64,000 nucleotides of DNA from positions 1,922,001 through 1,986,000 of the forward strand of contig NZ_CP019510.1 of NCBI RefSeq assembly GCF_002002885.1. Direction: 5' to 3'. Numbering within the stretch: position 1 is the stretch's first letter; each line of letters opens with the position of its first letter. Source of the stretch: Janthinobacterium sp. LM6. Lineage in GTDB: Bacteria > Pseudomonadota > Gammaproteobacteria > Burkholderiales > Burkholderiaceae_D. Both the position numbers and the translations under genes were made by a program. Below the pieces are notes generated by a model that saw nothing but the letters and a program-made list of their open reading frames with translations, ran no database searches and had not been told where the DNA came from. Shown in pieces: positions 1-64,000 of this stretch.

Positions 1-719
<719 letters not shown>

Positions 720-797
720 GAGTTTGCACGAATCAGGTAACTGGTTCACGCATCAAATGTTCACACTTATCGGCTGTTAATATAAAGAACAGCATTT

Positions 798-874
798 GGG
801 GCTGTAGCTCAGCTGGTTAGAGCACCGTGTTGATAACGCGGGGGTCGTTGGTTCGAGTCCAACCAGCCCTACCA
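798..874 (+). tRNA. ileT: tRNA-Ile (anticodon GAT)
   Basis: A 77-nt cloverleaf with encoded CCA. The acceptor stem GGGGCTG pairs with CAGCCCT. The anticodon loop TTGATAA carries GAT between the stems CCGTG and CGCGG, and the T-arm is GTTGG-TTCGAGT-CCAAC. It sits in the 16S-23S spacer, the usual position for tRNA-Ile. Confidence 0.97.
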
Positions 875-899
875 GTTTCTGTAGTCTGGAAATACCCTA

Positions 900-975
900 G
901 GGGGATTAGCTCAGCTGGGAGAGCACCTGCTTTGCAAGCAGGGGGTCGTCGGTTCGATCCCGTCATCCTCCACCA
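900..975 (+). tRNA. alaT: tRNA-Ala (anticodon TGC)
   Basis: A 76-nt cloverleaf with encoded CCA. The acceptor stem GGGGGAT pairs with ATCCTCC, with one G-U pair. The anticodon loop TTTGCAA carries TGC. The T-stem has one T-T mismatch (GTCGG against CCGTC). It lies 25 bp after tRNA-Ile in the rRNA spacer, the standard Ile-Ala order. Confidence 0.97.
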
Positions 976-1046
976 AAAGTTCAAACGTAAATCAGTGCTA
1001 AGTGCACCGGGATTTGGGTTTGGTCTTTTCGAGATCAAGTGCTGTA

Positions 1047-1058
1047 TGTTCTTTAACA
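1047..1058 (+). promoter_or_regulatory. boxA-like antitermination element in rRNA spacer
   Basis: TGTTCTTTAACA matches the boxA consensus TGCTCTTTAACA at 11 of 12 positions. It lies in the tRNA-Ala to 23S spacer (976-1226), where boxA recruits NusB/NusE antitermination factors. I see no other gene in this spacer. Confidence 0.7.
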
Positions 1059-1226
1059 ATCTGGAAGAAGTAAAGATTATTTATTGATCAAATCTATGCG
1101 TGCAGCAATGCATGAGGCGACTTGATGGGTAATGATTGTATGTATCAACAAACAAGCAACAACGTTGTACTTTCTTATCCCTGTAGCGCTCTTTGATTAT
1201 TTCGATAATTAGAGGCTAACGTTATA

Positions 1227-4116
<2,890 letters not shown>

Positions 4117-4253
4117 TATAACCTTAGCAGGTACAGAGGATAAGACGGTACAACGTTGCGTGTGTGTTGATACTACCAGTCATTACCCCAATCTTTGCTT
4201 CTTCCAGATTCAGGCTTTGTCGTCCTACAGGAGACAAATGCCGGTACAAGTTA

Positions 4254-4369
4254 TGCCTGATGACCATAGCAAGTTGGTCCCACCCCTTCCCATCCCGAAC
4301 AGGACCGTGAAACAACTTTGCGCCGATGATAGTGCTGCAACCAGTGTGAAAGTAGGTTATCGTCAGGCT
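4254..4369 (+). rRNA. rrf: 5S ribosomal RNA
   Basis: About 115 nt. The terminal helix is formed by GCCTGATG near the start and CGTCAGGC at the end. The internal CCCATCCCGAAC loop typical of bacterial 5S rRNA lies near 4292. It follows the 23S gene by about 137 bp and precedes a terminator. Confidence 0.95.
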
Positions 4370-4377
4370 TGTTATTC

Positions 4378-4415
4378 GAAAAAACCCCTTCCGGTGATCC
4401 GGTTGGGGTTTTTTT
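4378..4415 (+). terminator. rRNA operon terminator
   Basis: Imperfect hairpin with arms ACCCCTTCCGG and CCGGTTGGGGT, preceded by an A-run and followed by TTTTTT. It lies directly after the 5S gene. This also shows that the following gene cannot start upstream of about 4415. Confidence 0.9.
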
Positions 4416-4479
4416 ACGTCCAATGATTTTATGCATGGCATCGATCGCGTGCTACCTTGAAAGGAATATCTTGTCTGCT

Positions 4480-5778
4480 GTGCATACACTGGAGCAATTA
4501 CGCGCTGGCCAACTGGCCGGCCTGCGCCGCCTGACGCTGTCCTGCGGCTTGACTGCATTCCCCCGCGAAATCTTCGACCTCGCCGACAGCCTGGAAATCC
4601 TCGACCTGTCCGGCAATGCGCTTTCCACGCTTCCCGACGATTTGCCGCGCCTGCACAAGCTGCGCATCATTTTTTGCTCGGACAACCTGTTCACCACCTT
4701 GCCGGCCGTGCTTGGTTCCTGTCCTGCGCTGGAAATGATCGGTTTCAAGGCGAACCGGATACGCCACGTGCCCGCCGCAGCCTTGCCATCCAGGCTGCGC
4801 TGGCTGACCCTGACCGACAATGCCATCGAAGCCTTGCCGGAGGAGCTGGGCAAGTGCGGACAATTGCAGAAACTCATGCTGGCGGGAAATTGCCTGGACA
4901 GCTTGCCCGCTTCGTTGGCGAACTGCCGCCGGCTGGAACTGGTGCGCATCGCCGCCAACCGTTTCACGGCGCTGCCCGATTGTCTGCTGTCCCTGCCATG
5001 CCTGGGCTGGCTCGCGTATGCGGGCAACCCCTTCACGGAAGCGCGGGAGCTGGAGGCCCTGGCCGGTACAGCCGCGGCGGGCGTGGCGTGGCAGCGCCTG
5101 GAACTGGCGCAGCAGCTGGGCGAGGGGGCGTCGGGCGTGATTTACCGTGCCTGCCTGGATGGCGTCGATAAGGTCGCCGTCAAAGTGTTCAAGGGGGCCA
5201 TGACCAGCGATGGCTTGCCGCGCAGCGAGATGGCCGCCTGTGTCGGCGCCGGTGCCCATCCTAGCCTGATTCCCATCCTCGGGACGCTCGATGCACATCC
5301 GCAAGGAGCGCTGGGACTCGTCATGCCGCTCGTTGACGCGGCCTTCCGCAATCTTGCCGGACCGCCGAGCCTGGAATCGTGTACGCGCGACGTGTATGCC
5401 GATGGTATGCGCTTTGATTTTCCGCAAACGCTGGCCATTGCCTATGGCATCGCTTCGGCCGTGCGCCAGTTGCATGCGCGCGGTATCGTGCACGGCGACC
5501 TGTATGCCCACAATATCCTGCATGCGGATGTCGGCGCCTGCCTGCTGGGCGACTTTGGCGCGGCGTCCATGTTTGCGCCCGGTTCAGCGCAAGGGGAGGT
5601 GTTGCAGGGCATCGAGGCACGTGCCTTTGGCGTGCTGCTGGGCGAATTGATCGCGCATTGTGCGACGCCTTTGCCGGCCCTGCACGTCATGATGGATGAT
5701 TGCCTGCAGGAAGAAGCATTGCAGCGGCCCAGCTTTGACGTGATCGAACGGGCCTTGCGGGACATGTTCCCCGCATAA
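4480..5778 (+). CDS. Leucine-rich repeat protein with C-terminal protein-kinase-like domain
   Basis: 432 residues. Residues about 10-190 form around seven to eight leucine-rich repeats with the LxxNxLxxLP pattern. Residues about 205-432 form a protein-kinase fold: glycine-rich loop GEGASG (214-219), VAVK lysine K235, a candidate helix-C glutamate E250, catalytic loop HGDLYAHN (338-345, D340 and N345), DFG (358-360) and a late RPSF (416-419). All catalytic residues are present, but the stretch after DFG is short and lacks an APE motif. No signal peptide or membrane segment is visible, so it is probably cytosolic. Start: GTG at 4480 gives the natural N-terminus MHTLEQLRAG; AAGGAA at 4461 is 13 nt upstream. 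TTG at 4471 is an alternative. An earlier start is excluded by the rRNA terminator. It stands alone between the rRNA operon and a convergent gene. Substrate unknown. Confidence 0.85.
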   Translation: MHTLEQLRAGQLAGLRRLTLSCGLTAFPREIFDLADSLEILDLSGNALSTLPDDLPRLHKLRIIFCSDNLFTTLPAVLGSCPALEMIGFKANRIRHVPAAALPSRLRWLTLTDNAIEALPEELGKCGQLQKLMLAGNCLDSLPASLANCRRLELVRIAANRFTALPDCLLSLPCLGWLAYAGNPFTEARELEALAGTAAAGVAWQRLELAQQLGEGASGVIYRACLDGVDKVAVKVFKGAMTSDGLPRSEMAACVGAGAHPSLIPILGTLDAHPQGALGLVMPLVDAAFRNLAGPPSLESCTRDVYADGMRFDFPQTLAIAYGIASAVRQLHARGIVHGDLYAHNILHADVGACLLGDFGAASMFAPGSAQGEVLQGIEARAFGVLLGELIAHCATPLPALHVMMDDCLQEEALQRPSFDVIERALRDMFPA

Positions 5779-5816
5779 AAATGGCGCAGCCTTCGCAGGC
5801 TGCGCCATTTTTATTT
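5779..5816. terminator. Bidirectional terminator between convergent genes
   Basis: Strong hairpin ATGGCGCAGCCT/AGGCTGCGCCAT with a short loop. It is flanked by AAAA on the left and TTTTTATTT on the right, and sits between the kinase gene (plus) and the nitronate monooxygenase-like gene (minus). Confidence 0.9.
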
Positions 5817-5830
5817 CAGGCTGGCAAGAT

Positions 5831-7096
5831 TCAGCTTGCTACCAGGATTTCTTTTTCCGGCAGGGCGATCTGGTTGTCGACGCTGAACTGGTAATCCTTG
5901 AAGACGTGTTCGGCCGTCAGGATCTGGTATTCGCCGTTGTCGAGCTTATGCGTGGTGTCCTTCAGGCGATACGTGTAATGGCCGCAGGTCCAGCAGTTGA
6001 AGTTGCGCATGTGGGTGCACAGGCAAGTCTTGTCCATCACGACGACGGTTTTTTGCTCCGGATGGGCAGCGACTTCGCGGTTGTACGAGTTGATGTACGC
6101 GCAGTTGCCCGTCGCGTCGAGCAGGTAGCCATACGATTCGCAGCCTGGACGGATGCCGGCGCCGATGGCGGGCGTGTTCTTCAGCATGCGCATCGGGTAG
6201 CCCGTCGGCGATACGCCATTGACGATGATGTCTTCTTCCGAGGCCTTGTAGTATTCCTGCTTGACCTTGTTTGGCAAGCCGCATTCCTTGGTGACGGTAA
6301 AGCGCGTCGCCACTTGCACGCCAGCCGCGCCCGCTTCCAGGAAGGAAACGGCATCGCTGCCCGTGAAAATGCCGCCAGCGGCGATCAGCGGGATGTCCAG
6401 CTGTTCGGCCTTCAGGTAGGCCAGCAGTTCCGCCGTAATCGTGTGCAGGTCGTAATTGGCCCAGTCCATGCCGAAGCCCAGGTGGCCGCCGGCCAAGGGG
6501 CCTTCGACGATGATGAAGTCGGGCAAGCGGTCCAGCTTGGCGTTCTTGCGCAGGAAAATCTGCAAGGCGCGCACGGACGAGACGATGATGCCCAGCTTGG
6601 CGTCACGGAAACGCGGATGGTCGGCCATCAGGGCAAACGAGCCGAAGTGCAGACCGGCGGACAGGGTGATGCCGTCGATGCCCGCATCCAGCGCCGCATT
6701 CAGTCGCACGCGCAAGGTTTCGCGGGGACCGTTCATCGTCAGCTTTTCCATGCAATTGACGAAGATCAAGCCATCGCCTTTTTTCGCTTCCATGGTGCGG
6801 CCGATATGCAGGCGCTGCGCTTCCGCCAGGCGGCCCAGATCGAACTGCACCACGGCCTTGTCGCTGTTATTGATGTTGAACTTGTACAGTTTCGTCTTGT
6901 CCTTGACGAAGGTGGTGTCGAAACGGCGATCCGACACGTCTTCCACCATGGCATCGGAGATATGCCCGATACCGTTCAGCCGGGCCGCTTCCAGGGCCAG
7001 CTCCGACGTGGAAATATCCACACCCATTCCGCCTATCATGATGGGCACATATTCTTTTTTGCCAAATCGCAGGCGGAAATCATCAACACGTTTCAT
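5831..7096 (-). CDS. Nitronate monooxygenase / 2-nitropropane dioxygenase-like flavoprotein
   Basis: 421 residues, related to FMN-dependent TIM-barrel enzymes that oxidise alkyl nitronates. Family features include the N-terminal IMIGGMGVDIST, a glycine-rich EGPLAGGHLGFG near the middle, and the phosphate-binding stretch IAAGGIFTGSD followed by GAAGVQVATRF. Family members are typically 320-370 residues. This one has a C-terminal extension with four cysteines (C358, C360, C368, C371) in a CxC...CxxC arrangement, plus H362 and H373, suggesting a metal or disulfide site. The next gene on this strand (yajQ) is 183 bp further along and transcribed the same way. The true physiological substrate cannot be told from sequence. 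Confidence 0.8.
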   Translation of the reverse strand: MKRVDDFRLRFGKKEYVPIMIGGMGVDISTSELALEAARLNGIGHISDAMVEDVSDRRFDTTFVKDKTKLYKFNINNSDKAVVQFDLGRLAEAQRLHIGRTMEAKKGDGLIFVNCMEKLTMNGPRETLRVRLNAALDAGIDGITLSAGLHFGSFALMADHPRFRDAKLGIIVSSVRALQIFLRKNAKLDRLPDFIIVEGPLAGGHLGFGMDWANYDLHTITAELLAYLKAEQLDIPLIAAGGIFTGSDAVSFLEAGAAGVQVATRFTVTKECGLPNKVKQEYYKASEEDIIVNGVSPTGYPMRMLKNTPAIGAGIRPGCESYGYLLDATGNCAYINSYNREVAAHPEQKTVVVMDKTCLCTHMRNFNCWTCGHYTYRLKDTTHKLDNGEYQILTAEHVFKDYQFSVDNQIALPEKEILVAS

Positions 7097-7279
7097 TGCT
7101 ATCCTTAGACTACCGTGGTTATCACTGAGCCAGATGTACGGTCAAGCCCGCTGCCGGTCAGGCGCGCGGGCGCATGTAGCTGTGCGCAGCTTCAATTCTA
7201 CCCCAAGCGCGCAGGCGCTCCGAGGCAGCTTGCCGCCATGCCGGTGCAAGCGCAGGCCGCAGCGTGCGCCGCATCGGAA

Positions 7280-7765
7280 TTAATCGCGGAAATTGTTAAA
7301 TTCCAGCGGCATGTCAGGCACGTCCTTGCGCAGCATGGCCATGGCCGCCTGCAGGTCGTCGCGCTTGGCGCCCGTGACGCGCACGGCTTCGCCCTGGATG
7401 CTCGCTTGCACTTTCATCTTGCTGTCCTTGATGACGCGCACGATTTTCTTTGCATCATCCGATTCGATGCCATTCTTGATCTTGATGATCTGCTTGACCT
7501 TGTCGCCGCCGATCTTCTTGATGTCGCCTTCGTCGAGGAAACGCACATCGACCTTGCGTTTGGTCAATTTGTTGGTCAGCACGTCGCGCACTTGGCTGAG
7601 CTGGAATTCCGAGTCCGCGAACGCGGTCAACTCGTTTTCCTTGTGTTCGACGCGGGCGTCGCTGCCCTTGAAGTCGAAGCGGGTCGTGATTTCCTTGTTG
7701 GATTGCTCGACTGCATTCTTGACTTCGATCATATCGGCTTCGGAGACTACATCAAATGACGGCAT
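7280..7765 (-). CDS. yajQ: YajQ family nucleotide / cyclic-di-GMP-binding protein
   Basis: 161 residues, the standard family length. It begins [19 protein letters not shown] and ends PLEFNNFRD, both characteristic of YajQ. The family has two ferredoxin-like folds and has been reported to bind cyclic di-GMP in Xanthomonas and Pseudomonas; binding here is inferred. It is divergent from murB and lies 1.7 kb from a diguanylate cyclase gene (wspR), although nothing shows a functional link. Cytosolic, with no signal peptide. Confidence 0.93.
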
Positions 7766-7923
7766 GGTCTGTTCCTTTTCTTGTTAAAGCGAGCGCACGC
7801 TCGGCGCGCTGGGCCTTGGCGGCTGATTCTGCGCCATGGGACGGCCCTGTTAAAGATGCGACATTTTAACGGACAACGGGCAAGTCGCCCTTGTCCTGAG
7901 GTGGTTTTTTGTCGCTTTCGCTC

Positions 7924-7929
7924 TATAAT
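7924..7929 (+). promoter_or_regulatory. Putative -10 element of murB promoter
   Basis: A perfect TATAAT lies 21 bp upstream of the murB ATG. No convincing -35 hexamer is seen at 16-18 bp, and no Shine-Dalgarno is visible in the short leader. Confidence 0.4.
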
Positions 7930-7950
7930 CGAGCAAAATTTCCCTATCCC

Positions 7951-8979
7951 ATGTCTGCAGAGCTCACCATCGAACACAATTACTCCCTCCAGCGCCTGAA
8001 TACCTTCGGCATCACGGCCAATGCGGCCGCCTACGTACGCATCACCTCGCAGGCCGAATTGCACGCCGCGCTGCAAGATCCCGCCTTGTCCGCCATGCCG
8101 CGCCTGATACTGGGCGGGGGCAGCAACATCGTGCTCACGGGCGACTTTCCCGGCGCCGTGCTGCACATGGCCACGCGCGGCATGCGCCTGGCGCAGGCGG
8201 ATTTCGAGACGATACTCGTCACGGCCGCGGCCGGCGAAAACTGGCACGATTTCGTGCAGTGGACGCTGGCGCAAGGCGTGGGCGGGCTGGAAAACCTGTC
8301 GCTGATTCCCGGCACGGTGGGCGCGGCGCCTATCCAGAATATTGGCGCGTATGGCGTTGAAATCAAGGATTATCTGCATAGCGTGAGCGTCATGCACAGT
8401 GGCAGCGGCATCGTCTTCGACATGGACCGCGATGCTTGCCGTTTCGCTTACCGCGACAGCATCTTCAAGCAGGCGGACGGCCGCGAACTGATCGTGCTGG
8501 AAGTGACGTTTGCCTTGCCGGCCGAGTGGCAGCCGAACTTGCGCTATGCGGAACTGGCGCAGGCCGTGGCCGAGCGTAATATTGCCGAACCGACGCCGCA
8601 ACAGGTGGCCGACACGGTGATGGCGATCCGCCGGAGAAAATTGCCGGACCCGGCCGTCATAGGCAATGCGGGCAGCTTCTTCAAGAATCCCGTGGTGTCA
8701 CGGGAGCAATGTCTTGCCTTGCTGGAACGTTTTCCTGCCTTGGTGCACCATGCGCAGCCCGATGGCACGGAAAAGCTGGCGGCCGGCTGGCTGATCGATC
8801 AATGTGGCTGGAAGGGGAAAAACCTGGGGCCCGCGGGAGTGTATCCCAAGCAGGCGCTGGTTCTGGTGAATAATGGCGGCGCTCGTGGTGCGGACATTAC
8901 CCGGCTGGCGGCAGCGATACAGGATGATGTAGAGGCGAAATATGGCGTGCGCCTGTCGCCCGAGCCTGTGTTTGTCTAA
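7951..8979 (+). CDS. murB: UDP-N-acetylmuramate dehydrogenase (MurB)
   Basis: 342 residues. MurB is a flavoprotein that reduces UDP-GlcNAc-enolpyruvate to UDP-MurNAc with NADPH in peptidoglycan synthesis. Features: N-terminal NTFGITANAAAYVRI, FAD-binding LGGGSN (near residue 56), PGTVGAAPIQNIGAYG, the FAYRDSIFK segment, and NAGSFFKNP with the active-site serine. Length and the YRDSIFK loop fit the E. coli (type I) class. The ATG at 7951 (MSAELTIEHN) is chosen because homologues start there; an in-frame ATG at 7909 would precede the likely promoter. It is divergent from yajQ and convergent with ppnP, separated from the latter by a palindromic repeat. Confidence 0.95.
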   Translation: MSAELTIEHNYSLQRLNTFGITANAAAYVRITSQAELHAALQDPALSAMPRLILGGGSNIVLTGDFPGAVLHMATRGMRLAQADFETILVTAAAGENWHDFVQWTLAQGVGGLENLSLIPGTVGAAPIQNIGAYGVEIKDYLHSVSVMHSGSGIVFDMDRDACRFAYRDSIFKQADGRELIVLEVTFALPAEWQPNLRYAELAQAVAERNIAEPTPQQVADTVMAIRRRKLPDPAVIGNAGSFFKNPVVSREQCLALLERFPALVHHAQPDGTEKLAAGWLIDQCGWKGKNLGPAGVYPKQALVLVNNGGARGADITRLAAAIQDDVEAKYGVRLSPEPVFV

Positions 8980-8996
8980 ATAGTCAATCCGCGCTT

Positions 8997-9082
8997 GAAA
9001 AAATGTTCAGGGCAAGGCGCATTGCCGAAGACAGTACGCATAGTACGGCGAGGCAGTGCAACGCAGCCATGGACGTTTTTTC
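8997..9082. repeat. Palindromic repeat family A, copy 1 (likely bidirectional terminator)
   Basis: An 86-bp near-perfect palindrome. GAAAAAA at the left pairs with TTTTTTC at the right. The inner arms read TGTTCAGGGCAAGGCGCATT on the left and GGCAGTGCAACGCAGCCATGG on the right. The tip is AGTACGCATAGTAC. A second copy lies at 46078-46167. It sits 17 bp after the murB stop and 8 bp from the ppnP stop, so it probably ends both transcripts. Confidence 0.85.
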
Positions 9083-9090
9083 TGCGTGGA

Positions 9091-9405
9091 TTAGCCGAAG
9101 TGGCAGACATAGTCTACGGTCTCCACCGTTTCAATGTCAAAATAGCTATTGCCCGGCACCTTGAATTCCTGGCCCGCGGCATAGCTGTTCCACTCCGTCG
9201 CGTCAGCCAGGCGCACCTTGCACAGGCCGCTGACGATTTCCATGATTTCCGGCGCGCCCGTGTTGAAGCGCAGCGATGACGGGAAAATCACGCCCACGCT
9301 TTTCTTCGTGCCATCGGCCAGGATGACGTTGTGCGAGACGCATTTGCCGTCGAAGTAGATATTCGACTTCTTGACGACGCTGACATTGTCCAATTGTGTG
9401 CTCAT
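9091..9405 (-). CDS. ppnP: Pyrimidine/purine nucleoside phosphorylase
   Basis: 104 residues, a small single-domain cupin of the PpnP (YaiE, former DUF1255) family. The family phosphorolyses several nucleosides to free base and ribose-1-phosphate. Supporting sequence: KKSNIYFDGKCVSHNVIL near the N-terminus, GVIFPSSLRFNTGAPEIMEI in the middle, and the C-terminal ETVDYVCHFG. It begins 25 bp after the wspR stop on the same strand, so it may be read through from the wsp operon. A functional link to wsp is not implied. It ends at palindromic repeat copy A1. Confidence 0.92.
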   Translation of the reverse strand: MSTQLDNVSVVKKSNIYFDGKCVSHNVILADGTKKSVGVIFPSSLRFNTGAPEIMEIVSGLCKVRLADATEWNSYAAGQEFKVPGNSYFDIETVETVDYVCHFG

Positions 9406-9430
9406 GCTTCACTTTCCTTGCTGTTAAAAA

Positions 9431-10456
9431 TCAGTCCTGGACGTCATCGGCGCTCAGCACGCTGTTGCGTCCGCTGCGCTTGGCCGCGTACAGGGCCTGG
9501 TCGGCGCGGTTGATCAATTGCTCGATCGTCGAGTCCGGCGAGGGCACGATGGTGGCCACGCCGATCGAGATGGTGACGATGCCCGTGCTTGCCGCCGGGT
9601 TCTCGATCTGCAAGCCTTCCAGGTGGCGCCGGCACGCTTCGGCGATCAGCAATGCGCCGGCCGCTTCCGTTTCCGGCAGGATCAGGGCGAATTCTTCGCC
9701 GCCGTAGCGGGCGGCCAGGTCGGCCGGGCGCTTCAAATGTTCCGTCAGCACGGCGGCGACTTTTTTCAGGCACAGGTCGCCCGCCAGGTGGCCAAAGTGA
9801 TCGTTATAGCTTTTAAAATGGTCGATATCGCAAAACAGCAAGCTCAACGGCGTCTTGTCGCGCTGGCCCCGCTGCCATTCGAATTGCAAGGTTTCATCGA
9901 AGCGGCGGCGGTTGGCGATGCCCGTCAAGCCATCGAGGGCGGCCAATTTCTGCAATTCAATATTCGCGTCGGCCAGGTTCTTTTGACTTTCTCGCAGGAA
10001 ACGAAAAGCCTGGTCGCGCTGCAGGCGGCTGATGTGCGCGTTGGAATGGTAGCGTATGCGCGCCAGCAACTCCAGGCGGTCCGGCAGTTTCACCACGTAA
10101 TCGTTGGCGCCGACGGCAAAGCTGTGCGCCTTCAGTTTCGGGTCATCCTTGGCCGACATCACGATCACCGGCACGTGCGCCAGCGCCGCGTTTTCGCGGT
10201 ACAGCTGGATCAAGGCGAAGCCGTCGATGCCCGGCATCACCAGATCTTGCAGGATGACGGTCGGTTGCAAGCGCAGCGCCGTGTCCAGCGCCTGCGTGGC
10301 GTCGGTCACGTAATGAAATTCGATATCCTGCTGGTCGCTGAGCATGCGCCGCACTGCTTCGGCAATGATCAACTGGTCGTCCACCAGCAGCACGCTGACC
10401 TTGAATTCGGTCAATGCGGGCTCATGCTGGGTGAAACTGGAGGAGAATTCTGGCAT
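9431..10456 (-). CDS. wspR: WspR: response regulator with GGDEF diguanylate cyclase output
   Basis: 341 residues. The receiver domain (about 20-135) has the acidic pair D26-D27 and phosphoacceptor D71, followed by the WspR-typical VVKLPDRLELL. The GGDEF domain (about 170-335) has active-site GGEEF at 252-256 and an RxxD inhibitory site (RPAD, 243-246) five residues upstream. Synthesis and product inhibition of cyclic di-GMP are therefore expected. It is the output of the Wsp pathway: phosphorylation by WspE should activate it. The start at 10456 (MPEFSSSF) leaves 10 bp after the wspF stop; an in-frame ATG at 10495 would overlap wspF and is less likely. It is the last wsp gene. Confidence 0.93.
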   Translation of the reverse strand: MPEFSSSFTQHEPALTEFKVSVLLVDDQLIIAEAVRRMLSDQQDIEFHYVTDATQALDTALRLQPTVILQDLVMPGIDGFALIQLYRENAALAHVPVIVMSAKDDPKLKAHSFAVGANDYVVKLPDRLELLARIRYHSNAHISRLQRDQAFRFLRESQKNLADANIELQKLAALDGLTGIANRRRFDETLQFEWQRGQRDKTPLSLLFCDIDHFKSYNDHFGHLAGDLCLKKVAAVLTEHLKRPADLAARYGGEEFALILPETEAAGALLIAEACRRHLEGLQIENPAASTGIVTISIGVATIVPSPDSTIEQLINRADQALYAAKRSGRNSVLSADDVQD

Positions 10457-10466
10457 TGCATTCTTT

Positions 10467-11519
10467 TCAGATGTTGGGGGAGGGCTCCCACCCATTGTTG
10501 AGCTTGGCGCCCAGGCGGCTGCGCAGGCTGGCGCCTATTCTATCCAAGGGCAGGATTTGCTGCGCCGCATCGAGTTCGGCTGCCGCGCGCGGCATGCCAT
10601 ACACGGCGCTGCTGGCCTGGTCTTGCGCAATCGTCGTCTTGCCGGCGCGGCGCATGGCCAGCAAGCCATCGCCGCCGTCGCGCCCCATGCCTGTGAGCAA
10701 TACACCGATGGCGTCGCCGCGCCAGTGCTGCGCCACGCAGTTGAAGAAGACATCGACGGACGGGCGGTAAACATACTCGCGTGGTGCTGCATCGTAACCC
10801 AAACGATAATTTTGATCTAGCAGCAGGTGATCATTGGTCTTGGCGATCAGTACCGTGCCTGACACCAGTTCGTCGCCGTCGGCGATCACGCGCACGGGCA
10901 TGCTGAGCTGGTCGTCGAGCCATTTGGCGAAGTGCGAGGCGAAGGTTTCATCGATGTGCTGCACCACGACGATGGCGCAGCCGGGCGGCGCCGTCCAGCC
11001 GGACAGCACCTTGGCCACGGCCGAGGGGCCGCCCGTCGAGGCGCCGATGGCCACCAGGGTCGATACCTGGCCGTCACCGCGTTCGCCGCCATTGGCCGCG
11101 GCCTGGCGCGGCGGCGCTGGTTCGGCGCTGTGGCGTATCAGCTTGCCGATGGTCTTGATCTTGGCCAGCAGCTCGCTGTCGCCGCCCACTTCTCCCTGCA
11201 GCACGGGCGTGGCCGTGACGTCGAGCGCACCCGCGCCCAGCGCGCGAAAAACCTGGTTGACATTGTCTTGCGGGCGTCCCGTGACCACCAGGATGGCGCA
11301 CGGGCTTTGCTCCATGATCAGGCGCGTCGCCTCGACGCCATCCATCTCCGGCATGTTCAGGTCCATCAGGATCAGGTCGGGGCGGTTGCCTTCGCACATG
11401 CGCACGGCCTCGAGCCCCGTGCGGGCGATCCACAACACCTGGTGTTCCTGCGTGCTGGCGACCACGCGGCGCAGGGCCTCGGCGGCCATGGCGACATCGT
11501 TGGCAATGGCAATTTTCAT
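10467..11519 (-). CDS. wspF: WspF: CheB-type protein-glutamate methylesterase
   Basis: 350 residues. The receiver domain (about 1-120) has phosphoacceptor D53. The CheB catalytic domain (about 160-345) shows GASTGGPSAV with the nucleophilic serine, VVQHID with the histidine, and GMGRDGGDG with the aspartate of the triad. In Pseudomonas the orthologue resets WspA methylation, and loss-of-function raises cyclic di-GMP. The N-terminus MKIAIAND fits WspF; an ATG at 11543 would overlap wspE. A GGAG lies at 11545-11548, rather far upstream. Sequence appears intact, so signalling should be under normal adaptation control. Confidence 0.92.
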   Translation of the reverse strand: MKIAIANDVAMAAEALRRVVASTQEHQVLWIARTGLEAVRMCEGNRPDLILMDLNMPEMDGVEATRLIMEQSPCAILVVTGRPQDNVNQVFRALGAGALDVTATPVLQGEVGGDSELLAKIKTIGKLIRHSAEPAPPRQAAANGGERGDGQVSTLVAIGASTGGPSAVAKVLSGWTAPPGCAIVVVQHIDETFASHFAKWLDDQLSMPVRVIADGDELVSGTVLIAKTNDHLLLDQNYRLGYDAAPREYVYRPSVDVFFNCVAQHWRGDAIGVLLTGMGRDGGDGLLAMRRAGKTTIAQDQASSAVYGMPRAAAELDAAQQILPLDRIGASLRSRLGAKLNNGWEPSPNI

Positions 11520-11529
11520 GAAGTACAAC

Positions 11530-13839
11530 TCATAAGCGGGCATCTCCTATCAGGTCGGCCACTGCGTCGAGCAAGGTCTCGTCGTGGAAGCTGCCTTTGG
11601 TCAGATAATAATCGGCGCCGGCGGACAGGCCGCGCGCGCGGTCTTCCGGACGGTCCTTGTAGGATACGATCATCACCGGCAGCTTGTGCAGGTGCAGGTC
11701 TTTCTTGATCAGCGAGACCAGTTCGATGCCATCCATGCGCGGCATGTCGACGTCGGTGATCACCAGGTCGTATTCGCCGCTGCGCACCACGTTCCAGCCG
11801 TCGATGCCGTCGATGGCCACGTCGACTTCGAAGCCGCGCGCCAGCAGCAGCTTGCGCTCCATCTCGCGCACCGTCAGCGAATCGTCGACGACGAGGATGC
11901 GCTTGGCGCGGCGCTGCTGCGCGTGGCCCGCCTGCGCCAGCTGGTGCAGGCCGCCTTCGTGCAGCAGCTTGTCGATCGACAGCAGCAGATCGGGCACGTC
12001 GAGGATCAGCACCGGCTCGCCGTCATCGAGCAGGGCGGCGGCGGAGATGTCGCGCATCTTGCCGAAGATCGGGTCGATGGCCTGCACCGCCAGGCTTTGC
12101 TCGCCGCGGATGGCGTCGACCACCAGGGCATAGCTTTGCTTGCCGCGCCCGATCACCACCACCGGCAAATCGTCGGCCTGGCTGGCCGCTTCGCCCAGCT
12201 CCAGCACCTGCGCCGCCGAGACCAGGCCCAGATGCTCGCCCTTGAGCTCGAAGAACTGCTTGTTTTCCAGCGTATGGATGGCCGCTTGCGGCACGCGCAC
12301 CACGCTTTCCACCTTGACGATGGGGATGGCGTAGGCTTCGCCGTGGATGTCGATCACCAGCGCGCGCACGATCGATTGCGTCAGCGGCAGGGTGATCAGG
12401 GCGCGAAAACCCCGGCCCGGCTCCGATTCCAGGCGCACCGTGCCGTTTTGCTGGCGTATCGTCTCGTGCACGATGTCGAGGCCCACGCCGCGTCCGGACA
12501 ATTGATTGGCCGTGGCCTTCAGGCTGAAGGCGGGCAGGAACAAAAATTCCAGCAGCTCGCCCGGCGACAGCGCGGCGGCCATGGCGGGGCTGGCCATCTT
12601 GCGCTCGATGACGGACTGGCGGATTTTTTCCAGGTCCACGCCGCGCCCGTCGTCGCCGATTTCGATGCTCAGCATGCCGGCGCGGTGGCGCGCTTCCATG
12701 CGTATCGTGCCCAGCGCTTCCTTGCCTGCGTCGATGCGCTCGTACGGGCCTTCCATGCCATGGTCGATGGCATTCCTCAGCATGTGGTTCAGCGGGCTTT
12801 CGATCTTCGCCAGGATGTCGCGGTCGACCAGGGTGTCTTCGCCTTCGATTTCCAGCTGCACTTCCTTGCCCAGGCTGCGCGCCAGGTCGCGCACCATGCG
12901 GGGAAACGCGTGGATGCCGTCGCGGAAAGGGCGCATGCGCAGCGCCAGCACTTCGTCGACCATGCCTTGCGAGACGGCCAGCAGGCGCCGCTCATAGGTT
13001 TCGATGTCGGCGATGTGCTCGAGCATGAACTGCTTCAGGGGCTGCGTCTTTTGCAGCGCCAGCAGGGATTTTTCCATCAGGCCCGCGTCGCCCGAGCGGG
13101 CAATGGCTTCGTGCAGGTGCTCGATGGCGGAAAACAGGCTGCTCTGGTTGCGCTTGAAGCGCTGCAAGGCGCCGATGAACGGGTGCATCTGGTGCGCATT
13201 GATGCGCGATTCGCTGGCCAGCGACAGCAGTTTGTCGAAATTCTGCGCCTGGGCCTTGGCCGGTGCGGCACCCGTACGCGGCGCCGGCGCGGCAGCTTCT
13301 GTCGCTTCCGCTTCCGCTTCCGCGTCCTCTCCCGCCAGGCCGCTGGCCACGGGAGCCTGTGGCGCCTCCGCTGCCGGCGCTGGCACGGGTGCCGGCGCCG
13401 AGGGCAGGGCCGGCAATTCGGGCAGGTCGGCGATGCCGGCGATGGCGTTCAGGGTCTGGTCGATCTGCGCCGCATTCGCGGCCAGCCATGCTTCGGCGCC
13501 CGCGTCGTCCAGGCGCGACAGCTGCACGATCAGGTCGACGCCCGACAGCAGCACGTCGACCCGCTCCGGCGTGAGTTTCAGGCGGCCGTGCTGGGCGGCA
13601 ACAAAACTGTCTTCCATGCCGTGCGCCAGCTGCACCACCACTTGCAGGCCGACGATGGCGGCGGCGCCCTTGATCGAGTGCGCCGCGCGCATCATCGCTT
13701 CGACGGCGGCCGCATCGCCCGCATGGCGCTCCATGGCCAGCAATCCATCGGTGAGAATCTGGGTCTGGCTGTCCGCCTCCATGCGGAACAGGTCCAGCAT
13801 GGAAAAGGCACTCAGGTCGCCGTGCTGGTCCTGGCTCAT
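11530..13839 (-). CDS. wspE: WspE: hybrid CheA-type histidine kinase with C-terminal receiver
   Basis: 769 residues. Domain order: HPt (about 1-110, phosphorylated H54 in AAHSIKGAA), an Ala/Pro/Glu-rich linker (about 150-205), a dimerisation region, the HATPase core (HMLRNAIDHGME as N-box, then GDDGRGVD and GRGVGLDIV), a CheW-like domain, and a C-terminal receiver (about 645-765) with VITDVDMPRMDG. It should phosphorylate WspR and WspF. The start overlaps the wspD stop by ATGA at 13836-13839, indicating translational coupling. Confidence 0.93.
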   Translation of the reverse strand: MSQDQHGDLSAFSMLDLFRMEADSQTQILTDGLLAMERHAGDAAAVEAMMRAAHSIKGAAAIVGLQVVVQLAHGMEDSFVAAQHGRLKLTPERVDVLLSGVDLIVQLSRLDDAGAEAWLAANAAQIDQTLNAIAGIADLPELPALPSAPAPVPAPAAEAPQAPVASGLAGEDAEAEAEATEAAAPAPRTGAAPAKAQAQNFDKLLSLASESRINAHQMHPFIGALQRFKRNQSSLFSAIEHLHEAIARSGDAGLMEKSLLALQKTQPLKQFMLEHIADIETYERRLLAVSQGMVDEVLALRMRPFRDGIHAFPRMVRDLARSLGKEVQLEIEGEDTLVDRDILAKIESPLNHMLRNAIDHGMEGPYERIDAGKEALGTIRMEARHRAGMLSIEIGDDGRGVDLEKIRQSVIERKMASPAMAAALSPGELLEFLFLPAFSLKATANQLSGRGVGLDIVHETIRQQNGTVRLESEPGRGFRALITLPLTQSIVRALVIDIHGEAYAIPIVKVESVVRVPQAAIHTLENKQFFELKGEHLGLVSAAQVLELGEAASQADDLPVVVIGRGKQSYALVVDAIRGEQSLAVQAIDPIFGKMRDISAAALLDDGEPVLILDVPDLLLSIDKLLHEGGLHQLAQAGHAQQRRAKRILVVDDSLTVREMERKLLLARGFEVDVAIDGIDGWNVVRSGEYDLVITDVDMPRMDGIELVSLIKKDLHLHKLPVMIVSYKDRPEDRARGLSAGADYYLTKGSFHDETLLDAVADLIGDARL

Positions 13840-14522
13840 CGTAATAGTCTCGCAAGTTGAAAGCCGATCAGCGCCGTGTCGAGGCAGCCGATGCGCATGT
13901 CGCCCTCGGTGATGACGCCGGACAGGTAGCGCGACAGGCCCTTGTTGATGGTGGCCGCCGGCGCTTGCACGGTGCCCGACGCATAGCGCACGATGCCGTG
14001 CAGGTCGGCTACGGGCAGCGCGTAGGCCTGTTCTTCCCAGCGCATCAGCAGCAGGCGCGCGAAGGTATGACGGCCGCGGGCCGCTGGCGCGCCCTGTTCG
14101 TCGATGCCCAGCAAGTGTGCCAGCGACATGCACGGATACAGCTTGCCGCCGATATTGACGATGCCCGCCAGGCCGCGCCCCCCGCGGTGCGGCAGCACGT
14201 GCGGCTTGGCCTGCGGCGCCACGGAGTCGAACACGCGCGTGGGCAGCGCCAGCCATTCGCGGCCGATGCGAAATACCAGCGCCGAGCTGTCGCGCACTTC
14301 GCCGCCCGCATCGATCTGGCGGAAGTGGCTGGCCCAGTCGCGCTGGTAATGTTCATCCACGGGCCGCTGCAGGTTGCGCTGGGCGGCGCCCGCATACACG
14401 TCGCAGTTGCGGCAATGCACGTTGGCCGGCAGCCTGGGGCAGCTCTGGTCGCCGACCACGCCGATATGGTTCCAGCAGTCGTCGATGACGTCGGGGGACT
14501 CGGTGGCGATGAGGTTGGTCAT
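13836..14522 (-). CDS. wspD: WspD: CheW-like adaptor with N-terminal cysteine motif
   Basis: 228 residues. The CheW-like SH3-type domain covers about 75-225 (ALVFRIGREWLALP, GIVNIGGKLYPCMSLAHLLGI). The N-terminal part carries four cysteines in the order CW, CP, HC, NC within the first 45 residues, ending VHCRNCDVY. This is an unusual addition compared with a plain CheW and could bind a metal. It couples the receptor WspA to the kinase WspE. It lies 9 bp after wspC and overlaps wspE by four bases. Confidence 0.88.
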   Translation of the reverse strand: MTNLIATESPDVIDDCWNHIGVVGDQSCPRLPANVHCRNCDVYAGAAQRNLQRPVDEHYQRDWASHFRQIDAGGEVRDSSALVFRIGREWLALPTRVFDSVAPQAKPHVLPHRGGRGLAGIVNIGGKLYPCMSLAHLLGIDEQGAPAARGRHTFARLLLMRWEEQAYALPVADLHGIVRYASGTVQAPAATINKGLSRYLSGVITEGDMRIGCLDTALIGFQLARLLR

Positions 14523-14531
14523 GCTTGCCCC

Positions 14532-15788
14532 TTAGTTGGACGCCTGGCGGCGCTGGTAAATGCGCGCCGCGCGCGCCTTCAGGGTGGCGGCGGCCGTGTG
14601 GTTGCCATTGCGTTCGGCCAGCAGGGACAGGTGGCACAGTGCCTCGTAATGGTCGGGCTGCAGGTAGATGCAGCGGCGCCAGTAATCGTCGGCCAGGTCC
14701 ATCTTGCCGGCCAGTTCATTGATGATGCCCAGCATGAAATACGCTTCCGCCGCCTCGGGCACGCGCGCCAGGTGGGCGTGGCATTTTTCGCCCGCTTCGC
14801 GCAACTGGCCACGGTCGGCCAGCAGGCGCGCCTCGGCCAGCAAATCGGCTTGCGCGGCTTGCGCGGCCGGCGCCGGCGGGGACGATGGCACGGACACGGG
14901 GCGCGTGCGCGGCGCTGTCGCGGCGGCAGGGGCGGCTGCGGCGGTGCGCCTTGGCGCGGGCGGCACGCTGCGCAGGGGGCGCGCGGCCGGCAGCGGCGCC
15001 ACCTGCGCGGGGCTGGCCGGCGCCGCCGTTTCCTTCTTCAGGGCGAAGGCCTGGCGGAACTGCAGTGTCGCAAAGCCGTTCTGGCAGAACGACGGCACTT
15101 CCGCATAGCCGGCCAGCAGCATGCCGTCGTCGGCCAGCAGGGCGGACAGGTTGTGGATGGCCGCGCGCGTGGTCGGCTTGTCGAAGTAAATCAAGAGGTT
15201 GCGGCAAAAGATGACGTCGTAATGGCGGCTGTAGGTGGCGGTGTCGAATTGCAGCAGATTGCCCTGCCTGAAGGTGACTTGCTCGCGCAAGGAGTCGATG
15301 ATGCGGTAGGCGTCGTCGGCCACGTGCGTGAAATAGCGCTCGCGGAAGGCCACGTCCTGCGCGCGGAAGGCGTTGCGGCCATATACGCCGGCCTGCGCCC
15401 GCTCGATGCAGCCGGGACTCAGGTCATACGCGTCGATGCTGAACGCCTGTTTCGGCACGCCGCCGTCGCGCAGCGCCATGGCCATCGAATACGGTTCCTC
15501 GCCGCCCGCGCACGGGATCGACAGGATGCGCGTGGCGCGCCCGCGCGCCCAGCGTTCCTGCACCAGTTCGACGGTGACGTAGAACGCCTGCGGGTCGCGG
15601 AACAGCCACGATTCCGGCACCACCACCAGCTCGATCAATTGCGTCATTTCGGCCGGCGTAAGCGCTTGCAGGTAGGCTTCGCTATCGCTGAAGCCCGTTT
15701 GCTCCATGCGCTGGCCGACGGCCCGTTCGGCCACGGCTTTGGAGACGGACAGGCCGGTCGCGCGGCGCAGCAGGGCTTGTGCCGTCAT
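14532..15788 (-). CDS. wspC: WspC: CheR-type chemoreceptor methyltransferase with TPR tail
   Basis: 418 residues. The CheR domain (about 10-265) has the SAM-binding IPCAGGEEPYSMAMAL and the FCRNLLIYF motif. It methylates glutamates of WspA using S-adenosylmethionine. An Ala/Pro-rich linker (about 265-320) leads to tetratricopeptide repeats (about 325-410; EAYFMLGIINELAG, ALCHLSLLAERNG) as in other WspC proteins. The start overlaps the wspB stop by ATGA at 15785-15788. Confidence 0.92.
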   Translation of the reverse strand: MTAQALLRRATGLSVSKAVAERAVGQRMEQTGFSDSEAYLQALTPAEMTQLIELVVVPESWLFRDPQAFYVTVELVQERWARGRATRILSIPCAGGEEPYSMAMALRDGGVPKQAFSIDAYDLSPGCIERAQAGVYGRNAFRAQDVAFRERYFTHVADDAYRIIDSLREQVTFRQGNLLQFDTATYSRHYDVIFCRNLLIYFDKPTTRAAIHNLSALLADDGMLLAGYAEVPSFCQNGFATLQFRQAFALKKETAAPASPAQVAPLPAARPLRSVPPAPRRTAAAAPAAATAPRTRPVSVPSSPPAPAAQAAQADLLAEARLLADRGQLREAGEKCHAHLARVPEAAEAYFMLGIINELAGKMDLADDYWRRCIYLQPDHYEALCHLSLLAERNGNHTAAATLKARAARIYQRRQASN

Positions 15789-16240
15789 GCCGCGCCCGCG
15801 TCTTGAAACAGCAGCGCGCGCACGTCGGGCGGCAGCAGGTGTTCGAGTTCGACCAGTTGCACGATGCCGTCGGTGTCGCTGGCCACCTGGCCCAGGAACG
15901 GTGCCGTGGCCACGCCGCTATCCTCGAGCTTGTCCGTTGCGATGTCGGCGATGCCGCGCACCTGCGTGGCCAGCAAGCCCAGCGCATGCGTGGCGCCGCC
16001 AGGCGCGCGGTAGTCGACGATGACGATGCGCGTGTCGAACTGCGCGGCGGCGGCCGGCAGCCCCGCCAGGCGCGACAGGTCGATCACGGGCACGGGCGTG
16101 CCGTGCAAGTCCATCAGGCCGGCCACGTAATCGGGCGTGAGCGGCAACTGCTTCAGCTCCAGCAGCGGCAAGACGCGCACGATGCCGGCCAGGGGCAGGC
16201 CATAGCGGTCGCGTCCGATGTGAAAGAGCAGCACTTTCAT
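15785..16240 (-). CDS. wspB: WspB: CheW-like scaffold protein
   Basis: 151 residues, a single CheW domain: MKVLLFHIGRDRYGLPLAGI at the N-terminus and GLMDLHGTPVPVIDLSRLAG in the middle. It links the WspA receptor to the kinase. The ATG at 16240 starts directly at the domain and is 4 bp past the wspA stop; an upstream start at 16297 would lie inside wspA. Confidence 0.9.
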   Translation of the reverse strand: MKVLLFHIGRDRYGLPLAGIVRVLPLLELKQLPLTPDYVAGLMDLHGTPVPVIDLSRLAGLPAAAAQFDTRIVIVDYRAPGGATHALGLLATQVRGIADIATDKLEDSGVATAPFLGQVASDTDGIVQLVELEHLLPPDVRALLFQDAGAA

Positions 16241-16244
16241 GGGA

Positions 16245-18056
16245 TCAGATGGTGACGGCGAAGGTCGACACGCTCGACTGCAGGTCGCCCGCCGCATATT
16301 GCAGCTGGTGCACCGCTTCGCTGGTGGCCTTCAACGATTCCACCGTCTGCTGGGTGGCGTCGTTGAGCTGCATCATGGTGTCGGAAATTTGCGACGCGCC
16401 GATCGCTTGCGACTGCATGCCTTGCAGCACGGCATCAAATTGCGGCGTGAGTTTTTGCACCTGGTCCATCACGGACGACAATTGCTCCGCCACTTGCCGC
16501 ACTTCGCCCACGCTGCGGCGAATTTCTTCCGAGAATTTATCCATGCCCATCACGCTGGCGGATACGGCCGACTGCATTTCCTTGAGCATTTGCTCGATAT
16601 CCCAGGTGGAAACAGAGGTCTGGTCGGCCAGGCGGCGGATTTCCGTCGCCACGACGGAAAAGCCGCGGCCCGCTTCGCCCGCTTTTTCCGCCTCGATGGC
16701 GGCGTTCAGCGACAGGATGTTGGTCTGGTCGGCCACTTTCGTGATGGTGATCAGTACGCTGTTGATATTGCTGGCTTTTTCCGACAGGGCCGCCAGCTTG
16801 GCGTTGATGGAATCGGTGGCCGAGACCATGTGCTGCATGGTCGAATCCATGCGCTTGAGGTTGTTTTGGGCTTCGGCCGTCGCATTCGTCGTGTAGTCGG
16901 CCACGGCGGTGGCGTCTTCCATTGTTTTCAGCAACTGGCTCGTGTTGGCCGAGATTTCCTTGGTGGTGCTGAGAATTTCCACGCTCGTTTGCGCTTGCTC
17001 AATGCCTGTGGCTTCCTGCTGGCGCGCCGAGGCGGCGATTTCCGTGGCGGACGTCGTCACCTGGATGCCGGCCTTTTGCACATTGTTGAGCAGGCTGCGC
17101 AGGTTTTCAAACATCTTCGCCAGGCCGTTGCCCAGTTGGCCGATGGCGTCGCTGCCCGTGATGCCGACCTTGCCCGTCAGGTCGCCCGAGGCCGCCTTCG
17201 ATACCACTTCCAGCAGCGAGTCGACCTTGGCCCGCAAGCTATTCGTAGCGGCCAGTTCATTGGCCTGGTTGTCCTGGATGGTTTGCGCCATGCGGTTGAA
17301 TTCTTCCGTCACCTGACCCAGTTCGTCGCGTGAAATGATGGCGGCGCGCGCGCTTTGCTCGCCGCCGGCGATGCGCCCGACGGCTTCCGTCAGGTTGTTC
17401 AGCGGGCTGAGGATGGAGCGGCCCAGCAGATAGGAAATGCCCAGCGCCAGCACCACGCACAGCAGGCCGCCCAGCGCCAGGGTCAGCATCATGGTTTCCT
17501 GCAATTTTGCCGTGGTAGCCGTGCGCTCGGCCAGCAAGCGGGACTCTTCTGCCGCCGCTTCGTCGAGCAGCTTGTTCGCTTGTGCGACGGCCGGGTAACC
17601 GGTCGGCGGCATGGTGCGCGCCACCGATTCCGTGGCGCCTGGCGCATTGCCCAGGGCGCGGCGCTTCTCGATCAGGGGCGTGATCCACTCCTTGACCCAG
17701 GCGGCGGTCAGCGCGTCGATCTTGCGGAAGCGTTCCGATTGCACCTTGTTGTCCACCGTCATGCTGATAGCTTTTTGCGTATGCTGGCTCAGCACCCCTG
17801 TTTCATCGGTTTCCGGCGTCAGCGAGGCTTCGTTGCCGGTCAGGATGAAGCCGCGCGCTTCCACCTGGATTTGCAGGATGGAATTGTGAATCTTGTCGAT
17901 CTCGACCTGCACTTCCATCGTGTGCCGGTCCCATGCATTGGCTTCCGACAGCCGCGAAAAGCTGTTGTAGGCCACGCCCAGCAAGATCAGGATGATGGCC
18001 ACGATGGAGCCGAAGCCCAGGTACAGTTTATTCTTGATACTCAGGTCTTTGAACAT
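16245..18056 (-). CDS. wspA: WspA: methyl-accepting chemotaxis-type surface sensor
   Basis: 603 residues. TM1 spans about 11-32, then comes a periplasmic sensor of about 155 residues, TM2 (about 189-211), HAMP (about 212-265) and a signalling coiled coil. The conserved hairpin tip is at 441-466 (ADQTNILSLNAAIEAEKAG). It is the membrane input of the Wsp surface-contact pathway. The ATG at 18056 (MFKDLSIKNKLYLGFG) is chosen because it places a normal TM1 at the N-terminus. The frame stays open upstream to 18152, but that stretch is the palindromic repeat B1, not coding. It is the first gene of the wsp operon. The sensor domain is the part most likely to differ from the Pseudomonas protein. Confidence 0.92.
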   Translation of the reverse strand: MFKDLSIKNKLYLGFGSIVAIILILLGVAYNSFSRLSEANAWDRHTMEVQVEIDKIHNSILQIQVEARGFILTGNEASLTPETDETGVLSQHTQKAISMTVDNKVQSERFRKIDALTAAWVKEWITPLIEKRRALGNAPGATESVARTMPPTGYPAVAQANKLLDEAAAEESRLLAERTATTAKLQETMMLTLALGGLLCVVLALGISYLLGRSILSPLNNLTEAVGRIAGGEQSARAAIISRDELGQVTEEFNRMAQTIQDNQANELAATNSLRAKVDSLLEVVSKAASGDLTGKVGITGSDAIGQLGNGLAKMFENLRSLLNNVQKAGIQVTTSATEIAASARQQEATGIEQAQTSVEILSTTKEISANTSQLLKTMEDATAVADYTTNATAEAQNNLKRMDSTMQHMVSATDSINAKLAALSEKASNINSVLITITKVADQTNILSLNAAIEAEKAGEAGRGFSVVATEIRRLADQTSVSTWDIEQMLKEMQSAVSASVMGMDKFSEEIRRSVGEVRQVAEQLSSVMDQVQKLTPQFDAVLQGMQSQAIGASQISDTMMQLNDATQQTVESLKATSEAVHQLQYAAGDLQSSVSTFAVTI

Positions 18057-18088
18057 GGTGGCTCCGGAAGCGGGAAGTTTTCGACTAA

Positions 18089-18210
18089 GAGCGCCTAACA
18101 GAACCGTAGCGAGCGGCAGCGAGTTGCGGCTGAGAAGCGCAACTGTGCGCATGCACAGTGAGCATCGCAGGCCGCAAATCGCGCCGCGCAGTAGCTTATG
18201 TTAGGTACTC
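18089..18210. repeat. Palindromic repeat family B, copy 1
   Basis: A 122-bp palindromic element. The ends GAGCGCCTAACA and TGTTAGGTACTC pair at 10 of 12 positions. The centre holds a perfect hairpin ACTGTGC-GCAT-GCACAGT. The body shares the AACCGTAGCGAGCGGCAG and GGCTGAGAAGCGCAAC blocks with copy 2 at 44349-44469, on the opposite strand. It lies just upstream of wspA and would fold in its mRNA leader. Confidence 0.85.
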
Positions 18211-18218
18211 TAAATTGC

Positions 18219-18247
18219 ACTGTAGCATTTTGCCATGCGGACAGCAA
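18219..18247 (-). promoter_or_regulatory. Putative sigma-70 promoter of the wsp operon
   Basis: On the minus strand, TTGCTG (18247-18242) and TACAGT (18224-18219) are separated by exactly 17 bp. They match consensus at 3/6 and 4/6 positions. Transcription would begin near 18211-18212, that is at the edge of repeat B1. Prediction only. Confidence 0.4.
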
Positions 18248-18295
18248 AATGGGGTGCGTGCAGGGCCGTAAATCGCGGCCGAGTGCGTTTCAAAC

Positions 18296-18324
18296 GTAAA
18301 AAAGCCGCCCGTAGGCGGCTTTGC
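18296..18324 (-). terminator. argG terminator
   Basis: Hairpin AAGCCGCC/GGCGGCTT with a run of six T on the minus strand (seen as AAAAAA on the plus strand). It lies about 35 bp after the argG stop. Confidence 0.85.
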
Positions 18325-18357
18325 TTGGCGCGGGAGGTAGTGCCTCCCGGCAACTAA

Positions 18358-19593
18358 TTACTTCTGGCCGCGTTTTTCGCGGGCGATGGCGGCGATGCGC
18401 ATGCGCAAGGCGTTCAGCTTGATGAAGCCGCCGGCGTCGGCCTGGTTGTAGGCGCCGCCGTCTTCGTCGAAGGTGGCGATGTTCATGTCGAACAGCGAAT
18501 CCGTCTTCGAATCGCGCGACACGACGATCACATTGCCCTTGTACAGCTTGATGCGTACCCAGCCGTTCACGGTTTCCTGCGTGTGGTCGATCAGGGTTTG
18601 CAGGGCAACGCGCTCGGGCGCCCACCAGTAGCCGTTGTAGATCATCGACGCGTAGCGCGGCATCAGGTCATCTTTCAGATGGGCAACTTCGCGGTCCAGG
18701 GTGATCGATTCGATGGCGCGGTGGGCTTTCAGCATGATGGTGCCGCCCGGGGTTTCATAGCAGCCGCGCGATTTCATGCCGACGTAGCGGTTTTCCACCA
18801 GGTCCAGGCGTCCCACGCCATGCTTGCCGCCAACTTTGTTCAGTTCGGCCAGCACGGTGGCGGGCGACATGCGCACGCCGTTGATGGCGACGATATCGCC
18901 TTTTTCGTATTCGATGTCCAGGTATTCCGCTTCGTCCGGCGCTTTTTCCGGGCTGACGGTCCAGCGCCACATGGTTTCTTCCGCTTCGGCGCTCGGGTTT
19001 TCCAGGTGGCGGCCTTCAAAGCTGATGTGCAGCAAGTTGGCATCCATCGAGTACGGCGCGCCGCCGTTCTTGTGCTTCATGTCGATTTCGATGCCGGCAT
19101 CTTCCGCGTACTTCAGCAGTTTTTCGCGCGACAGCAAGTCCCACTCGCGCCATGGGGCGATGATTTTCACGCCAGGCTTGAGCGCGTAGGCGCCCAGCTC
19201 GAAACGCACCTGGTCGTTGCCCTTGCCGGTCGCGCCGTGCGAGATGGCGTCGGCGCCCGTGGCGTTGGCGATTTCGATCAGGCGCTTGGCGATCAGCGGA
19301 CGGGCGATCGAGGTGCCCAGCAGGTATTCGCCTTCGTAGACGGTGTTGGCGCGGAACATCGGGAAGACGAAATCGCGCACGAATTCCTCGCGCACGTCTT
19401 CGATATGGATGTTTTCCGGCTTGATGCCGAATTTGATGGCCTTGGCGCGCGCCGGTTCCAGTTCTTCGCCCTGGCCCAGGTCGGCCGTGAAGGTGACGAT
19501 TTCGCACTGGTAGTTATCTTGCAGCCATTTCAGGATGACGGAGGTGTCGAGTCCGCCGGAATAGGCCAGGACTACTTTTTTAATGTCGCTCAT
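18358..19593 (-). CDS. argG: Argininosuccinate synthase
   Basis: 411 residues, typical length. It joins citrulline and aspartate using ATP to give argininosuccinate, the penultimate step of arginine synthesis. The N-type ATP pyrophosphatase P-loop [11 protein letters not shown] is at residues 9-19. [18 protein letters not shown] and [12 protein letters not shown] are further family signatures. Cytosolic. It lies 69 bp downstream of argF on the same strand, so the two are probably co-transcribed. Confidence 0.97.
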
Positions 19594-19662
19594 ATTGCTT
19601 CCAGTTGTCGTTGTCGATGTATGTATTGCGATGCTGCCAGGTGTTATGCAGTGCCTGGCGAA

Positions 19663-20583
19663 TTAGTTGATTTTACCGAGTAACAGGTATTCGATCAGCG
19701 CTTTTTGCACGTGCAAACGGTTTTCCGCCTCGTCCCACACCACCGATTGCGGGCCGTCGATCACTTCGGCGGCCACTTCCTCGCCGCGGTGGGCGGGCAG
19801 GCAGTGCATGAACAGGGCGTCGGGCGCGGCGCGGGCCATCTTCGCGCCATCGACGATCCAGCCGTCGAAGGCGGCGATGCGCGCCGCGTTTTCCGCTTCG
19901 TAGCCCATGCTGGTCCACACGTCCGTGTTGACCAGGTGCGCGCCTTCGCAGGCGTCCGATGGATTGGCGAAGAAGGTATAGCGCTCGGTCTTGACTTGCG
20001 CCAGGTCAATGTCGTAACCCTTCGGCGTCGACACGTTCACATGGAAGCCGAACACTTCGGCCGCTTGCAGCCACGAGTACAGCATGTTGTTGGCGTCGCC
20101 GATCCAGGCGACCACCTTGCCGGCGATCGAGCCGCGGTGTTCGATGTAGGTGAAGATGTCGGCAAAGACCTGGCACGGGTGGTGTTCATTGGTCAGACCG
20201 TTGATCACCGGCACGCGCGAATTGGCGGCGAAGCGCTCGATGATTTCCTGGCCGAAGGTGCGCACCATGATGATGTCGCACATGCGCGACATGACCTGGC
20301 CCGCGTCTTCCACCGGCTCGCCGCGGCCCAGCTGGGAGTCGCGCGTGTTCAGGTAGATGGCGGCGCCGCCCAGCTGGTGCATGCCCGCTTCGAACGACAG
20401 GCGCGTGCGGGTCGAGTTCTTTTCAAAGACCATCACCAGGGTGCGGTCGATCAGTGGATGGTAGATTTCGTAGTTCTTGAACTTGCGCTTGATCAGATGG
20501 GCGCGTTCGATCACATATTCGTACTCTTCCAACGTGAAATCGGAGAACTGGAGGTAGTGCTTGATCGGTTTTTTTGTCGACAT
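19663..20583 (-). CDS. argF: Ornithine carbamoyltransferase
   Basis: 306 residues. It transfers the carbamoyl group from carbamoyl phosphate to ornithine, giving citrulline, the substrate of ArgG. Signatures: KNSTRTRLSFE (carbamoyl phosphate binding), the HPCQ motif in NEHHPCQVFAD, and the ornithine-binding MHCLPAHRGEE. The ATG at 20583 (MSTKKPIKHY) is preferred over an in-frame ATG at 20592. Upstream lies 285 bp without a gene (20584-20868), which should hold the arg promoter; I see no clear ARG box there. Confidence 0.97.
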   Translation of the reverse strand: MSTKKPIKHYLQFSDFTLEEYEYVIERAHLIKRKFKNYEIYHPLIDRTLVMVFEKNSTRTRLSFEAGMHQLGGAAIYLNTRDSQLGRGEPVEDAGQVMSRMCDIIMVRTFGQEIIERFAANSRVPVINGLTNEHHPCQVFADIFTYIEHRGSIAGKVVAWIGDANNMLYSWLQAAEVFGFHVNVSTPKGYDIDLAQVKTERYTFFANPSDACEGAHLVNTDVWTSMGYEAENAARIAAFDGWIVDGAKMARAAPDALFMHCLPAHRGEEVAAEVIDGPQSVVWDEAENRLHVQKALIEYLLLGKIN

Positions 20584-20814
20584 AATGACCACTTGAAGAT
20601 GCGCAGGCCGCCGGCGGCGTGCCTTTCCCGCCGGGTTGCATCAGCGTACAACATCTCGTCTGATGACTGCCTCGCCCGGCGCGCTGCTGTGTTGATCGGT
20701 GCCAGCGCGACGCCTGTCGCGCGGTACGATGCAGTTTGCCAAGTTGAAAATAATGCAATGGCAAGTACTTCAGCCGTTCAATTATAAGGGTTTTGCTTTT
20801 AGATTGGAAAGACT

Positions 20815-20854
20815 GCCCGGGCGCGTACTTGTATAGGCAAGCCTGCGCCCGGGC
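20815..20854 (-). terminator. Possible terminator hairpin after the histidine kinase gene
   Basis: Perfect 10-bp arms GCCCGGGCGC and GCGCCCGGGC around a 20-nt loop, 15 bp past the stop of the 951-residue kinase. There is no strong T-run, so confidence is moderate. Confidence 0.5.
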
Positions 20855-20868
20855 AACGGGGCGGTGGA

Positions 20869-23724
20869 TTAATAGATGCTGGCGGGCGCGGCGCCGTCCA
20901 GCTGGGGCGCCACCAGCGGCAAGTCCAGGGTGAAGCGCGTGCCGGCGGGGCTGCTGGCCACCTGGATGGTGCCGCCCAGCAGGGCCGTGACGATGTTGTA
21001 GCTGATCGACAAACCCAGGCCGCTGCCACCCTGGCCCAGCTTGGTAGTAAAGAAGGGGTCGAAGATGCGCGACAAATGCTGCTCCGCGATGCCGCCGCCA
21101 TTGTCTTCGAAGACGATCCGCACGCGCGCCGCGTCCGCCGTGGCGGACAGGCGCATGCAGCCCGTGCCGACGCCGCCATCGTTGGGCGCGGGGGCGAAGG
21201 CATGCAGCAGCGCATTGTTGATCAGATTGGTGATCACCTGGCCGAACGGGCCAGGATAGCTGTCCATGGCGATGCCGAAGTCGATCTCCATTTCGATGCG
21301 GTGGCCCGAACTGCGGATGCGGTTCATGACGGTGGCGATGATTTCATTGCTTACTTGTTGCAAGTCAAAGCGGCGCCGCTGCTCGGTGGTGCGGTCGACG
21401 GCCACCTGCTTGAAGCTGTTGACCAGGTCGGCCGCGCTGCGCAGGCCGCGCATCACCAGCGCCGACGCCTTGCCCGCATCGTCGATGAAGGCGGCCAGGT
21501 CCGAACGGCGCAGGCCGGGACCGTTCATCAGGCGTTCCACGTCTTCCGTCTTTTGCTGCATGGTGCTGGCGATCAACAGACTGTTGCCGATCGGGGTATT
21601 GAGTTCATGCGCCACGCCGGCCATCAGCGAACCGAGGGCGGCCAGTTTTTCCTGCGATACCAGTTGCGCTTGGGCATCTTGCAATTGCCGGTAGGCGCTG
21701 GCGTTGTCGAGCGCGATGGCGCCATACGCGCACAGCGTGCGGAAGATCAGCCGCTCGCGTTCGCCATATGCGTTGGCGTGGCAGGCCTGCACCGTCATCA
21801 CGCCGAGCACGCGTTCGCCCACCATCAGCGGCACGTACAGCACGCTCTGGTTATGCAGGGTGCCGGGCACCGTGTAGGCGTGGCGGCGCGGCGGCACCTG
21901 GTCGATATACACTTCGCGCCGGCCCAGCAGGCAGCGCACGGAGTAGGCGCGTGGATTGCTCAGTGGAATGGCGTTGTCGGGCAGGGGCCGGCCTGCTTCC
22001 ATGCCATGCGCGCGGCGCAGCTCCGTGCCTGCGGCGTCGAGCATGTAGACGGCGAAGGTGTTGACTGGCAGCAAGGCATGCACGTGGCGGTCGAGCACCT
22101 GGAATACGGCGCTGGCGTCGAGGTGGGTGGTGATTTCCTGGCCGATGGCCGACAGCCGTTCCAGGGTGTCGCTGGTCTGTTGCAGCACTTCGGCGCGCCG
22201 CGCTTCGGAGGCGGCCAGTTCGCGGTGGTGATAGCCTTCCGAGCGCGCATGTTCCGTCTGGTGGTAGACCTGCATGGCGGTGGCGCGGTTGCTGGCTTGC
22301 TGGGTGTGGCTTTTTTCGCGCGCCATGCCTGCATCGAGGGCGATATCGTAGGCGCGCGCATAATCGCCCGCATGCGCGTATTCGCGCGCCAGTGCATCGA
22401 GCAGCTCGCCGGGCGGCGAATAGCCGTCGATGGAGGCGGCCACCTGCAGCGCCTGGTGCAGGAAATGCAGGGCGGGATTGCGTTCCAGCATGTCTGCGGG
22501 CGGGGGCAACTCATGGCGCGCATGCAACATCGACAAGACGCGCAGCGCCGCCACCTGGTGCATGGCGTCACCCTGCGCGGTGGCCAGCTGGCAAGCCCGC
22601 TCGGCCGCCTGCAGCGCCTCGTCCGGACGGTCCAGGTAGGACAGCGCGTGGGCGCTGCCGCGCTGCGCCATGCTGCGGAAATCGGCCTGGCCCAGCGCTT
22701 CGGCGCGCTGCGCCAGCCGGCTGAAGGCGTCGAGCGCCGTGTCGTAGTCGCCCTTGTCCAGGCTCAGTTCGCCCAGGTGGAACAGGGCGTTGGCATAGGT
22801 GCGCGCACCGGACACGGGCGCCAGGATGTGCAGCGCCTGGCGCAGCAAGTCTTCGGCGGCGGTCAGGCGTCCCAGCTTGCGCATGGTTTCGGCCGTATGC
22901 GTCTGGCAGGCGCCGATGCTGCGCGGCCAGCCTGTCGGGCGGGCCAGGTCCAGCGCGCACTGCATCCATTCGAGGGCCGATTCGTTGTCGTTGAGGCTGG
23001 AGAAACAGTCGCCGATATTGATGGCGGCCGTGATGGCGCCGCGCAGCTGGCCGCTTTCCAGCGCCGCCTCGTAGCTTTGCATGTAGTGGCCGGCGGCCGT
23101 GCCCAGGTCGCGCGAGGTGTGCGCCAGCAAGCCGCGGAAGTCATGCACCCAGGCGGCCAGCGGCGCGGACAGCTTGCCGCTGGCGCTGTCGGCCTGGAAG
23201 CGGCTGCCCCAGCGCGCCTGTGCGGCTGGCGCATCGCGCAGCACGGCCCAGCGCGCCGTGGCCGCGTCGGCCAGGCTGGCGCGCATCGCATCGCCGGCGC
23301 CGCGCGCTTGTTCTGCTGCGGCCAGCAGTTCGGCATCGCAGCGGGCATGGTCGCCCCGGTCGACGGCAATCGAGGACAGCAGCCAGTGGGCGTCGGCGCA
23401 GGCGGCGCCGTCGCCGTGCGCGCACAGGATGGCGTGCGCCGCCATGGCCAGGCTTTCGGCCGCATCGAGCGCGCCTTGCAGCCATGCCACTTCCGCCTGC
23501 ACCAGTTGCAATCGTGCCTGCGCGAGCGCCAGGGCGGGGGGCGGCAGCTGGGCCTGGGGCAGCAAGGCTGCCGCTTCGGCCGCATGCTGCAGCGCCTGTG
23601 CGCAGTTGCGCTGGCGCAAATGCCATGCCAGCCGCATCAGCAAGGGCAGGCGCTCCAGGGCGCGCAATGGCCGCAGTGTATCTTCCCACTGTGCAATGTC
23701 ATGTTCGAGTGCGAACATTTCCAT
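20869..23724 (-). CDS. Sensor histidine kinase with TPR-like N-terminus and GAF domain
   Basis: 951 residues. Residues about 1-450 are an alpha-helical, Ala-rich array of TPR-like repeats (for example NIGDCFSSLNDNESALEWM, NALFHLGELSLDKGDYDTAL). A coiled segment is followed by a GAF domain (about 530-680). The kinase core follows: H-box VAHELNTPIGN with H706, N-box NLINNALLHAF, G-boxes EDNGGGI and GSGLGLSISYNIV, and an FDPFFTTK motif. No transmembrane helices or signal peptide are visible, so it senses a cytosolic signal. There is no receiver domain and no response-regulator gene beside it, so it is an orphan kinase. The 5' end starts at ATG 23724. Confidence 0.9.
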   Translation of the reverse strand: MEMFALEHDIAQWEDTLRPLRALERLPLLMRLAWHLRQRNCAQALQHAAEAAALLPQAQLPPPALALAQARLQLVQAEVAWLQGALDAAESLAMAAHAILCAHGDGAACADAHWLLSSIAVDRGDHARCDAELLAAAEQARGAGDAMRASLADAATARWAVLRDAPAAQARWGSRFQADSASGKLSAPLAAWVHDFRGLLAHTSRDLGTAAGHYMQSYEAALESGQLRGAITAAINIGDCFSSLNDNESALEWMQCALDLARPTGWPRSIGACQTHTAETMRKLGRLTAAEDLLRQALHILAPVSGARTYANALFHLGELSLDKGDYDTALDAFSRLAQRAEALGQADFRSMAQRGSAHALSYLDRPDEALQAAERACQLATAQGDAMHQVAALRVLSMLHARHELPPPADMLERNPALHFLHQALQVAASIDGYSPPGELLDALAREYAHAGDYARAYDIALDAGMAREKSHTQQASNRATAMQVYHQTEHARSEGYHHRELAASEARRAEVLQQTSDTLERLSAIGQEITTHLDASAVFQVLDRHVHALLPVNTFAVYMLDAAGTELRRAHGMEAGRPLPDNAIPLSNPRAYSVRCLLGRREVYIDQVPPRRHAYTVPGTLHNQSVLYVPLMVGERVLGVMTVQACHANAYGERERLIFRTLCAYGAIALDNASAYRQLQDAQAQLVSQEKLAALGSLMAGVAHELNTPIGNSLLIASTMQQKTEDVERLMNGPGLRRSDLAAFIDDAGKASALVMRGLRSAADLVNSFKQVAVDRTTEQRRRFDLQQVSNEIIATVMNRIRSSGHRIEMEIDFGIAMDSYPGPFGQVITNLINNALLHAFAPAPNDGGVGTGCMRLSATADAARVRIVFEDNGGGIAEQHLSRIFDPFFTTKLGQGGSGLGLSISYNIVTALLGGTIQVASSPAGTRFTLDLPLVAPQLDGAAPASIY

Positions 23725-23866
23725 CCGAAATCTCCCGCAAGGCGATGGTGTTGGCCAGCGGCCAGTGACACCTTATTGGATCGCATTGTAAGCTGCATCG
23801 GATGCAGTTGTTTGGTCGACTCGACAGTATTTTTTTGCGCGCCCTTTCAGGCGGCGCAAAGCAGGC

Positions 23867-23904
23867 GGGGCGTGCACCCGCCCCTGCCGGCTGATGCACG
23901 CCCC
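23867..23904 (-). terminator. Possible terminator hairpin
   Basis: Perfect 10-bp arms GGGGCGTGCA and TGCACGCCCC, 33 bp after the stop of the small exported protein gene. There is no T-run, so it may instead be another structured element. Confidence 0.35.
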
Positions 23905-23937
23905 GTGGACAGGCGGCCGTTTGCCGTGCCGCTTGTG

Positions 23938-24354
23938 CTAGCGGCCGGCGAAGTGCACGGTACTGGCCGTTTCGCCAGCCTTGGCGACGGCGCCCGGAAT
24001 ATTGTTCAGTCCGGTAATGGCGATGACGTCGCCAGCGTTGCGAAATTCCATGCGGGTGCCGCTGGCCGTTTCAAAGACGCCCGGCGCGCGGCCGAACAGT
24101 TCCACTTCGGGCTGCCCCTTGATTTGCGTGAAATAGCGGTTGACTTGCTGGCGCAGCAGCAAGGTATCGCCCGTGTCGAGCTGGTAGCTGTTGCCGTACT
24201 GGCTGAATTCCTGCGGCGCCAGTTTATAGACCTTGCCGGAAACCTGGACCTTGTCCTGTTCGCCGATTTCCAGCGCATTGGCGCTGAGGCAAGACAGGCC
24301 GAGGACGAGTGCGGCGCTACCGAGGGCGAGGGTATGCGAGAACGATGCTTTCAT
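23938..24354 (-). CDS. Small exported protein of unknown function
   Basis: 138 residues. A Sec signal peptide is clear: MKASF, then a hydrophobic stretch of about 17 residues, with likely cleavage after SANA (about residue 27). The mature part is about 110 residues, acidic to neutral, without cysteines; it contains GRAPGVFETASGTRMEF and ends TASTVHFAGR. Probably periplasmic. I do not recognise the family. It stands alone, 213 bp upstream of the histidine kinase gene start. Confidence 0.75.
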   Translation of the reverse strand: MKASFSHTLALGSAALVLGLSCLSANALEIGEQDKVQVSGKVYKLAPQEFSQYGNSYQLDTGDTLLLRQQVNRYFTQIKGQPEVELFGRAPGVFETASGTRMEFRNAGDVIAITGLNNIPGAVAKAGETASTVHFAGR

Positions 24355-24602
24355 GATTTCACCTTGTGATCGAGATGCTGGTTGGAGTTAGACCAATGTT
24401 GTCTCCAGCAGGTTCGCTGGCGGGGACAATGCCAAGGTAGCAAGCGTGGGGGCGCCATGCCAGCATCAAGCGATGAAACGCCGGAATCTGGCGCTGAAAC
24501 GCGAAATCAGGCGACGGATGGTTTTGGAATGAATGGGAGAAAGCAGGCTCTGCCGCAGAATTTAATTCTGTTTAATTAGCGGTGGTAAACTTTTTATCGG
24601 TT

Positions 24603-24629
24603 TGGCGCCCGCCTCGACAACGGGCGCCA
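24603..24629 (-). terminator. Possible terminator of the rsgA operon
   Basis: Perfect 9-bp arms TGGCGCCCG and CGGGCGCCA with a 9-nt loop, immediately past the rsgA stop. No strong T-run on the minus strand (AACCGATAAAAAG follows). Confidence 0.5.
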
Positions 24630-24636
24630 GGCGCGT

Positions 24637-25542
24637 TCAATACAGCGTTTGCGCCGATTCGTGCAGCAGCTGGCCATACAGGGTATGGCGCATCTTGGCG
24701 ATCTTGCCTTCAGACAAGGCTTGCAGGATGGCGCATTGCGGCTCGATCAGGTGGCGGCAGTTATAGAACTTGCAACCGCCGAGGTAGGGCTGGAATTCGC
24801 GGAAGGCCCGCTCCAGCATGCCCTCGGACAAGTGGTACAGGCCGAATTCCTGGAAGCCGGGCGAATCGATGATGGAGCTGTGCGCACCCAGCTCGTCGAG
24901 CTTGTACAGGCGCGTAAAGGTCGTCGTGTGCTTGCCCGTGTCGAGCGCGGCCGAGATTTCGCGCACGGCGATGTCCGCGTCCGGCACCAGCAGGTTGATC
25001 AATGACGACTTGCCCATGCCCGACTGGCCGATGAGGATGGACGACTGCCCCGCCAGCAGCGGCGCCAGAGTGGCCACGGCGTGTTCCGGTTCGGCGCGCG
25101 CCGATACTTCATCGACGGGATAGCCCATCGATGAATACGGCAGCAGGCGTTCGCGGGCGCGCTCCAGCGAAGCGGTCACGTCCGTCTTGTTGAGGATGAT
25201 GCGCGCCTCGATGCCGGCCGCGTCGGCCGCCACCAGCGAGCGCGAGATCAGGTCGTCGGCAAAGCCCGGCTCCGTCGCCACGACGATGAACAACTGCGTC
25301 AGGTTGGCCGCCAGCAGCTTCGATTTGTACTGGTCCGAGCGGTACAGCAGGGTCTTGCGTTCCTCGATGCGGTCAATGACAGCCTGGTCGTTGGACGTGC
25401 GCGTCAGGTGCACGATGTCGCCCACGGCCACATTGGTTTTCTTGCCGCGCGTTACGCATTGCAGCTTGGCGCCGTCCACGTCGGCCAGGTAATGGCGGCC
25501 GTGGGCGGCGATGATGACGCCCGTCAACTTGCCTTCGCTCAT
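24637..25542 (-). CDS. rsgA: Small ribosomal subunit biogenesis GTPase RsgA
   Basis: 301 residues. RsgA is a circularly permuted GTPase that assists late maturation of the 30S subunit. The motif order is permuted as expected: G4 LNKTD, then G1 GQSGMGKSS, then G3 DSPG. An OB-fold precedes (about 1-70). A zinc site C-x4-C-x-H-x5-C is seen in [14 protein letters not shown]. The ATG at 25542 overlaps the phhB stop by four bases. The frame stays open further upstream, but that region codes for phhB. Confidence 0.96.
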
Positions 25543-25904
25543 GGGGCCACCTGGCTGCTCTGGTAGATGAGGTCTGCCTTGGCGGCGCAGATGAAGTCGT
25601 TTTCGGACAGGCCGCCGGCGCCATGGTTGACCGAGTGCGTGTCGTAGCGCACGGCGCAGGTTTTGTAAGTAATGATGAGCTCCGGATGGTGGTCTTGCGT
25701 ATGGGTCATATAGGCCAGGGCGTTCACGAACGCCAGGGTCTGGTAGTAATTCTTGAAGCCGAAGTCGCGACACAGCTTGCCATTTTGCAAGTTCCATTGC
25801 GGCAGCAGGGCGTGCAGGGTGGCAATGTCCGTGTCGCCCAGCGCCTGCTGGCGCGGTGCGCAGGACAGTTGGGCCAGGTCTTGCGAAGTCGATGGCGTAT
25901 TCAT
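25539..25904 (-). CDS. phhB: 4a-hydroxytetrahydrobiopterin dehydratase (pterin-4a-carbinolamine dehydratase)
   Basis: 121 residues, usual length. It dehydrates 4a-hydroxytetrahydrobiopterin formed by aromatic amino acid hydroxylases. The family core [20 protein letters not shown], with the following THSVNH and a later aspartate, is intact. No phhA (phenylalanine hydroxylase) lies in the window. It is sandwiched by four-base overlaps between the M48 protease and rsgA, so all three should be translated from one mRNA. Confidence 0.93.
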
Positions 25905-27181
25905 GTCGTAGCCCCTTTCAGGTGGCGGATGCGCACGCTGGCCGGCGGGTGGCTATCGTAGAAGGCCGAGTGCAGCGGGTCGGGCGTCAGGGTCGACGCA
26001 TTGTCTTCATACATTTTGACGAGCGCCGAGACCAGGTCGTCCGCCTGCGTGTGCGTGGCGGCAAAGGCGTCGGCTTCGAATTCATGCTTGCGCGAGCTGA
26101 GCGAGGTCAACGGTCCCAGCAGGAAAGTGAATACCGGCAAGGCCAGCATGAACAGCAGCAGCGCCAGCGCATCCGTCGGCTGGCCCGTCAGCGCCAGGGC
26201 GACAGGGTCGACGCCCAGGCCCGCGTAAAACCATGGCTGCGTCTTCAGGAAGCCCAGCAGCGCGAGGAAACCCAGCGAGATGACGAACATCATGGCGATG
26301 CGCTTGACGATGTGCTTGAGCTTGAAGTGGCCCAGTTCATGCGCCAGCACGGCTTCGATTTCCTGCGGCGCCAGGCGCGACAGCAGGGTGTCGAAGAAGA
26401 CGATGCGCTTGTTGGCGCCAAAGCCCGAGAAATACGCATTGCCGTGGGCGCTGCGCTTCGAGCCATCCATGACGAACAGGCCTTTCGAGGCGAAACCCAC
26501 GCGTTGCATCAAGCCTTCGATGCGGCTTTTCAGCGCTTCGTCGGCCAGCGGCGTGAATTTGTTGAACAGGGGGGCGATGACGGTCGGAAACAGCACCATT
26601 ATCAGCAACTGGAAGCCGCTCCAGACGAACCACGCGTACAGCCACCACAGGTCGCCCGACTTGGCCATCAGGGTCAGCACGACCCAGATCAGCGGCAGGC
26701 CGATGGCCGCGCCCAGGCCCACGCCCTTGAGCATGTCCGTGAAGAACAGCTTGCGCGCCATGGTATTGAAGCCGAAGCGCTGCTCCAGCACGAACTGGCG
26801 GTAGTAATCGAAGGGCAGGTCGATCAGGCCGGAAATGGCGGCAAAGGCGGCGATCAGGCCGATCTGGTACAGCATGGGCGAGCCAGAGCCCATCCATTCA
26901 TGCAGGTGCAGCGCCAGCCATTGCAGGCCGCCCAGCAAGGTAAAACCGATCAGCACGGCATAGTTGACCAGCAAGGTCAGCAAGCCGAATTTGGTCTTCG
27001 CCACCGTGTAGTCGGCCGCCTTCTGGTGCGCGGCCAGCGGGATCTTTTCCGCGAATTCGGGCGGAACAAAGGCGCGGTGGGCCAGCACGTGGCGAATCTG
27101 CCGCGAAGCGAGCCAGAAGCGCACGGCCAGGGTCAAAACGAGGACGGATACAAACAAAATCGAAAACGCGAGTGAATACAT
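25901..27181 (-). CDS. M48 family membrane metalloprotease (Ste24/CAAX-protease-like)
   Basis: 426 residues with about seven hydrophobic segments. The zinc motif HELGH lies in [18 protein letters not shown] (about residue 280), and the third zinc-ligand region is [10 protein letters not shown] (about 360). The architecture matches Ste24-type CAAX prenyl proteases. In bacteria, which lack most prenylated proteins, the substrates are unclear; membrane protein quality control is a reasonable guess. It is the first gene of the M48-phhB-rsgA set and divergent from orn with 56 bp between. Confidence 0.9.
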
Positions 27182-27237
27182 TCTGTGCCTGTGAGAAAAT
27201 GGCTGATTATTTAGTTTGATTAGGCCAAGAGAGAATT

Positions 27238-27834
27238 ATGTCACAAGCGACCGACTTAACTGCATCCACCCCCGCACCCGCCGTGCCCGCACGTCCCAAT
27301 GAGATGAATCTGGTCTGGGTCGACATGGAAATGACGGGCCTGGAGCCCGATACTGACCGCATCATCGAGGTGGCGGTGGTGGTGACGGACATGCACTTGA
27401 ACCTGCTGGCCGAAGGCCCCGTGTTTGTGATTCATCAATCGGATGAAACCCTGAACAAGATGGATGCCTGGAACAAGGGCACGCACGGCCGCTCGGGCCT
27501 GATCGACAAGGTCAAGGCGTCGACCGTGACGGAAGCGCAGGCGGAAGCGGAATTGATCGCGTTCCTGAAAAAATACGTGCCAGCTGGCAAGTCGCCCATG
27601 TGCGGCAACACCATCGGCCAGGACCGCCGCTTCATGGTGCGCGGCATGCCGAAGCTGGAAGCGTTCTTCCACTATCGCAATGTTGACGTATCGACATTGA
27701 AAGAGCTGTGCAAGCGTTGGAAGCCGGAAATCGCCACCGGTTTCAAGAAGCACCAGAAGCACACGGCCCTGGCCGATATCCTCGAATCGATCGAAGAGCT
27801 TAAGTACTACCGCGAGCATTTCATCAAGTTATAA
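27238..27834 (+). CDS. orn: Oligoribonuclease
   Basis: 198 residues. Orn is a DEDDh 3'-5' exoribonuclease that degrades di- and short oligoribonucleotides, including pGpG from cyclic di-GMP breakdown. Motifs: [18 protein letters not shown] (DxE), [13 protein letters not shown] (third acid region), and [15 protein letters not shown] (H and D of motif III). The N-terminus has about 20 extra residues rich in Ala and Pro. The stop codon overlaps that of the convergent gene within TTATAA (27829-27834). Confidence 0.96.
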
Positions 27835-28176
27835 CTTTTCGTATGTTCCAAAGGCGAGGGCGGACCAAACACCATCCTCGCCTTGCCACTGCAGCGCAAA
27901 CGGTCCCGTTTGCCGCAAGCCCGTGATCCACACTGTCTCGCCAGGTTCGCGGAAATATGCCGTGCACTGGCCGAACGGCTGTCCCAGCCGGCACAGCACC
28001 AATCCTTCGCCCGCCACGGCGCACCATTGCTCATTGATGTCGATCAAGGCCACGGCCGGGTCGCCATAGAACTCGCCCAGGCTGGCTTGCCGGCCATCGG
28101 CCGCCGTCACCCTGGCATGTTCGTAGTCATGCTGGACAATAAATCGGGCGCTGTGCGCCAGTTCCGTGCTCGTCAT
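27829..28176 (-). CDS. Conserved-looking small protein of unknown function, coupled to LysR gene
   Basis: 115 residues, soluble, no signal peptide or membrane segment. It reads as a compact beta-rich domain with [37 protein letters not shown] and C-terminal [12 protein letters not shown] do not recognise the family. The ATG at 28176 overlaps the upstream LysR gene stop (ATGA), so the two are translationally coupled. Its stop TAA shares the palindrome TTATAA with the orn stop. Confidence 0.75.
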
Positions 28177-29117
28177 GCTGTCTCCACGGTAGGCCAGACG
28201 GTTTCCTGGTCGGCGCGCGCTTCGGCGATCAGCCATTCGCAGAAGGCGTGCACGAGGGGCCGCGTTTCCGCCTGGGGCGAGCGCAGCAGGTAATAGCAGT
28301 GGGGGCCGCGCACGGCGTGTTCGAACACGCGCACCAGGCGGCCCGAACGCAGGTCGTCGCCGATCAGGGGGCTGGCGGCGATGGCCACGCCCTGGCCGCT
28401 GGCGGCCGCGTCCAGGCACAGATACGTGTGCGAAAAGCGCGCGCCGCTGTTGCCGCTATTGCCGCTGTAATGCACGCCGCAGCTGTGCAGCCAGCGCGTC
28501 CAGTCGATTTCGCCGGGCAGGTGCACTTCCGGTTCGTCGTGCAGCAGCGGGTAGCGCAGCAGGTCGGCGGGCTGGCGCAGGCTGGCCGCGTTGGCGCGGA
28601 AATCGGGGCTGCAGACGGCGGAAAACCATTCTTCCATCAATAGATCCACTTTCAGGCCCGGATAGCGGCCCGGTCCCAGGCGGATGGCCACGTCCACGCC
28701 ATCGCGCGCCAGGTCGACCGGGTGCATCGAGGCCAGCACGCGCAGTTCGATCTGCGGATAGCGGTCGCGCAGGCGGCCCAGGCGCGGCATCAGCCAGCGC
28801 GAGACGAGCGAACTGGTGGCCGTCACCGTCACCACCTTGTCGTCGCCCTGGCGCCGCGCCTGCTCGGAGACGTCGGCCAGCTGGTTGAGTATCGGCCCCA
28901 GCGAGGCCGCATAGCGCTGGCCGGCGTTGGTCAGCACCACGCCGCGCGGCATGCGCTGGAACAGCACGATGCCGAGCCACGCTTCCAGCTGTTTTACGTG
29001 GTGGCCGATGGCGCCGGCCGAGACATGCAATTCTTCGCCCGCGCGCTGGAAGCCTTCATGGCGGGCAGCCGCCTCGAAGGCGTGCAGGGCGGCGAGCGGG
29101 GGCAAGGGACGTGACAT
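28173..29117 (-). CDS. LysR-family transcriptional regulator (GcvA-like)
   Basis: 314 residues. The N-terminal winged helix-turn-helix is at about 6-65 (LAALHAFEAAARHEGFQRAG, then SAGAIGHHVKQLE). The effector-binding domain is about 95-300. The ATG at 29117 (MSRPLPPLAALHAFE) matches GcvA-type starts; the frame stays open further upstream but without domain content. A short in-frame repeat YSGNSGNSG lies in the effector domain. It is divergent from the EamA transporter and is the likely regulator of it. Confidence 0.9.
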   Translation of the reverse strand: MSRPLPPLAALHAFEAAARHEGFQRAGEELHVSAGAIGHHVKQLEAWLGIVLFQRMPRGVVLTNAGQRYAASLGPILNQLADVSEQARRQGDDKVVTVTATSSLVSRWLMPRLGRLRDRYPQIELRVLASMHPVDLARDGVDVAIRLGPGRYPGLKVDLLMEEWFSAVCSPDFRANAASLRQPADLLRYPLLHDEPEVHLPGEIDWTRWLHSCGVHYSGNSGNSGARFSHTYLCLDAAASGQGVAIAASPLIGDDLRSGRLVRVFEHAVRGPHCYYLLRSPQAETRPLVHAFCEWLIAEARADQETVWPTVETA

Positions 29118-29244
29118 GGCACTCTTCAAGAGATTGAGCCTCAGTAATATTCGGCCTATCCGTGAAGAATATTGGTTTGTTTCATTTTGCGCAAGCGAAT
29201 ATGATGCCGTCACTGCGTGAAGTGACCCGCAATAGGATTCACGC

Positions 29245-29346
29245 ATGCAGTATCCCCCAGTCTTGCCATTCATTTATATTTACAACGCCTGGGAAAACCG
29301 TCGCGACGCGCAGCAGGTTTTCCCTGACGTACTCAAAGAGGTCTAG
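29245..29346 (+). CDS. Candidate small ORF (33 codons) preceding the EamA transporter gene
   Basis: ATG at 29245 to TAG at 29346, encoding 33 residues starting MQYPPVLPFIYIYNAWENR and ending DVLKEV. An ATAGGA lies 9 nt upstream of the start. The stop is 2 bp before the EamA ATG, and the last codons (AAAGAGGTC) hold the Shine-Dalgarno of the transporter gene. It could be a coupled leader peptide or a true small protein. No family recognised. Confidence 0.4.
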   Translation: MQYPPVLPFIYIYNAWENRRDAQQVFPDVLKEV

Positions 29347-29348
29347 TC

Positions 29349-30248
29349 ATGTCTGATCGCCGCGCTGTTGCGCTGGTGTTGCTGTCGGCCGCCGGTTTCG
29401 GCAGTTCCGCAGTGTTTGCCAAGGCGGCGTATGCGTCCGGGGTCAACCCGTCGACCATGCTGGCCTTGCGTTTCGTCATCGCCGCCATGCTGTTGCTGCC
29501 GCTCGTGTGGCTGGGCGGCTGGCGCTTGCCGCGCGGCCGCCTGCTGGCCGGCTACATGCTGATGGGCCTGATGTACACGGCGCAGTCGCAAGGCTATTTC
29601 AATGCCCTCATGTATGCCAGCAGCGGCCTGTGCGGCATGTTGCTGTATGTGTATCCCGTGCTGGTGACGATCCTGGCGCTGGCGCTGGGCTGGGAAAAGC
29701 TGGACCGCCGCATGCTGGTGCTGATGGCGCTGGCGATTGCCGGCATGGCCATCACCCTGGGCGGCAAGCTGCAGGGCCAGCCCATCGGCATCGCCCTGGC
29801 CTTGATGGCCGCCGGCGTGTACGCCGTGTACATTCTGTTTGGCAACAGCCTGTCGAAAAGCCGCGAGAATATTCACCCATTGGCCGCTTGCGTGGTGATC
29901 CTGGGCACGGCAGGCTTGTCGAACAGCGCGATTGCCTTGTGGCAAGGCGTGTCCTTGCCGGGCACGGCGACGGGCTGGCTGGCCGTCAGCGCCATCGCCC
30001 TGTTCTCGACGGCCATCGCGATTGCCGCCTTCTTTGCCGGCGTGGCGCAGATCGGCGCAGCCAAGGCGTCCATCATTTCCACGTTCGAACCCGTCATCAC
30101 GATGGCGTTCGGCGTGACCTTGCTGAAAGAATCCGTCAGCGGCACGCAATTGCTGGGCGGCGCCATGGTCCTGGCCGCCGTGGTATTGCTGGCGCAGCGC
30201 CCCACGGCGAAACCGGCATCCATGCCGGCGGTACAGGCCAGCGCCTGA
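29349..30248 (+). CDS. EamA/DMT-family inner-membrane transporter
   Basis: 299 residues with ten hydrophobic segments in two five-helix halves, the EamA (DUF6) duplicate. The C-terminal half contains STFEPVITMAFGVTLLKE, a typical EamA feature. Such proteins export or import amino acids, nucleosides or other small metabolites; the substrate cannot be told. It is preceded by AGAGG 8 nt before the ATG and by a 33-codon small ORF, and faces a divergent LysR gene. Confidence 0.88.
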   Translation: MSDRRAVALVLLSAAGFGSSAVFAKAAYASGVNPSTMLALRFVIAAMLLLPLVWLGGWRLPRGRLLAGYMLMGLMYTAQSQGYFNALMYASSGLCGMLLYVYPVLVTILALALGWEKLDRRMLVLMALAIAGMAITLGGKLQGQPIGIALALMAAGVYAVYILFGNSLSKSRENIHPLAACVVILGTAGLSNSAIALWQGVSLPGTATGWLAVSAIALFSTAIAIAAFFAGVAQIGAAKASIISTFEPVITMAFGVTLLKESVSGTQLLGGAMVLAAVVLLAQRPTAKPASMPAVQASA

Positions 30249-30301
30249 GTTCAACGCTGACATTTTCTCAACACTGATCAGTTGTATCGATCGGTCTCCT
30301 T

Positions 30302-30339
30302 TGCGCTGCGACGGGTTTCCTGTCGCGGCGTTTTTTTTG
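30302..30339 (+). terminator. Terminator after EamA gene
   Basis: Hairpin GCTGCGACGGG/CCTGTCGCGGC followed by eight T. It separates the EamA gene from the Fur-regulated haem operon. Confidence 0.9.
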
Positions 30340-30367
30340 CGCGTAATTTTTTTCACATAAATAAGCA

Positions 30368-30395
30368 TTGATTGCGAATGATTCTCATTTATAAT
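30368..30395 (+). promoter_or_regulatory. Putative promoter of the hmuSTUV operon
   Basis: TTGATT at 30368-30373 and a perfect TATAAT at 30390-30395, separated by 16 bp. It lies about 68 bp upstream of the hmuS start. Confidence 0.65.
30374..30392 (+). promoter_or_regulatory. Fur box (iron-responsive operator)
   Basis: GCGAATGATTCTCATTTAT matches the 19-bp Fur consensus at 12 positions, with the core AATGAT and TCATT intact. It fills the spacer between the -35 and -10 elements, so Fur bound with iron should block transcription. Confidence 0.7.
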
Positions 30396-30462
30396 TGACT
30401 TCAAGATTCCCCCACCACCAGCCAGCCCATGCCAGCCAGTGTTCGCCTTGAAAGGAGACACC

Positions 30463-31563
30463 GTGACGAGCATGCCCCCTATTTGCAACACCGAGCTGGT
30501 CGCCAGCGAATTTGCCCGCCTGCGCCGCGAGAAAAAAGCCCGCCACCGCGACATCGCCGAGGAACTGGCCATTTCCGAAGGCGAGCTGATCGCCGCGCAC
30601 GCCGGCTTGTCGCTGGCCGATGGCGCCTTGCTGGTCGCCGAGCGCCTGCAGGCCGACTGGCCCGCCATCGTCCAGGCGCTGGAACCGCTGGGCGAAGTCA
30701 TGGCGCTGACGCGCAATGCTTCGTGCGTGCATGAAAAGACGGGTGTCTATCGAAAAGCCAGTCACAACAACCACGTGGGCCTGGTGCTCGGTGGCGACAT
30801 CGACTTGCGCGTGTTTTACCGCCAGTGGGCGCATGGCTTTGCCGTGCGCGAAGTGAACGCGGGCGAACACGAGGTGCAGCGCAGCCTGCAATTTTTCGAT
30901 GCTGCCGGCCATGCCGTGCACAAGATTTTCATGAAGCCGCAAAGCGACCTGGCCGCCTATGACGCGCTGGTGGCGCATTTTGCCGACGCGGACCAGGCGG
31001 CCGGCATCGCCGTGACGGCGCCGGCTGCGCCGTCGGCCGAACTGCCCGACGCGCAGATCGACGTGGCCGGCTTTCGCGCTGCCTGGGCCGATTTGCGCGA
31101 CACGCATGAATTTTTCACCCTGCTGAAAAAATATTCGGTCTCGCGCCTGCAGGGCCTGCGCCTGGCCGAGGCGCGCTTCGTGCAGCAGCTCGACAAATCC
31201 TGCGTGCTCGACCTCCTCAACAGCGCCGCCCTCGAAAAAGTCGCCATCATGGCCTTCGTCGGCAATGCGGGCATGATCCAGATCCATTCGGGGCCCGTGC
31301 ACAAGATCGCCGTGATGGGGCCGTGGATCAATGTCCTCGATGCGCGCTTCAACCTGCATTTGCGCGAAGATCATATCGCCAGCGCCTGGGTGGTGAAAAA
31401 GCCCACCGTCGACGGGCTGGTGACGTCGGTGGAACTGTTCGACGCCAAGGGCGACACCATCGTCATGTTCTTTGGCGAACGCAAGCCGGGCGTACATGAA
31501 CTGTGCGAATGGCGCAATGTCGTCGAGCGCGTGCTGCAGGAGGGCGAACTATGCGCCGCATGA
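30463..31563 (+). CDS. hmuS: Haem-degrading / haem-trafficking factor HmuS (HemS family)
   Basis: 366 residues with the internal duplication typical of HemS/ChuX-like proteins (two halves, each with a GVY...HNN or similar and a LNLHL-type block; e.g. GVYRKASHNNHVGLVL and MIQIHSGPVHKIAVMGPWINVLDARFNLHLRE). It binds cytosolic haem and assists iron release. The start is GTG at 30463, chosen because AAAGGAG is 5 nt upstream; an earlier GTG at 30439 lacks this. It is the first gene of an iron-regulated haem operon. No haem receptor gene is adjacent. Confidence 0.92.
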   Translation: MTSMPPICNTELVASEFARLRREKKARHRDIAEELAISEGELIAAHAGLSLADGALLVAERLQADWPAIVQALEPLGEVMALTRNASCVHEKTGVYRKASHNNHVGLVLGGDIDLRVFYRQWAHGFAVREVNAGEHEVQRSLQFFDAAGHAVHKIFMKPQSDLAAYDALVAHFADADQAAGIAVTAPAAPSAELPDAQIDVAGFRAAWADLRDTHEFFTLLKKYSVSRLQGLRLAEARFVQQLDKSCVLDLLNSAALEKVAIMAFVGNAGMIQIHSGPVHKIAVMGPWINVLDARFNLHLREDHIASAWVVKKPTVDGLVTSVELFDAKGDTIVMFFGERKPGVHELCEWRNVVERVLQEGELCAA

Positions 31564-32486
31564 TCGCCGCCAGCGTGGCGCGCCGCATCGCGCTGAAAAA
31601 AATGGGGGCGGGAGCCCTGGCCCTGGCAGCGCCGATGCAGGTGCTGGCGGCCGTCAGCGACGCCGGCAAGCCGCTGGTCAAGGCGCGGCGCATCGTCAGC
31701 GTGGGCGGCGCCCTGACGGAAATCGTCTACGCGCTCGAGGCGCAGGGCGAACTGGTGGGCGTCGATACCACTTCGCTGTATCCGGCCGTGGCGCAGCAGC
31801 TGCCGCAAGTCGGTTATGCGCGTACCTTGTCGGCCGAGGGGGTGCTGTCGCTGGCGCCCACGCAGCTGATCGCCACCGAGGAGGCGGGGCCGCAAACGGT
31901 GTTGCGTCAGGTGCGCGACGCGGGCGTGCCGGTGGCGGTACTCAGCGCGAATAACAAGTTCGAAGGCTTGCTGGAACGGGTGAAACAGGTGGGCCAGATC
32001 ACGGGACGCGCCGAGCCCGCCGCGCGCCTGGCGCATACCTTGCAGCAGCAATGGAGCGGCGCCCTGGCCAAGGTGCAGCAGCGCCAGCATGCGCCCGTGC
32101 GCGTGCTGTTCATCCTCGCGCATGCGCCGAACCAGGTGATGGTGGGCGGGCGCGAGACGGGCGCCGACGCCATGCTCGCGTACGCGGGTGCCGTCAACGT
32201 GATGGGCGGACAGGGCGGCCAGGGTGGATTCGCCGGCTACAAGCCGCTGACGCCCGAAGCCGTGATCGCCGCGCGGCCCGACCTGGTGCTCGTCACGGAC
32301 CAGGGCTTGAAGGCCTCGGGCGGCGTGGACGGCATCCTGAAACTGCCAGGGCTCGCACAGACCCCGGCCGGGCGCAAGCACCGCATCGTCTCGCTGGAAG
32401 CCATGCTGCTGCTGGGCTTTGGCCCGCGCATGCCGCAGGCGCTGGCCGAACTCGATGCGGCGTTTGCCAAAGCCATGGCCGCATGA
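31551..32486 (+). CDS. hmuT: Haem ABC transporter, periplasmic binding protein HmuT
   Basis: 311 residues, a class III (BtuF/FhuD-like) binding protein. VKARRIVSVGGALTEIVYALE is the conserved start of the mature domain. The signal sequence MRRMIAASVARRIALKKMGAG contains ARRIALKK and resembles a Tat twin-arginine signal, followed by an Ala-rich hydrophobic segment ending QVLAA. The ATG at 31551 has AGGAGGG 5 nt upstream and overlaps hmuS by 13 bp. It hands haem to HmuUV. Confidence 0.92.
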   Translation: MRRMIAASVARRIALKKMGAGALALAAPMQVLAAVSDAGKPLVKARRIVSVGGALTEIVYALEAQGELVGVDTTSLYPAVAQQLPQVGYARTLSAEGVLSLAPTQLIATEEAGPQTVLRQVRDAGVPVAVLSANNKFEGLLERVKQVGQITGRAEPAARLAHTLQQQWSGALAKVQQRQHAPVRVLFILAHAPNQVMVGGRETGADAMLAYAGAVNVMGGQGGQGGFAGYKPLTPEAVIAARPDLVLVTDQGLKASGGVDGILKLPGLAQTPAGRKHRIVSLEAMLLLGFGPRMPQALAELDAAFAKAMAA

Positions 32487-33535
32487 ACGTGGCCTCCCTG
32501 GCGTCCGTCGCTCCCTGGCGCTGGCCACGCTGGGGCGCCGGCGGGCTGCTGGCCGCCGCACTGGCGTGCGGCTTGCTTATCGCCGTGCAGGCGGGCGCCG
32601 TGCCGGTGGCGCTGGCCGACTGGCTTGCGCCGTTGCAGGCTGGCGACGAGGCGCTGTCCGGCGGCGCGTATGTGCTGTGGCATATCCGCCTGCCGCGCGC
32701 CCTGTTTGCCATCCTGATCGGCGCCGCGCTGGCGCTGGCCGGCGGCTTGACGCAAGGGCTGTTCCGCAATCCGCTGGCCGATCCGGGCCTGCTGGGCGTG
32801 AGCAGCGGCGCCGCCTGCGCGGGCGCGGCCACCATCGTCTTTGCCGCCAGCCTGCACGTGGCGCCCGAGCTGCGCGTGTGGCTGCTGCCGGCCGCCGCGT
32901 TTGCCGGCGCCATGCTCATTTGCGTGCTGCTCGACCGGGTCGCCCGCTGGGCCACACCGGGCTCCATCGTCGGCCTGCTGCTGACGGGCGTGGCGCTGAA
33001 CGCCATCACGGTGGCCGTCATGGGCCTGTGCATCTACCTGGCCAGCGACGACCAGTTGCGCACCCTGACTTTCTGGACATTGGGCTCGCTGTCGGCCGGC
33101 AGCTGGCGCCAGGTGGCGGCCTTGCTGGTGGTGCTGGCCGGCGCGCTGTGGGCCACGCGTTTCCTGATGCGTTCCCTGAACGCGCTGGCGCTGGGCGAGG
33201 CGCAGGCCCTGCACGTGGGCATCGACGTGGGCCGGCTGCGCACGCAGGTCATCGTGCTGGTGGCCGTGCTGACGGGTTTTGCCGTCGCCTGGTGCGGCGG
33301 CATCGGCTTCATCGGCCTGATCGCGCCGCACCTGGTGCGCACCTGGCTGGGCGCCGACCAGCGCAAGGTGCTGCCGCTGGCGATGCTGATGGGAGGCTTG
33401 CTGCTGCTGTTGGCCGACACCCTGGCGCGCACGGTCGCCATTCCGGCGGAAGTCCCCGTCGGCATTTTCACGGCCTTGCTGGGCGGGCCATTTTTCCTGA
33501 TGCTGTTGCGGCGCTTCCGCCACGGCACCACCTGA
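32483..33535 (+). CDS. hmuU: Haem ABC transporter permease HmuU
   Basis: 350 residues with about nine to ten hydrophobic segments, FecCD family. Conserved segments: RLPRALFAILIGAALALAGG, GVSSGAACAGAA, and CGGIGFIGLIAPHLVR (coupling helix region) with a C-terminal PAEVPVGIFTALLGGPFF. The ATG at 32483 overlaps the hmuT stop (ATGA). The frame is open further upstream but that part belongs to hmuT. Confidence 0.93.
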   Translation: MNVASLASVAPWRWPRWGAGGLLAAALACGLLIAVQAGAVPVALADWLAPLQAGDEALSGGAYVLWHIRLPRALFAILIGAALALAGGLTQGLFRNPLADPGLLGVSSGAACAGAATIVFAASLHVAPELRVWLLPAAAFAGAMLICVLLDRVARWATPGSIVGLLLTGVALNAITVAVMGLCIYLASDDQLRTLTFWTLGSLSAGSWRQVAALLVVLAGALWATRFLMRSLNALALGEAQALHVGIDVGRLRTQVIVLVAVLTGFAVAWCGGIGFIGLIAPHLVRTWLGADQRKVLPLAMLMGGLLLLLADTLARTVAIPAEVPVGIFTALLGGPFFLMLLRRFRHGTT

Positions 33536-33545
33536 AAGGATGCGC

Positions 33546-34334
33546 ATGACGCCCCTGCTGGAACTCTCCTTCGCCACCACGCAACTGGGCCAGCAGTATT
33601 TCGGCCCCTTCAATCTGCAGGTGGCACCGGGCGAGCGCGTCGCCATCCTCGGCCCCAGCGGCGCTGGCAAGTCGACCCTGTTGAAATTGATGGCGCGCGA
33701 ACTGCAGCCGCAGGCGGGCCAGGTGGTATTCGCCGGCCGGCCGCTGGCGCAGTGGCCGCTGGCCGAACTGGCGCGGCGCCGCGCCGTCCTGCCGCAAGCC
33801 TCGAACGTGGCCTTCGGCTTGCCGTGCGAGCTGGTGATCGGCCTGGGGCGGGTGGCGCGCCTGGCCGACCCGCAGCTGGAGCGGATCGTGCAGGACGCGG
33901 CCGCCCTGGCGCACGCCGCGCATTTGCTGGGCCGCCGCCTGGACACCCTGTCCGGCGGCGAACAGGCGCGGGTGCAGCTGGCGCGCATCTTCGCGCAGAT
34001 GTGGGATGTCGAAGATGGCTTGATACTCGTCGACGAACCGCTGGCGGCGCTCGATCCCGGCCTGCAGTTCGACCTGCTCGACAGCCTGCAGCAGTTTTGC
34101 GCCGCGCGCGGCCACGCCGTCGTCGCCATCCTGCACGACATCAACCACGCCTTGCTGGGCTTCGAGCGGCTGCTGCTCGTGCGTTCGGGCCAGCTGGTCG
34201 CCGACATCGCCAGCGATGCCGGCGCCGTGCCCGCCCTGGCCGCGCTGTACGGCATCGCCCTGACGACGGCGACCAGCAGCGATGGCGACGTGTGCGTCAT
34301 CCCCGCCAGAAGCGCCGTGCGCAGGGCCGCCTGA
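33546..34334 (+). CDS. hmuV: Haem ABC transporter ATP-binding protein HmuV
   Basis: 262 residues. Walker A GPSGAGKST (about 38-46), the signature LSGGEQARVQLARIF, Walker B LILVDEPLAALD, and a switch histidine in AILHDINHAL. The start at 33546 (MTPLLELSFAT) has GAAAGGA about 5 nt upstream; ATG at 33540 is an alternative. It ends the hmuSTUV operon, 21 bp from the convergent gene, with no clear terminator between. Confidence 0.93.
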   Translation: MTPLLELSFATTQLGQQYFGPFNLQVAPGERVAILGPSGAGKSTLLKLMARELQPQAGQVVFAGRPLAQWPLAELARRRAVLPQASNVAFGLPCELVIGLGRVARLADPQLERIVQDAAALAHAAHLLGRRLDTLSGGEQARVQLARIFAQMWDVEDGLILVDEPLAALDPGLQFDLLDSLQQFCAARGHAVVAILHDINHALLGFERLLLVRSGQLVADIASDAGAVPALAALYGIALTTATSSDGDVCVIPARSAVRRAA

Positions 34335-34355
34335 CCGACACATTTATTTACTCGC

Positions 34356-34790
34356 TCACCACACGTCCGCCGCGCGCGGCCGCGCCATCTGGCCGCTGCC
34401 CAGCAGCCACACCATCAGGGCGTCGGCCTGTTCGCGCGTGGCCGCCACCTCCTGCAGGATGCCGAACGCCTTCATGGCGCCGGCCGCCATCGCTTGCAGG
34501 CGCGCGCGCTGCTGCGCGTCCGCCTCGACCGACACCAGACCCCGGCACAGGGCGGCCAGCGCCACCTTGTTGTGCTTGAGCCACAGGCCGCGGCGCTTGC
34601 GGTCGACGTGCGCTTCATCGCTGCGCTCTGCTTCGAACAGCAGGACGAACGGTTCGCCATGGCGCAGCAGGGCGTCCATGTCGTTTTCCCACAGCGGGGC
34701 ATAGCCGGCGACGGCCGTTTCAGGGCGAAAGCGCACGATGGGAAAGTCGCTGACGTCGTGGATGGAAAAATGTGCGGGATTCGGTTTCAT
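34356..34790 (-). CDS. Unknown protein at the end of the EmrAB-type efflux operon
   Basis: 144 residues, soluble, with no signal peptide. The first half contains FPIVRFRPETAVAGYAPLWENDMDALL and FVLLFEAE, the second half is helical and Ala-rich. I do not recognise the family. The ATG at 34790 overlaps the outer-membrane factor gene by four bases, so it is co-translated with the efflux system. A role in pump regulation or substrate handling is only a guess from position. Confidence 0.75.
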   Translation of the reverse strand: MKPNPAHFSIHDVSDFPIVRFRPETAVAGYAPLWENDMDALLRHGEPFVLLFEAERSDEAHVDRKRRGLWLKHNKVALAALCRGLVSVEADAQQRARLQAMAAGAMKAFGILQEVAATREQADALMVWLLGSGQMARPRAADVW

Positions 34791-36226
34791 GGCGTGCTTC
34801 CTTGCGATGGGGTTGAAAAGGCTTGCCAGCCGCCGCCCAGCGCCTTGTAGACCTGGACCAGCGACAGCGAGGCGGTGGCGCGGCTGTCGACCAGCGCCGC
34901 TTCGTTGTTCAATAAGGTGTTTTGCACGTGCAGCACGTTGAGCAAGTCCGTGCCGCCCTGCCGGTACTGCAGTTCCGCGCTGCCTAGCGCCCGGCGTCCC
35001 TGCCTGACGGCTGCATCGAGGCTGGCCTGGCGGCGGGCGTTGGCCTGGTAGCCAGACAGCGCGTCTTCCACTTCGTGCCAGGCGGCCAGCACCGTCTGGC
35101 GGTAGGCGATGGCCGCTTCCTGCTGCTGCGCCTCGCGCAATTGCAGCTTGCCGCGCAGGCGGCCGCCATCGAACAGGGGCACGCTGAAGCCGGGGCCGAA
35201 GGCAAAGCGTTTGGCGTCCCAGCCGATGTCGGACAGCTGCATCGCTTGCAGGCCGATGCTGCCCGACAGCGTGATGCGCGGATAAAAATCGCCTTGCGCC
35301 ACGCCGATGGCGGCCGTGGCCGCGTGCAGCTGCGCTTCGGCGCGGCGGATGTCGGGACGCCGCCCGGCCAGGCCGCTCGGCACGCCCAGCTGCACCTGCA
35401 TGGCCACGGCCGGTATGTCCTTGCCCGCCGCCAGTTCCGCCCGCAAGCCTTGCGGCGGCAGCGCCAGCAGGAGGGCGAGGGCATTGCCCAGGCGCGCTTC
35501 GCGCTGCTGCAGCGGCGGCAGGCGCGCTTCGATGGTGGCCACGTGGGCCGCCGCCTCGGCCTCGTCGAGTTGCGTCGCCGCGCCTTCGCGCAGGCGGATG
35601 CGCGTCAGGTCCAGCGTATGGCGGGCGATATCGAGCAGTTGCTGCGTGATGGCCAGGGTCTGCTGCGCGCCGCGCAACTCGATGTAGTCGCGCGCCGTCT
35701 CGGCCAGCACGGCCAGCAGCACGCCGCGCTGCGTTTCCAGGGCCACGTCGACGTGCGCATCGGCCGCTTCCACTTCGCGCCGCACGCGGCCCCACAAGTC
35801 CAGCTCCCAGGCTGCGTCGAGGTTGCTTTGCCACAAGTTATAGGCGGACTGGCCGTTGTTGCGCGACGGGTCGCTCAAGCCTTGTTCGCTGTTGCGCGCG
35901 CGGCCATAGCTGCCATTTGCGCCCAGCGAGGGGCCTTGCGCGGCGCCCGCCACGCCCCGTGCGGCGCGGCTTTGTTCCAGCCGGCTGCCGGCCGCCAGCA
36001 CGTCGAGGTTGGCGCCGGCGGCGCGCTGCAGCAGCGACGACAGGGTGGTATCGCCGAAGCTGTCCCACCAGCGCTGTTCGAGGGCGGCGTCTTGCTGGGC
36101 GGTGAAACGGGCATCCTGCGCCTGGCGCCATTGCTGTCCCAGCTCGTGGTGCGGGCGCTGGAAGTCGGTGCCGACGCTGGCGCAGCCGGCCAGGCCCAGG
36201 GTCATGATGCAGATCAAGGTTTTCAT
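34787..36226 (-). CDS. Outer-membrane efflux factor lipoprotein (NodT/OprM-type)
   Basis: 479 residues. The lipoprotein signal MKTLICIMTLGLAGCASVG has lipobox LAGC with the modified cysteine at residue 15. The rest shows the duplicated TolC/OprM helical pattern, with family segments such as LDAAWELDLWGRVRREVEAA, PSGLAGRRPDIRRAEAQL and the C-terminal YRQGGTDLLNVL. It forms the outer-membrane channel for the HlyD and MFS components next to it. Four-base overlaps on both sides. Confidence 0.93.
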   Translation of the reverse strand: MKTLICIMTLGLAGCASVGTDFQRPHHELGQQWRQAQDARFTAQQDAALEQRWWDSFGDTTLSSLLQRAAGANLDVLAAGSRLEQSRAARGVAGAAQGPSLGANGSYGRARNSEQGLSDPSRNNGQSAYNLWQSNLDAAWELDLWGRVRREVEAADAHVDVALETQRGVLLAVLAETARDYIELRGAQQTLAITQQLLDIARHTLDLTRIRLREGAATQLDEAEAAAHVATIEARLPPLQQREARLGNALALLLALPPQGLRAELAAGKDIPAVAMQVQLGVPSGLAGRRPDIRRAEAQLHAATAAIGVAQGDFYPRITLSGSIGLQAMQLSDIGWDAKRFAFGPGFSVPLFDGGRLRGKLQLREAQQQEAAIAYRQTVLAAWHEVEDALSGYQANARRQASLDAAVRQGRRALGSAELQYRQGGTDLLNVLHVQNTLLNNEAALVDSRATASLSLVQVYKALGGGWQAFSTPSQGSTP

Positions 36227-37293
36227 CGCGCGCTCACCTGTTGCAGCTGTGGACGGCGCATGGCCGTATCGATGCGCACTTCGGCCGACATGCCCACGCG
36301 CAGGCGGCTGCCGTCATCCTGGCCCGGATCGAGCGCGATCCTGACGGGGATGCGCTGCACCACCTTGGTGAAGTTGCCGGTGGCGTTTTCCGGCGCGATG
36401 GCGGCGAACGTCACGCCCGTGGCGGGCGCGATGCTGTGCACCGTGCCGCGCAGGAGCATGCCCGGATAGGCGTCGACGGCGATGCTGGCGCGCTGGCCCT
36501 GGCGCACGTGGGTCAGCTGGGTTTCCTGCAGGTTGGCGACGATGAAGCTGCGGTTCAATGGCACCACGGCCATCAGGCTGGCGCCGGGCGCCACCAGGGC
36601 GCCGACGCGCGCGGCGCGGCGTCCGACGATGCCGTCGATGGGCGCGTGCAGCTGCGTATGCGACAGATCAAGTTCGGCCCGCTGCAGGCTGGCGCGGGCG
36701 CGCAGCAGGGCCGCTTCGGCCGCGCCTTGCTGCGCCTGCAGAATGTCCGTCTGCTTGCGGGTGGCGACGAGGGCGGCGCGGTTTTGCGCCAGGCGCGCGC
36801 GGCTCACGTCGAAGCGCGATTGCGCCTGCTGGGCGTTTTGCACGCTGCCGGCGCCCTGGCCGGCCAGATGCTGCGAGCGGGCCAGTTCCTGCTGCGCCAG
36901 TTTGTCCTCCGCCTGGTTGGCGTCGACCAGGGTCGTGGCTTGCTCGATCACCGATTGCTGGCGCTGCAGGGTGGCGCGGGCATTGGCCAGCTGCGCCTCG
37001 GCGCCGGCGACTTCGGCGCGGGCCGAGGCGGCGGCGGCCTGGTAGTCGCGGTCGTCGATGCGCGCCAGCAGCTGACCCGCCTTGACAGTCTGGTTGTCTT
37101 CCACCAGCACTTCCCGCACGATGCCGCCCACCTTGGGGGAGAGCACGGTGTAGTCGGCGCTGACGAAGGCGTCGTCGGTGCCTTGTTCTTCGCTGGGCGA
37201 AAACAGCAGTTGCCAGGCACAAAAGGCGAGGGCGCAGGCCAGCAGGGCCAGGCCGAGAAGAAATGCGCGCGAGCGCAGTATGGTTTTTTGCAT
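36223..37293 (-). CDS. Membrane-fusion protein of tripartite MFS pump (EmrA/HlyD family)
   Basis: 356 residues. One N-terminal membrane helix (about 9-30), then the EmrA-type start EEQGTDDAFVSADYTVLSPK, a lipoyl/barrel-sandwich domain (VLVEDNQTVKAGQLLARIDD), a coiled-coil hairpin (about 75-185) rich in Ala/Gln, and a beta-barrel part with LHAPIDGIVGRRAARVG. It bridges the MFS protein and the outer-membrane factor. The ATG at 37293 is 26 bp from the MFS stop. Confidence 0.92.
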   Translation of the reverse strand: MQKTILRSRAFLLGLALLACALAFCAWQLLFSPSEEQGTDDAFVSADYTVLSPKVGGIVREVLVEDNQTVKAGQLLARIDDRDYQAAAASARAEVAGAEAQLANARATLQRQQSVIEQATTLVDANQAEDKLAQQELARSQHLAGQGAGSVQNAQQAQSRFDVSRARLAQNRAALVATRKQTDILQAQQGAAEAALLRARASLQRAELDLSHTQLHAPIDGIVGRRAARVGALVAPGASLMAVVPLNRSFIVANLQETQLTHVRQGQRASIAVDAYPGMLLRGTVHSIAPATGVTFAAIAPENATGNFTKVVQRIPVRIALDPGQDDGSRLRVGMSAEVRIDTAMRRPQLQQVSAR

Positions 37294-37319
37294 GGGGATG
37301 CTCTTTCTTGAAATAAAAG

Positions 37320-38858
37320 TCAGGCTGCGCGCGGCGGATAGACGCGCGTTGGCAGGATGGGAATGATCAAAATCATGGCCAGCGCGATGGCGGCGACAAT
37401 GAGGTACAGGTCGGACGAGGTCAGGGTGACGACTTGCGCATGCATGCGCGCGCTCAAACCAGGACCCAAACCCGCCATGTCCACGGCGGCCGGCAGGTTG
37501 CCCAGGCGTTCGCTGAGCACCGTCGAATGAAAGTGGTTGCGGCGCGTGATCAGCGCGTCGAGCACGCCGGTGGCGACGACGGCCGACATGCCCTTGATGG
37601 TGTTGAACCAGGCCGAGGCGAAAGGGCCGTCCTGCGGCGCCAGGCCCGTGGTGGCCAGCAGCAGCAAGGGAATCACGGCCATCGGTTGCGCAAAGATCTG
37701 CACCGCTTGCAGCAGGTAGAAATGCGTGCGTATCCAGTCCGGCGACATGCGCGCGCCGAGCATGCAGGACAGGGCCAGCAAGGCCAGGCCGATGGCCAGC
37801 ACCCAGCGGCAGTCGACGGCGCGCAGATTGCACAGGGCGGCCACCAGCGGCAGGGCGATCAATTGCGGCAGCGCCACCATCAGCATCACGGGCGCCGTCT
37901 GCAGCGGGCGGTAGGCGTGCACCTGCGCCAGGTAGGACGAGGGAATCAGGATCACGGCCAGCAGCACGAACAGCACGCCGCCCAGGGTCAGCAGGGCGTG
38001 GCTCAGATTGCGCCGCGACAGCAGCTGCAGCTTGAAGAACGGCAGCGGATGCGACCATTCGTTGATAAGGAACAATACCAGCAGCACGGCGCCGCCGCCC
38101 AGCAGCACGCAGATCAGCGGCGAGGCGAACCACGCCAGGCGCTCGCCCTGCAGCAATCCCACCACCAGCATGCTGATGGCGGGCAGGCCCAGCAGCAGGC
38201 CGCGCCAGTCGAATTGACGGAAACGCTCGAGGCGCAGCGGGTCTTGCGGCAAGCCCCACGACACCATCAAGAGGGCGACGATGCTGCCCGGGACGACTTG
38301 CCAGAACGCCCATTGCCAGCCCAGGTACTCGGTCCAGAAGGCGGCCAGCGGCGTGCCCAGGCTGGGGCCGAAAGTGGCGCTCAGCGCATAGCCGCCCAGC
38401 CCATACAGCTTGATGTTCGGCGGCAGGAAGCGCAGCGCCACCGTCATCAGCATGGGCGGCAGGGCGCCGCCGGCCGCGCCCTGCACCACGCGCAGGACGA
38501 TTAGCACGGACAGGTTCGGCGCGAACGGACACAGCACGCCGGCGGCCATGCAGACGATGATGGCGGCGGCCGTCAGGCGGCGCAGCGAGAAAGTGACGGA
38601 GCACCACGGCGCAAATGCCATGGCCGACACCGACGCGGCTGCATACAGGGCGACGAGCCAGCTGGCGTCGTCGCGCGCGATGCCCATGGCGCCGCGGATG
38701 TCGGCCAGTGCGACCTTGGTGATGTTTTCATTCAGGCCGGACACCAGCACGGCCAGCAGCACGCCGGCCAGGCCCGTGGCCAGGCGCAGGCCGAAAATGG
38801 GCGGTGTAGGGGGAGGCGGCGCCGTCGGGACGGCGCCGGGTAGCAGTACAGCGGACAC
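37320..38858 (-). CDS. MFS multidrug efflux permease (EmrB/QacA, DHA2-type)
   Basis: 512 residues with about 14 hydrophobic segments, the DHA2 layout. GLNENITKVALADIRGAMG lies in TM1 and the following loop, and RVVQGAAGGALPPMLM corresponds to the motif in TM4. It uses the proton gradient to move drugs or other small molecules through the adjacent HlyD and NodT partners. It is first in a four-gene minus-strand operon (MFS, adaptor, outer-membrane factor, unknown). The LysR gene upstream on the same strand is the likely regulator. Confidence 0.92.
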   Translation of the reverse strand: MSAVLLPGAVPTAPPPPTPPIFGLRLATGLAGVLLAVLVSGLNENITKVALADIRGAMGIARDDASWLVALYAAASVSAMAFAPWCSVTFSLRRLTAAAIIVCMAAGVLCPFAPNLSVLIVLRVVQGAAGGALPPMLMTVALRFLPPNIKLYGLGGYALSATFGPSLGTPLAAFWTEYLGWQWAFWQVVPGSIVALLMVSWGLPQDPLRLERFRQFDWRGLLLGLPAISMLVVGLLQGERLAWFASPLICVLLGGGAVLLVLFLINEWSHPLPFFKLQLLSRRNLSHALLTLGGVLFVLLAVILIPSSYLAQVHAYRPLQTAPVMLMVALPQLIALPLVAALCNLRAVDCRWVLAIGLALLALSCMLGARMSPDWIRTHFYLLQAVQIFAQPMAVIPLLLLATTGLAPQDGPFASAWFNTIKGMSAVVATGVLDALITRRNHFHSTVLSERLGNLPAAVDMAGLGPGLSARMHAQVVTLTSSDLYLIVAAIALAMILIIPILPTRVYPPRAA

Positions 38859-38960
38859 AGGGAACTCCGTGGATGAGAATCAGTCCACGCAGTATAGGTA
38901 GCCGTTAATCTTGTGAAAATTGATAATTAATGAAGTCTGAATTGCGTCTGGCGCAATGAT

Positions 38961-39881
38961 TCAGGTGCCAGGGAGTGCGCTGCCGCACAGCTCCTTGATC
39001 ATGCGGCGCAGCCAGCGGTGCGCATGGTCGTGGTCGAGGCGCGGGTGCCAGGCCTGGAATACGTCCACGCTGTCGATGGGGATCGGCAGCTGGAAGGTGC
39101 GCAGCCTCAAGCCCAGGCGCTCGACGATGGCCAGCAGGGGCGTGGGCATCAGCGGCAGCAGCAGGCGCGAATCGGCCACGGCGAAGATGGCGGACTGGAA
39201 GTTGGGGCTGATCAGCGAAACCCGTCGCGTGTAGCCCCGCTCGGCCAGGGCCGTGTCGAAGGGGCCGCGCGCCAGGCCGCGCCGCGAGACGCTGATATGT
39301 TCGTACTCGGTGAAGCTGTCCAGGTTGATGGGGCCGTCGAAGATCGGGTGGTCGCTGCGGGCGATGCCGACAAAGCCGGTGGTAAACAGCTGCTGCAGCT
39401 TGATGTCGGGCGCAAAGGCGCGCCGCGCGCTGATGTACAGGTCGACGCGGCCTGCGTGCAGGGCGTCGTTTTCCGTGGCGCCATCGCCTTCGGGCACGAA
39501 GCGCAGCACCGTGTGCGGCGCATGGCTGGCCAGCAGGTCGCGCAGCTTGCCGCCGTAGGCGCCGACAAACACGTCGTTGGCGCACAGGCTGAAGGTGCGT
39601 TCCAGCGTGTGCAAGTCCACTTCGCGGCCGGACGTGAAGATGGCATGCGCCTGCTCCACCACGCCGCGCACCTGTTCGCGCAATTCCAGCGCGCGCGGGG
39701 TCGGCGCCAGGCCGCGCCCGGAGCGCACGAAGACGGGGTCGCCGATGGCCTCGCGGATGCGCGCCAGGGTGCGGCTCATGGCCGGCGCGCTCAAATTCAT
39801 GCGCCGCGCCGCGGCCACGGCACTGCCTTCCTCGAGCAGGATGTCGAGGGCGACGAGCAGGTTCAGGTCGGGGAGTTTCAT
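38961..39881 (-). CDS. LysR-family transcriptional regulator
   Basis: 306 residues. The winged helix-turn-helix is at about 4-65 (NLLVALDILLEEGSAVAAARR, SAPAMSRTLARIREAIGD, FVRSGRGLAPT). The effector domain is about 90-295. It lies 102 bp upstream of the MFS gene on the same strand, an uncommon arrangement for LysR regulators, which are more often divergent. It likely controls the pump operon. Confidence 0.9.
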   Translation of the reverse strand: MKLPDLNLLVALDILLEEGSAVAAARRMNLSAPAMSRTLARIREAIGDPVFVRSGRGLAPTPRALELREQVRGVVEQAHAIFTSGREVDLHTLERTFSLCANDVFVGAYGGKLRDLLASHAPHTVLRFVPEGDGATENDALHAGRVDLYISARRAFAPDIKLQQLFTTGFVGIARSDHPIFDGPINLDSFTEYEHISVSRRGLARGPFDTALAERGYTRRVSLISPNFQSAIFAVADSRLLLPLMPTPLLAIVERLGLRLRTFQLPIPIDSVDVFQAWHPRLDHDHAHRWLRRMIKELCGSALPGT

Positions 39882-39959
39882 GCGGCGATTATAGCCCGGG
39901 GGCCAATGCCAGTGCTGCGCCGGCAGGACGCCGGCGCAGAGAGTGATGCTACTGCGGGA

Positions 39960-40658
39960 TTACTCGGCTGCCGGCTCGGCGCCGCAGCATTTCTTGAACT
40001 TCTTGCCGCTGCCGCAAGGGCAGTCGTCGTTGCGGCCCACTTTCGGCTCTTCGCGCTTCATGGTTTGCACGGGAGCCTTGCGGCGCGGGACCCAGAAACG
40101 GTGGATGGCCGGCAGGTTCGCTTCCAGTTCCTGCGCCAGCTTGTGCGCCTTGACCGGGTCTTCCACCAGTTTCAGCTCTTCTTCCTTGATTTCGTCGGCG
40201 CCCAGCAGGTAGATCGGCTGCATCAGCTCGGCCACTTCGGAATCCCAGATTTCATTCCACGAGCCTGGACGCAATTCCATGCCGTCCCAGAAGCCCCAGC
40301 ACCAGGCTTCGGCGTCGATCAGGGTCTGGCCTTCGTAGTCGTGCTCGACGAACAGGGCTTCGAATTCCTTCGGCGCCACTTCAAACGTCACCAGCACTTC
40401 ATTCATGAAGCGCATGATCAGGTTGACGATGCGCTCTTCTTCCTTGCTGTTCTTGAATTTCGGCGCATCTTCGGCATCTTCGCCCCACACGCGCGGCAAC
40501 CACTCGGCCGGCATGATCGGTTCCGGACCGATGGCGACGGCCGTCAGATAGCCGTGCAGCATATCCATGGTCATGGCGTCTTCGGAGCACCGGTCCGACA
40601 ACAGGAATTGGTCTAATTCGTCGAATTCTTTTTCTGATAATGGCTGTTCGAGTTGCAT
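39960..40658 (-). CDS. UPF0149 (YecA/YgfB-like) family protein with C-terminal SEC-C zinc motif
   Basis: 232 residues. The UPF0149 domain is at about 1-165 ([49 protein letters not shown]). The C-terminus holds the SEC-C motif [19 protein letters not shown], a zinc-binding module also found at the SecA tail, where it contacts SecB or ribosomes. The function of such stand-alone proteins is not settled. The ATG at 40658 is the domain start; the frame is open far upstream but that part lies opposite the SrkA-like gene. Confidence 0.9.
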
Positions 40659-40722
40659 GGCTTGCTCTTTTATGAAAGTAAGACGCCAGTATACGCCTTG
40701 CGGCGCATCATCACCGAAGTGT

Positions 40723-40753
40723 TTGCACCGGCGGCCCGCGCGCGCCTTACAAT
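40723..40753 (+). promoter_or_regulatory. Putative promoter giving a leaderless srkA-like mRNA
   Basis: TTGCAC (40723-40728) and TACAAT (40748-40753) with a long 19-bp spacer. The expected transcription start coincides with the ATG at 40761. Confidence 0.35.
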
Positions 40754-40760
40754 GTCGCTT

Positions 40761-41774
40761 ATGCACAATGAAAACCAGCCGCACGAGGACGACCGGCCCG
40801 TCCATCCCTTTTCCGCCCTGAGTCCCGATTGCGTGCTCGACGCCCTCGACAGCGTGGGCTTGCGCGGCGATGGCCGCCTGCTGGCGTTGAACAGCTATGA
40901 AAACCGCGTCTACCAGGTGGGCATCGAGGATAGCGCGCCCCTGGTGGCCAAGTTTTACCGTCCCGCGCGCTGGAGTGATACGGCCATCCTGGAAGAACAC
41001 GCGTTCGTCTCCGAACTGGTCGAGCGCGAAATCCAGGTGGTGCCGGCGCTGGAAATCAACGGCAGCACCCTGCACCAGTACCAGGGCTTCCGCTTTGCCG
41101 TCTTCCCCCGCCATGGCGGCCGCGCACCCGAGCTGGACGACCCGGCGACGCTGGAATGGATAGGGCGCTTCATCGGCCGCATCCACGCCGTCGGCGCGCT
41201 GTCCGCCTACAAGGAGCGCCCGGCGCTCGATCACCAGACATTTGGCGTCGAACCGCGCGAATTCTTGCTGGAGGGTAACTTCCTGCCGCCCGAATTGCTG
41301 GCCGCGTATTCCAGCGTGGCGCAGCAGGCGCTCGACGGCGTCAAGCGCTGCTATGACCGCGCGGGCGACGTGGCCGTGCTGCGCACGCATGGCGATTGCC
41401 ATGGCGGCAACGTGCTGTGGACGGACGCCGGCCCCCATTTCGTCGATTTCGACGATAGCCGCATGGGCCCGGCCATCCAGGACCTGTGGATGATGCTGTC
41501 GGGCGAGCGCGGCGACCAGGTGCGCCAGATGAGCGACATCCTGGCCGGTTATGAAGATTTTTGCGATTTCGACCCGCGCCAGCTGTACCTGGTCGAAGCG
41601 CTGCGCACCCTGCGCCTGATCCATTATTCGGCCTGGCTGGCGCGCCGCTGGGACGACCCCGCCTTCCCCGTCGCCTTCCCGTGGTTCAACACGCAGCGCT
41701 ACTGGCAGGACCGTATCCTGGAACTCAGGGAGCAGGTGGCCTTGATGGATGAAGCGCCGCTCTGGCCCATTTGA
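40761..41774 (+). CDS. srkA: Stress response serine/threonine kinase SrkA (YihE/RdoA) family
   Basis: 337 residues, close to the family's usual ~330. Kinase-like fold of the choline kinase/APH type: [25 protein letters not shown] (nucleotide loop and lysine), the Brenner motif [11 protein letters not shown] (catalytic aspartate and asparagine), and [16 protein letters not shown] (metal-binding aspartate). In E. coli SrkA counters stress-induced toxin-mediated death. Start: ATG at 40761 ([10 protein letters not shown]) or 40752. Neither has a Shine-Dalgarno. It is divergent from the SEC-C gene. Confidence 0.92.
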
Positions 41775-41899
41775 CCTAAACGTGGGAAAAGGGCGGTAAA
41801 CGTCCTTCTTCTTGCCGCGCTGATTTGTGCATGCCTGTTCGATAATGGTGGTAATAAATTCCCATAAGCAACGGAATTCACCCGAATAAGCGAGAAATC

Positions 41900-44344
41900 A
41901 TGCAAGCACAGCAAAATCAGCGCCAGGCCGCCTCCCTCACCGTCGCGTATTCCGCCGACGACGAGTTCGACCAGGGCAGCATGGTCTCGCTGCATGATTT
42001 CAAGGACCTGGAGCGCAAGGCGGAGGCGCCCGTGCCTGCTGCGCCAGCCGCCGCTGAGCTCCCTGCGCCCCAGCCGCAAGCCTTGCCGGCAGCGGAAGCC
42101 GACGGCAAGGCGCCGGCCGCCGAACGCCAGAAAATGGAATTGAAAGCCATCCACGAGGCGATTGCCCGCGTGGAAGCGGAAGCGAAGGCCACCTGCGCCG
42201 CCGAAAGCCGCGCGTTGGCCGAGGCGCGCGTGCGCTCGCTGGCCGAGGACCGCGCCGCCATTGACGCGGCCGCCGCTGCCGCCGCGCAGCAGAATGCGCA
42301 AGCGGCCGAAGAGGCGATTGCCGCCAACCGCGAACGCCTGGACACCATGCGCGCCGCCGCGCAAGCCAGCGTGGCCCGCCTGGAAGCCGTCAAGCAGGAG
42401 ACGGCCGAATTGCGCGCCCGCGTGGAATCGGACAATGAAATCCGCCTGGCCGCCGAACAGCGCGCCCGCGCCGAGCAGGAAAGCCGTTTGCGCGCCAGCG
42501 AGCAAGTGGCCGTGCAGTCGGAACTGGCCGAGCAGGCCGCCCGCGCCGCCGAGGAATTGCAGGTGCAGACGGAGCAGGCGCGCCTGCAGGCCGTCGAGCG
42601 CGTCGCCGCCGTGCAGGCGGCCAAGGAAGAAATGGTGGGCATCGCCTCGGCCGACGCCAGAGTCGCCGTGCTGGCCCGCGAGCGCGAGCGCCATGCGCAC
42701 GGTGCGCGCCAGACGGCGCAGATGCTGGCCGAAGCGGAAAGCGAAGCGCTGGACTTGACGGTGCAGCGCGAGCGCGCCGACCAGATCGCGCTGGAATCGG
42801 CCTTCAACCGCGCCGCCGCCGAAGTGCGCGCCCTGGAAGAAGCGCGCGCGCTGGCGCACCTGGAACAGGAGCGCGAAGCCATTGCGCTGGCGCAAGCGGA
42901 ATCGGAACGCCATGCGGCGCAATCCCTGCGTTTGCGCCTGCAGACGGAAAAGGAATTGCGCGACGCGGCCATCCACCGCGAGCGCCTGGAAATGGTCGCC
43001 GTGGCCAGCGCGCAGGCGCGCCGCGATGCCGACGTGCGCATCCTGGCCGCCACCGAGGCGCGCATCGAGGTGGACCGCCAGCTGCGCGCCGTGGCGCTGG
43101 CCCGCGTGACCGCCGAACAGGATGCGGAAATCGCCGGCCACGCCAAGCTGGAGGCGGAAACGGCCGCACTGGAACAGACCAAGGCACGCGAAGCGGCCGA
43201 GCAGGCGGCCGCCGTGGCGGCGGCCCGCGAACTGGAAGAACAGCAGCGCGCCGCCAGCCTGGCGCATGAGCGGGCCGAACTGGCGCGCCAGGCGGCGGAA
43301 CTGGCCGCCAGCCAGAACGAAGCCGAGCAGGCCGAAGTCGATGCCGGCAAGGCAACGTTGGCCGCGCAGGCGCAGGCAGCGCAACTGGCACAGGAAAAAT
43401 CCCGGCAGGCGGAGCAGTTGCTGCAAGCTGAGCAGGAGCGCCTGGCCGCGGAACAAGCCGCCATCGCCGCCCTGAAAGAAAAACTGGAAGCGGAAGCGCT
43501 GGCGTGCAACGCGGCGCAGGAGCGCATCGCCGCCGAAGGCGCGCAAGCGGCACTGCTGCGCGGCCAGCACGCCGCCGAACAGGTTTTGCGGGAAGCGGCG
43601 CAAAAGGAAGCCGACGCCATCCGCATCCTGATGGATCAGGCGCTGGTCGAAGGCGAGCAGAAAGCCGCCGCCGCGCAAGCCGTGCAGGCGCAGGCGCGCC
43701 TGGCCGTGGAACTGGGGCAGGTGCACAGCGAGCGCGCCCGCGTGGAAGAAGACAAGGCGCAAGCTGCCGAAGCGCTGCTGGCATCCGAGCGCGATTTCGT
43801 CGCGGCCGAGCGCGAGTCGCTGGCGCTGATTGCGCAAAAACTGGTGCAGCAGCGCCAGACCAGCAGCGCAGAAGAACGCGCGTCGAACGCCATCGCCGGC
43901 CGCCTGGAAGCGGAAAAGCAGGCGACGGCGGCAGCCGACGCGCGCGCCGTGCTGGAACAGCAGGCGCTCGACGCCATGCGCCAGCGCGAGCAGATGGAAC
44001 TGGCTGCGCAGCAGGCCGCCAGCGAGAAGCTTGCCGCACAGCAAGCCTTGCTGGCCAGCGCCCAGGCCCACGCCGCCCTGCAGCGCAAGGCGGCCGAGAC
44101 GACGCGCGCGATGGCCGAGGCCAAGCAGCAATTGCTGGAGATGGAAACGGCGCGCGCGCAGCAACAGGAGCGCGAACTGGCCGCCCTGCGCGCCAGCCTG
44201 GAGCAGCCGCAAAGCGCGTTTTCCAGCTCCTTGAGCGCCGCCCGCGCGAAAGCCGAACAAGTCAGTTCGGCCAGTTTGACGCGCGAAGTGATCGAGCGCT
44301 TGACGCAGCCGAACGACGCTGGTGCCGTCTGGCGCTCACGTTAG
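41900..44344 (+). CDS. Large coiled-coil protein, function unknown
   Basis: 814 residues. The first ~60 residues look structured or signal-bearing, with the acidic DDEFDQGSMVSLHDFKDLERK segment. A Pro/Ala-rich linker follows, then about 650 residues of nearly unbroken Ala/Glu/Arg/Gln heptad-like sequence, and a C-terminal segment ending SSASLTREVIERLTQPNDAGAVWRSR-type residues with no long coil. No signal peptide, membrane helix or enzymatic motif. It resembles TolA- or intermediate-filament-like coiled coils in composition only. It has its own start region (125 bp after srkA) and is followed 5 bp later by palindromic repeat B2. A structural, scaffolding or cell-shape role is possible but unproven. 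Confidence 0.8.
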   Translation: MQAQQNQRQAASLTVAYSADDEFDQGSMVSLHDFKDLERKAEAPVPAAPAAAELPAPQPQALPAAEADGKAPAAERQKMELKAIHEAIARVEAEAKATCAAESRALAEARVRSLAEDRAAIDAAAAAAAQQNAQAAEEAIAANRERLDTMRAAAQASVARLEAVKQETAELRARVESDNEIRLAAEQRARAEQESRLRASEQVAVQSELAEQAARAAEELQVQTEQARLQAVERVAAVQAAKEEMVGIASADARVAVLARERERHAHGARQTAQMLAEAESEALDLTVQRERADQIALESAFNRAAAEVRALEEARALAHLEQEREAIALAQAESERHAAQSLRLRLQTEKELRDAAIHRERLEMVAVASAQARRDADVRILAATEARIEVDRQLRAVALARVTAEQDAEIAGHAKLEAETAALEQTKAREAAEQAAAVAAARELEEQQRAASLAHERAELARQAAELAASQNEAEQAEVDAGKATLAAQAQAAQLAQEKSRQAEQLLQAEQERLAAEQAAIAALKEKLEAEALACNAAQERIAAEGAQAALLRGQHAAEQVLREAAQKEADAIRILMDQALVEGEQKAAAAQAVQAQARLAVELGQVHSERARVEEDKAQAAEALLASERDFVAAERESLALIAQKLVQQRQTSSAEERASNAIAGRLEAEKQATAAADARAVLEQQALDAMRQREQMELAAQQAASEKLAAQQALLASAQAHAALQRKAAETTRAMAEAKQQLLEMETARAQQQERELAALRASLEQPQSAFSSSLSAARAKAEQVSSASLTREVIERLTQPNDAGAVWRSR

Positions 44345-44348
44345 GCAG

Positions 44349-44469
44349 GATACCGAACCAAACCTACTGCGCGGCGCGCTTTGCGGCTGGCGATGCTCAC
44401 CGTACTGGAAGTACGGTTGCGCTTCTCAGCCACAAATCACTGCCGCTCGCTACGGTTTTGTTCGGTATC
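44349..44469. repeat. Palindromic repeat family B, copy 2
   Basis: 121 bp, inverted relative to copy 1 (18089-18210). The ends GATACCGAAC and GTTCGGTATC are perfectly complementary but differ in sequence from the ends of copy 1. The inner hairpin is ACCGTACT-GGA-AGTACGGT, again self-complementary but different. Conserved blocks include TTGCGCTTCTCAGCC and CTGCCGCTCGCTACGGTT. It lies between convergent genes. Confidence 0.85.
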
Positions 44470-44509
44470 GTTACTTTAGTGGAAGAGCGAGATTTTTTAC
44501 GTTTTTCCA

Positions 44510-45463
44510 TCAAAACTTCCGTCCTACCCCCACCAAAATCACATCCGCATCGCGGTGGTAATCGGTGATGACCCGGTTCCACGCCACTTGCGCCACCCAG
44601 CGGCGGTTGACGTGGTAGCGGGCCACGGCCGACAGCAAGCCTGTCAGGCGCGTGCTGTGGCCCTGGCTGTCGCGCCCGTCCCATGCCACGTAGGGGCCGC
44701 CGCCCATGCCGAATTCCACCTTTTCATTCAGTGAACGGATCAGCCACAGCTGGGCGGCCACGCCGCGCCGGTGCGCCAGGTCGGTGTCGCCTTCATCGAG
44801 GGCGGTGACGCTCCAGTCCACGTATTTTCCCGCCGCGCGCCGGTATTCCAGGGTGAACGGGCGCGAGGACTCGGAGCGCAGGCTGTTGACGATGGTGTGG
44901 CCTGTCGCCAAGGTCAAGGTGTCGTCGTACGCCCAGTTCTGCAAGTGCAGCTTGGCGCCGGGCACGCCGTCATAGCGGTAGCCGGCGCCGATCAGCAGGT
45001 GCGTGGTGTTGTCCTTGCCGTCGGGCTTGATGCGGTTGATTTGCGCTTGCGCATACCAGCGGTTGTCGAATTGCCAGCGCGCCTGCAGGCTGACGATGGA
45101 GCCCCAGCCGTGGTCATTGTCGAAATTGTGCAGGCCGTCGTCGGTCCTGGCCGTGTCGAAGAAAAAGTAGCGGCCCACGCCGGCGCCCAGCATCAGGCCT
45201 TGCTCCACTTTTTTCGTGCGCAGCCAGGCCTGGCCCGCCATGCCGTCGCGGTGATGGTCTTGCGGATGCCCCTCATTGATGTAGGACAGGCTCACGGCAC
45301 TGTAGTTGCCCACCGGCTGCGTGTAGCTGATGGCGGCCACAAAGGTGCGCTCACTGGTCGAATTGACTTTCAGGGCGCCGGCCATGCCGGAGATGTCCTG
45401 TGCCTGTGCGGACAGGGGGTGCGAGGCGGCCAGCAGCGCCAGGGCGATGAATGGTATGCGCAT
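44510..45463 (-). CDS. Outer-membrane beta-barrel protein
   Basis: 317 residues. Signal peptide MRIPFIALALLAASHPLSAQAQ with cleavage after about residue 20-22. The mature protein has alternating amphipathic strands (for example TRLTGLLSAVARYHV and RWVAQVAWNRV) and ends VILVGVGRKF, with the terminal phenylalanine expected of outer-membrane barrels. About 12 strands could be accommodated. Substrate unknown. The ATG at 45463 is chosen because it opens the signal peptide; an earlier start at 45529 would add a non-signal leader. Convergent with the coiled-coil gene across repeat B2. Confidence 0.8.
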   Translation of the reverse strand: MRIPFIALALLAASHPLSAQAQDISGMAGALKVNSTSERTFVAAISYTQPVGNYSAVSLSYINEGHPQDHHRDGMAGQAWLRTKKVEQGLMLGAGVGRYFFFDTARTDDGLHNFDNDHGWGSIVSLQARWQFDNRWYAQAQINRIKPDGKDNTTHLLIGAGYRYDGVPGAKLHLQNWAYDDTLTLATGHTIVNSLRSESSRPFTLEYRRAAGKYVDWSVTALDEGDTDLAHRRGVAAQLWLIRSLNEKVEFGMGGGPYVAWDGRDSQGHSTRLTGLLSAVARYHVNRRWVAQVAWNRVITDYHRDADVILVGVGRKF

Positions 45464-45671
45464 GACGTTTCCAGTGACGGGTGAATACACGCTAATGATC
45501 GGCTGGCGGAGCGACATGCGATGGCACAAGAATCTTGCACATTGACTACATTTGTAAACTGTTCAGCCAGAACTCGTCACAAGTGTACAAGAAAGTGGAA
45601 TGTGTGAGGCGCCGGCCTGGAAAGGCTGGCCGGCGCGGGATTGCTGGACTTGCGGTCGTATTGCTGTCTTA

Positions 45672-46046
45672 TTACTGGCTCAATACGACTTTATCGGCAA
45701 AATATTCCGTCTCGCCGAAGCATTGCGTGGGCACGCCCTTGTGCTGGCTGTAGGTGACGAGGATGCGCTTGCCGGCGGCCGCCGTCAATTGCTTCGCCAC
45801 CTCTTCATCGCGCACGCTGAACTGGAATTTTTCCGGGATGGTGCCCGGCAGCGCCGTCAGCAGCAATTCACCTTCCCATGTCTTGCAGATCCAGCCCCGC
45901 TTGGAGAATTTTTGCAGGTAGCCCGCCCGTTCGCCTTCCGAGTACGAGAAGCTCAGGGCCATCCATGTGTAGGCTGCCAGCAGCAGGAAGCCGGCCACGA
46001 GGAAGATGGCGAAGGCGAAGGTGACTTTTTTGGTCGTTGGGGTCAT
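45672..46046 (-). CDS. Membrane-anchored protein of unknown function
   Basis: 124 residues. One N-terminal transmembrane helix (about 9-31), then a ~90-residue soluble part, probably periplasmic, with YLQKFSKRGWICKTWEGEL, VRDEEVAKQL and VPTQCFGETEYFADKVVL. Two cysteines (in WICKTW and TQCFGE) could form a disulfide. Family not recognised by name. It lies behind the ter operon but is separated from it by palindromic repeat A2, which is a likely terminator, so it may be an independent gene. Confidence 0.75.
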   Translation of the reverse strand: MTPTTKKVTFAFAIFLVAGFLLLAAYTWMALSFSYSEGERAGYLQKFSKRGWICKTWEGELLLTALPGTIPEKFQFSVRDEEVAKQLTAAAGKRILVTYSQHKGVPTQCFGETEYFADKVVLSQ

Positions 46047-46077
46047 GGTAGGGTTGTCTAAGTAAAAAAATGGGGAT

Positions 46078-46167
46078 GCTTAAAAATGTTCAGGGCAAGG
46101 CGCATTGCCGAAGACAGTACGATTAGTACGGCAAGGCAATGCAACGCCGCCATGGACTTTTTTAAGC
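46078..46167. repeat. Palindromic repeat family A, copy 2 (likely ter operon terminator)
   Basis: 90 bp. The ends GCTTAAAAA and TTTTTAAGC are perfectly complementary, differing from copy 1 (8997-9082). The inner part TGTTCAGGGCAAGGCGCATT, GCCGAAGACAGTAC and the closing CGCCATGGAC arms are shared with copy 1. It begins 7 bp after the terA stop and shows a T-run on the minus strand. Confidence 0.85.
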
Positions 46168-46173
46168 GTTCCC

Positions 46174-47412
46174 TCAGTCTTTGCGGCCGGCTTTCCAGTT
46201 GAGGCCAAAGTTGTAGCGCTCGTCCATGGCCTGGTGCGCCGTGATTTTACCTTGGCCGCCGAAGTATTCCACCAATTTTGTCACCTGCAGGTTGCCGCCG
46301 TGGTTTTCCAGCATGGCGATGGCGCACATGGCGTGCTGGCTGTCGCTGTCGAGGCGCACTTCCACGGTTGGCTGGCCGGGAATTTCGATCGTCACGACGC
46401 CATCCGTGGCAGCCCAGTTCGGCACGCCTTCGTAGATGAATGCATACACGAGCACGCGCTTGATCTGGTCGAAATGGGTGCCGTTGATGAAGATGTTTTC
46501 ACCGCTGCTGACGCTGCCCGTGCGGTCGTCGCCTTCCAGGTGGATGTACGGCGGGCGGTCATACGCGCCCCAGCTGTTGCCCAGCGCTTGCACGGCGCTC
46601 TTGGCGCCGCCGCTCATTTCGAACAGGCAGCCGATATCGAGGTCGATGCCGCCGGAACGGCCGGCCGGCTTGTTGAACAGCTTGCCGAGGAAGCCCGTGT
46701 CCAGTTTCGAGGCGGGCGCCTGGCCTTGCGACGCATTCTGGTTCCAGTTCAGGTTGACGCGGATGCGGCCATAGCCGCCGCTGTCGCGCTTGTCGAGCGA
46801 AATCTTGTCGCCGCGCTTTTCCAGGCGGATCTTCGACAGCGAGATTTTATTCGCCGGCGGCGGTGCCGCTGGCGCAGGCACGGGGGCCGGCGCCGGGGAC
46901 GATTGCGCCGCCTCGCTGCCGCCGAAGTGCTTCAGCAGCGCCGCCAGGCCGCCCGCGAAACCCTGGCCCACGGCGCCGAAGCGCCAGCTGCCGTCGCGGC
47001 GATACAGTTCGCCGATGATGACGGCTTTCTCGTCCTGGAAGTCCGTGCCCGTGAAGGCAAACGTGGCTGCCTGGCCCAGCGCCATGCTGGAATTGCCCAG
47101 CGCGCGCATGCTGCCCTGTTCCGTCGCCGCCGTGAAGACCAGCTTGTCGATCGAGGCGGGCAGGCGGGAGAGGTCCACCTGGAAGGTGGAGCGGGGGCCG
47201 TTCAAGTCCACCGTGACGGCGTTGTCCGGCGCGCTTTTCTGGTTGTAGAACACCATGTAGCGGTCGTCCGACAGCTTGCCGGCCGCATCGACGCCGAAGC
47301 AGCTGACGTCCACTTCCATCGAACCCGATACGATATCGAGCGTGACGGCAAACGGGCCATTCAAGCCCAGGTCAGCCAGTTTGCCTTTTTGTCCGCGTGT
47401 GAAATTGGTCAT
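46174..47412 (-). CDS. terA: TerA-type tellurium-resistance / stress protein with two TerD-like domains
   Basis: 412 residues. The N-terminal TerD-like domain covers about 1-160 (FTGTDFQDEKAVIIGELYRRDG, WRFGAVGQGFAGGLAALLKHFGG). A Pro/Ala linker (about 165-190) leads to the TerA-specific domain with IDLDIGCLFEMSGG, AVQALG and YIHLEGDDRTG. Acidic residues in these loops bind calcium in related proteins. It is the last gene of the ter operon and overlaps the preceding lyase gene by four bases; the ATG at 47412 is preferred over an earlier GTG-type start inside that gene. Confidence 0.88.
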   Translation of the reverse strand: MTNFTRGQKGKLADLGLNGPFAVTLDIVSGSMEVDVSCFGVDAAGKLSDDRYMVFYNQKSAPDNAVTVDLNGPRSTFQVDLSRLPASIDKLVFTAATEQGSMRALGNSSMALGQAATFAFTGTDFQDEKAVIIGELYRRDGSWRFGAVGQGFAGGLAALLKHFGGSEAAQSSPAPAPVPAPAAPPPANKISLSKIRLEKRGDKISLDKRDSGGYGRIRVNLNWNQNASQGQAPASKLDTGFLGKLFNKPAGRSGGIDLDIGCLFEMSGGAKSAVQALGNSWGAYDRPPYIHLEGDDRTGSVSSGENIFINGTHFDQIKRVLVYAFIYEGVPNWAATDGVVTIEIPGQPTVEVRLDSDSQHAMCAIAMLENHGGNLQVTKLVEYFGGQGKITAHQAMDERYNFGLNWKAGRKD

Positions 47413-48395
47413 GGTCGTGCAATCCCTTCGTCGCTTGAGAGTTGAGTCAATGAGGTAGTCGGTACGTGCGCCGGCGCCGTGTCGGCCGCGTGGCGGATGC
47501 CGAACAGGCGCGCCTGCTCGATGATGCGCTGCGCCCAGCTGCTGTGCGTGGCCACTTCGCACATCGATTCCTGCATGCGGAACACGGCCGGGCTGTCCGG
47601 ATCGATGATGCGCAGCGCCAGTTCGATGTCCGACTGCGCCACCTGGTAATGGCGTTCGATCTGCGGCACCTGGTCCGGGTGGATGGCCGTCTTGGCGATC
47701 ATGCCGTGGGCCATGTCCTGCGCCACTTCGGCGTCCAGCCAGCTGCCTTGCGACAGGTGCTCGAAGACGGGCGCCGTCAGCTGGAAGCCGTGCGGCTTGA
47801 AGATGGTCACCAGGCGGCCGATGACCTGCCCCAGCGGGGTTGAATAGATGGTGCCGCTGGTGGGGCGGCGCAAGCCCAGCAGGGCTAATAAATCGTTGCC
47901 GCCGATGCGCAGGGCCAGGATGCGGCGCCGCACTTCCGGCGCCGACAAAATGATGCGGAACTGCTTCATTTCCTCGTCGTCGAACACTTCCGCCGTTTCC
48001 AAGGTCGGCATCAAGAGGTGATGCGTGTGGCGCACGAGGTCGAAATACGCGGCGAAATTGTGGCGCGTCGATTTCGGCAGCACGAAGCCGCTCAACTTGT
48101 CGGCGCCGGGCATGGCCAGCACGCGCGCCAGCACCTCGAGGTTACGCACGCGCACGAAGCGCAAGGTATCCGATTCGTCGGCCATGTTTTGCAGCGCCAG
48201 CGACAGGTTGAACAGCGCGTAACTGAGGTCGCGTTCGGCGATGGCGTCTTCGGTGCAAAGGATGACCGAGCGCAAATGGCTGAATTTGTCGCCATTGGCG
48301 ATCGCCAGCAAGTCCTTGTGCGTGGTCGGCACATACATGGAGGCGCCCAGCGCCGCCTTGTGCTCGCTTTGCGGGTGTAGGGAGTTGTTATCCAT
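47409..48395 (-). CDS. HpcH/HpaI aldolase / citrate lyase beta-like protein of the ter cluster
   Basis: 328 residues, a TIM-barrel relative of the CitE and HpcH/HpaI family (AMPGADKLSGFVLPKSTRH, LMPTLETAEVF, LALRIGGNDLLALLG, IAKTAIHPDQVPQIE). The family cleaves or forms C-C bonds with Mg2+ and CoA-type or keto-acid substrates. In ter clusters it is thought to serve a biosynthetic path with the neighbouring ATP-grasp, phosphoribosyltransferase and HAD enzymes. The ATG at 48395 has AGGAG 9 nt upstream and overlaps the StiP gene by eight bases. Confidence 0.85.
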   Translation of the reverse strand: MDNNSLHPQSEHKAALGASMYVPTTHKDLLAIANGDKFSHLRSVILCTEDAIAERDLSYALFNLSLALQNMADESDTLRFVRVRNLEVLARVLAMPGADKLSGFVLPKSTRHNFAAYFDLVRHTHHLLMPTLETAEVFDDEEMKQFRIILSAPEVRRRILALRIGGNDLLALLGLRRPTSGTIYSTPLGQVIGRLVTIFKPHGFQLTAPVFEHLSQGSWLDAEVAQDMAHGMIAKTAIHPDQVPQIERHYQVAQSDIELALRIIDPDSPAVFRMQESMCEVATHSSWAQRIIEQARLFGIRHAADTAPAHVPTTSLTQLSSDEGIARP

Positions 48396-49494
48396 CGACT
48401 GCGCTCCTGATAAGGGCAACCGCCTGGTAAGGCAGCGCCGGTTCTACTGTGACGGGTATGGCTTTTTCCTGCGCCAGAAGCAGCAAATGTGCCACGTCCG
48501 GCGCATTCGTGTCGCGCACGATCAGGCGCTCGGGCACGCGGCGCAGCAGCACGCGCGTCGCTTCGCCGATGCCTGGCTTGATCAGGTTGATGTCGCTGAT
48601 GCCGTATTCTTGCTGCGCCGCGGCCATGTAGGCTTGCGAGCGGGCCGCCATGGCTGGCGCGTCGCTCGCTTCGGCCAGCGGGATGCCGCTGCTGGCGGCA
48701 ATCGCCATGGCGTCGGCCACCAGGCCGTCGGCGAAGGCGCGCGACTGGTCGTGCTGCTCGAACTGCGCGTAGTACACGCAGCCGTGGAAGTCCTCGGGGC
48801 CGATGGCTTCATTGAGCACGGAGCGGCTGACCAGGCCCGAAACGGTGGCATTCAAGATGCTCGACGGGATCAGGTAGTCGCTGGCCGAGGCGGCGCAGGC
48901 GGCCGTGCCGGCCAGGTCGGACAGCACGAACAGGCCGCCGTCGATGGCCGTGCCATTGGCCGCGTTGAAATCGTGGACCGTCTGGCGCAGTTCGCGCGAA
49001 ATCACGCCCTTGCCCGTCCAGCCGTCGACGAAGACGAGGGATTCAGCTGCATGGCCCTGCGCCAGGATGTGCTTCAAGGCATTCGCATCGATGCCGCGGT
49101 CGCGGATGATGGAGACGGAATAATGGCTGCACTCGCGCTGGAAGACCTGGCGCAGCAAATGGCCCAGGATGACGCCCACGGGCGTGCCGGCGCGCGCCAG
49201 CGACACCAGGGTGACGGGGCCGGCACGGCGTGCCGCGATCAGGGCGGCCAGGCGCAGGCAGTCGCGCGCCATCTGCAGGCGGTTGGCCGCAAATGCGCTC
49301 TGGAACAGGGCCAGGTAGGCGGGCGAGGGCAGGGATTCCGGCGACAGCATCTCGCTGTAGTGGCGCTGGCCCGACTGGATCAAACGCTCTTTTTCGGCCA
49401 GGTCGAGGATCGGTTCGAGCGCCATCGGCGTGAGCAGAAACTCCACGTCTTCCTGGCGGTAGCTGCCGCTGAAATGCTGCGTGCTGTCGCTCAT
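48388..49494 (-). CDS. StiP-like (cysteine protease family) protein with C-terminal PELOTA RNA-binding domain
   Basis: 368 residues. N-terminal StiP-type domain (about 10-270) with VEFLLTPMALEPILDLAEKERLIQSG, SLARAGTPVGVILGHLL, HYSVSIIRDRGID and FVDGWTGKGVISREL. The last two resemble a phosphoribosyltransferase active site, and this family has been placed near that fold. The C-terminal ~85 residues (INLIKPGIGEATRVLLRRVPERLIVRD) match a PELOTA-like RNA-binding domain. Recognised from ter gene clusters. Overlaps the HAD gene by four bases. Confidence 0.82.
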   Translation of the reverse strand: MSDSTQHFSGSYRQEDVEFLLTPMALEPILDLAEKERLIQSGQRHYSEMLSPESLPSPAYLALFQSAFAANRLQMARDCLRLAALIAARRAGPVTLVSLARAGTPVGVILGHLLRQVFQRECSHYSVSIIRDRGIDANALKHILAQGHAAESLVFVDGWTGKGVISRELRQTVHDFNAANGTAIDGGLFVLSDLAGTAACAASASDYLIPSSILNATVSGLVSRSVLNEAIGPEDFHGCVYYAQFEQHDQSRAFADGLVADAMAIAASSGIPLAEASDAPAMAARSQAYMAAAQQEYGISDINLIKPGIGEATRVLLRRVPERLIVRDTNAPDVAHLLLLAQEKAIPVTVEPALPYQAVALIRSAVDG

Positions 49495-50243
49495 AGCGCC
49501 GCCACCGTGAGTGCCGCCAGCTGGGTGCCGTTGGGGATGATGGCGTAGTCGCAGGCGGCCATGAAGCGGGCGTCCGAACGGCTGTCGCCCATGCCGAAGC
49601 TGACGATGGGGCCGTGTTCGGCTTCCAGTTCCGCGCGCAGGTAGGCCACGGCGCGCGCCTTGTTCAAGGTCTTCGGCAGCACGGCCAGGTTGTTGCCGTT
49701 GCGGTGGATGAAGTAGTCGCTGCCTTCCGTGGCGATCCACTGTTGCAGCACCTGCTCTTCGATGTCGGCCAGGCGCTCGCCGCGCGCTTCATGGTCCTTG
49801 ACGACGATGTAGAACGGCGTGTTGTAGTCCTCGATCAGGCGCGCGCGCGAGGGCATGCCCGTCCTGGCCTGGAAATCGTCGATGATGCGCATGGCGTCCC
49901 GCAGGCCGGGCAAGGCCGTCTGCATGTCGTCCTGCATCAGGGCCAGCCAGCCCGCGTCGAGCGCGCCGCCCGGCTGCAGCACGATGCCGCCGTAATCGAG
50001 CACGCTGTAGCTGGTAAACGGCAGGTCGACGCGGCGGAAGGCGTCGCCATTTCTCGCCGTGGCGGGAATCAGGGTCATGCCGCTTTGCGCAAAGTCAAAG
50101 AAGGCGCGCTGGCGCGCCGTCGTAAACGAGCAGGCGTCGCCATTTTTCAGATAGGCGGCCGGCTGCAGGTCGGTCTCGCCGACGCATTTTTTCGGGGTCT
50201 GGAACAGTGTGTCGTCCAGATCAACAAACAGGAATTTCTTCAA
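49491..50243 (-). CDS. HAD-superfamily phosphatase of the ter cluster
   Basis: 250 residues from the TTG at 50243. HAD motif I FVDLDDTLFQ (D8, D10), a motif II threonine in IPATARNGDAF, a motif III lysine region (LPKTLNKARAV) and motif IV MGDSRSDARFM are all present, so catalysis is expected. The likely role is to remove a phosphate from a pathway intermediate. TTG is chosen since it gives MKKFLFVDLDDTLF, like homologues; ATG at 50279 would overlap the upstream gene by 59 bp. The overlap with that gene is 23 bp with the TTG start. Confidence 0.82.
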   Translation of the reverse strand: MKKFLFVDLDDTLFQTPKKCVGETDLQPAAYLKNGDACSFTTARQRAFFDFAQSGMTLIPATARNGDAFRRVDLPFTSYSVLDYGGIVLQPGGALDAGWLALMQDDMQTALPGLRDAMRIIDDFQARTGMPSRARLIEDYNTPFYIVVKDHEARGERLADIEEQVLQQWIATEGSDYFIHRNGNNLAVLPKTLNKARAVAYLRAELEAEHGPIVSFGMGDSRSDARFMAACDYAIIPNGTQLAALTVAAL

Positions 50244-51378
50244 TTTGGGTCTCTGACAGAAAGTGGAACAGGCGGCCATTCAACTGGCCGGCGAGTTGCA
50301 TGAGGGCCGGGCTGGCCGGGGTTTCATGGCAGATGAGAACGTGCTGGTACTGGCCAGGCGCCACGTTGTACAGGTAATTGGCGATGCCTTCGCCGTAATT
50401 GTCGTCGCAGCGGACGATGTGGCCGACGGAGCCCCACGACAGGATGGGCGAGCGCGTGGTCGATTGCACCACCACGTTCTTGCCCAGGCTTTCCAATTCG
50501 CGCGCGAGCAGGAACGACGGATGCATGAATTCGCCCGTGCCCAGCACCAGCACGGAGTCGCCGGCACCGATTTCCTGCGCCAGCTGCACCGCCAGGCCCT
50601 GTGGCGGCGCCAGGGCGCGGCCCACGCCGATGCGGCCAAACGCGGGGCTGGCGCCCCGTTCCGCATTCGCCTCGAAGCGCTGCGCGCTGGCCGCCACGGG
50701 GGCTGGCGCAGCGCCGGCCTGGAAGGCGTACTGGCCGGACAGCGCCGCGCCTATGCTGGTGGGCAGGCCGAAACGCTCACTCAAGCCCCCGTTGGCTGCC
50801 TGGCCCATGAAATTGGTGATCACGCCCAGGTGCAGCTTTTCCAGCTGCGGATAGCGCGCGCGGCACACTTGCACCAGGTTGGCGAAGGTATTGCCGGTCG
50901 ATGCTTCATCGTCGATCAGCACCAGGCTGCGCGCCGTGGAAAACAGGGCGCTGGCAGCATCGGACAAATGCAGGAACTGGCGCGGCGCGTGGCTGTGCGA
51001 TTCCTCGAATTCGAAGAACGGCACCGTGCCCACGCGGTAGCGCGAGCTGTGCAAAAACAGGGCCTTGCCATTCGGATTGGCGCGCAGCCACGCCTCGAAC
51101 ACGCCCTGGCCCAGGCCGACGGCCGTTTCCGCCATGGCGATGAAGACCACGGGACCGGGCAGGCTGGGGGGAATCTGCGCGGCCAGGTCGTCGTGGATGG
51201 TTTGCATGGCGCGCGGCGTGACGGGCCAGTGCTTGCCCAGCACCTTGGACAGGAACAAAAAGCCCCGCTTGGCGTTGGCGCGCGCGGCAAAGCCGATCAG
51301 CCAGTCCAGCGGAAAGCGCGCCTCGTCCACTTTCAAGGTCAGTTCGCCCGTGGGCATCTGCTGCTTGACGAGGTTCAT
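50221..51378 (-). CDS. Phosphoribosyltransferase-domain protein of the ter cluster
   Basis: 385 residues. The PRPP-binding loop LVLIDDEASTGNTFANL (about 152-168; DDEASTGNT at 156-164) is intact, preceded by VVFIAMAETAVGLGQ. The C-terminal half (about 235-385) is a TRSP-like domain with DSVLVLGTGEFMHPSFLLAREL and FHFLSETQIEEIPVC. Together these are the proposed enzymes forming a nucleoside-like product. Overlaps the ATP-grasp gene by ATGA. Confidence 0.85.
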   Translation of the reverse strand: MNLVKQQMPTGELTLKVDEARFPLDWLIGFAARANAKRGFLFLSKVLGKHWPVTPRAMQTIHDDLAAQIPPSLPGPVVFIAMAETAVGLGQGVFEAWLRANPNGKALFLHSSRYRVGTVPFFEFEESHSHAPRQFLHLSDAASALFSTARSLVLIDDEASTGNTFANLVQVCRARYPQLEKLHLGVITNFMGQAANGGLSERFGLPTSIGAALSGQYAFQAGAAPAPVAASAQRFEANAERGASPAFGRIGVGRALAPPQGLAVQLAQEIGAGDSVLVLGTGEFMHPSFLLARELESLGKNVVVQSTTRSPILSWGSVGHIVRCDDNYGEGIANYLYNVAPGQYQHVLICHETPASPALMQLAGQLNGRLFHFLSETQIEEIPVC

Positions 51379-52412
51379 GGCAGCTCCACGGCGTAGGCGG
51401 CTTCGCCCACGCGCATGCCTTCCTGGATGGCGGGCACGGTGAGCTTGTCAAAGCCCTGGTCGAAACCGGCCAGCGCCAGGTAGGGCAGGTTGGGGCCGGC
51501 CGCGCACGCCATGCCGATGCCGCCCGACATGCGCGGATTGATCTCCAACAAAGCCAGGCCATTCGCTCCTTCGCGGAACTGGATGTTGAAGACGCCGTTC
51601 AGGCGGTAGTCGCGCGCCAGTTTGTCGCAGGCTGCCAGCAGGTCGGCGCGCAGTTCGATCAGCTGGCCGCTGCCGCCCCCATGCAGCTTCTTGCGCGGCA
51701 CGGCGCAAATGAGCTTGCCCTGGTCGGCGACGCAGTCGGCGCTGTACTCGTGGCCATCGAGGTATTCCATCAGCAGCAGGGTCTTGAACGATGCCATCTG
51801 CGCCAGGCCGTTGCGCAGCTCTTGCGCATTGATCTGGTAGGCGGCGCCGGCCAGCAACAGCTGGGCGCTGGTGCGCTCTTCATCGAGAATGGCAAAGCCC
51901 AGGGCATACACGGATTCGGACGGCTTGATGCACAGCTTGCGATGCAGCGGGCGCAGTTCGGCGCAGGCGGCGTCGTATTCCGCGATGGTGGTCACGGCGC
52001 GGTAGTCGGCCGGGCGCGCCATGGGCAGATCGAGGCCGTCGCAGAAGCGCGCCTTGTCATGCATCAAGGTCAGTGTCTCTTCGCTGGCCACGCTGAGCAC
52101 ACGCGTGCCGATGGCGGCGAAACGCGCGCTGGCGCTGCCGATCAGGCCCGCTTCCTTGCCGGGCCAGAAAATCGTGATGCCCCGGTCGCGGCAAAATTCC
52201 AGGCACCACTCGACATAATCGAGGCCCGTGAGGCCGGACGGTTCGACCGCGTATTCGTGGGCCGACAAAAAGGCGGCCGCGTGCGCGTTCGTATTGCTGC
52301 ACACGAGGTGATAGCGGGGCGCACCGCCGGTTGCGGCCATATCGGCTTCGCGGATCAGGCGCATGGCCGTGCCGACCGAGGAAAATGTTTTGTTGAACCA
52401 GACTCTTTGCAT
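51375..52412 (-). CDS. ATP-grasp ligase of the ter cluster
   Basis: 345 residues. ATP-grasp features: KLCIKPSESVYALGF, LLLMEYLDGHEYSADCVAD, and the metal-binding FNIQFREGANGLALLEINPRMSGG. Such enzymes form amide or thioester bonds with ATP. It should condense two small molecules in the ter-linked pathway. It is the first of six overlapping genes and starts 98 bp after the AIM24-type gene. Confidence 0.87.
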   Translation of the reverse strand: MQRVWFNKTFSSVGTAMRLIREADMAATGGAPRYHLVCSNTNAHAAAFLSAHEYAVEPSGLTGLDYVEWCLEFCRDRGITIFWPGKEAGLIGSASARFAAIGTRVLSVASEETLTLMHDKARFCDGLDLPMARPADYRAVTTIAEYDAACAELRPLHRKLCIKPSESVYALGFAILDEERTSAQLLLAGAAYQINAQELRNGLAQMASFKTLLLMEYLDGHEYSADCVADQGKLICAVPRKKLHGGGSGQLIELRADLLAACDKLARDYRLNGVFNIQFREGANGLALLEINPRMSGGIGMACAAGPNLPYLALAGFDQGFDKLTVPAIQEGMRVGEAAYAVELP

Positions 52413-52510
52413 GTACGGGGACCGGGTGGAAATAGGGGAAGCCGCGCGCAGGTGCGCGCGCGGGGATTCTAAGCGGCCAGACTTAACCTGGCCTTATAGA
52501 GGAGAGGGAA

Positions 52511-53227
52511 TCAGCCGGCTTTGCCGCTGGCCGTCCATTTGAGGAAGGCGTCGCGGTTGCGCGAGCAGATGAACACCTTGCCCGAGCCGGAAAAGCGCAG
52601 CACGATGCCTTCGCCGCTGGTCACGCTGTTGACGATATTGCCGAGGAAGCCGCCGATGCCGCCGCCGCTGGCGCCGCCGCCCGTGGTCACGGAAATCTCG
52701 TATTTCAGGCTGTTGTCCCAGCAGACCACGTGGGAATTATCGATCACGACGTCCTTGCCCGGCTCGACGTCGAGCTGGAACATGGAGCCGAAGCCCGACA
52801 CCACCACTTGTCCCGTGCCGGCCGTCTCCATGACGAAGAAGCCGCCCGACTGGGCGAACAGCGCGTTGCCGATGCTTTGCGTGCGCACCTTCATTTCCGT
52901 GCCCGAGGTGGCGGCGACAAAGGCGCCGTCGTTGAGCAGGTACTGGCGCGCGCCCACGTCGACCACTTCGATGGCGCCCGGCAGGGTCGGCGAGAGCAGG
53001 CAATCGCCGCTGCCGCGCACCGCTTCGATATGCTGCTGGAAGAACGATTCGCCATTCGCGAAGCGGCGCATGATGGCGCTGCCCAGGCCGCCCGTCATCT
53101 TGCCTTTCAAGTCCAGCGCCGTTTCCATCATCACCATCGCGTCGGATTCGCAATAGATGGTTTCGCCCTGTTTCATGCTGACGTGGAGGAAAGGATCGAC
53201 GTCGCCCGTGACACTAAATACTGGCAT
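52511..53227 (-). CDS. AIM24 / TIGR00266-family protein
   Basis: 238 residues. A tandem beta-sandwich protein with MVMMETALDLKGKMTGGLG, RRFANGESFF, GALFAQ-type repeats, DVVIDNSHVVCWDNSLKYEI and GLY-rich GGGASGGGIGGFLGNIV. This family often accompanies ter genes; biochemical role unknown. Intracellular, no signal peptide. It lies 130 bp downstream of terD on the same strand. Confidence 0.85.
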   Translation of the reverse strand: MPVFSVTGDVDPFLHVSMKQGETIYCESDAMVMMETALDLKGKMTGGLGSAIMRRFANGESFFQQHIEAVRGSGDCLLSPTLPGAIEVVDVGARQYLLNDGAFVAATSGTEMKVRTQSIGNALFAQSGGFFVMETAGTGQVVVSGFGSMFQLDVEPGKDVVIDNSHVVCWDNSLKYEISVTTGGGASGGGIGGFLGNIVNSVTSGEGIVLRFSGSGKVFICSRNRDAFLKWTASGKAG

Positions 53228-53357
53228 GATAAATCTCCAAAAAAAAGCCGCCTGATCTGTGCAGGCGGCAGTAATGATATGACAAAAGTGCAATTCACCT
53301 CGGGAAACCGTCGCCGGCACGCCCGATCAGCGGCCAGCAGGTTTAACGAGCGTGAAT

Positions 53358-53933
53358 TTAAGCGTTCACGCCGAACGAGCGTGCGAGAGGGCCCAGGCCG
53401 CCATTGAAGCCCTGGCCGATAGCCTTGAACTTCCATTCGCCGTTGTAGCGGTAGATTTCGCCAAAGATCATCGCCGTTTCCGTCGAGCTGTCTTCGGACA
53501 GGTCGTAGCGGGCGATTTCTTTTTCGCCTTCCGCGTTCAGGCAGCGGATGAAGGCTTTCGAGACCATGCCGAAGTTCTGGCGGCGCGCGTCGGCGTCGTG
53601 AATGGTGACGGTGATGCTGATGCGGTCGATGTCGGCCGGCACGCGCGACAGGTCGATTTCGATGCGCTCATCGTCGCCTTCGCCTTCGCCCGTGGTGTTG
53701 TCGCCCGTGTGGACGACGGAGCCGTCGGTCGATTTCAGGTTGTTATAGAAGATGAAGTCAGAGTCGCCACGGACTTTGCCGTCGCTTTTCAGGAGGAAAG
53801 CGCTACCGTCAAGGTCGAAGGTGGCGCCATCCGTCGAACGAGGATCCCAGCCGAGGCCGACGATGATCTTCTTCAGGTTCGGTGCTTCCTTGCTCAGGTT
53901 GACGTTGCCGCCTTTTTGCAAACTGATTGCCAT
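53358..53933 (-). CDS. terD: TerD-family calcium-binding stress protein
   Basis: 191 residues, typical TerD length. [20 protein letters not shown] is the standard start. Family core: [47 protein letters not shown], and [19 protein letters not shown]. Acidic clusters (GEGEGDDE) fit the known calcium sites. It belongs to the ter response to tellurite, phage and oxidative stress. It lies 102 bp after the DUF475 gene. Confidence 0.95.
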
Positions 53934-54035
53934 GTGGTGCTCCTTTTCAGTAATTTACTTAAACATGCCTGCATGGAATGAGCGCCTAAGGCGCTCGTGC
54001 CATTACTCTCTCAATTGGGGACGATCTCCCCGATT

Positions 54036-55118
54036 TCAAGCTTGTGCCGCGTGCCGTTTGCGATAACGCAAGGACGACCACAGCGAGACCAGGATGAAGG
54101 CCACGCCCGACAGGCCCGTGAACCACTCCGGAATATGGTACTTGACGGACGCCAGCATGATCAAGGCGAGGATGCCGATCGCATAATGGGCGCCGTGCTC
54201 GAGGTAGACGAATTCGTCCAGGGTGCCCTTGTGCACCAGGTATACCGTCATCGAGCGCACGAACATGGCGCCGATGGCCAGGCCCAGCATGATGATGACG
54301 ACGTCGTTGGTGATGGCGAACGCGCCGATCACGCCGTCAAAGCTGAACGAGGCGTCCAGCACTTCCAGGTACAGGAAGCCGCCGATGCTGCCGCGCGCCA
54401 CGGTTTTTACCAGGTCGCCGTTGCCGTTCCTGGCCGGCGCGGCGTTTTCTTCTGCGTCATCCTGCAAGTCCGGTTCGCCTTCTTCCAGCAAGCCGCTGAT
54501 CCAGTTCACGCCGATGTAGACGGCGATGCCGACGATGCCCGACGCGAGCACGCTGTATTTGGCTTCCGCAGGACCCATCGCCACGCAGGCGGCCACGGCG
54601 CCCATGGTGATCAGCACGGCCAGGCTTTCGGTGCCCAGCGCGTTGACTTTTTCCTCGGCCCAGCCCAGCCAGTGCAATTCCTTCTCGTCGTCGAACAGGA
54701 AGTTCAGGAACACCAGCAGCAAAAAGGCGCCGCCGAAGGCCGCCACTTGCGCATGGTTGTCCGTCAGGTGCTTGGCGTACACATCGGGCGTCGTGGTGGC
54801 CATGGTCCACACGTCGACGAGGCCCAGGCCCGTGGCGACGGAAACGATGACCAATGGAAACAGCAGCCGCATGCCGAAGACGGCCACGAGGATACCCACC
54901 GTCAAGAACAGTTTTTGCCAGAATTCATTCCAGTGACGCAAGACCGAGGCATTCACCACGGCATTGTCGAACGACAGCGACACTTCCATGATGCCCAGCA
55001 CGCCCGTGATCCACAGGGCATTGATCAGGCCCGGCATGCCGCCATGGCTGTAACCCCACCAGCCTGACACAGCCATCAGGATAAAAGTGACTAAAAAGGA
55101 AATTCTGAAATGCCGCAT
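54036..55118 (-). CDS. DUF475/TerC-like integral membrane protein
   Basis: 360 residues with about nine hydrophobic segments. It shows the two family half-motifs SLSFDNAVVNASVL (near residue 48) and DASFSFDGVIGAFAITND (near 257). TerC homologues are proposed metal-ion (Mn2+, Ca2+) transporters or anchors for TerD complexes. It is the first gene of the ter cluster; the promoter should be in 55119-55366, which I could not resolve. Confidence 0.87.
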   Translation of the reverse strand: MRHFRISFLVTFILMAVSGWWGYSHGGMPGLINALWITGVLGIMEVSLSFDNAVVNASVLRHWNEFWQKLFLTVGILVAVFGMRLLFPLVIVSVATGLGLVDVWTMATTTPDVYAKHLTDNHAQVAAFGGAFLLLVFLNFLFDDEKELHWLGWAEEKVNALGTESLAVLITMGAVAACVAMGPAEAKYSVLASGIVGIAVYIGVNWISGLLEEGEPDLQDDAEENAAPARNGNGDLVKTVARGSIGGFLYLEVLDASFSFDGVIGAFAITNDVVIIMLGLAIGAMFVRSMTVYLVHKGTLDEFVYLEHGAHYAIGILALIMLASVKYHIPEWFTGLSGVAFILVSLWSSLRYRKRHAAQA

Positions 55119-55366
55119 GAGGACCCCGTTGCAAATATGAAAGACGTTTGATTATCCGCGCCGCTGTACGCGCCGCACTCGGTGTTGATATACGTCAATT
55201 GTTGTATATGCCATGATTTTATATTAGTTGCCGCCGGGGGCGGCGTTTTATAGGGCGACGACAGACAGTTTTGCTGGCGCGGCCGATCTGCGATAATTGC
55301 GGCGCGCCCATCCGGCTGCCGCAGTTTCTTGCACACTCTCGACATATATATAAGAAGGAATACCCC

Positions 55367-55792
55367 GTGGATATCGCTTACCTCGTCACGCCCCTGATCA
55401 CCTGGATCCTGGTCGGACCGATCAAATTCCTGATCAACAGTGTCCGCACGCGGCAATGGGCGTTCGGCCTGGTCGGCAATGGCGGCTTTCCCAGCAACCA
55501 TAGCGCCGTCGTTTCCAGCATGGCAACCCTGATCGCCTTGCGCGAAGGCATCGGCCATCCCGCCTTCGGCGTGGCAGTGACCCTGGCCTTCATCGTCATC
55601 ATCGACGCCAACAGCCTGCGCCAGCACGTGGGCAAGCAGGCGGCCGCCATCAACCGCCTGGCCAAGGAAGCAGCCAGCCCCGCGCACAAGACCTTACGCG
55701 AGCGCATGGGCCATACCCTGGTGGAAATCGCCGGCGGCCTGTGCACGGGCGTGGCCATCGGTTTCCTGATCAACACCGTTTTTGCCCGCTAA
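55367..55792 (+). CDS. DUF212 / acid-phosphatase-related integral membrane protein
   Basis: 141 residues with three to four hydrophobic segments. Family motif NGGFPSNHSAVVSSMATLIA is intact, followed by IIDANSLRQHVGKQA. This family is distantly related to vanadium-dependent haloperoxidase and PAP2 phosphatases. GTG at 55367 is chosen because AAGGAA lies 6 nt upstream. It is divergent from the ter cluster. Confidence 0.87.
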   Translation: MDIAYLVTPLITWILVGPIKFLINSVRTRQWAFGLVGNGGFPSNHSAVVSSMATLIALREGIGHPAFGVAVTLAFIVIIDANSLRQHVGKQAAAINRLAKEAASPAHKTLRERMGHTLVEIAGGLCTGVAIGFLINTVFAR

Positions 55793-55801
55793 GTTCGCTT
55801 C

Positions 55802-55849
55802 CCCTGAAACGCAAAACCCCGCTTCAAGGCGGGGTTTTGCGTTTCAGGG
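55802..55849 (+). terminator. Long perfect hairpin terminator
   Basis: A 21-bp perfect stem (CCCTGAAACGCAAAACCCCGC at 55802-55822 against its exact complement at 55829-55849) with loop TTCAAG. T-rich portions lie inside the stem. It follows the DUF212 gene by 9 bp. Confidence 0.8.
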
Positions 55850-56032
55850 CGTAAAAACTACGTTTCATCCATTGATTAAAGCATTACAGGAAACCGCCGA
55901 TTGACATGCCCGGACGCGCTCATGGATACTTTGGCGCTTGTGGTTTTAATAAAAATATTATGCTTGCTATCGCTTGCAGCCCTATCCGGGCCGCGGCAAC
56001 GGTAGTGGTGCTATCTATCCGGAGAATTACCC

Positions 56033-57205
56033 ATGTTGCGCAAAACCCTGTTTGTTCTGGCAATCGCTTCTGCCCTGGCCGCCTGCGGCAAAGAGTCCAA
56101 AGATCCCGGCAAGGGCGGCAAGAATGCCAAGGAACAGGCGGGCGCTGCCGCCAATTTGCTCGTGTCCCCGGAAGACTTGCTGACCATCCAGAGCAATGCG
56201 CTGGCGTCGGGGCCGGTCATCACCGGTTCCGTGCAGCCCGAGCGCAACGCGGATTTGCGCGCCGAAGTGTCGGCCGTGGTGATCCAGGTCATGAAGGAAA
56301 ACGGTGAAATCGTCAAGCGGGGCGACGTGCTGGTGCGCCTGGACGAAACGTCCATCCGCGACGGCCTCAATTCGGCCGAGGAAGCCAGCCGCGCCGCCGG
56401 CCAGGTGCTGGAGCAGTCCGAACGCATGTTCCAGCGCATGAAAACCCTGCGCGCTTCGGGCATGACCTCGACGCAGGCGCTGGAAGACGCGGAAATCCGC
56501 CGCAACAATGCGCAAAGCGATCTGTCCGCCGCGAAAAGCCGCGCCGTGCAAGCGCGCCAGCAATTGCAGCGCACCCTCGTGCGCGCGCCGTTCGACGGCA
56601 TCGTGAGCGAGCGCAAGGTATCGAATGGCGATACGGCGCAAATCGGCAAGGAATTGATCAAGGTCATCGATCCAACCAGTATGCGCCTGGAAGGCCTGGT
56701 GTCGGCCGACAAGATCGGCGTCGTCAAGGTGGGCCAGCCCGTGCTGTTCCGCATCAATGGCTATCCGGGACAGGATTTCGCGGGCAAGGTGCGCCGCGTC
56801 GATCCGGCCGCCAATGCCGTCACGCGCCAGGTGGCCGTGCTCGTCGATTTCAATGACAAGGAACAACCGCGCGTGGCGGGCCTGTATGCGGAAGGGCGCA
56901 TCGAGACGGAGACCGTCAGCGCGCTGATGATCCCCGACTCGGCCCTGGTGAAGGCGGGCGACGTCACGTACACGTGGAAAGTCAAGGACAAGGCCTTGCA
57001 TAAAGTCAATTTGCGCATCGGTGCGCGCGACGTGCGCACGGGCCAGTGGGAAGTGCAAAGCGGCCTGGCCAGCGGCGATACCGTGCTGCGCACGCCGGGC
57101 TCGACCTTCAAGGATGGGCAGAAAGTGGAATTGACGGCCGCCAAGGCCGTGCCAGCCGCCGCCGTGGCCAGCAGCAGCACCGCCGTTGCCGGTAAAGGAA
57201 ACTAA
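56033..57205 (+). CDS. RND efflux periplasmic adaptor lipoprotein (AcrA/MexA-like)
   Basis: 390 residues. Lipoprotein signal MLRKTLFVLAIASALAACGK with lipobox LAAC, modified cysteine at residue 19. Barrel-sandwich halves: DLRAEVSAVVIQVMKENGEIV-type start and TLVRAPFDGIVSERKVSNGD, around a coiled coil (about 110-175). C-terminal membrane-proximal part with Ala-rich tail. It overlaps nothing and is 3 bp from the permease gene, so they form one operon. GGAG lies 8 nt upstream of the ATG. Confidence 0.92.
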   Translation: MLRKTLFVLAIASALAACGKESKDPGKGGKNAKEQAGAAANLLVSPEDLLTIQSNALASGPVITGSVQPERNADLRAEVSAVVIQVMKENGEIVKRGDVLVRLDETSIRDGLNSAEEASRAAGQVLEQSERMFQRMKTLRASGMTSTQALEDAEIRRNNAQSDLSAAKSRAVQARQQLQRTLVRAPFDGIVSERKVSNGDTAQIGKELIKVIDPTSMRLEGLVSADKIGVVKVGQPVLFRINGYPGQDFAGKVRRVDPAANAVTRQVAVLVDFNDKEQPRVAGLYAEGRIETETVSALMIPDSALVKAGDVTYTWKVKDKALHKVNLRIGARDVRTGQWEVQSGLASGDTVLRTPGSTFKDGQKVELTAAKAVPAAAVASSSTAVAGKGN

Positions 57206-57208
57206 GCC

Positions 57209-60200
57209 ATGTTCCTTTCCGATTTCAGTATCAAGCGGCCCACCGCCACCATCGTCCTGATCCTGGCCATGATGTGCGTCGGTTTGCTGGCGCTCAAGAA
57301 ATTGCGCGTCAACCAGAATCCGGACGTCGAAGTGCCGTTCATCGTCGTCAGCATTCCTTACCCTGGCGCATCGCCCGATACGGTCGAGCGCGAAGTGGTA
57401 AACCGCCTGGAAAAGTCGCTGCAGAGCATTTCCGGCGTGACCGAAGTCAACAGCGATTCGAATGAAGGTTCGGCCAGCATCTTCCTGAAGTTTTCCTTCA
57501 ATACCAATTTGATCGAAGCGTCCGACAATATCCGCAATGCGATTGCCGCCGTGCGCTACAAGTTGCCGACGGAAATGCGCGAGCCTATCCTGCAGCGCAT
57601 CGATCCGGCTGCCGAACCGATCATGCAGCTGGCCCTGTCGTCGAATACGCAAAGCCATGCGGAAATTTCGCGCCTGGCCGAGGACGTGCTGTCGGACCGC
57701 TTCCGCACCGTCGATGGCGTGGCGCTGGTCAACGTGGGCGGTTCGCTCAAGCGCGAACTGTCCGTGCTGCTGCGGGCTGAAAAGTTGCGTGAATACAATG
57801 TTTCCGTCAGCGACGTCGTCACCGCCTTGCGCAACCAGAACACGAATGCGCCCGTGGGCAAGGTGCGCGGCACCCTGGACGAGAAAAGCATCCGCCTCGT
57901 GGGCCGCATCGAGTCGCCAAGCGACTTCGAAAAAGTGGTAATCAAGCGCCGCGGCGAGGAAATCGTGCGCCTGGCGCAAGTGGCCACCATCGAAGATGGC
58001 TTTGCCGAAGTCAACAGCCTGAGCATGCGCAGCGGCAAGCCCAACGTGGGTATTTCGATCACCCGCGTGCGCGATGCCTCCACCGTCAGCGTGGCCAACA
58101 AGATCCGCGACATGGTGGCGGAAATCAACAAGACATTGCCGAAAGGCACGATCCTGCAAGTGACGCGCGACGGCGGCGAAAACGCCCAGCATAGCTTGAA
58201 CAACGTGATCGAATCGCTGGTGCTGGGCGCCGTACTGACGATTTTCGTCGTCTACGCCTTCCTGAACTCGTGGCGTTCGACCCTGATCACGGCGCTGAGC
58301 CTGCCTACGTCCGTGATTGCCGCCTTCATTGCCGTGTGGCTGTGCGGCTTTACCCTGAACTTCATGACCTTGCTGGGCTTGTCGCTGGCCATTGGCGTGC
58401 TGATCGATGATGCCATCGTGGTGCGTGAAAACATCGTGCGCCACATGCAAATGGGCAAGGACCGCCGCACGGCCGCGCTGGAAGGCACGGCCGAGATCGG
58501 CATGGCCGTGGCCGCCACGACCTTCTCCATCATCGCCGTCTTCATTCCCGTCGCGTTCATGCCCGGCATCTCCGGCGAATGGTTCCGTCCGTTTGCCTTG
58601 ACGGTGACGTGCTCGGTGCTCGTCAGCCTGGGCATCTCGTTTACGCTCGACCCGATGCTGTCGGCTTACTGGGGCGACCCGGTCGAGGAACACTCGGCGC
58701 CGAAAAAAGGCATCGGCCGCGTACTGGAAAAATTCAACCACTGGTTCGACCACCAGGCCGACCGCTATGGCCGCGTGATCGCCTGGGCCCTGCATCACCG
58801 CCGCTGGATGGCCGTGATCGCCTTCGGCAGCCTGGTGGGCGCTATTGTTCTGCACGCTACCCATGGCGGCACGAGTTTCCTGCCAGCATCCGATTCGGGC
58901 AACTTGATGATCAATGTGCGCACGCCATCGTCGAGCAGCATCGAGTATTCGCGTCTGAAACTGGAAGCGGCGGCCGTGCTGGCGCGTACCTTGCCTGAAA
59001 CCAAGGATACCAACAGCTCCATCAATGCGGGCGGCGGAAGAGTGTATGTCGACATCGGCAAGCGCAATACCCGCAAGCGTTCGGCCAAGGAAATCGCCGT
59101 CGAGCTGCGCGAGAAGATGTCGCGCCTGGTGGGCGCCGAATACGTGGTGCAGGATGACTTGAGCAACGGTTCGCAAAAGCCGATCCAGGTGGAATTCACG
59201 GGCCCGGATTCACGTAAATTGATGGAAATTACGAATGCCTACATGGACAAGCTGCGCGCCATTCCTGGCGCCGTCGACGTGGGCCTGTCCGAGCAGGACC
59301 CGAAGAACGAGCTGCAGATCGAGCTCAACCGCGGCCTGGCCAACTCGATGGGTATTTCTGTCAATGACGCGGCGCAATCGTTGCGCGTGGCCTTCGCCGG
59401 CGTGGAGGTGGGCGACTGGGTCGATCCGACGGGCGAAACGCGCGACGTGGCCGTGCGCCTGCACCCCGATGACCGCGTGGCGTCGGAAAACATCGAGCGC
59501 CTGCCGATCAGCGTGACGGGTACCTCGCAAATGGTGCCGCTCGACCAGATCGCCACCATTACCATGGGCAAGGGCCCGTCCGGCATCGAGCACAAGAATG
59601 GCAAGCGCACGATCACCGTGTCGGCCAATGCGCAGGGCCGCTCGAACGGCGAAGTGACGAGCGACGCCATGAAACTGGCCAATTCCATCGACTTCCCGCC
59701 CGGCTACGGCCTGGCGCTGGGCGGCGCCGGCCAGGACCAGCAAGAGCTGTTCACGGAAATGCTGATCGCGCTGGTGATGGGTATCGGCCTGATGTATTTG
59801 ATCCTGGTCATGCAGTTCGGTTCCTTTACGGCGCCGGTGGCCGTGATGATGTCCTTGCCGCTCAGTCTGATCGGCGTGGTGGTGGCGCTGGTGATCACAA
59901 ACAACACCCTCAACCTGATGAGCTTTATCGGCATCATCATGCTGATGGGCCTGGTCGCCAAGAACGCCATCCTGCTGCTGGACGCGGCGCGCAAGCGCGA
60001 AGAAGAGGGCCATGGCCGCGAAGACGCGCTGATGTATGCAGGCCGCATGCGTCTGCGCCCCATCCTGATGACGACGTTCGCGCTGATCGCCGGCATGTTC
60101 CCCGTGGCGCTGGGCCTGGGCGAGGGTGGCGAGTTCTACCGTCCATTGGCGATCGCCATCATCGGCGGCACCATCACCTCGACGATTCTGACCCTGCTGG

Positions 60201-60430
60201 TCGTGCCGACCTTCTATGACAGCATCGAAATCGCCCGCGATGGCGCCGTGGCCAAGTTCCACCGCCGCGCCGCGCGCATGCCCGTGGCCGTAGCCATGCT
60301 ATTGACCTTGATCGAGTGCGTACTGACCCTGCTGCTGGTGCGCTTCGCCTACCGCATGCTGAAAAAGGCCGTGCTGTTCCTGATGGGACGCCGCACGCCG
60401 AAGGCGGCGTCGGTCAGCCTGCAAAAGTAA
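57209..60430 (+). CDS. RND efflux permease (HAE1/AcrB-type)
   Basis: 1,073 residues with the usual 12 membrane segments and two large periplasmic loops. TM4 has the proton-relay acids in AIGVLIDDAIVVRENIVR. Other signatures: PGASPDTVEREVVNRLE, NQNTNAPVGKVRG and LMGLVAKNAILLLD (TM10). It is about 30 residues longer than AcrB at the C-terminus, with a basic tail. No outer-membrane factor follows, so it probably uses one encoded elsewhere. Confidence 0.95.
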   Translation: MFLSDFSIKRPTATIVLILAMMCVGLLALKKLRVNQNPDVEVPFIVVSIPYPGASPDTVEREVVNRLEKSLQSISGVTEVNSDSNEGSASIFLKFSFNTNLIEASDNIRNAIAAVRYKLPTEMREPILQRIDPAAEPIMQLALSSNTQSHAEISRLAEDVLSDRFRTVDGVALVNVGGSLKRELSVLLRAEKLREYNVSVSDVVTALRNQNTNAPVGKVRGTLDEKSIRLVGRIESPSDFEKVVIKRRGEEIVRLAQVATIEDGFAEVNSLSMRSGKPNVGISITRVRDASTVSVANKIRDMVAEINKTLPKGTILQVTRDGGENAQHSLNNVIESLVLGAVLTIFVVYAFLNSWRSTLITALSLPTSVIAAFIAVWLCGFTLNFMTLLGLSLAIGVLIDDAIVVRENIVRHMQMGKDRRTAALEGTAEIGMAVAATTFSIIAVFIPVAFMPGISGEWFRPFALTVTCSVLVSLGISFTLDPMLSAYWGDPVEEHSAPKKGIGRVLEKFNHWFDHQADRYGRVIAWALHHRRWMAVIAFGSLVGAIVLHATHGGTSFLPASDSGNLMINVRTPSSSSIEYSRLKLEAAAVLARTLPETKDTNSSINAGGGRVYVDIGKRNTRKRSAKEIAVELREKMSRLVGAEYVVQDDLSNGSQKPIQVEFTGPDSRKLMEITNAYMDKLRAIPGAVDVGLSEQDPKNELQIELNRGLANSMGISVNDAAQSLRVAFAGVEVGDWVDPTGETRDVAVRLHPDDRVASENIERLPISVTGTSQMVPLDQIATITMGKGPSGIEHKNGKRTITVSANAQGRSNGEVTSDAMKLANSIDFPPGYGLALGGAGQDQQELFTEMLIALVMGIGLMYLILVMQFGSFTAPVAVMMSLPLSLIGVVVALVITNNTLNLMSFIGIIMLMGLVAKNAILLLDAARKREEEGHGREDALMYAGRMRLRPILMTTFALIAGMFPVALGLGEGGEFYRPLAIAIIGGTITSTILTLLVVPTFYDSIEIARDGAVAKFHRRAARMPVAVAMLLTLIECVLTLLLVRFAYRMLKKAVLFLMGRRTPKAASVSLQK

Positions 60431-60466
60431 AACCGGGCCAAGGCCAGCTTGCGCTGCGCCGTGGTA

Positions 60467-60500
60467 TTTCAAGAGCCTTCCGCGGAAGGCTCTTTTTTTT
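60467..60500 (+). terminator. Terminator of the RND operon
   Basis: Hairpin AAGAGCCTTCC/GGAAGGCTCTT followed by a run of T, 36 bp after the permease stop. Confidence 0.92.
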
Positions 60501-60530
60501 TGCCGGCCCGGTTGGCCAGGATGCGGCACG

Positions 60531-60866
60531 CTAGCTGTTGCGCGGTGGCGGCGTGGTTCCGCTGCCTGTGCCTGTTCCCGGTGTCGTGCCGTTGCCAGGC
60601 GGCGTGGTGGAGGGCGGGGTGGTCGTGCCATCGGGGTTGGTGGTGGTGCCCGGTGCCATGCCTGGCGTGGCCGGCGTGGTGGCGTCCGGGTTGGTCGTGC
60701 CCGTGGTGCCGGACGTGCCGCTGGTGGCGGGCGGTGTTGCCGGAGCGGTGGCGGCGGGCGTGGCGGTGGTGCTGGTATCGCTGCGTTTGTTGCAACCACC
60801 CAGCAGCGCACAGACGATGGCGCTACCGAGGAAGAGCTTGCTGGTGGTCAGGAGTGGAGCCGTCAT
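60531..60866 (-). CDS. Thr/Pro/Gly-rich lipoprotein
   Basis: 111 residues. Lipoprotein signal with lipobox LGGC (cysteine near residue 25 of MTAPLLTTSKLFLGSAIV...). The remaining ~85 residues are low complexity, mainly Thr, Pro, Gly, Ala and Ser, with TTNPD repeated twice (TTNPDATTP and TTNPDGTTTP) and no visible fold. Probably outer-membrane anchored and unstructured. Convergent with the RND operon. Confidence 0.7.
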   Translation of the reverse strand: MTAPLLTTSKLFLGSAIVCALLGGCNKRSDTSTTATPAATAPATPPATSGTSGTTGTTNPDATTPATPGMAPGTTTNPDGTTTPPSTTPPGNGTTPGTGTGSGTTPPPRNS

Positions 60867-61102
60867 GATTGTTCCTTTTCAGTGAAAGACTGTCGTGGAA
60901 ACGCATGCCTCGCCAGATTGCGCATCTGGAACAAGGCTGGCATCGCTTGCAAGGTTTAGAGTAGGCGGGCCGGTACAGGTTCACCGGACTTGCACAGGCG
61001 TGGTGCTGGCGGAGACAAGGAGAGCGCTGCGTTTGACGTAGCGCAAATCCGCAAGGGATACGAGGTGGGCCAGGACGGGACGCCCTGGCCGCGCAAGACG
61101 AT

Positions 61103-62026
61103 TTATTTGGCGGCAGGGGCCTTGCTCACTTCCACTTCCCAATCCACGCCCGACTCGACGTGATGCTTGGCTGCAAAGTCGCCCTGGCTGATGGCGACGG
61201 CCACGTCGAGCAGGCTGTTCAGGTAGACCAGGGGCTTGCCCTTGGCCACGCCGCCAAACGTGTGCTCGAACGGCGCCGTGACCTTGGCCACTTGCTTACC
61301 CTTATGCAAGATGCGCACTTGCAGCGGGTCATGCAGTTTCACCTGCAATTCGTCGAGCAGGGATTTCGGGATATTCGTCCACACATTGCCATACTTGACG
61401 TCGAGCACGGGCACGATGCCGCGAATGGTGTTGCCGTCGCGTACAGGCTTTTGATACGCGATCTTCACCACGGATTCGCTCGGCAATTGAGGACCCACCT
61501 GTTCATAGCTGATGGCGCCCGACGCCAGGCGCGCACCGACGTACGCGTACACGTCGCGGCCATGGAAGGTGTACGACTCGGCGGAGCCCGCCAGGCGGTT
61601 GACCTTTTCATCGATTTCGCGCAGTTCGGCCACGCCGTCGCGCTCGGCGATCAGGGTAAACAGGCCGTTGTCCGGCCCCACGAAGTAGCGCCCGCCCTTG
61701 GTTTTCAGCACCACCGACTTGCGCGCCGTGCCCACGCCCGGATCGATGACGGAAACGAATACCGTGCCTTGCGGCCAGTAATTGGCCGTCTGGTACAAGC
61801 GGTAGGCGCCCAGCCAGATGTCGTAGTCGGGAATCTGGTGCGTCAGGTCCGAAATAGTCAGCTGGGGATCGACGCCATAGGCCACGCCATGCATGGCCGA
61901 CACGGCGCCGTCGGCCGTGCCGAAGTCCGTCATCAGCACCAGCGGCGCGCCAGCCTGGGCGGACGACAGCAGGAGGGCGCTCAGGCTGGCGCCGGCGACG
62001 AGGTGGGAGAGGCGTTTGATGATCAT
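61103..62026 (-). CDS. Exported SAM-hydroxide adenosyltransferase-family (DUF62, SAM hydrolase) protein
   Basis: 307 residues. Signal peptide (about 1-25) ending AQAGA. The DUF62 core has LMTDFGTADGAVSAMHGV, VFVSVIDPGVGT, FVGPDNGLFTLI, YTFHGRDVYAYVGARLASG, and the C-terminal KYGNVWTNIP. The family converts S-adenosylmethionine to adenosine and methionine in the cytosol in known cases. This member is predicted to be periplasmic, so its natural substrate may differ. It starts 20 bp downstream of a TonB-dependent receptor gene on the same strand, so the two are likely co-transcribed. Confidence 0.87.
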   Translation of the reverse strand: MIIKRLSHLVAGASLSALLLSSAQAGAPLVLMTDFGTADGAVSAMHGVAYGVDPQLTISDLTHQIPDYDIWLGAYRLYQTANYWPQGTVFVSVIDPGVGTARKSVVLKTKGGRYFVGPDNGLFTLIAERDGVAELREIDEKVNRLAGSAESYTFHGRDVYAYVGARLASGAISYEQVGPQLPSESVVKIAYQKPVRDGNTIRGIVPVLDVKYGNVWTNIPKSLLDELQVKLHDPLQVRILHKGKQVAKVTAPFEHTFGGVAKGKPLVYLNSLLDVAVAISQGDFAAKHHVESGVDWEVEVSKAPAAK

Positions 62027-62046
62027 GATTTCCTTTGTATCCAGTG

Positions 62047-64000
62047 TCAGAATGTGTAGCTTAATTTAGCGTAAAAGTACGCGCCATTGACGCCGATGGG
62101 GTTGATGAAATTGTAGGGCAGGGCGCCGCCATACGTGGCGTTATTCGTTTCCCGCACGCGCTGCGGATAGCGGTCGAGGATATTGTTGCCGCCCACGCTC
62201 AGGGTCAGTTGCTTGCTCAGTTTCAATTGACCTTCCAGGTCCAGCGACCAGACGGCGCCGAAGCGTTGTGCGGGGATGCCGTCGATCAGGGGCGCATCGC
62301 TGTCGTACGAAAAATCTTTCAGCTCGCCAAAGCGCGTGGCGCGCGCCTGCACGCCCCAGCCGGCCGCCTGCCAGTCGGCGCCGAGTATCAATTTGCTGGA
62401 GGGTGACGCATGTTTGATACGGAACAAACTCGTCTCCGTCAACAGGCTCAGACTGGGATCGATGGCGGCCAGCGCGGTGGAACTCTGGCGTACCTTGTCG
62501 AGACTGGTCTTGTTCAGGTTCAGCGCCGCATTCAGGTTCAGCTTGCCTGAGGTGAACGCCAGGTCGTGGTTCAGCACCACGTCCAGGCCTTTGGTACGCG
62601 TGTCGAGCAAGTTGGCCAGGTAGGCGACGGACTGGATGTCGCTGCGGCCATTCGCGGCCAGGTAGGTGGTGACGGCGTCGCTTTGCAAGTCGCTCGAACG
62701 CGTGATGCGGTCGCGGATGCGGATCACATAGGCGTCCACCGTCAGGCTGGTGGCGGCGGCCGGTTTCCAGGCCAGGCCCAGCGACAGGTTGGTCGATTTT
62801 TCAGGTTTCAGCTGTTGCGCGCCGAAGCTGCGCGCCAGCGGGTCGCTGGCCGGCAACAGGGCCGCCGTTTGCAGGGCCGTGCCATCGGCGTTGAAGTTCA
62901 GGGTGGCGAAGCGGAAACCCGTCTGCACGAGGGCCGGCGCGCGGAAGCTGTTCGACAGCGAAGCGCGCACAAGAAAATTGTCCGTCACTTTATAGCGCGT
63001 CGACAGCTTGCCCGTGCTGGCGCTGCCGAAGTCGCTGTAGTCGGAATAGCGGGCGGCGGCGCCTACCAGCAGGCGCGGCGTGAGGTCGCTTTCCATGTCC
63101 GCATACACGGAGCGGATTTGCCGGCTGCCGTCGTAGGCGTCCGATGGGCGCAAGCCTGGTCCCGCCTGCGCGCCCGGCGGCGCATCGGTGAAGCTGCCGG
63201 CCGCATACGAGGCGGGGTCGCCAGCCGAGCTTTGGTACGTTTCGCGCATCCATTCGGCGCCCACCGCCACGCTCAATGGCGCGGGCAAGCCGATGTCGAT
63301 GCTGCGCGTGGCATCGATGTTCAAGGCGTTCTGGCGGAAGTCGAAGCCGGCCAAATTAAAACGCGTGGGGCTGGCAGCGCCCAGCGAGGCGTTGACGGAG
63401 TGGCTCACGCCGTAGTCAAAGCGGTCGCTGCCGTGGCGCGCGCTGGCGTCCCAGTTCCACTCGCCCCAGCTGCCGCGCACGCCGGCCACGATGCTGAGGT
63501 CGCGCTTGTCGCCGTTGGTGACGGGGCGGTAGCCGTGCGGATACAGGGCCAGTACATTCGACGGGTCGCCCGGATAGCGGAAGTAGGCGCTGCCGTCCGA
63601 TGTGCGCTCGTTGAGGGTGGCAAACGAGTACAGGTCCAGGCCGTTATCGAGGGTGAGCTGGGTGTTGTAGAACAAATAGTGGTTGCGCTGGCGCGAGTCG
63701 CCCGACTTGAACACCACCTTGCCGTCGAGCGCCTGGTCGGCGGGTGTGAAGTTGTAGGAAGTCCAGCCCGCGTCGCTGGGGCCGGCACGTTCCGTGGGTG
63801 AGCGGCGCCGCGTTTCCACGCCGAAGCGGAAGTAGCCCGCCTCGCCCAACGGCACGCCATAGTCGGCGTTGACGATGACGGTCTGGCCATCCGTCAAGGT
63901 TTGGTCGGTCGGGTCGAAATGCGTGTGGTTGGCGCCATAGCTGACGGAAGCGGTGCCGCCCGTGCGGGCTTTTTTCAGCACGATGTTGATCACGCCCGCC
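62047..64000 (-). CDS. TonB-dependent outer-membrane receptor, C-terminal part (N-terminus outside window)
   Basis: 651 residues visible. The window edge cuts in the plug domain just at GVINIVLKKA, the end of the plug motif. The following part is a 22-strand barrel with typical turns, ending YFYAKLSYTF with the C-terminal phenylalanine. Features such as STRYKVTDNFLVRASLSNSFRAPA and LKPEKSTNLSLGLAW are standard for TonB receptors. Substrate unknown; the downstream partner gene suggests a nucleoside- or SAM-like compound, which is only an inference. The signal peptide, TonB box and start codon lie beyond 64000. Confidence 0.9.
   Translation of the reverse strand, partial: AGVINIVLKKARTGGTASVSYGANHTHFDPTDQTLTDGQTVIVNADYGVPLGEAGYFRFGVETRRRSPTERAGPSDAGWTSYNFTPADQALDGKVVFKSGDSRQRNHYLFYNTQLTLDNGLDLYSFATLNERTSDGSAYFRYPGDPSNVLALYPHGYRPVTNGDKRDLSIVAGVRGSWGEWNWDASARHGSDRFDYGVSHSVNASLGAASPTRFNLAGFDFRQNALNIDATRSIDIGLPAPLSVAVGAEWMRETYQSSAGDPASYAAGSFTDAPPGAQAGPGLRPSDAYDGSRQIRSVYADMESDLTPRLLVGAAARYSDYSDFGSASTGKLSTRYKVTDNFLVRASLSNSFRAPALVQTGFRFATLNFNADGTALQTAALLPASDPLARSFGAQQLKPEKSTNLSLGLAWKPAAATSLTVDAYVIRIRDRITRSSDLQSDAVTTYLAANGRSDIQSVAYLANLLDTRTKGLDVVLNHDLAFTSGKLNLNAALNLNKTSLDKVRQSSTALAAIDPSLSLLTETSLFRIKHASPSSKLILGADWQAAGWGVQARATRFGELKDFSYDSDAPLIDGIPAQRFGAVWSLDLEGQLKLSKQLTLSVGGNNILDRYPQRVRETNNATYGGALPYNFINPIGVNGAYFYAKLSYTF

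Follow-up and report, generated by a model that had tools for sequence, protein, structure and literature searches.

A Ter-linked gene cluster of Janthinobacterium with two phosphoribosyltransferase-type proteins and a HAD phosphatase, a candidate route to a ribosylated metabolite

In Janthinobacterium sp. LM6, whose genome is 6.29 Mb in a single contig, nine genes of a Ter cluster lie side by side within the window, that is, the whole stretch of 64,000 nucleotides that was analysed. All nine are on the minus strand, running from position 55118 down to 46174, with DUF475 first and TerA last. The first gene (54036..55118) encodes a DUF475/TerC-superfamily integral membrane protein of 360 aa (Pfam PF04332, E 1.4e-106; PF03741, TerC, E 7.4e-17). 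It is followed by TerD (53358..53933, 191 aa; PF02342, E 2.5e-87), an AIM24-family protein (52511..53227, 238 aa counted from the ATG; PF01987, E 1.8e-55) and an ATP-grasp ligase of the Ter type, ATPgrasp_Ter (51375..52412, 345 aa; PF15632, E 1.1e-43). Next come a phosphoribosyltransferase (PRTase) of the PRTase_2 family with a C-terminal TRSP domain (50221..51378, 385 aa; PRTase_2 E 2.2e-58, TRSP E 1.6e-19), a HAD phosphatase of class IIB type (49491..50243, 250 aa, with a putative TTG start at 50243), and StiP-PELOTA (48388..49494, 368 aa; PF11202, StiP, E 1.3e-98; PF15608, PELOTA_1, E 2.4e-33 to 3.2e-33). The last two genes encode a CitE/HpcH-like C-C bond lyase (47409..48395, 328 aa; PF15617, C-C_Bond_Lyase, E 1.2e-91) and TerA, a TerD-domain protein (46174..47412, 412 aa; PF02342, E 1.8e-33) whose gene shares an ATGA overlap with that of the lyase. 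Gaps of 102, 130 and 98 nt separate the first four genes (DUF475, TerD, AIM24, ATP-grasp), and the six genes from ATP-grasp to TerA overlap by 4, 23, 4, 8 and 4 nt. The gene order, the overlap of six genes and the gene identities given in the preliminary description all hold. Each of the nine proteins has a Pfam match, that of the HAD being at the superfamily level only (S6PP, E 1.3e-5), and the HAD also matches a solved HAD deposited as a trehalose phosphatase (E 4.3e-31).

The cluster had been described as a unit of nine genes, and it is real as located, but a single transcript is unlikely. Between TerD and AIM24 lies an intrinsic-terminator-like hairpin (53269 to 53239, minus strand) with a perfect 8-bp stem, a 7-nt loop and then eight T. 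Its stem core, GCCGCCTG/CAGGCGGC, and a T-rich tail are found in 17 of the 17 Janthinobacterium loci that hold the TerD-AIM24 gap, with varying loop letters; two further loci of the genus (L092 and L093) end before the gap and are outside this count. In other genera only one of ten loci has a hairpin at this position, and it has a different stem and a poorer tail. Because of this conserved hairpin after TerD, the nine genes probably form at least two transcription units. Terminator-like sites across the whole region are within chance expectation (15 found, 11.6 ± 4.0 expected), and the case for a terminator is limited to this one hairpin, on the basis of its T8 tail and its conservation. A promoter scan gave no information, with 2 sites against 2.2 expected from shuffled sequence.

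The five biosynthetic genes, those for StiP, PRTase_2, the Ter lyase, HAD and ATP-grasp, have one match each in the whole genome, and the biosynthetic set is therefore present only at this locus. TerD-domain genes are more widespread, with seven in the genome at three places. The second of these places is DUF475-TerD-AIM24-TerD, and the third holds a TerF-like vWA protein and two further TerD-domain proteins. To compare gene order across genomes, the best 80 of 584 StiP loci were taken, a sample biased toward close relatives; the nearest StiP relatives among these 80 are from Janthinobacterium (98% identity). In sixty-two of the 80, StiP is preceded by 6 kb or more of sequence and followed by 3 kb or more. 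The gene-order comparison suggested earlier bears out the arrangement, with the identical nine-gene order recurring in 17 of these 62 loci, all 17 from Janthinobacterium. The five biosynthetic genes are adjacent in the window's order in 48/62. Counted singly, PRTase_2 and HAD are each present in 61/62, the lyase in 60/62 and ATP-grasp in 53/62, and TerD-domain genes lie near StiP in 59/62. ORF clustering in the flanks of the relatives picked up mostly shadow frames and carries no weight here. Within the genus, 23 of 24 congeners have StiP; family-wide the count is 44 of 195 genomes, the present one included, and none of 16 genomes from other families of the order has it. The cluster is a typical feature of Janthinobacterium and is present here in one chromosomal copy. 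A horizontally acquired island was considered and rejected, as the genes on both flanks have counterparts in the 17 Janthinobacterium loci that extend far enough (one downstream flanking gene was missed in 7 of the 17) and the base composition is ordinary. A known anti-phage defence system was likewise rejected (the nine proteins and a neighbouring one gave 0 PADLOC matches at E 0.01), as was a known RNA element near the cluster such as a Mn riboswitch, the five Rfam matches within 45000–57000 (E 0.05–0.9) all being below the gathering score. Relatives also occur on two viral contigs; Ter genes have already been reported in jumbo phages, in passages of one paper (PMC7824862).

How much of the set is needed can be judged from 397 Pseudomonadota genomes, drawn independently of the presence of the cluster. 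StiP and PRTase_2 exceed their cut-offs in the identical 15 of these 397 genomes; matches below cut-off, left uncounted, occur in 20 genomes for PRTase_2 and in 5 for StiP. The chance value for the identical sets is 1.8e-27 (2.6e-20 by genus), but it takes no account of relatedness and should not be read as a probability. The Ter HAD is found in 14 of the 15 StiP-positive genomes and not found in one. Since the lyase and ATP-grasp families also match unrelated control genomes, only strong matches were counted for these two. On this count the lyase (E < 1e-79) is present in 9/15, with no Ter-type lyase found in 6/15, and the Ter-type ATP-grasp (E < 1e-40) is present in 6/15 and not found in 9/15, absences to which gaps in several draft genomes, or divergence beyond the profile, may contribute. 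Six extra genomes, picked for short-looking loci, have PRTase_2 in 6/6, a strong lyase match in 4/6 and a strong ATP-grasp match in 1/6. The shared core is two PRTase folds and one phosphatase, the HAD being nearly always present, and the lyase and ATP-grasp look like optional tailoring genes. The preliminary description spoke of a complete set: all five biosynthetic genes are indeed present here, but such completeness is not a requirement.

Residue alignments were made with 61–83 sequences per family, the window protein included, after removal of truncated rows and rows of unusual length (HAD 3/80, lyase 2/80, ATP-grasp 2/62, PRTase_2 5/79, StiP 0/82). Invariant positions are D8, D10, T62, K195, D220 and D224 in the HAD (78 sequences), D156, D157, E158, T161, G162 and T164 in PRTase_2 (75), E290, N292 and R294 in ATP-grasp (61), and E49, D50, R84, E133 and D168 in the lyase (79). 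We take these positions to be the catalytic ones. The earlier statement that the catalytic motifs are intact survives close alignment, with the expected residues present and invariant; by sequence, the enzymes could be capable of working, and the intact residues say no more than that. PRTase_2-TRSP has the features of a canonical type-I PRTase, with two adjacent acids in the PRPP loop and an APRT-like core; a search of PDB sequences with its profile gave nothing significant (best E 0.076). No PDB relative of the lyase was found at E 0.01.

The relationship of StiP to PRTases is seen in the sequence profile and motifs, and its fold in a confident AlphaFold model; on these grounds StiP looks like a PRTase fold joined to an L7Ae-like domain, in keeping with PRTase_1, the name that Pfam formerly gave it. 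Because StiP itself, by profile and model, has a PRTase fold, the cluster has two PRPP-type proteins, and the earlier count of a single PRTase was incomplete. Across 83 sequences StiP has invariant S98, R101, G103, S128, R131, D136, D157-G158-W159 and G161-K162-G163. Its PRPP loop carries D157-G158 in 83/83, without the second adjacent acid of the canonical loop, and with D157-G158 in place of two acids StiP is best filed as a PRTase-fold protein of a non-canonical kind. Among the L7Ae motif residues that we take to contact RNA, E, T and the basic residue are kept in the L7Ae-like domain (PF15608), and the motif asparagine is replaced by G or A. The StiP profile finds nothing significant among PDB sequences (best E 0.011, to L7Ae-type chains over the C-terminal domain), and no NCBIfam model matches StiP at E 0.01. 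With Foldseek, the first rows for the StiP model are PLP enzymes at a TM of about 0.2, followed by L7Ae and HPRT chains (E 3.5e-3 to 1e-2). With VIA-align, the best match is Bcs3-CriT, only 0.3–1.4 Z above nucleobase-type PRTases and with an aligned range that enters the L7Ae-like domain.

It is worth noting that both the current Pfam name and NCBI product names make StiP a cysteine protease. The family has at least 7,977 proteins at E ≤ 1e-5, and among the matches listed many of those named by NCBI are called cysteine protease StiP. These names are all that speaks for a protease, which we consider very improbable. No cysteine is invariant in StiP: in two alignments C239 is kept in 81/83 and 9/10, C79 in 69/83 and 2/10, and C200 in 56/83 and 2/10. 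Its profile and structural relatives are PRTases. In a 2023 survey of papain-like proteinases, a term search of the main text finds neither StiP nor PF11202 (PMC10318531), and the literature passages seen report no protease assay for either. If the protease name is wrong, experiments on StiP target the wrong chemistry.

The explanation we favour, with a probability of roughly 0.38, is that this Ter cluster, with its two PRTase-type proteins and its HAD, carries out a PRPP-fuelled ribosylation of an acceptor followed by dephosphorylation. The PRTase-type proteins would move ribose-5-phosphate from PRPP onto the acceptor, and the HAD would then likely take off the phosphate, leaving a ribosylated metabolite. 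PRTase_2, with its APRT-like core and canonical acidic PRPP loop, would make a phosphoribosyl compound of the ordinary kind. StiP, whose predicted fold is CriT-like and whose PRPP loop has one acid, would transfer ribose-5-phosphate to a hydroxyl, and its L7Ae-like domain may hold RNA or an RNA-like acceptor. ATP-grasp and the CitE-like lyase may serve as optional tailoring enzymes, adding an acid or amino acid, or shortening or extending an acyl-CoA building block, and TerD, TerA and DUF475 would act as sensors of the product or of metal stress, or as part of the response to either. As predicted from the genes and the modelled fold, the product is most likely a ribosylated metabolite, possibly O-linked. 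Against this explanation stand the small margin of the CriT match on the predicted model and its extension into the L7Ae-like domain, the missing counterpart in the StiP sequence of CriT residue D680, the PLP enzymes at the head of the Foldseek rows, the absence of any significant sequence match to a solved structure for the StiP and PRTase_2 profiles, and the one genome of 15 in which the HAD was not found. In a further reading, which we regard as improbable, StiP-PELOTA would be a stress-linked enzyme that ribosylates RNA. Its L7Ae-like domain would dock kinked RNA, its CriT-like PRTase domain would use PRPP to place ribose-5-phosphate on a hydroxyl of that RNA, and the phosphate would be trimmed by the HAD. 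If this were true, the Ter system would act via covalent ribosylation of RNA and not via a diffusible nucleoside.

In the published reading, the product of the module is a small, diffusible compound resembling a nucleoside, which serves as a signal or protectant. Here both PRTases would act on nucleobase-like acceptors, the HAD would free the nucleoside, and ATP-grasp and the lyase would decorate the base or the ribose. This classical reading, itself tentative, comes close behind ribosylation with dephosphorylation and is nearly as likely; the predicted structure of StiP also fits ribose transfer to a hydroxyl. What counts against the nucleoside is that StiP lacks the second PRPP-loop acid in 83/83 sequences, that the best structural match of its model is an O-transferase, and that a compound decorated by both tailoring enzymes would not be the common product, because the lyase is not found in 6/15 and ATP-grasp in 9/15 genomes. 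A different role, and in our view an unlikely one, would make StiP-PELOTA a PyrR-like regulator, with a PRTase fold that has lost catalysis and, prompted by PRPP or the product, controls RNA by means of the L7Ae-like domain. Against this role, the residues of the PPi and PRPP loops are invariant, which a dead fold would hardly seem to require, and no Rfam family reaches its gathering score in 45000–57000. The product of the module has been a proposal since 2012, and the core of two co-occurring PRTase folds and a phosphatase amounts to a three-protein system for work in vitro. Characterised PRPP-dependent O-ribosyl transferases offer a model for the assay, in which loss of PRPP and release of PPi/Pi are followed by 31P NMR.

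The closest known systems include CriT/CrpP (Bcs3 of Haemophilus influenzae type b) and Cj1432 of Campylobacter jejuni, where PRPP-dependent O-ribofuranosyl transfer is followed by dephosphorylation by a HAD. CriT moves ribose-5-phosphate from PRPP to a hydroxyl and has a HAD phosphatase as its partner. Like StiP, it has a PRTase fold whose PRPP loop lacks two adjacent acids, and the HAD partnership is seen in the Ter module as well (14/15 StiP-positive genomes, 61/62 loci). The Ter module differs from CriT/CrpP in that its genes are separate, it includes an L7Ae-like domain as well as a second PRTase of canonical type, and it has no polymerase module. The loop-1 acid of CriT, D680, has no counterpart in the S-L-[A/V]-R-A-G loop of StiP, whose acids are D157 in loop 3, none in loop 1, and D132 and D136 in loop 2. 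As the split acidic pair of the CriT type (loop 3 and loop 1) is absent, StiP is not filed as a CriT-type member. PyrR and HPRT-type PRTases are similar to StiP in the core fold and in the positions of the PPi and PRPP loops, but StiP has D-G-W-T-G-K-G rather than D-D in its PRPP loop, as well as an extra N-terminal region and the L7Ae-like domain. A search of open PMC literature found no paper that links either StiP/PRTase_1 or the Ter module to transferases of the CriT type.

The classical terZABCDEF tellurite operon contains TerD and TerA family proteins and a TerC-superfamily membrane protein. The Janthinobacterium cluster adds biosynthetic genes to this, with DUF475 presumably in the place of TerC. 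A Ter-linked 'nucleoside-like' biosynthetic module was reportedly proposed by comparative genomics in 2012, by Anantharaman, Iyer and Aravind (Mol Biosyst 8:3142). The link to that proposal drawn in the preliminary description is confirmed: the five module enzymes are encoded together here, with adjoining Ter genes (TerD domain, TerC superfamily). The 2012 module reportedly has the same ATP-grasp_Ter, PRTase_2-TRSP, HAD, PRTase_1(StiP)-PELOTA and C-C lyase beside TerD and TerC-like genes. Nothing categorical sets the present cluster apart from it; it is a member from Janthinobacterium in which the TerC-like protein is DUF475, AIM24 lies in front and TerA behind. What is added here is the strict pairing of StiP with PRTase_2 and the minimal core, the findings that speak against a protease, and the comparison with CriT.

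Upstream of DUF475, the window contains the palindrome ATATAC-N10-GTATAT (55188–55209, reverse strand). This palindrome is conserved in 10 of the 13 relatives among the rows listed, and a block lying farther upstream of the gene, ATTATCGCAGATC, is conserved in 15 of 17 relatives. The palindrome and the block are together a candidate operator and promoter region. The genes for a HlyD-type adaptor and an AcrB-type RND pump (56033–60430, forward strand) are divergent from the ter cluster, and were matched in all 17 Janthinobacterium loci reaching that far. Also encoded in the window is an 814 amino acid protein rich in Ala, Glu and Gln (41900–44344, forward strand), which has no Pfam match and is probably a coiled-coil; the AT skew at 42001–44000 is 0.39. 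Within the cluster, seven of the Janthinobacterium loci (L077–L079, L081, L083, L084 and L086) have more than 100 extra bases separating AIM24 from ATP-grasp, a stretch that is absent from the window.

The genome that the window comes from carries two more ter loci, both without the biosynthetic genes. One has the order DUF475-TerD-AIM24-TerD (L008, 5717–8948), and the other contains a TerF-like vWA protein and two more TerD-domain proteins (L009, 9160–12415). A minimal version of the module is found in a Methyloprofundus draft genome (L149, 5664–11561), where DUF475, two TerD-type genes, PRTase_2, HAD and StiP occur together with a putative TerB-like gene, named as such from its sequence. In the rest of that draft assembly, neither the lyase nor the Ter-type ATP-grasp has a strong match. 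As for solved structures, the nearest relatives of the cluster's HAD phosphatase (49491–50243, reverse strand) are PDB entries 6cj0 and 6d3v (E about 4e-31), both trehalose phosphatases by their deposited names.
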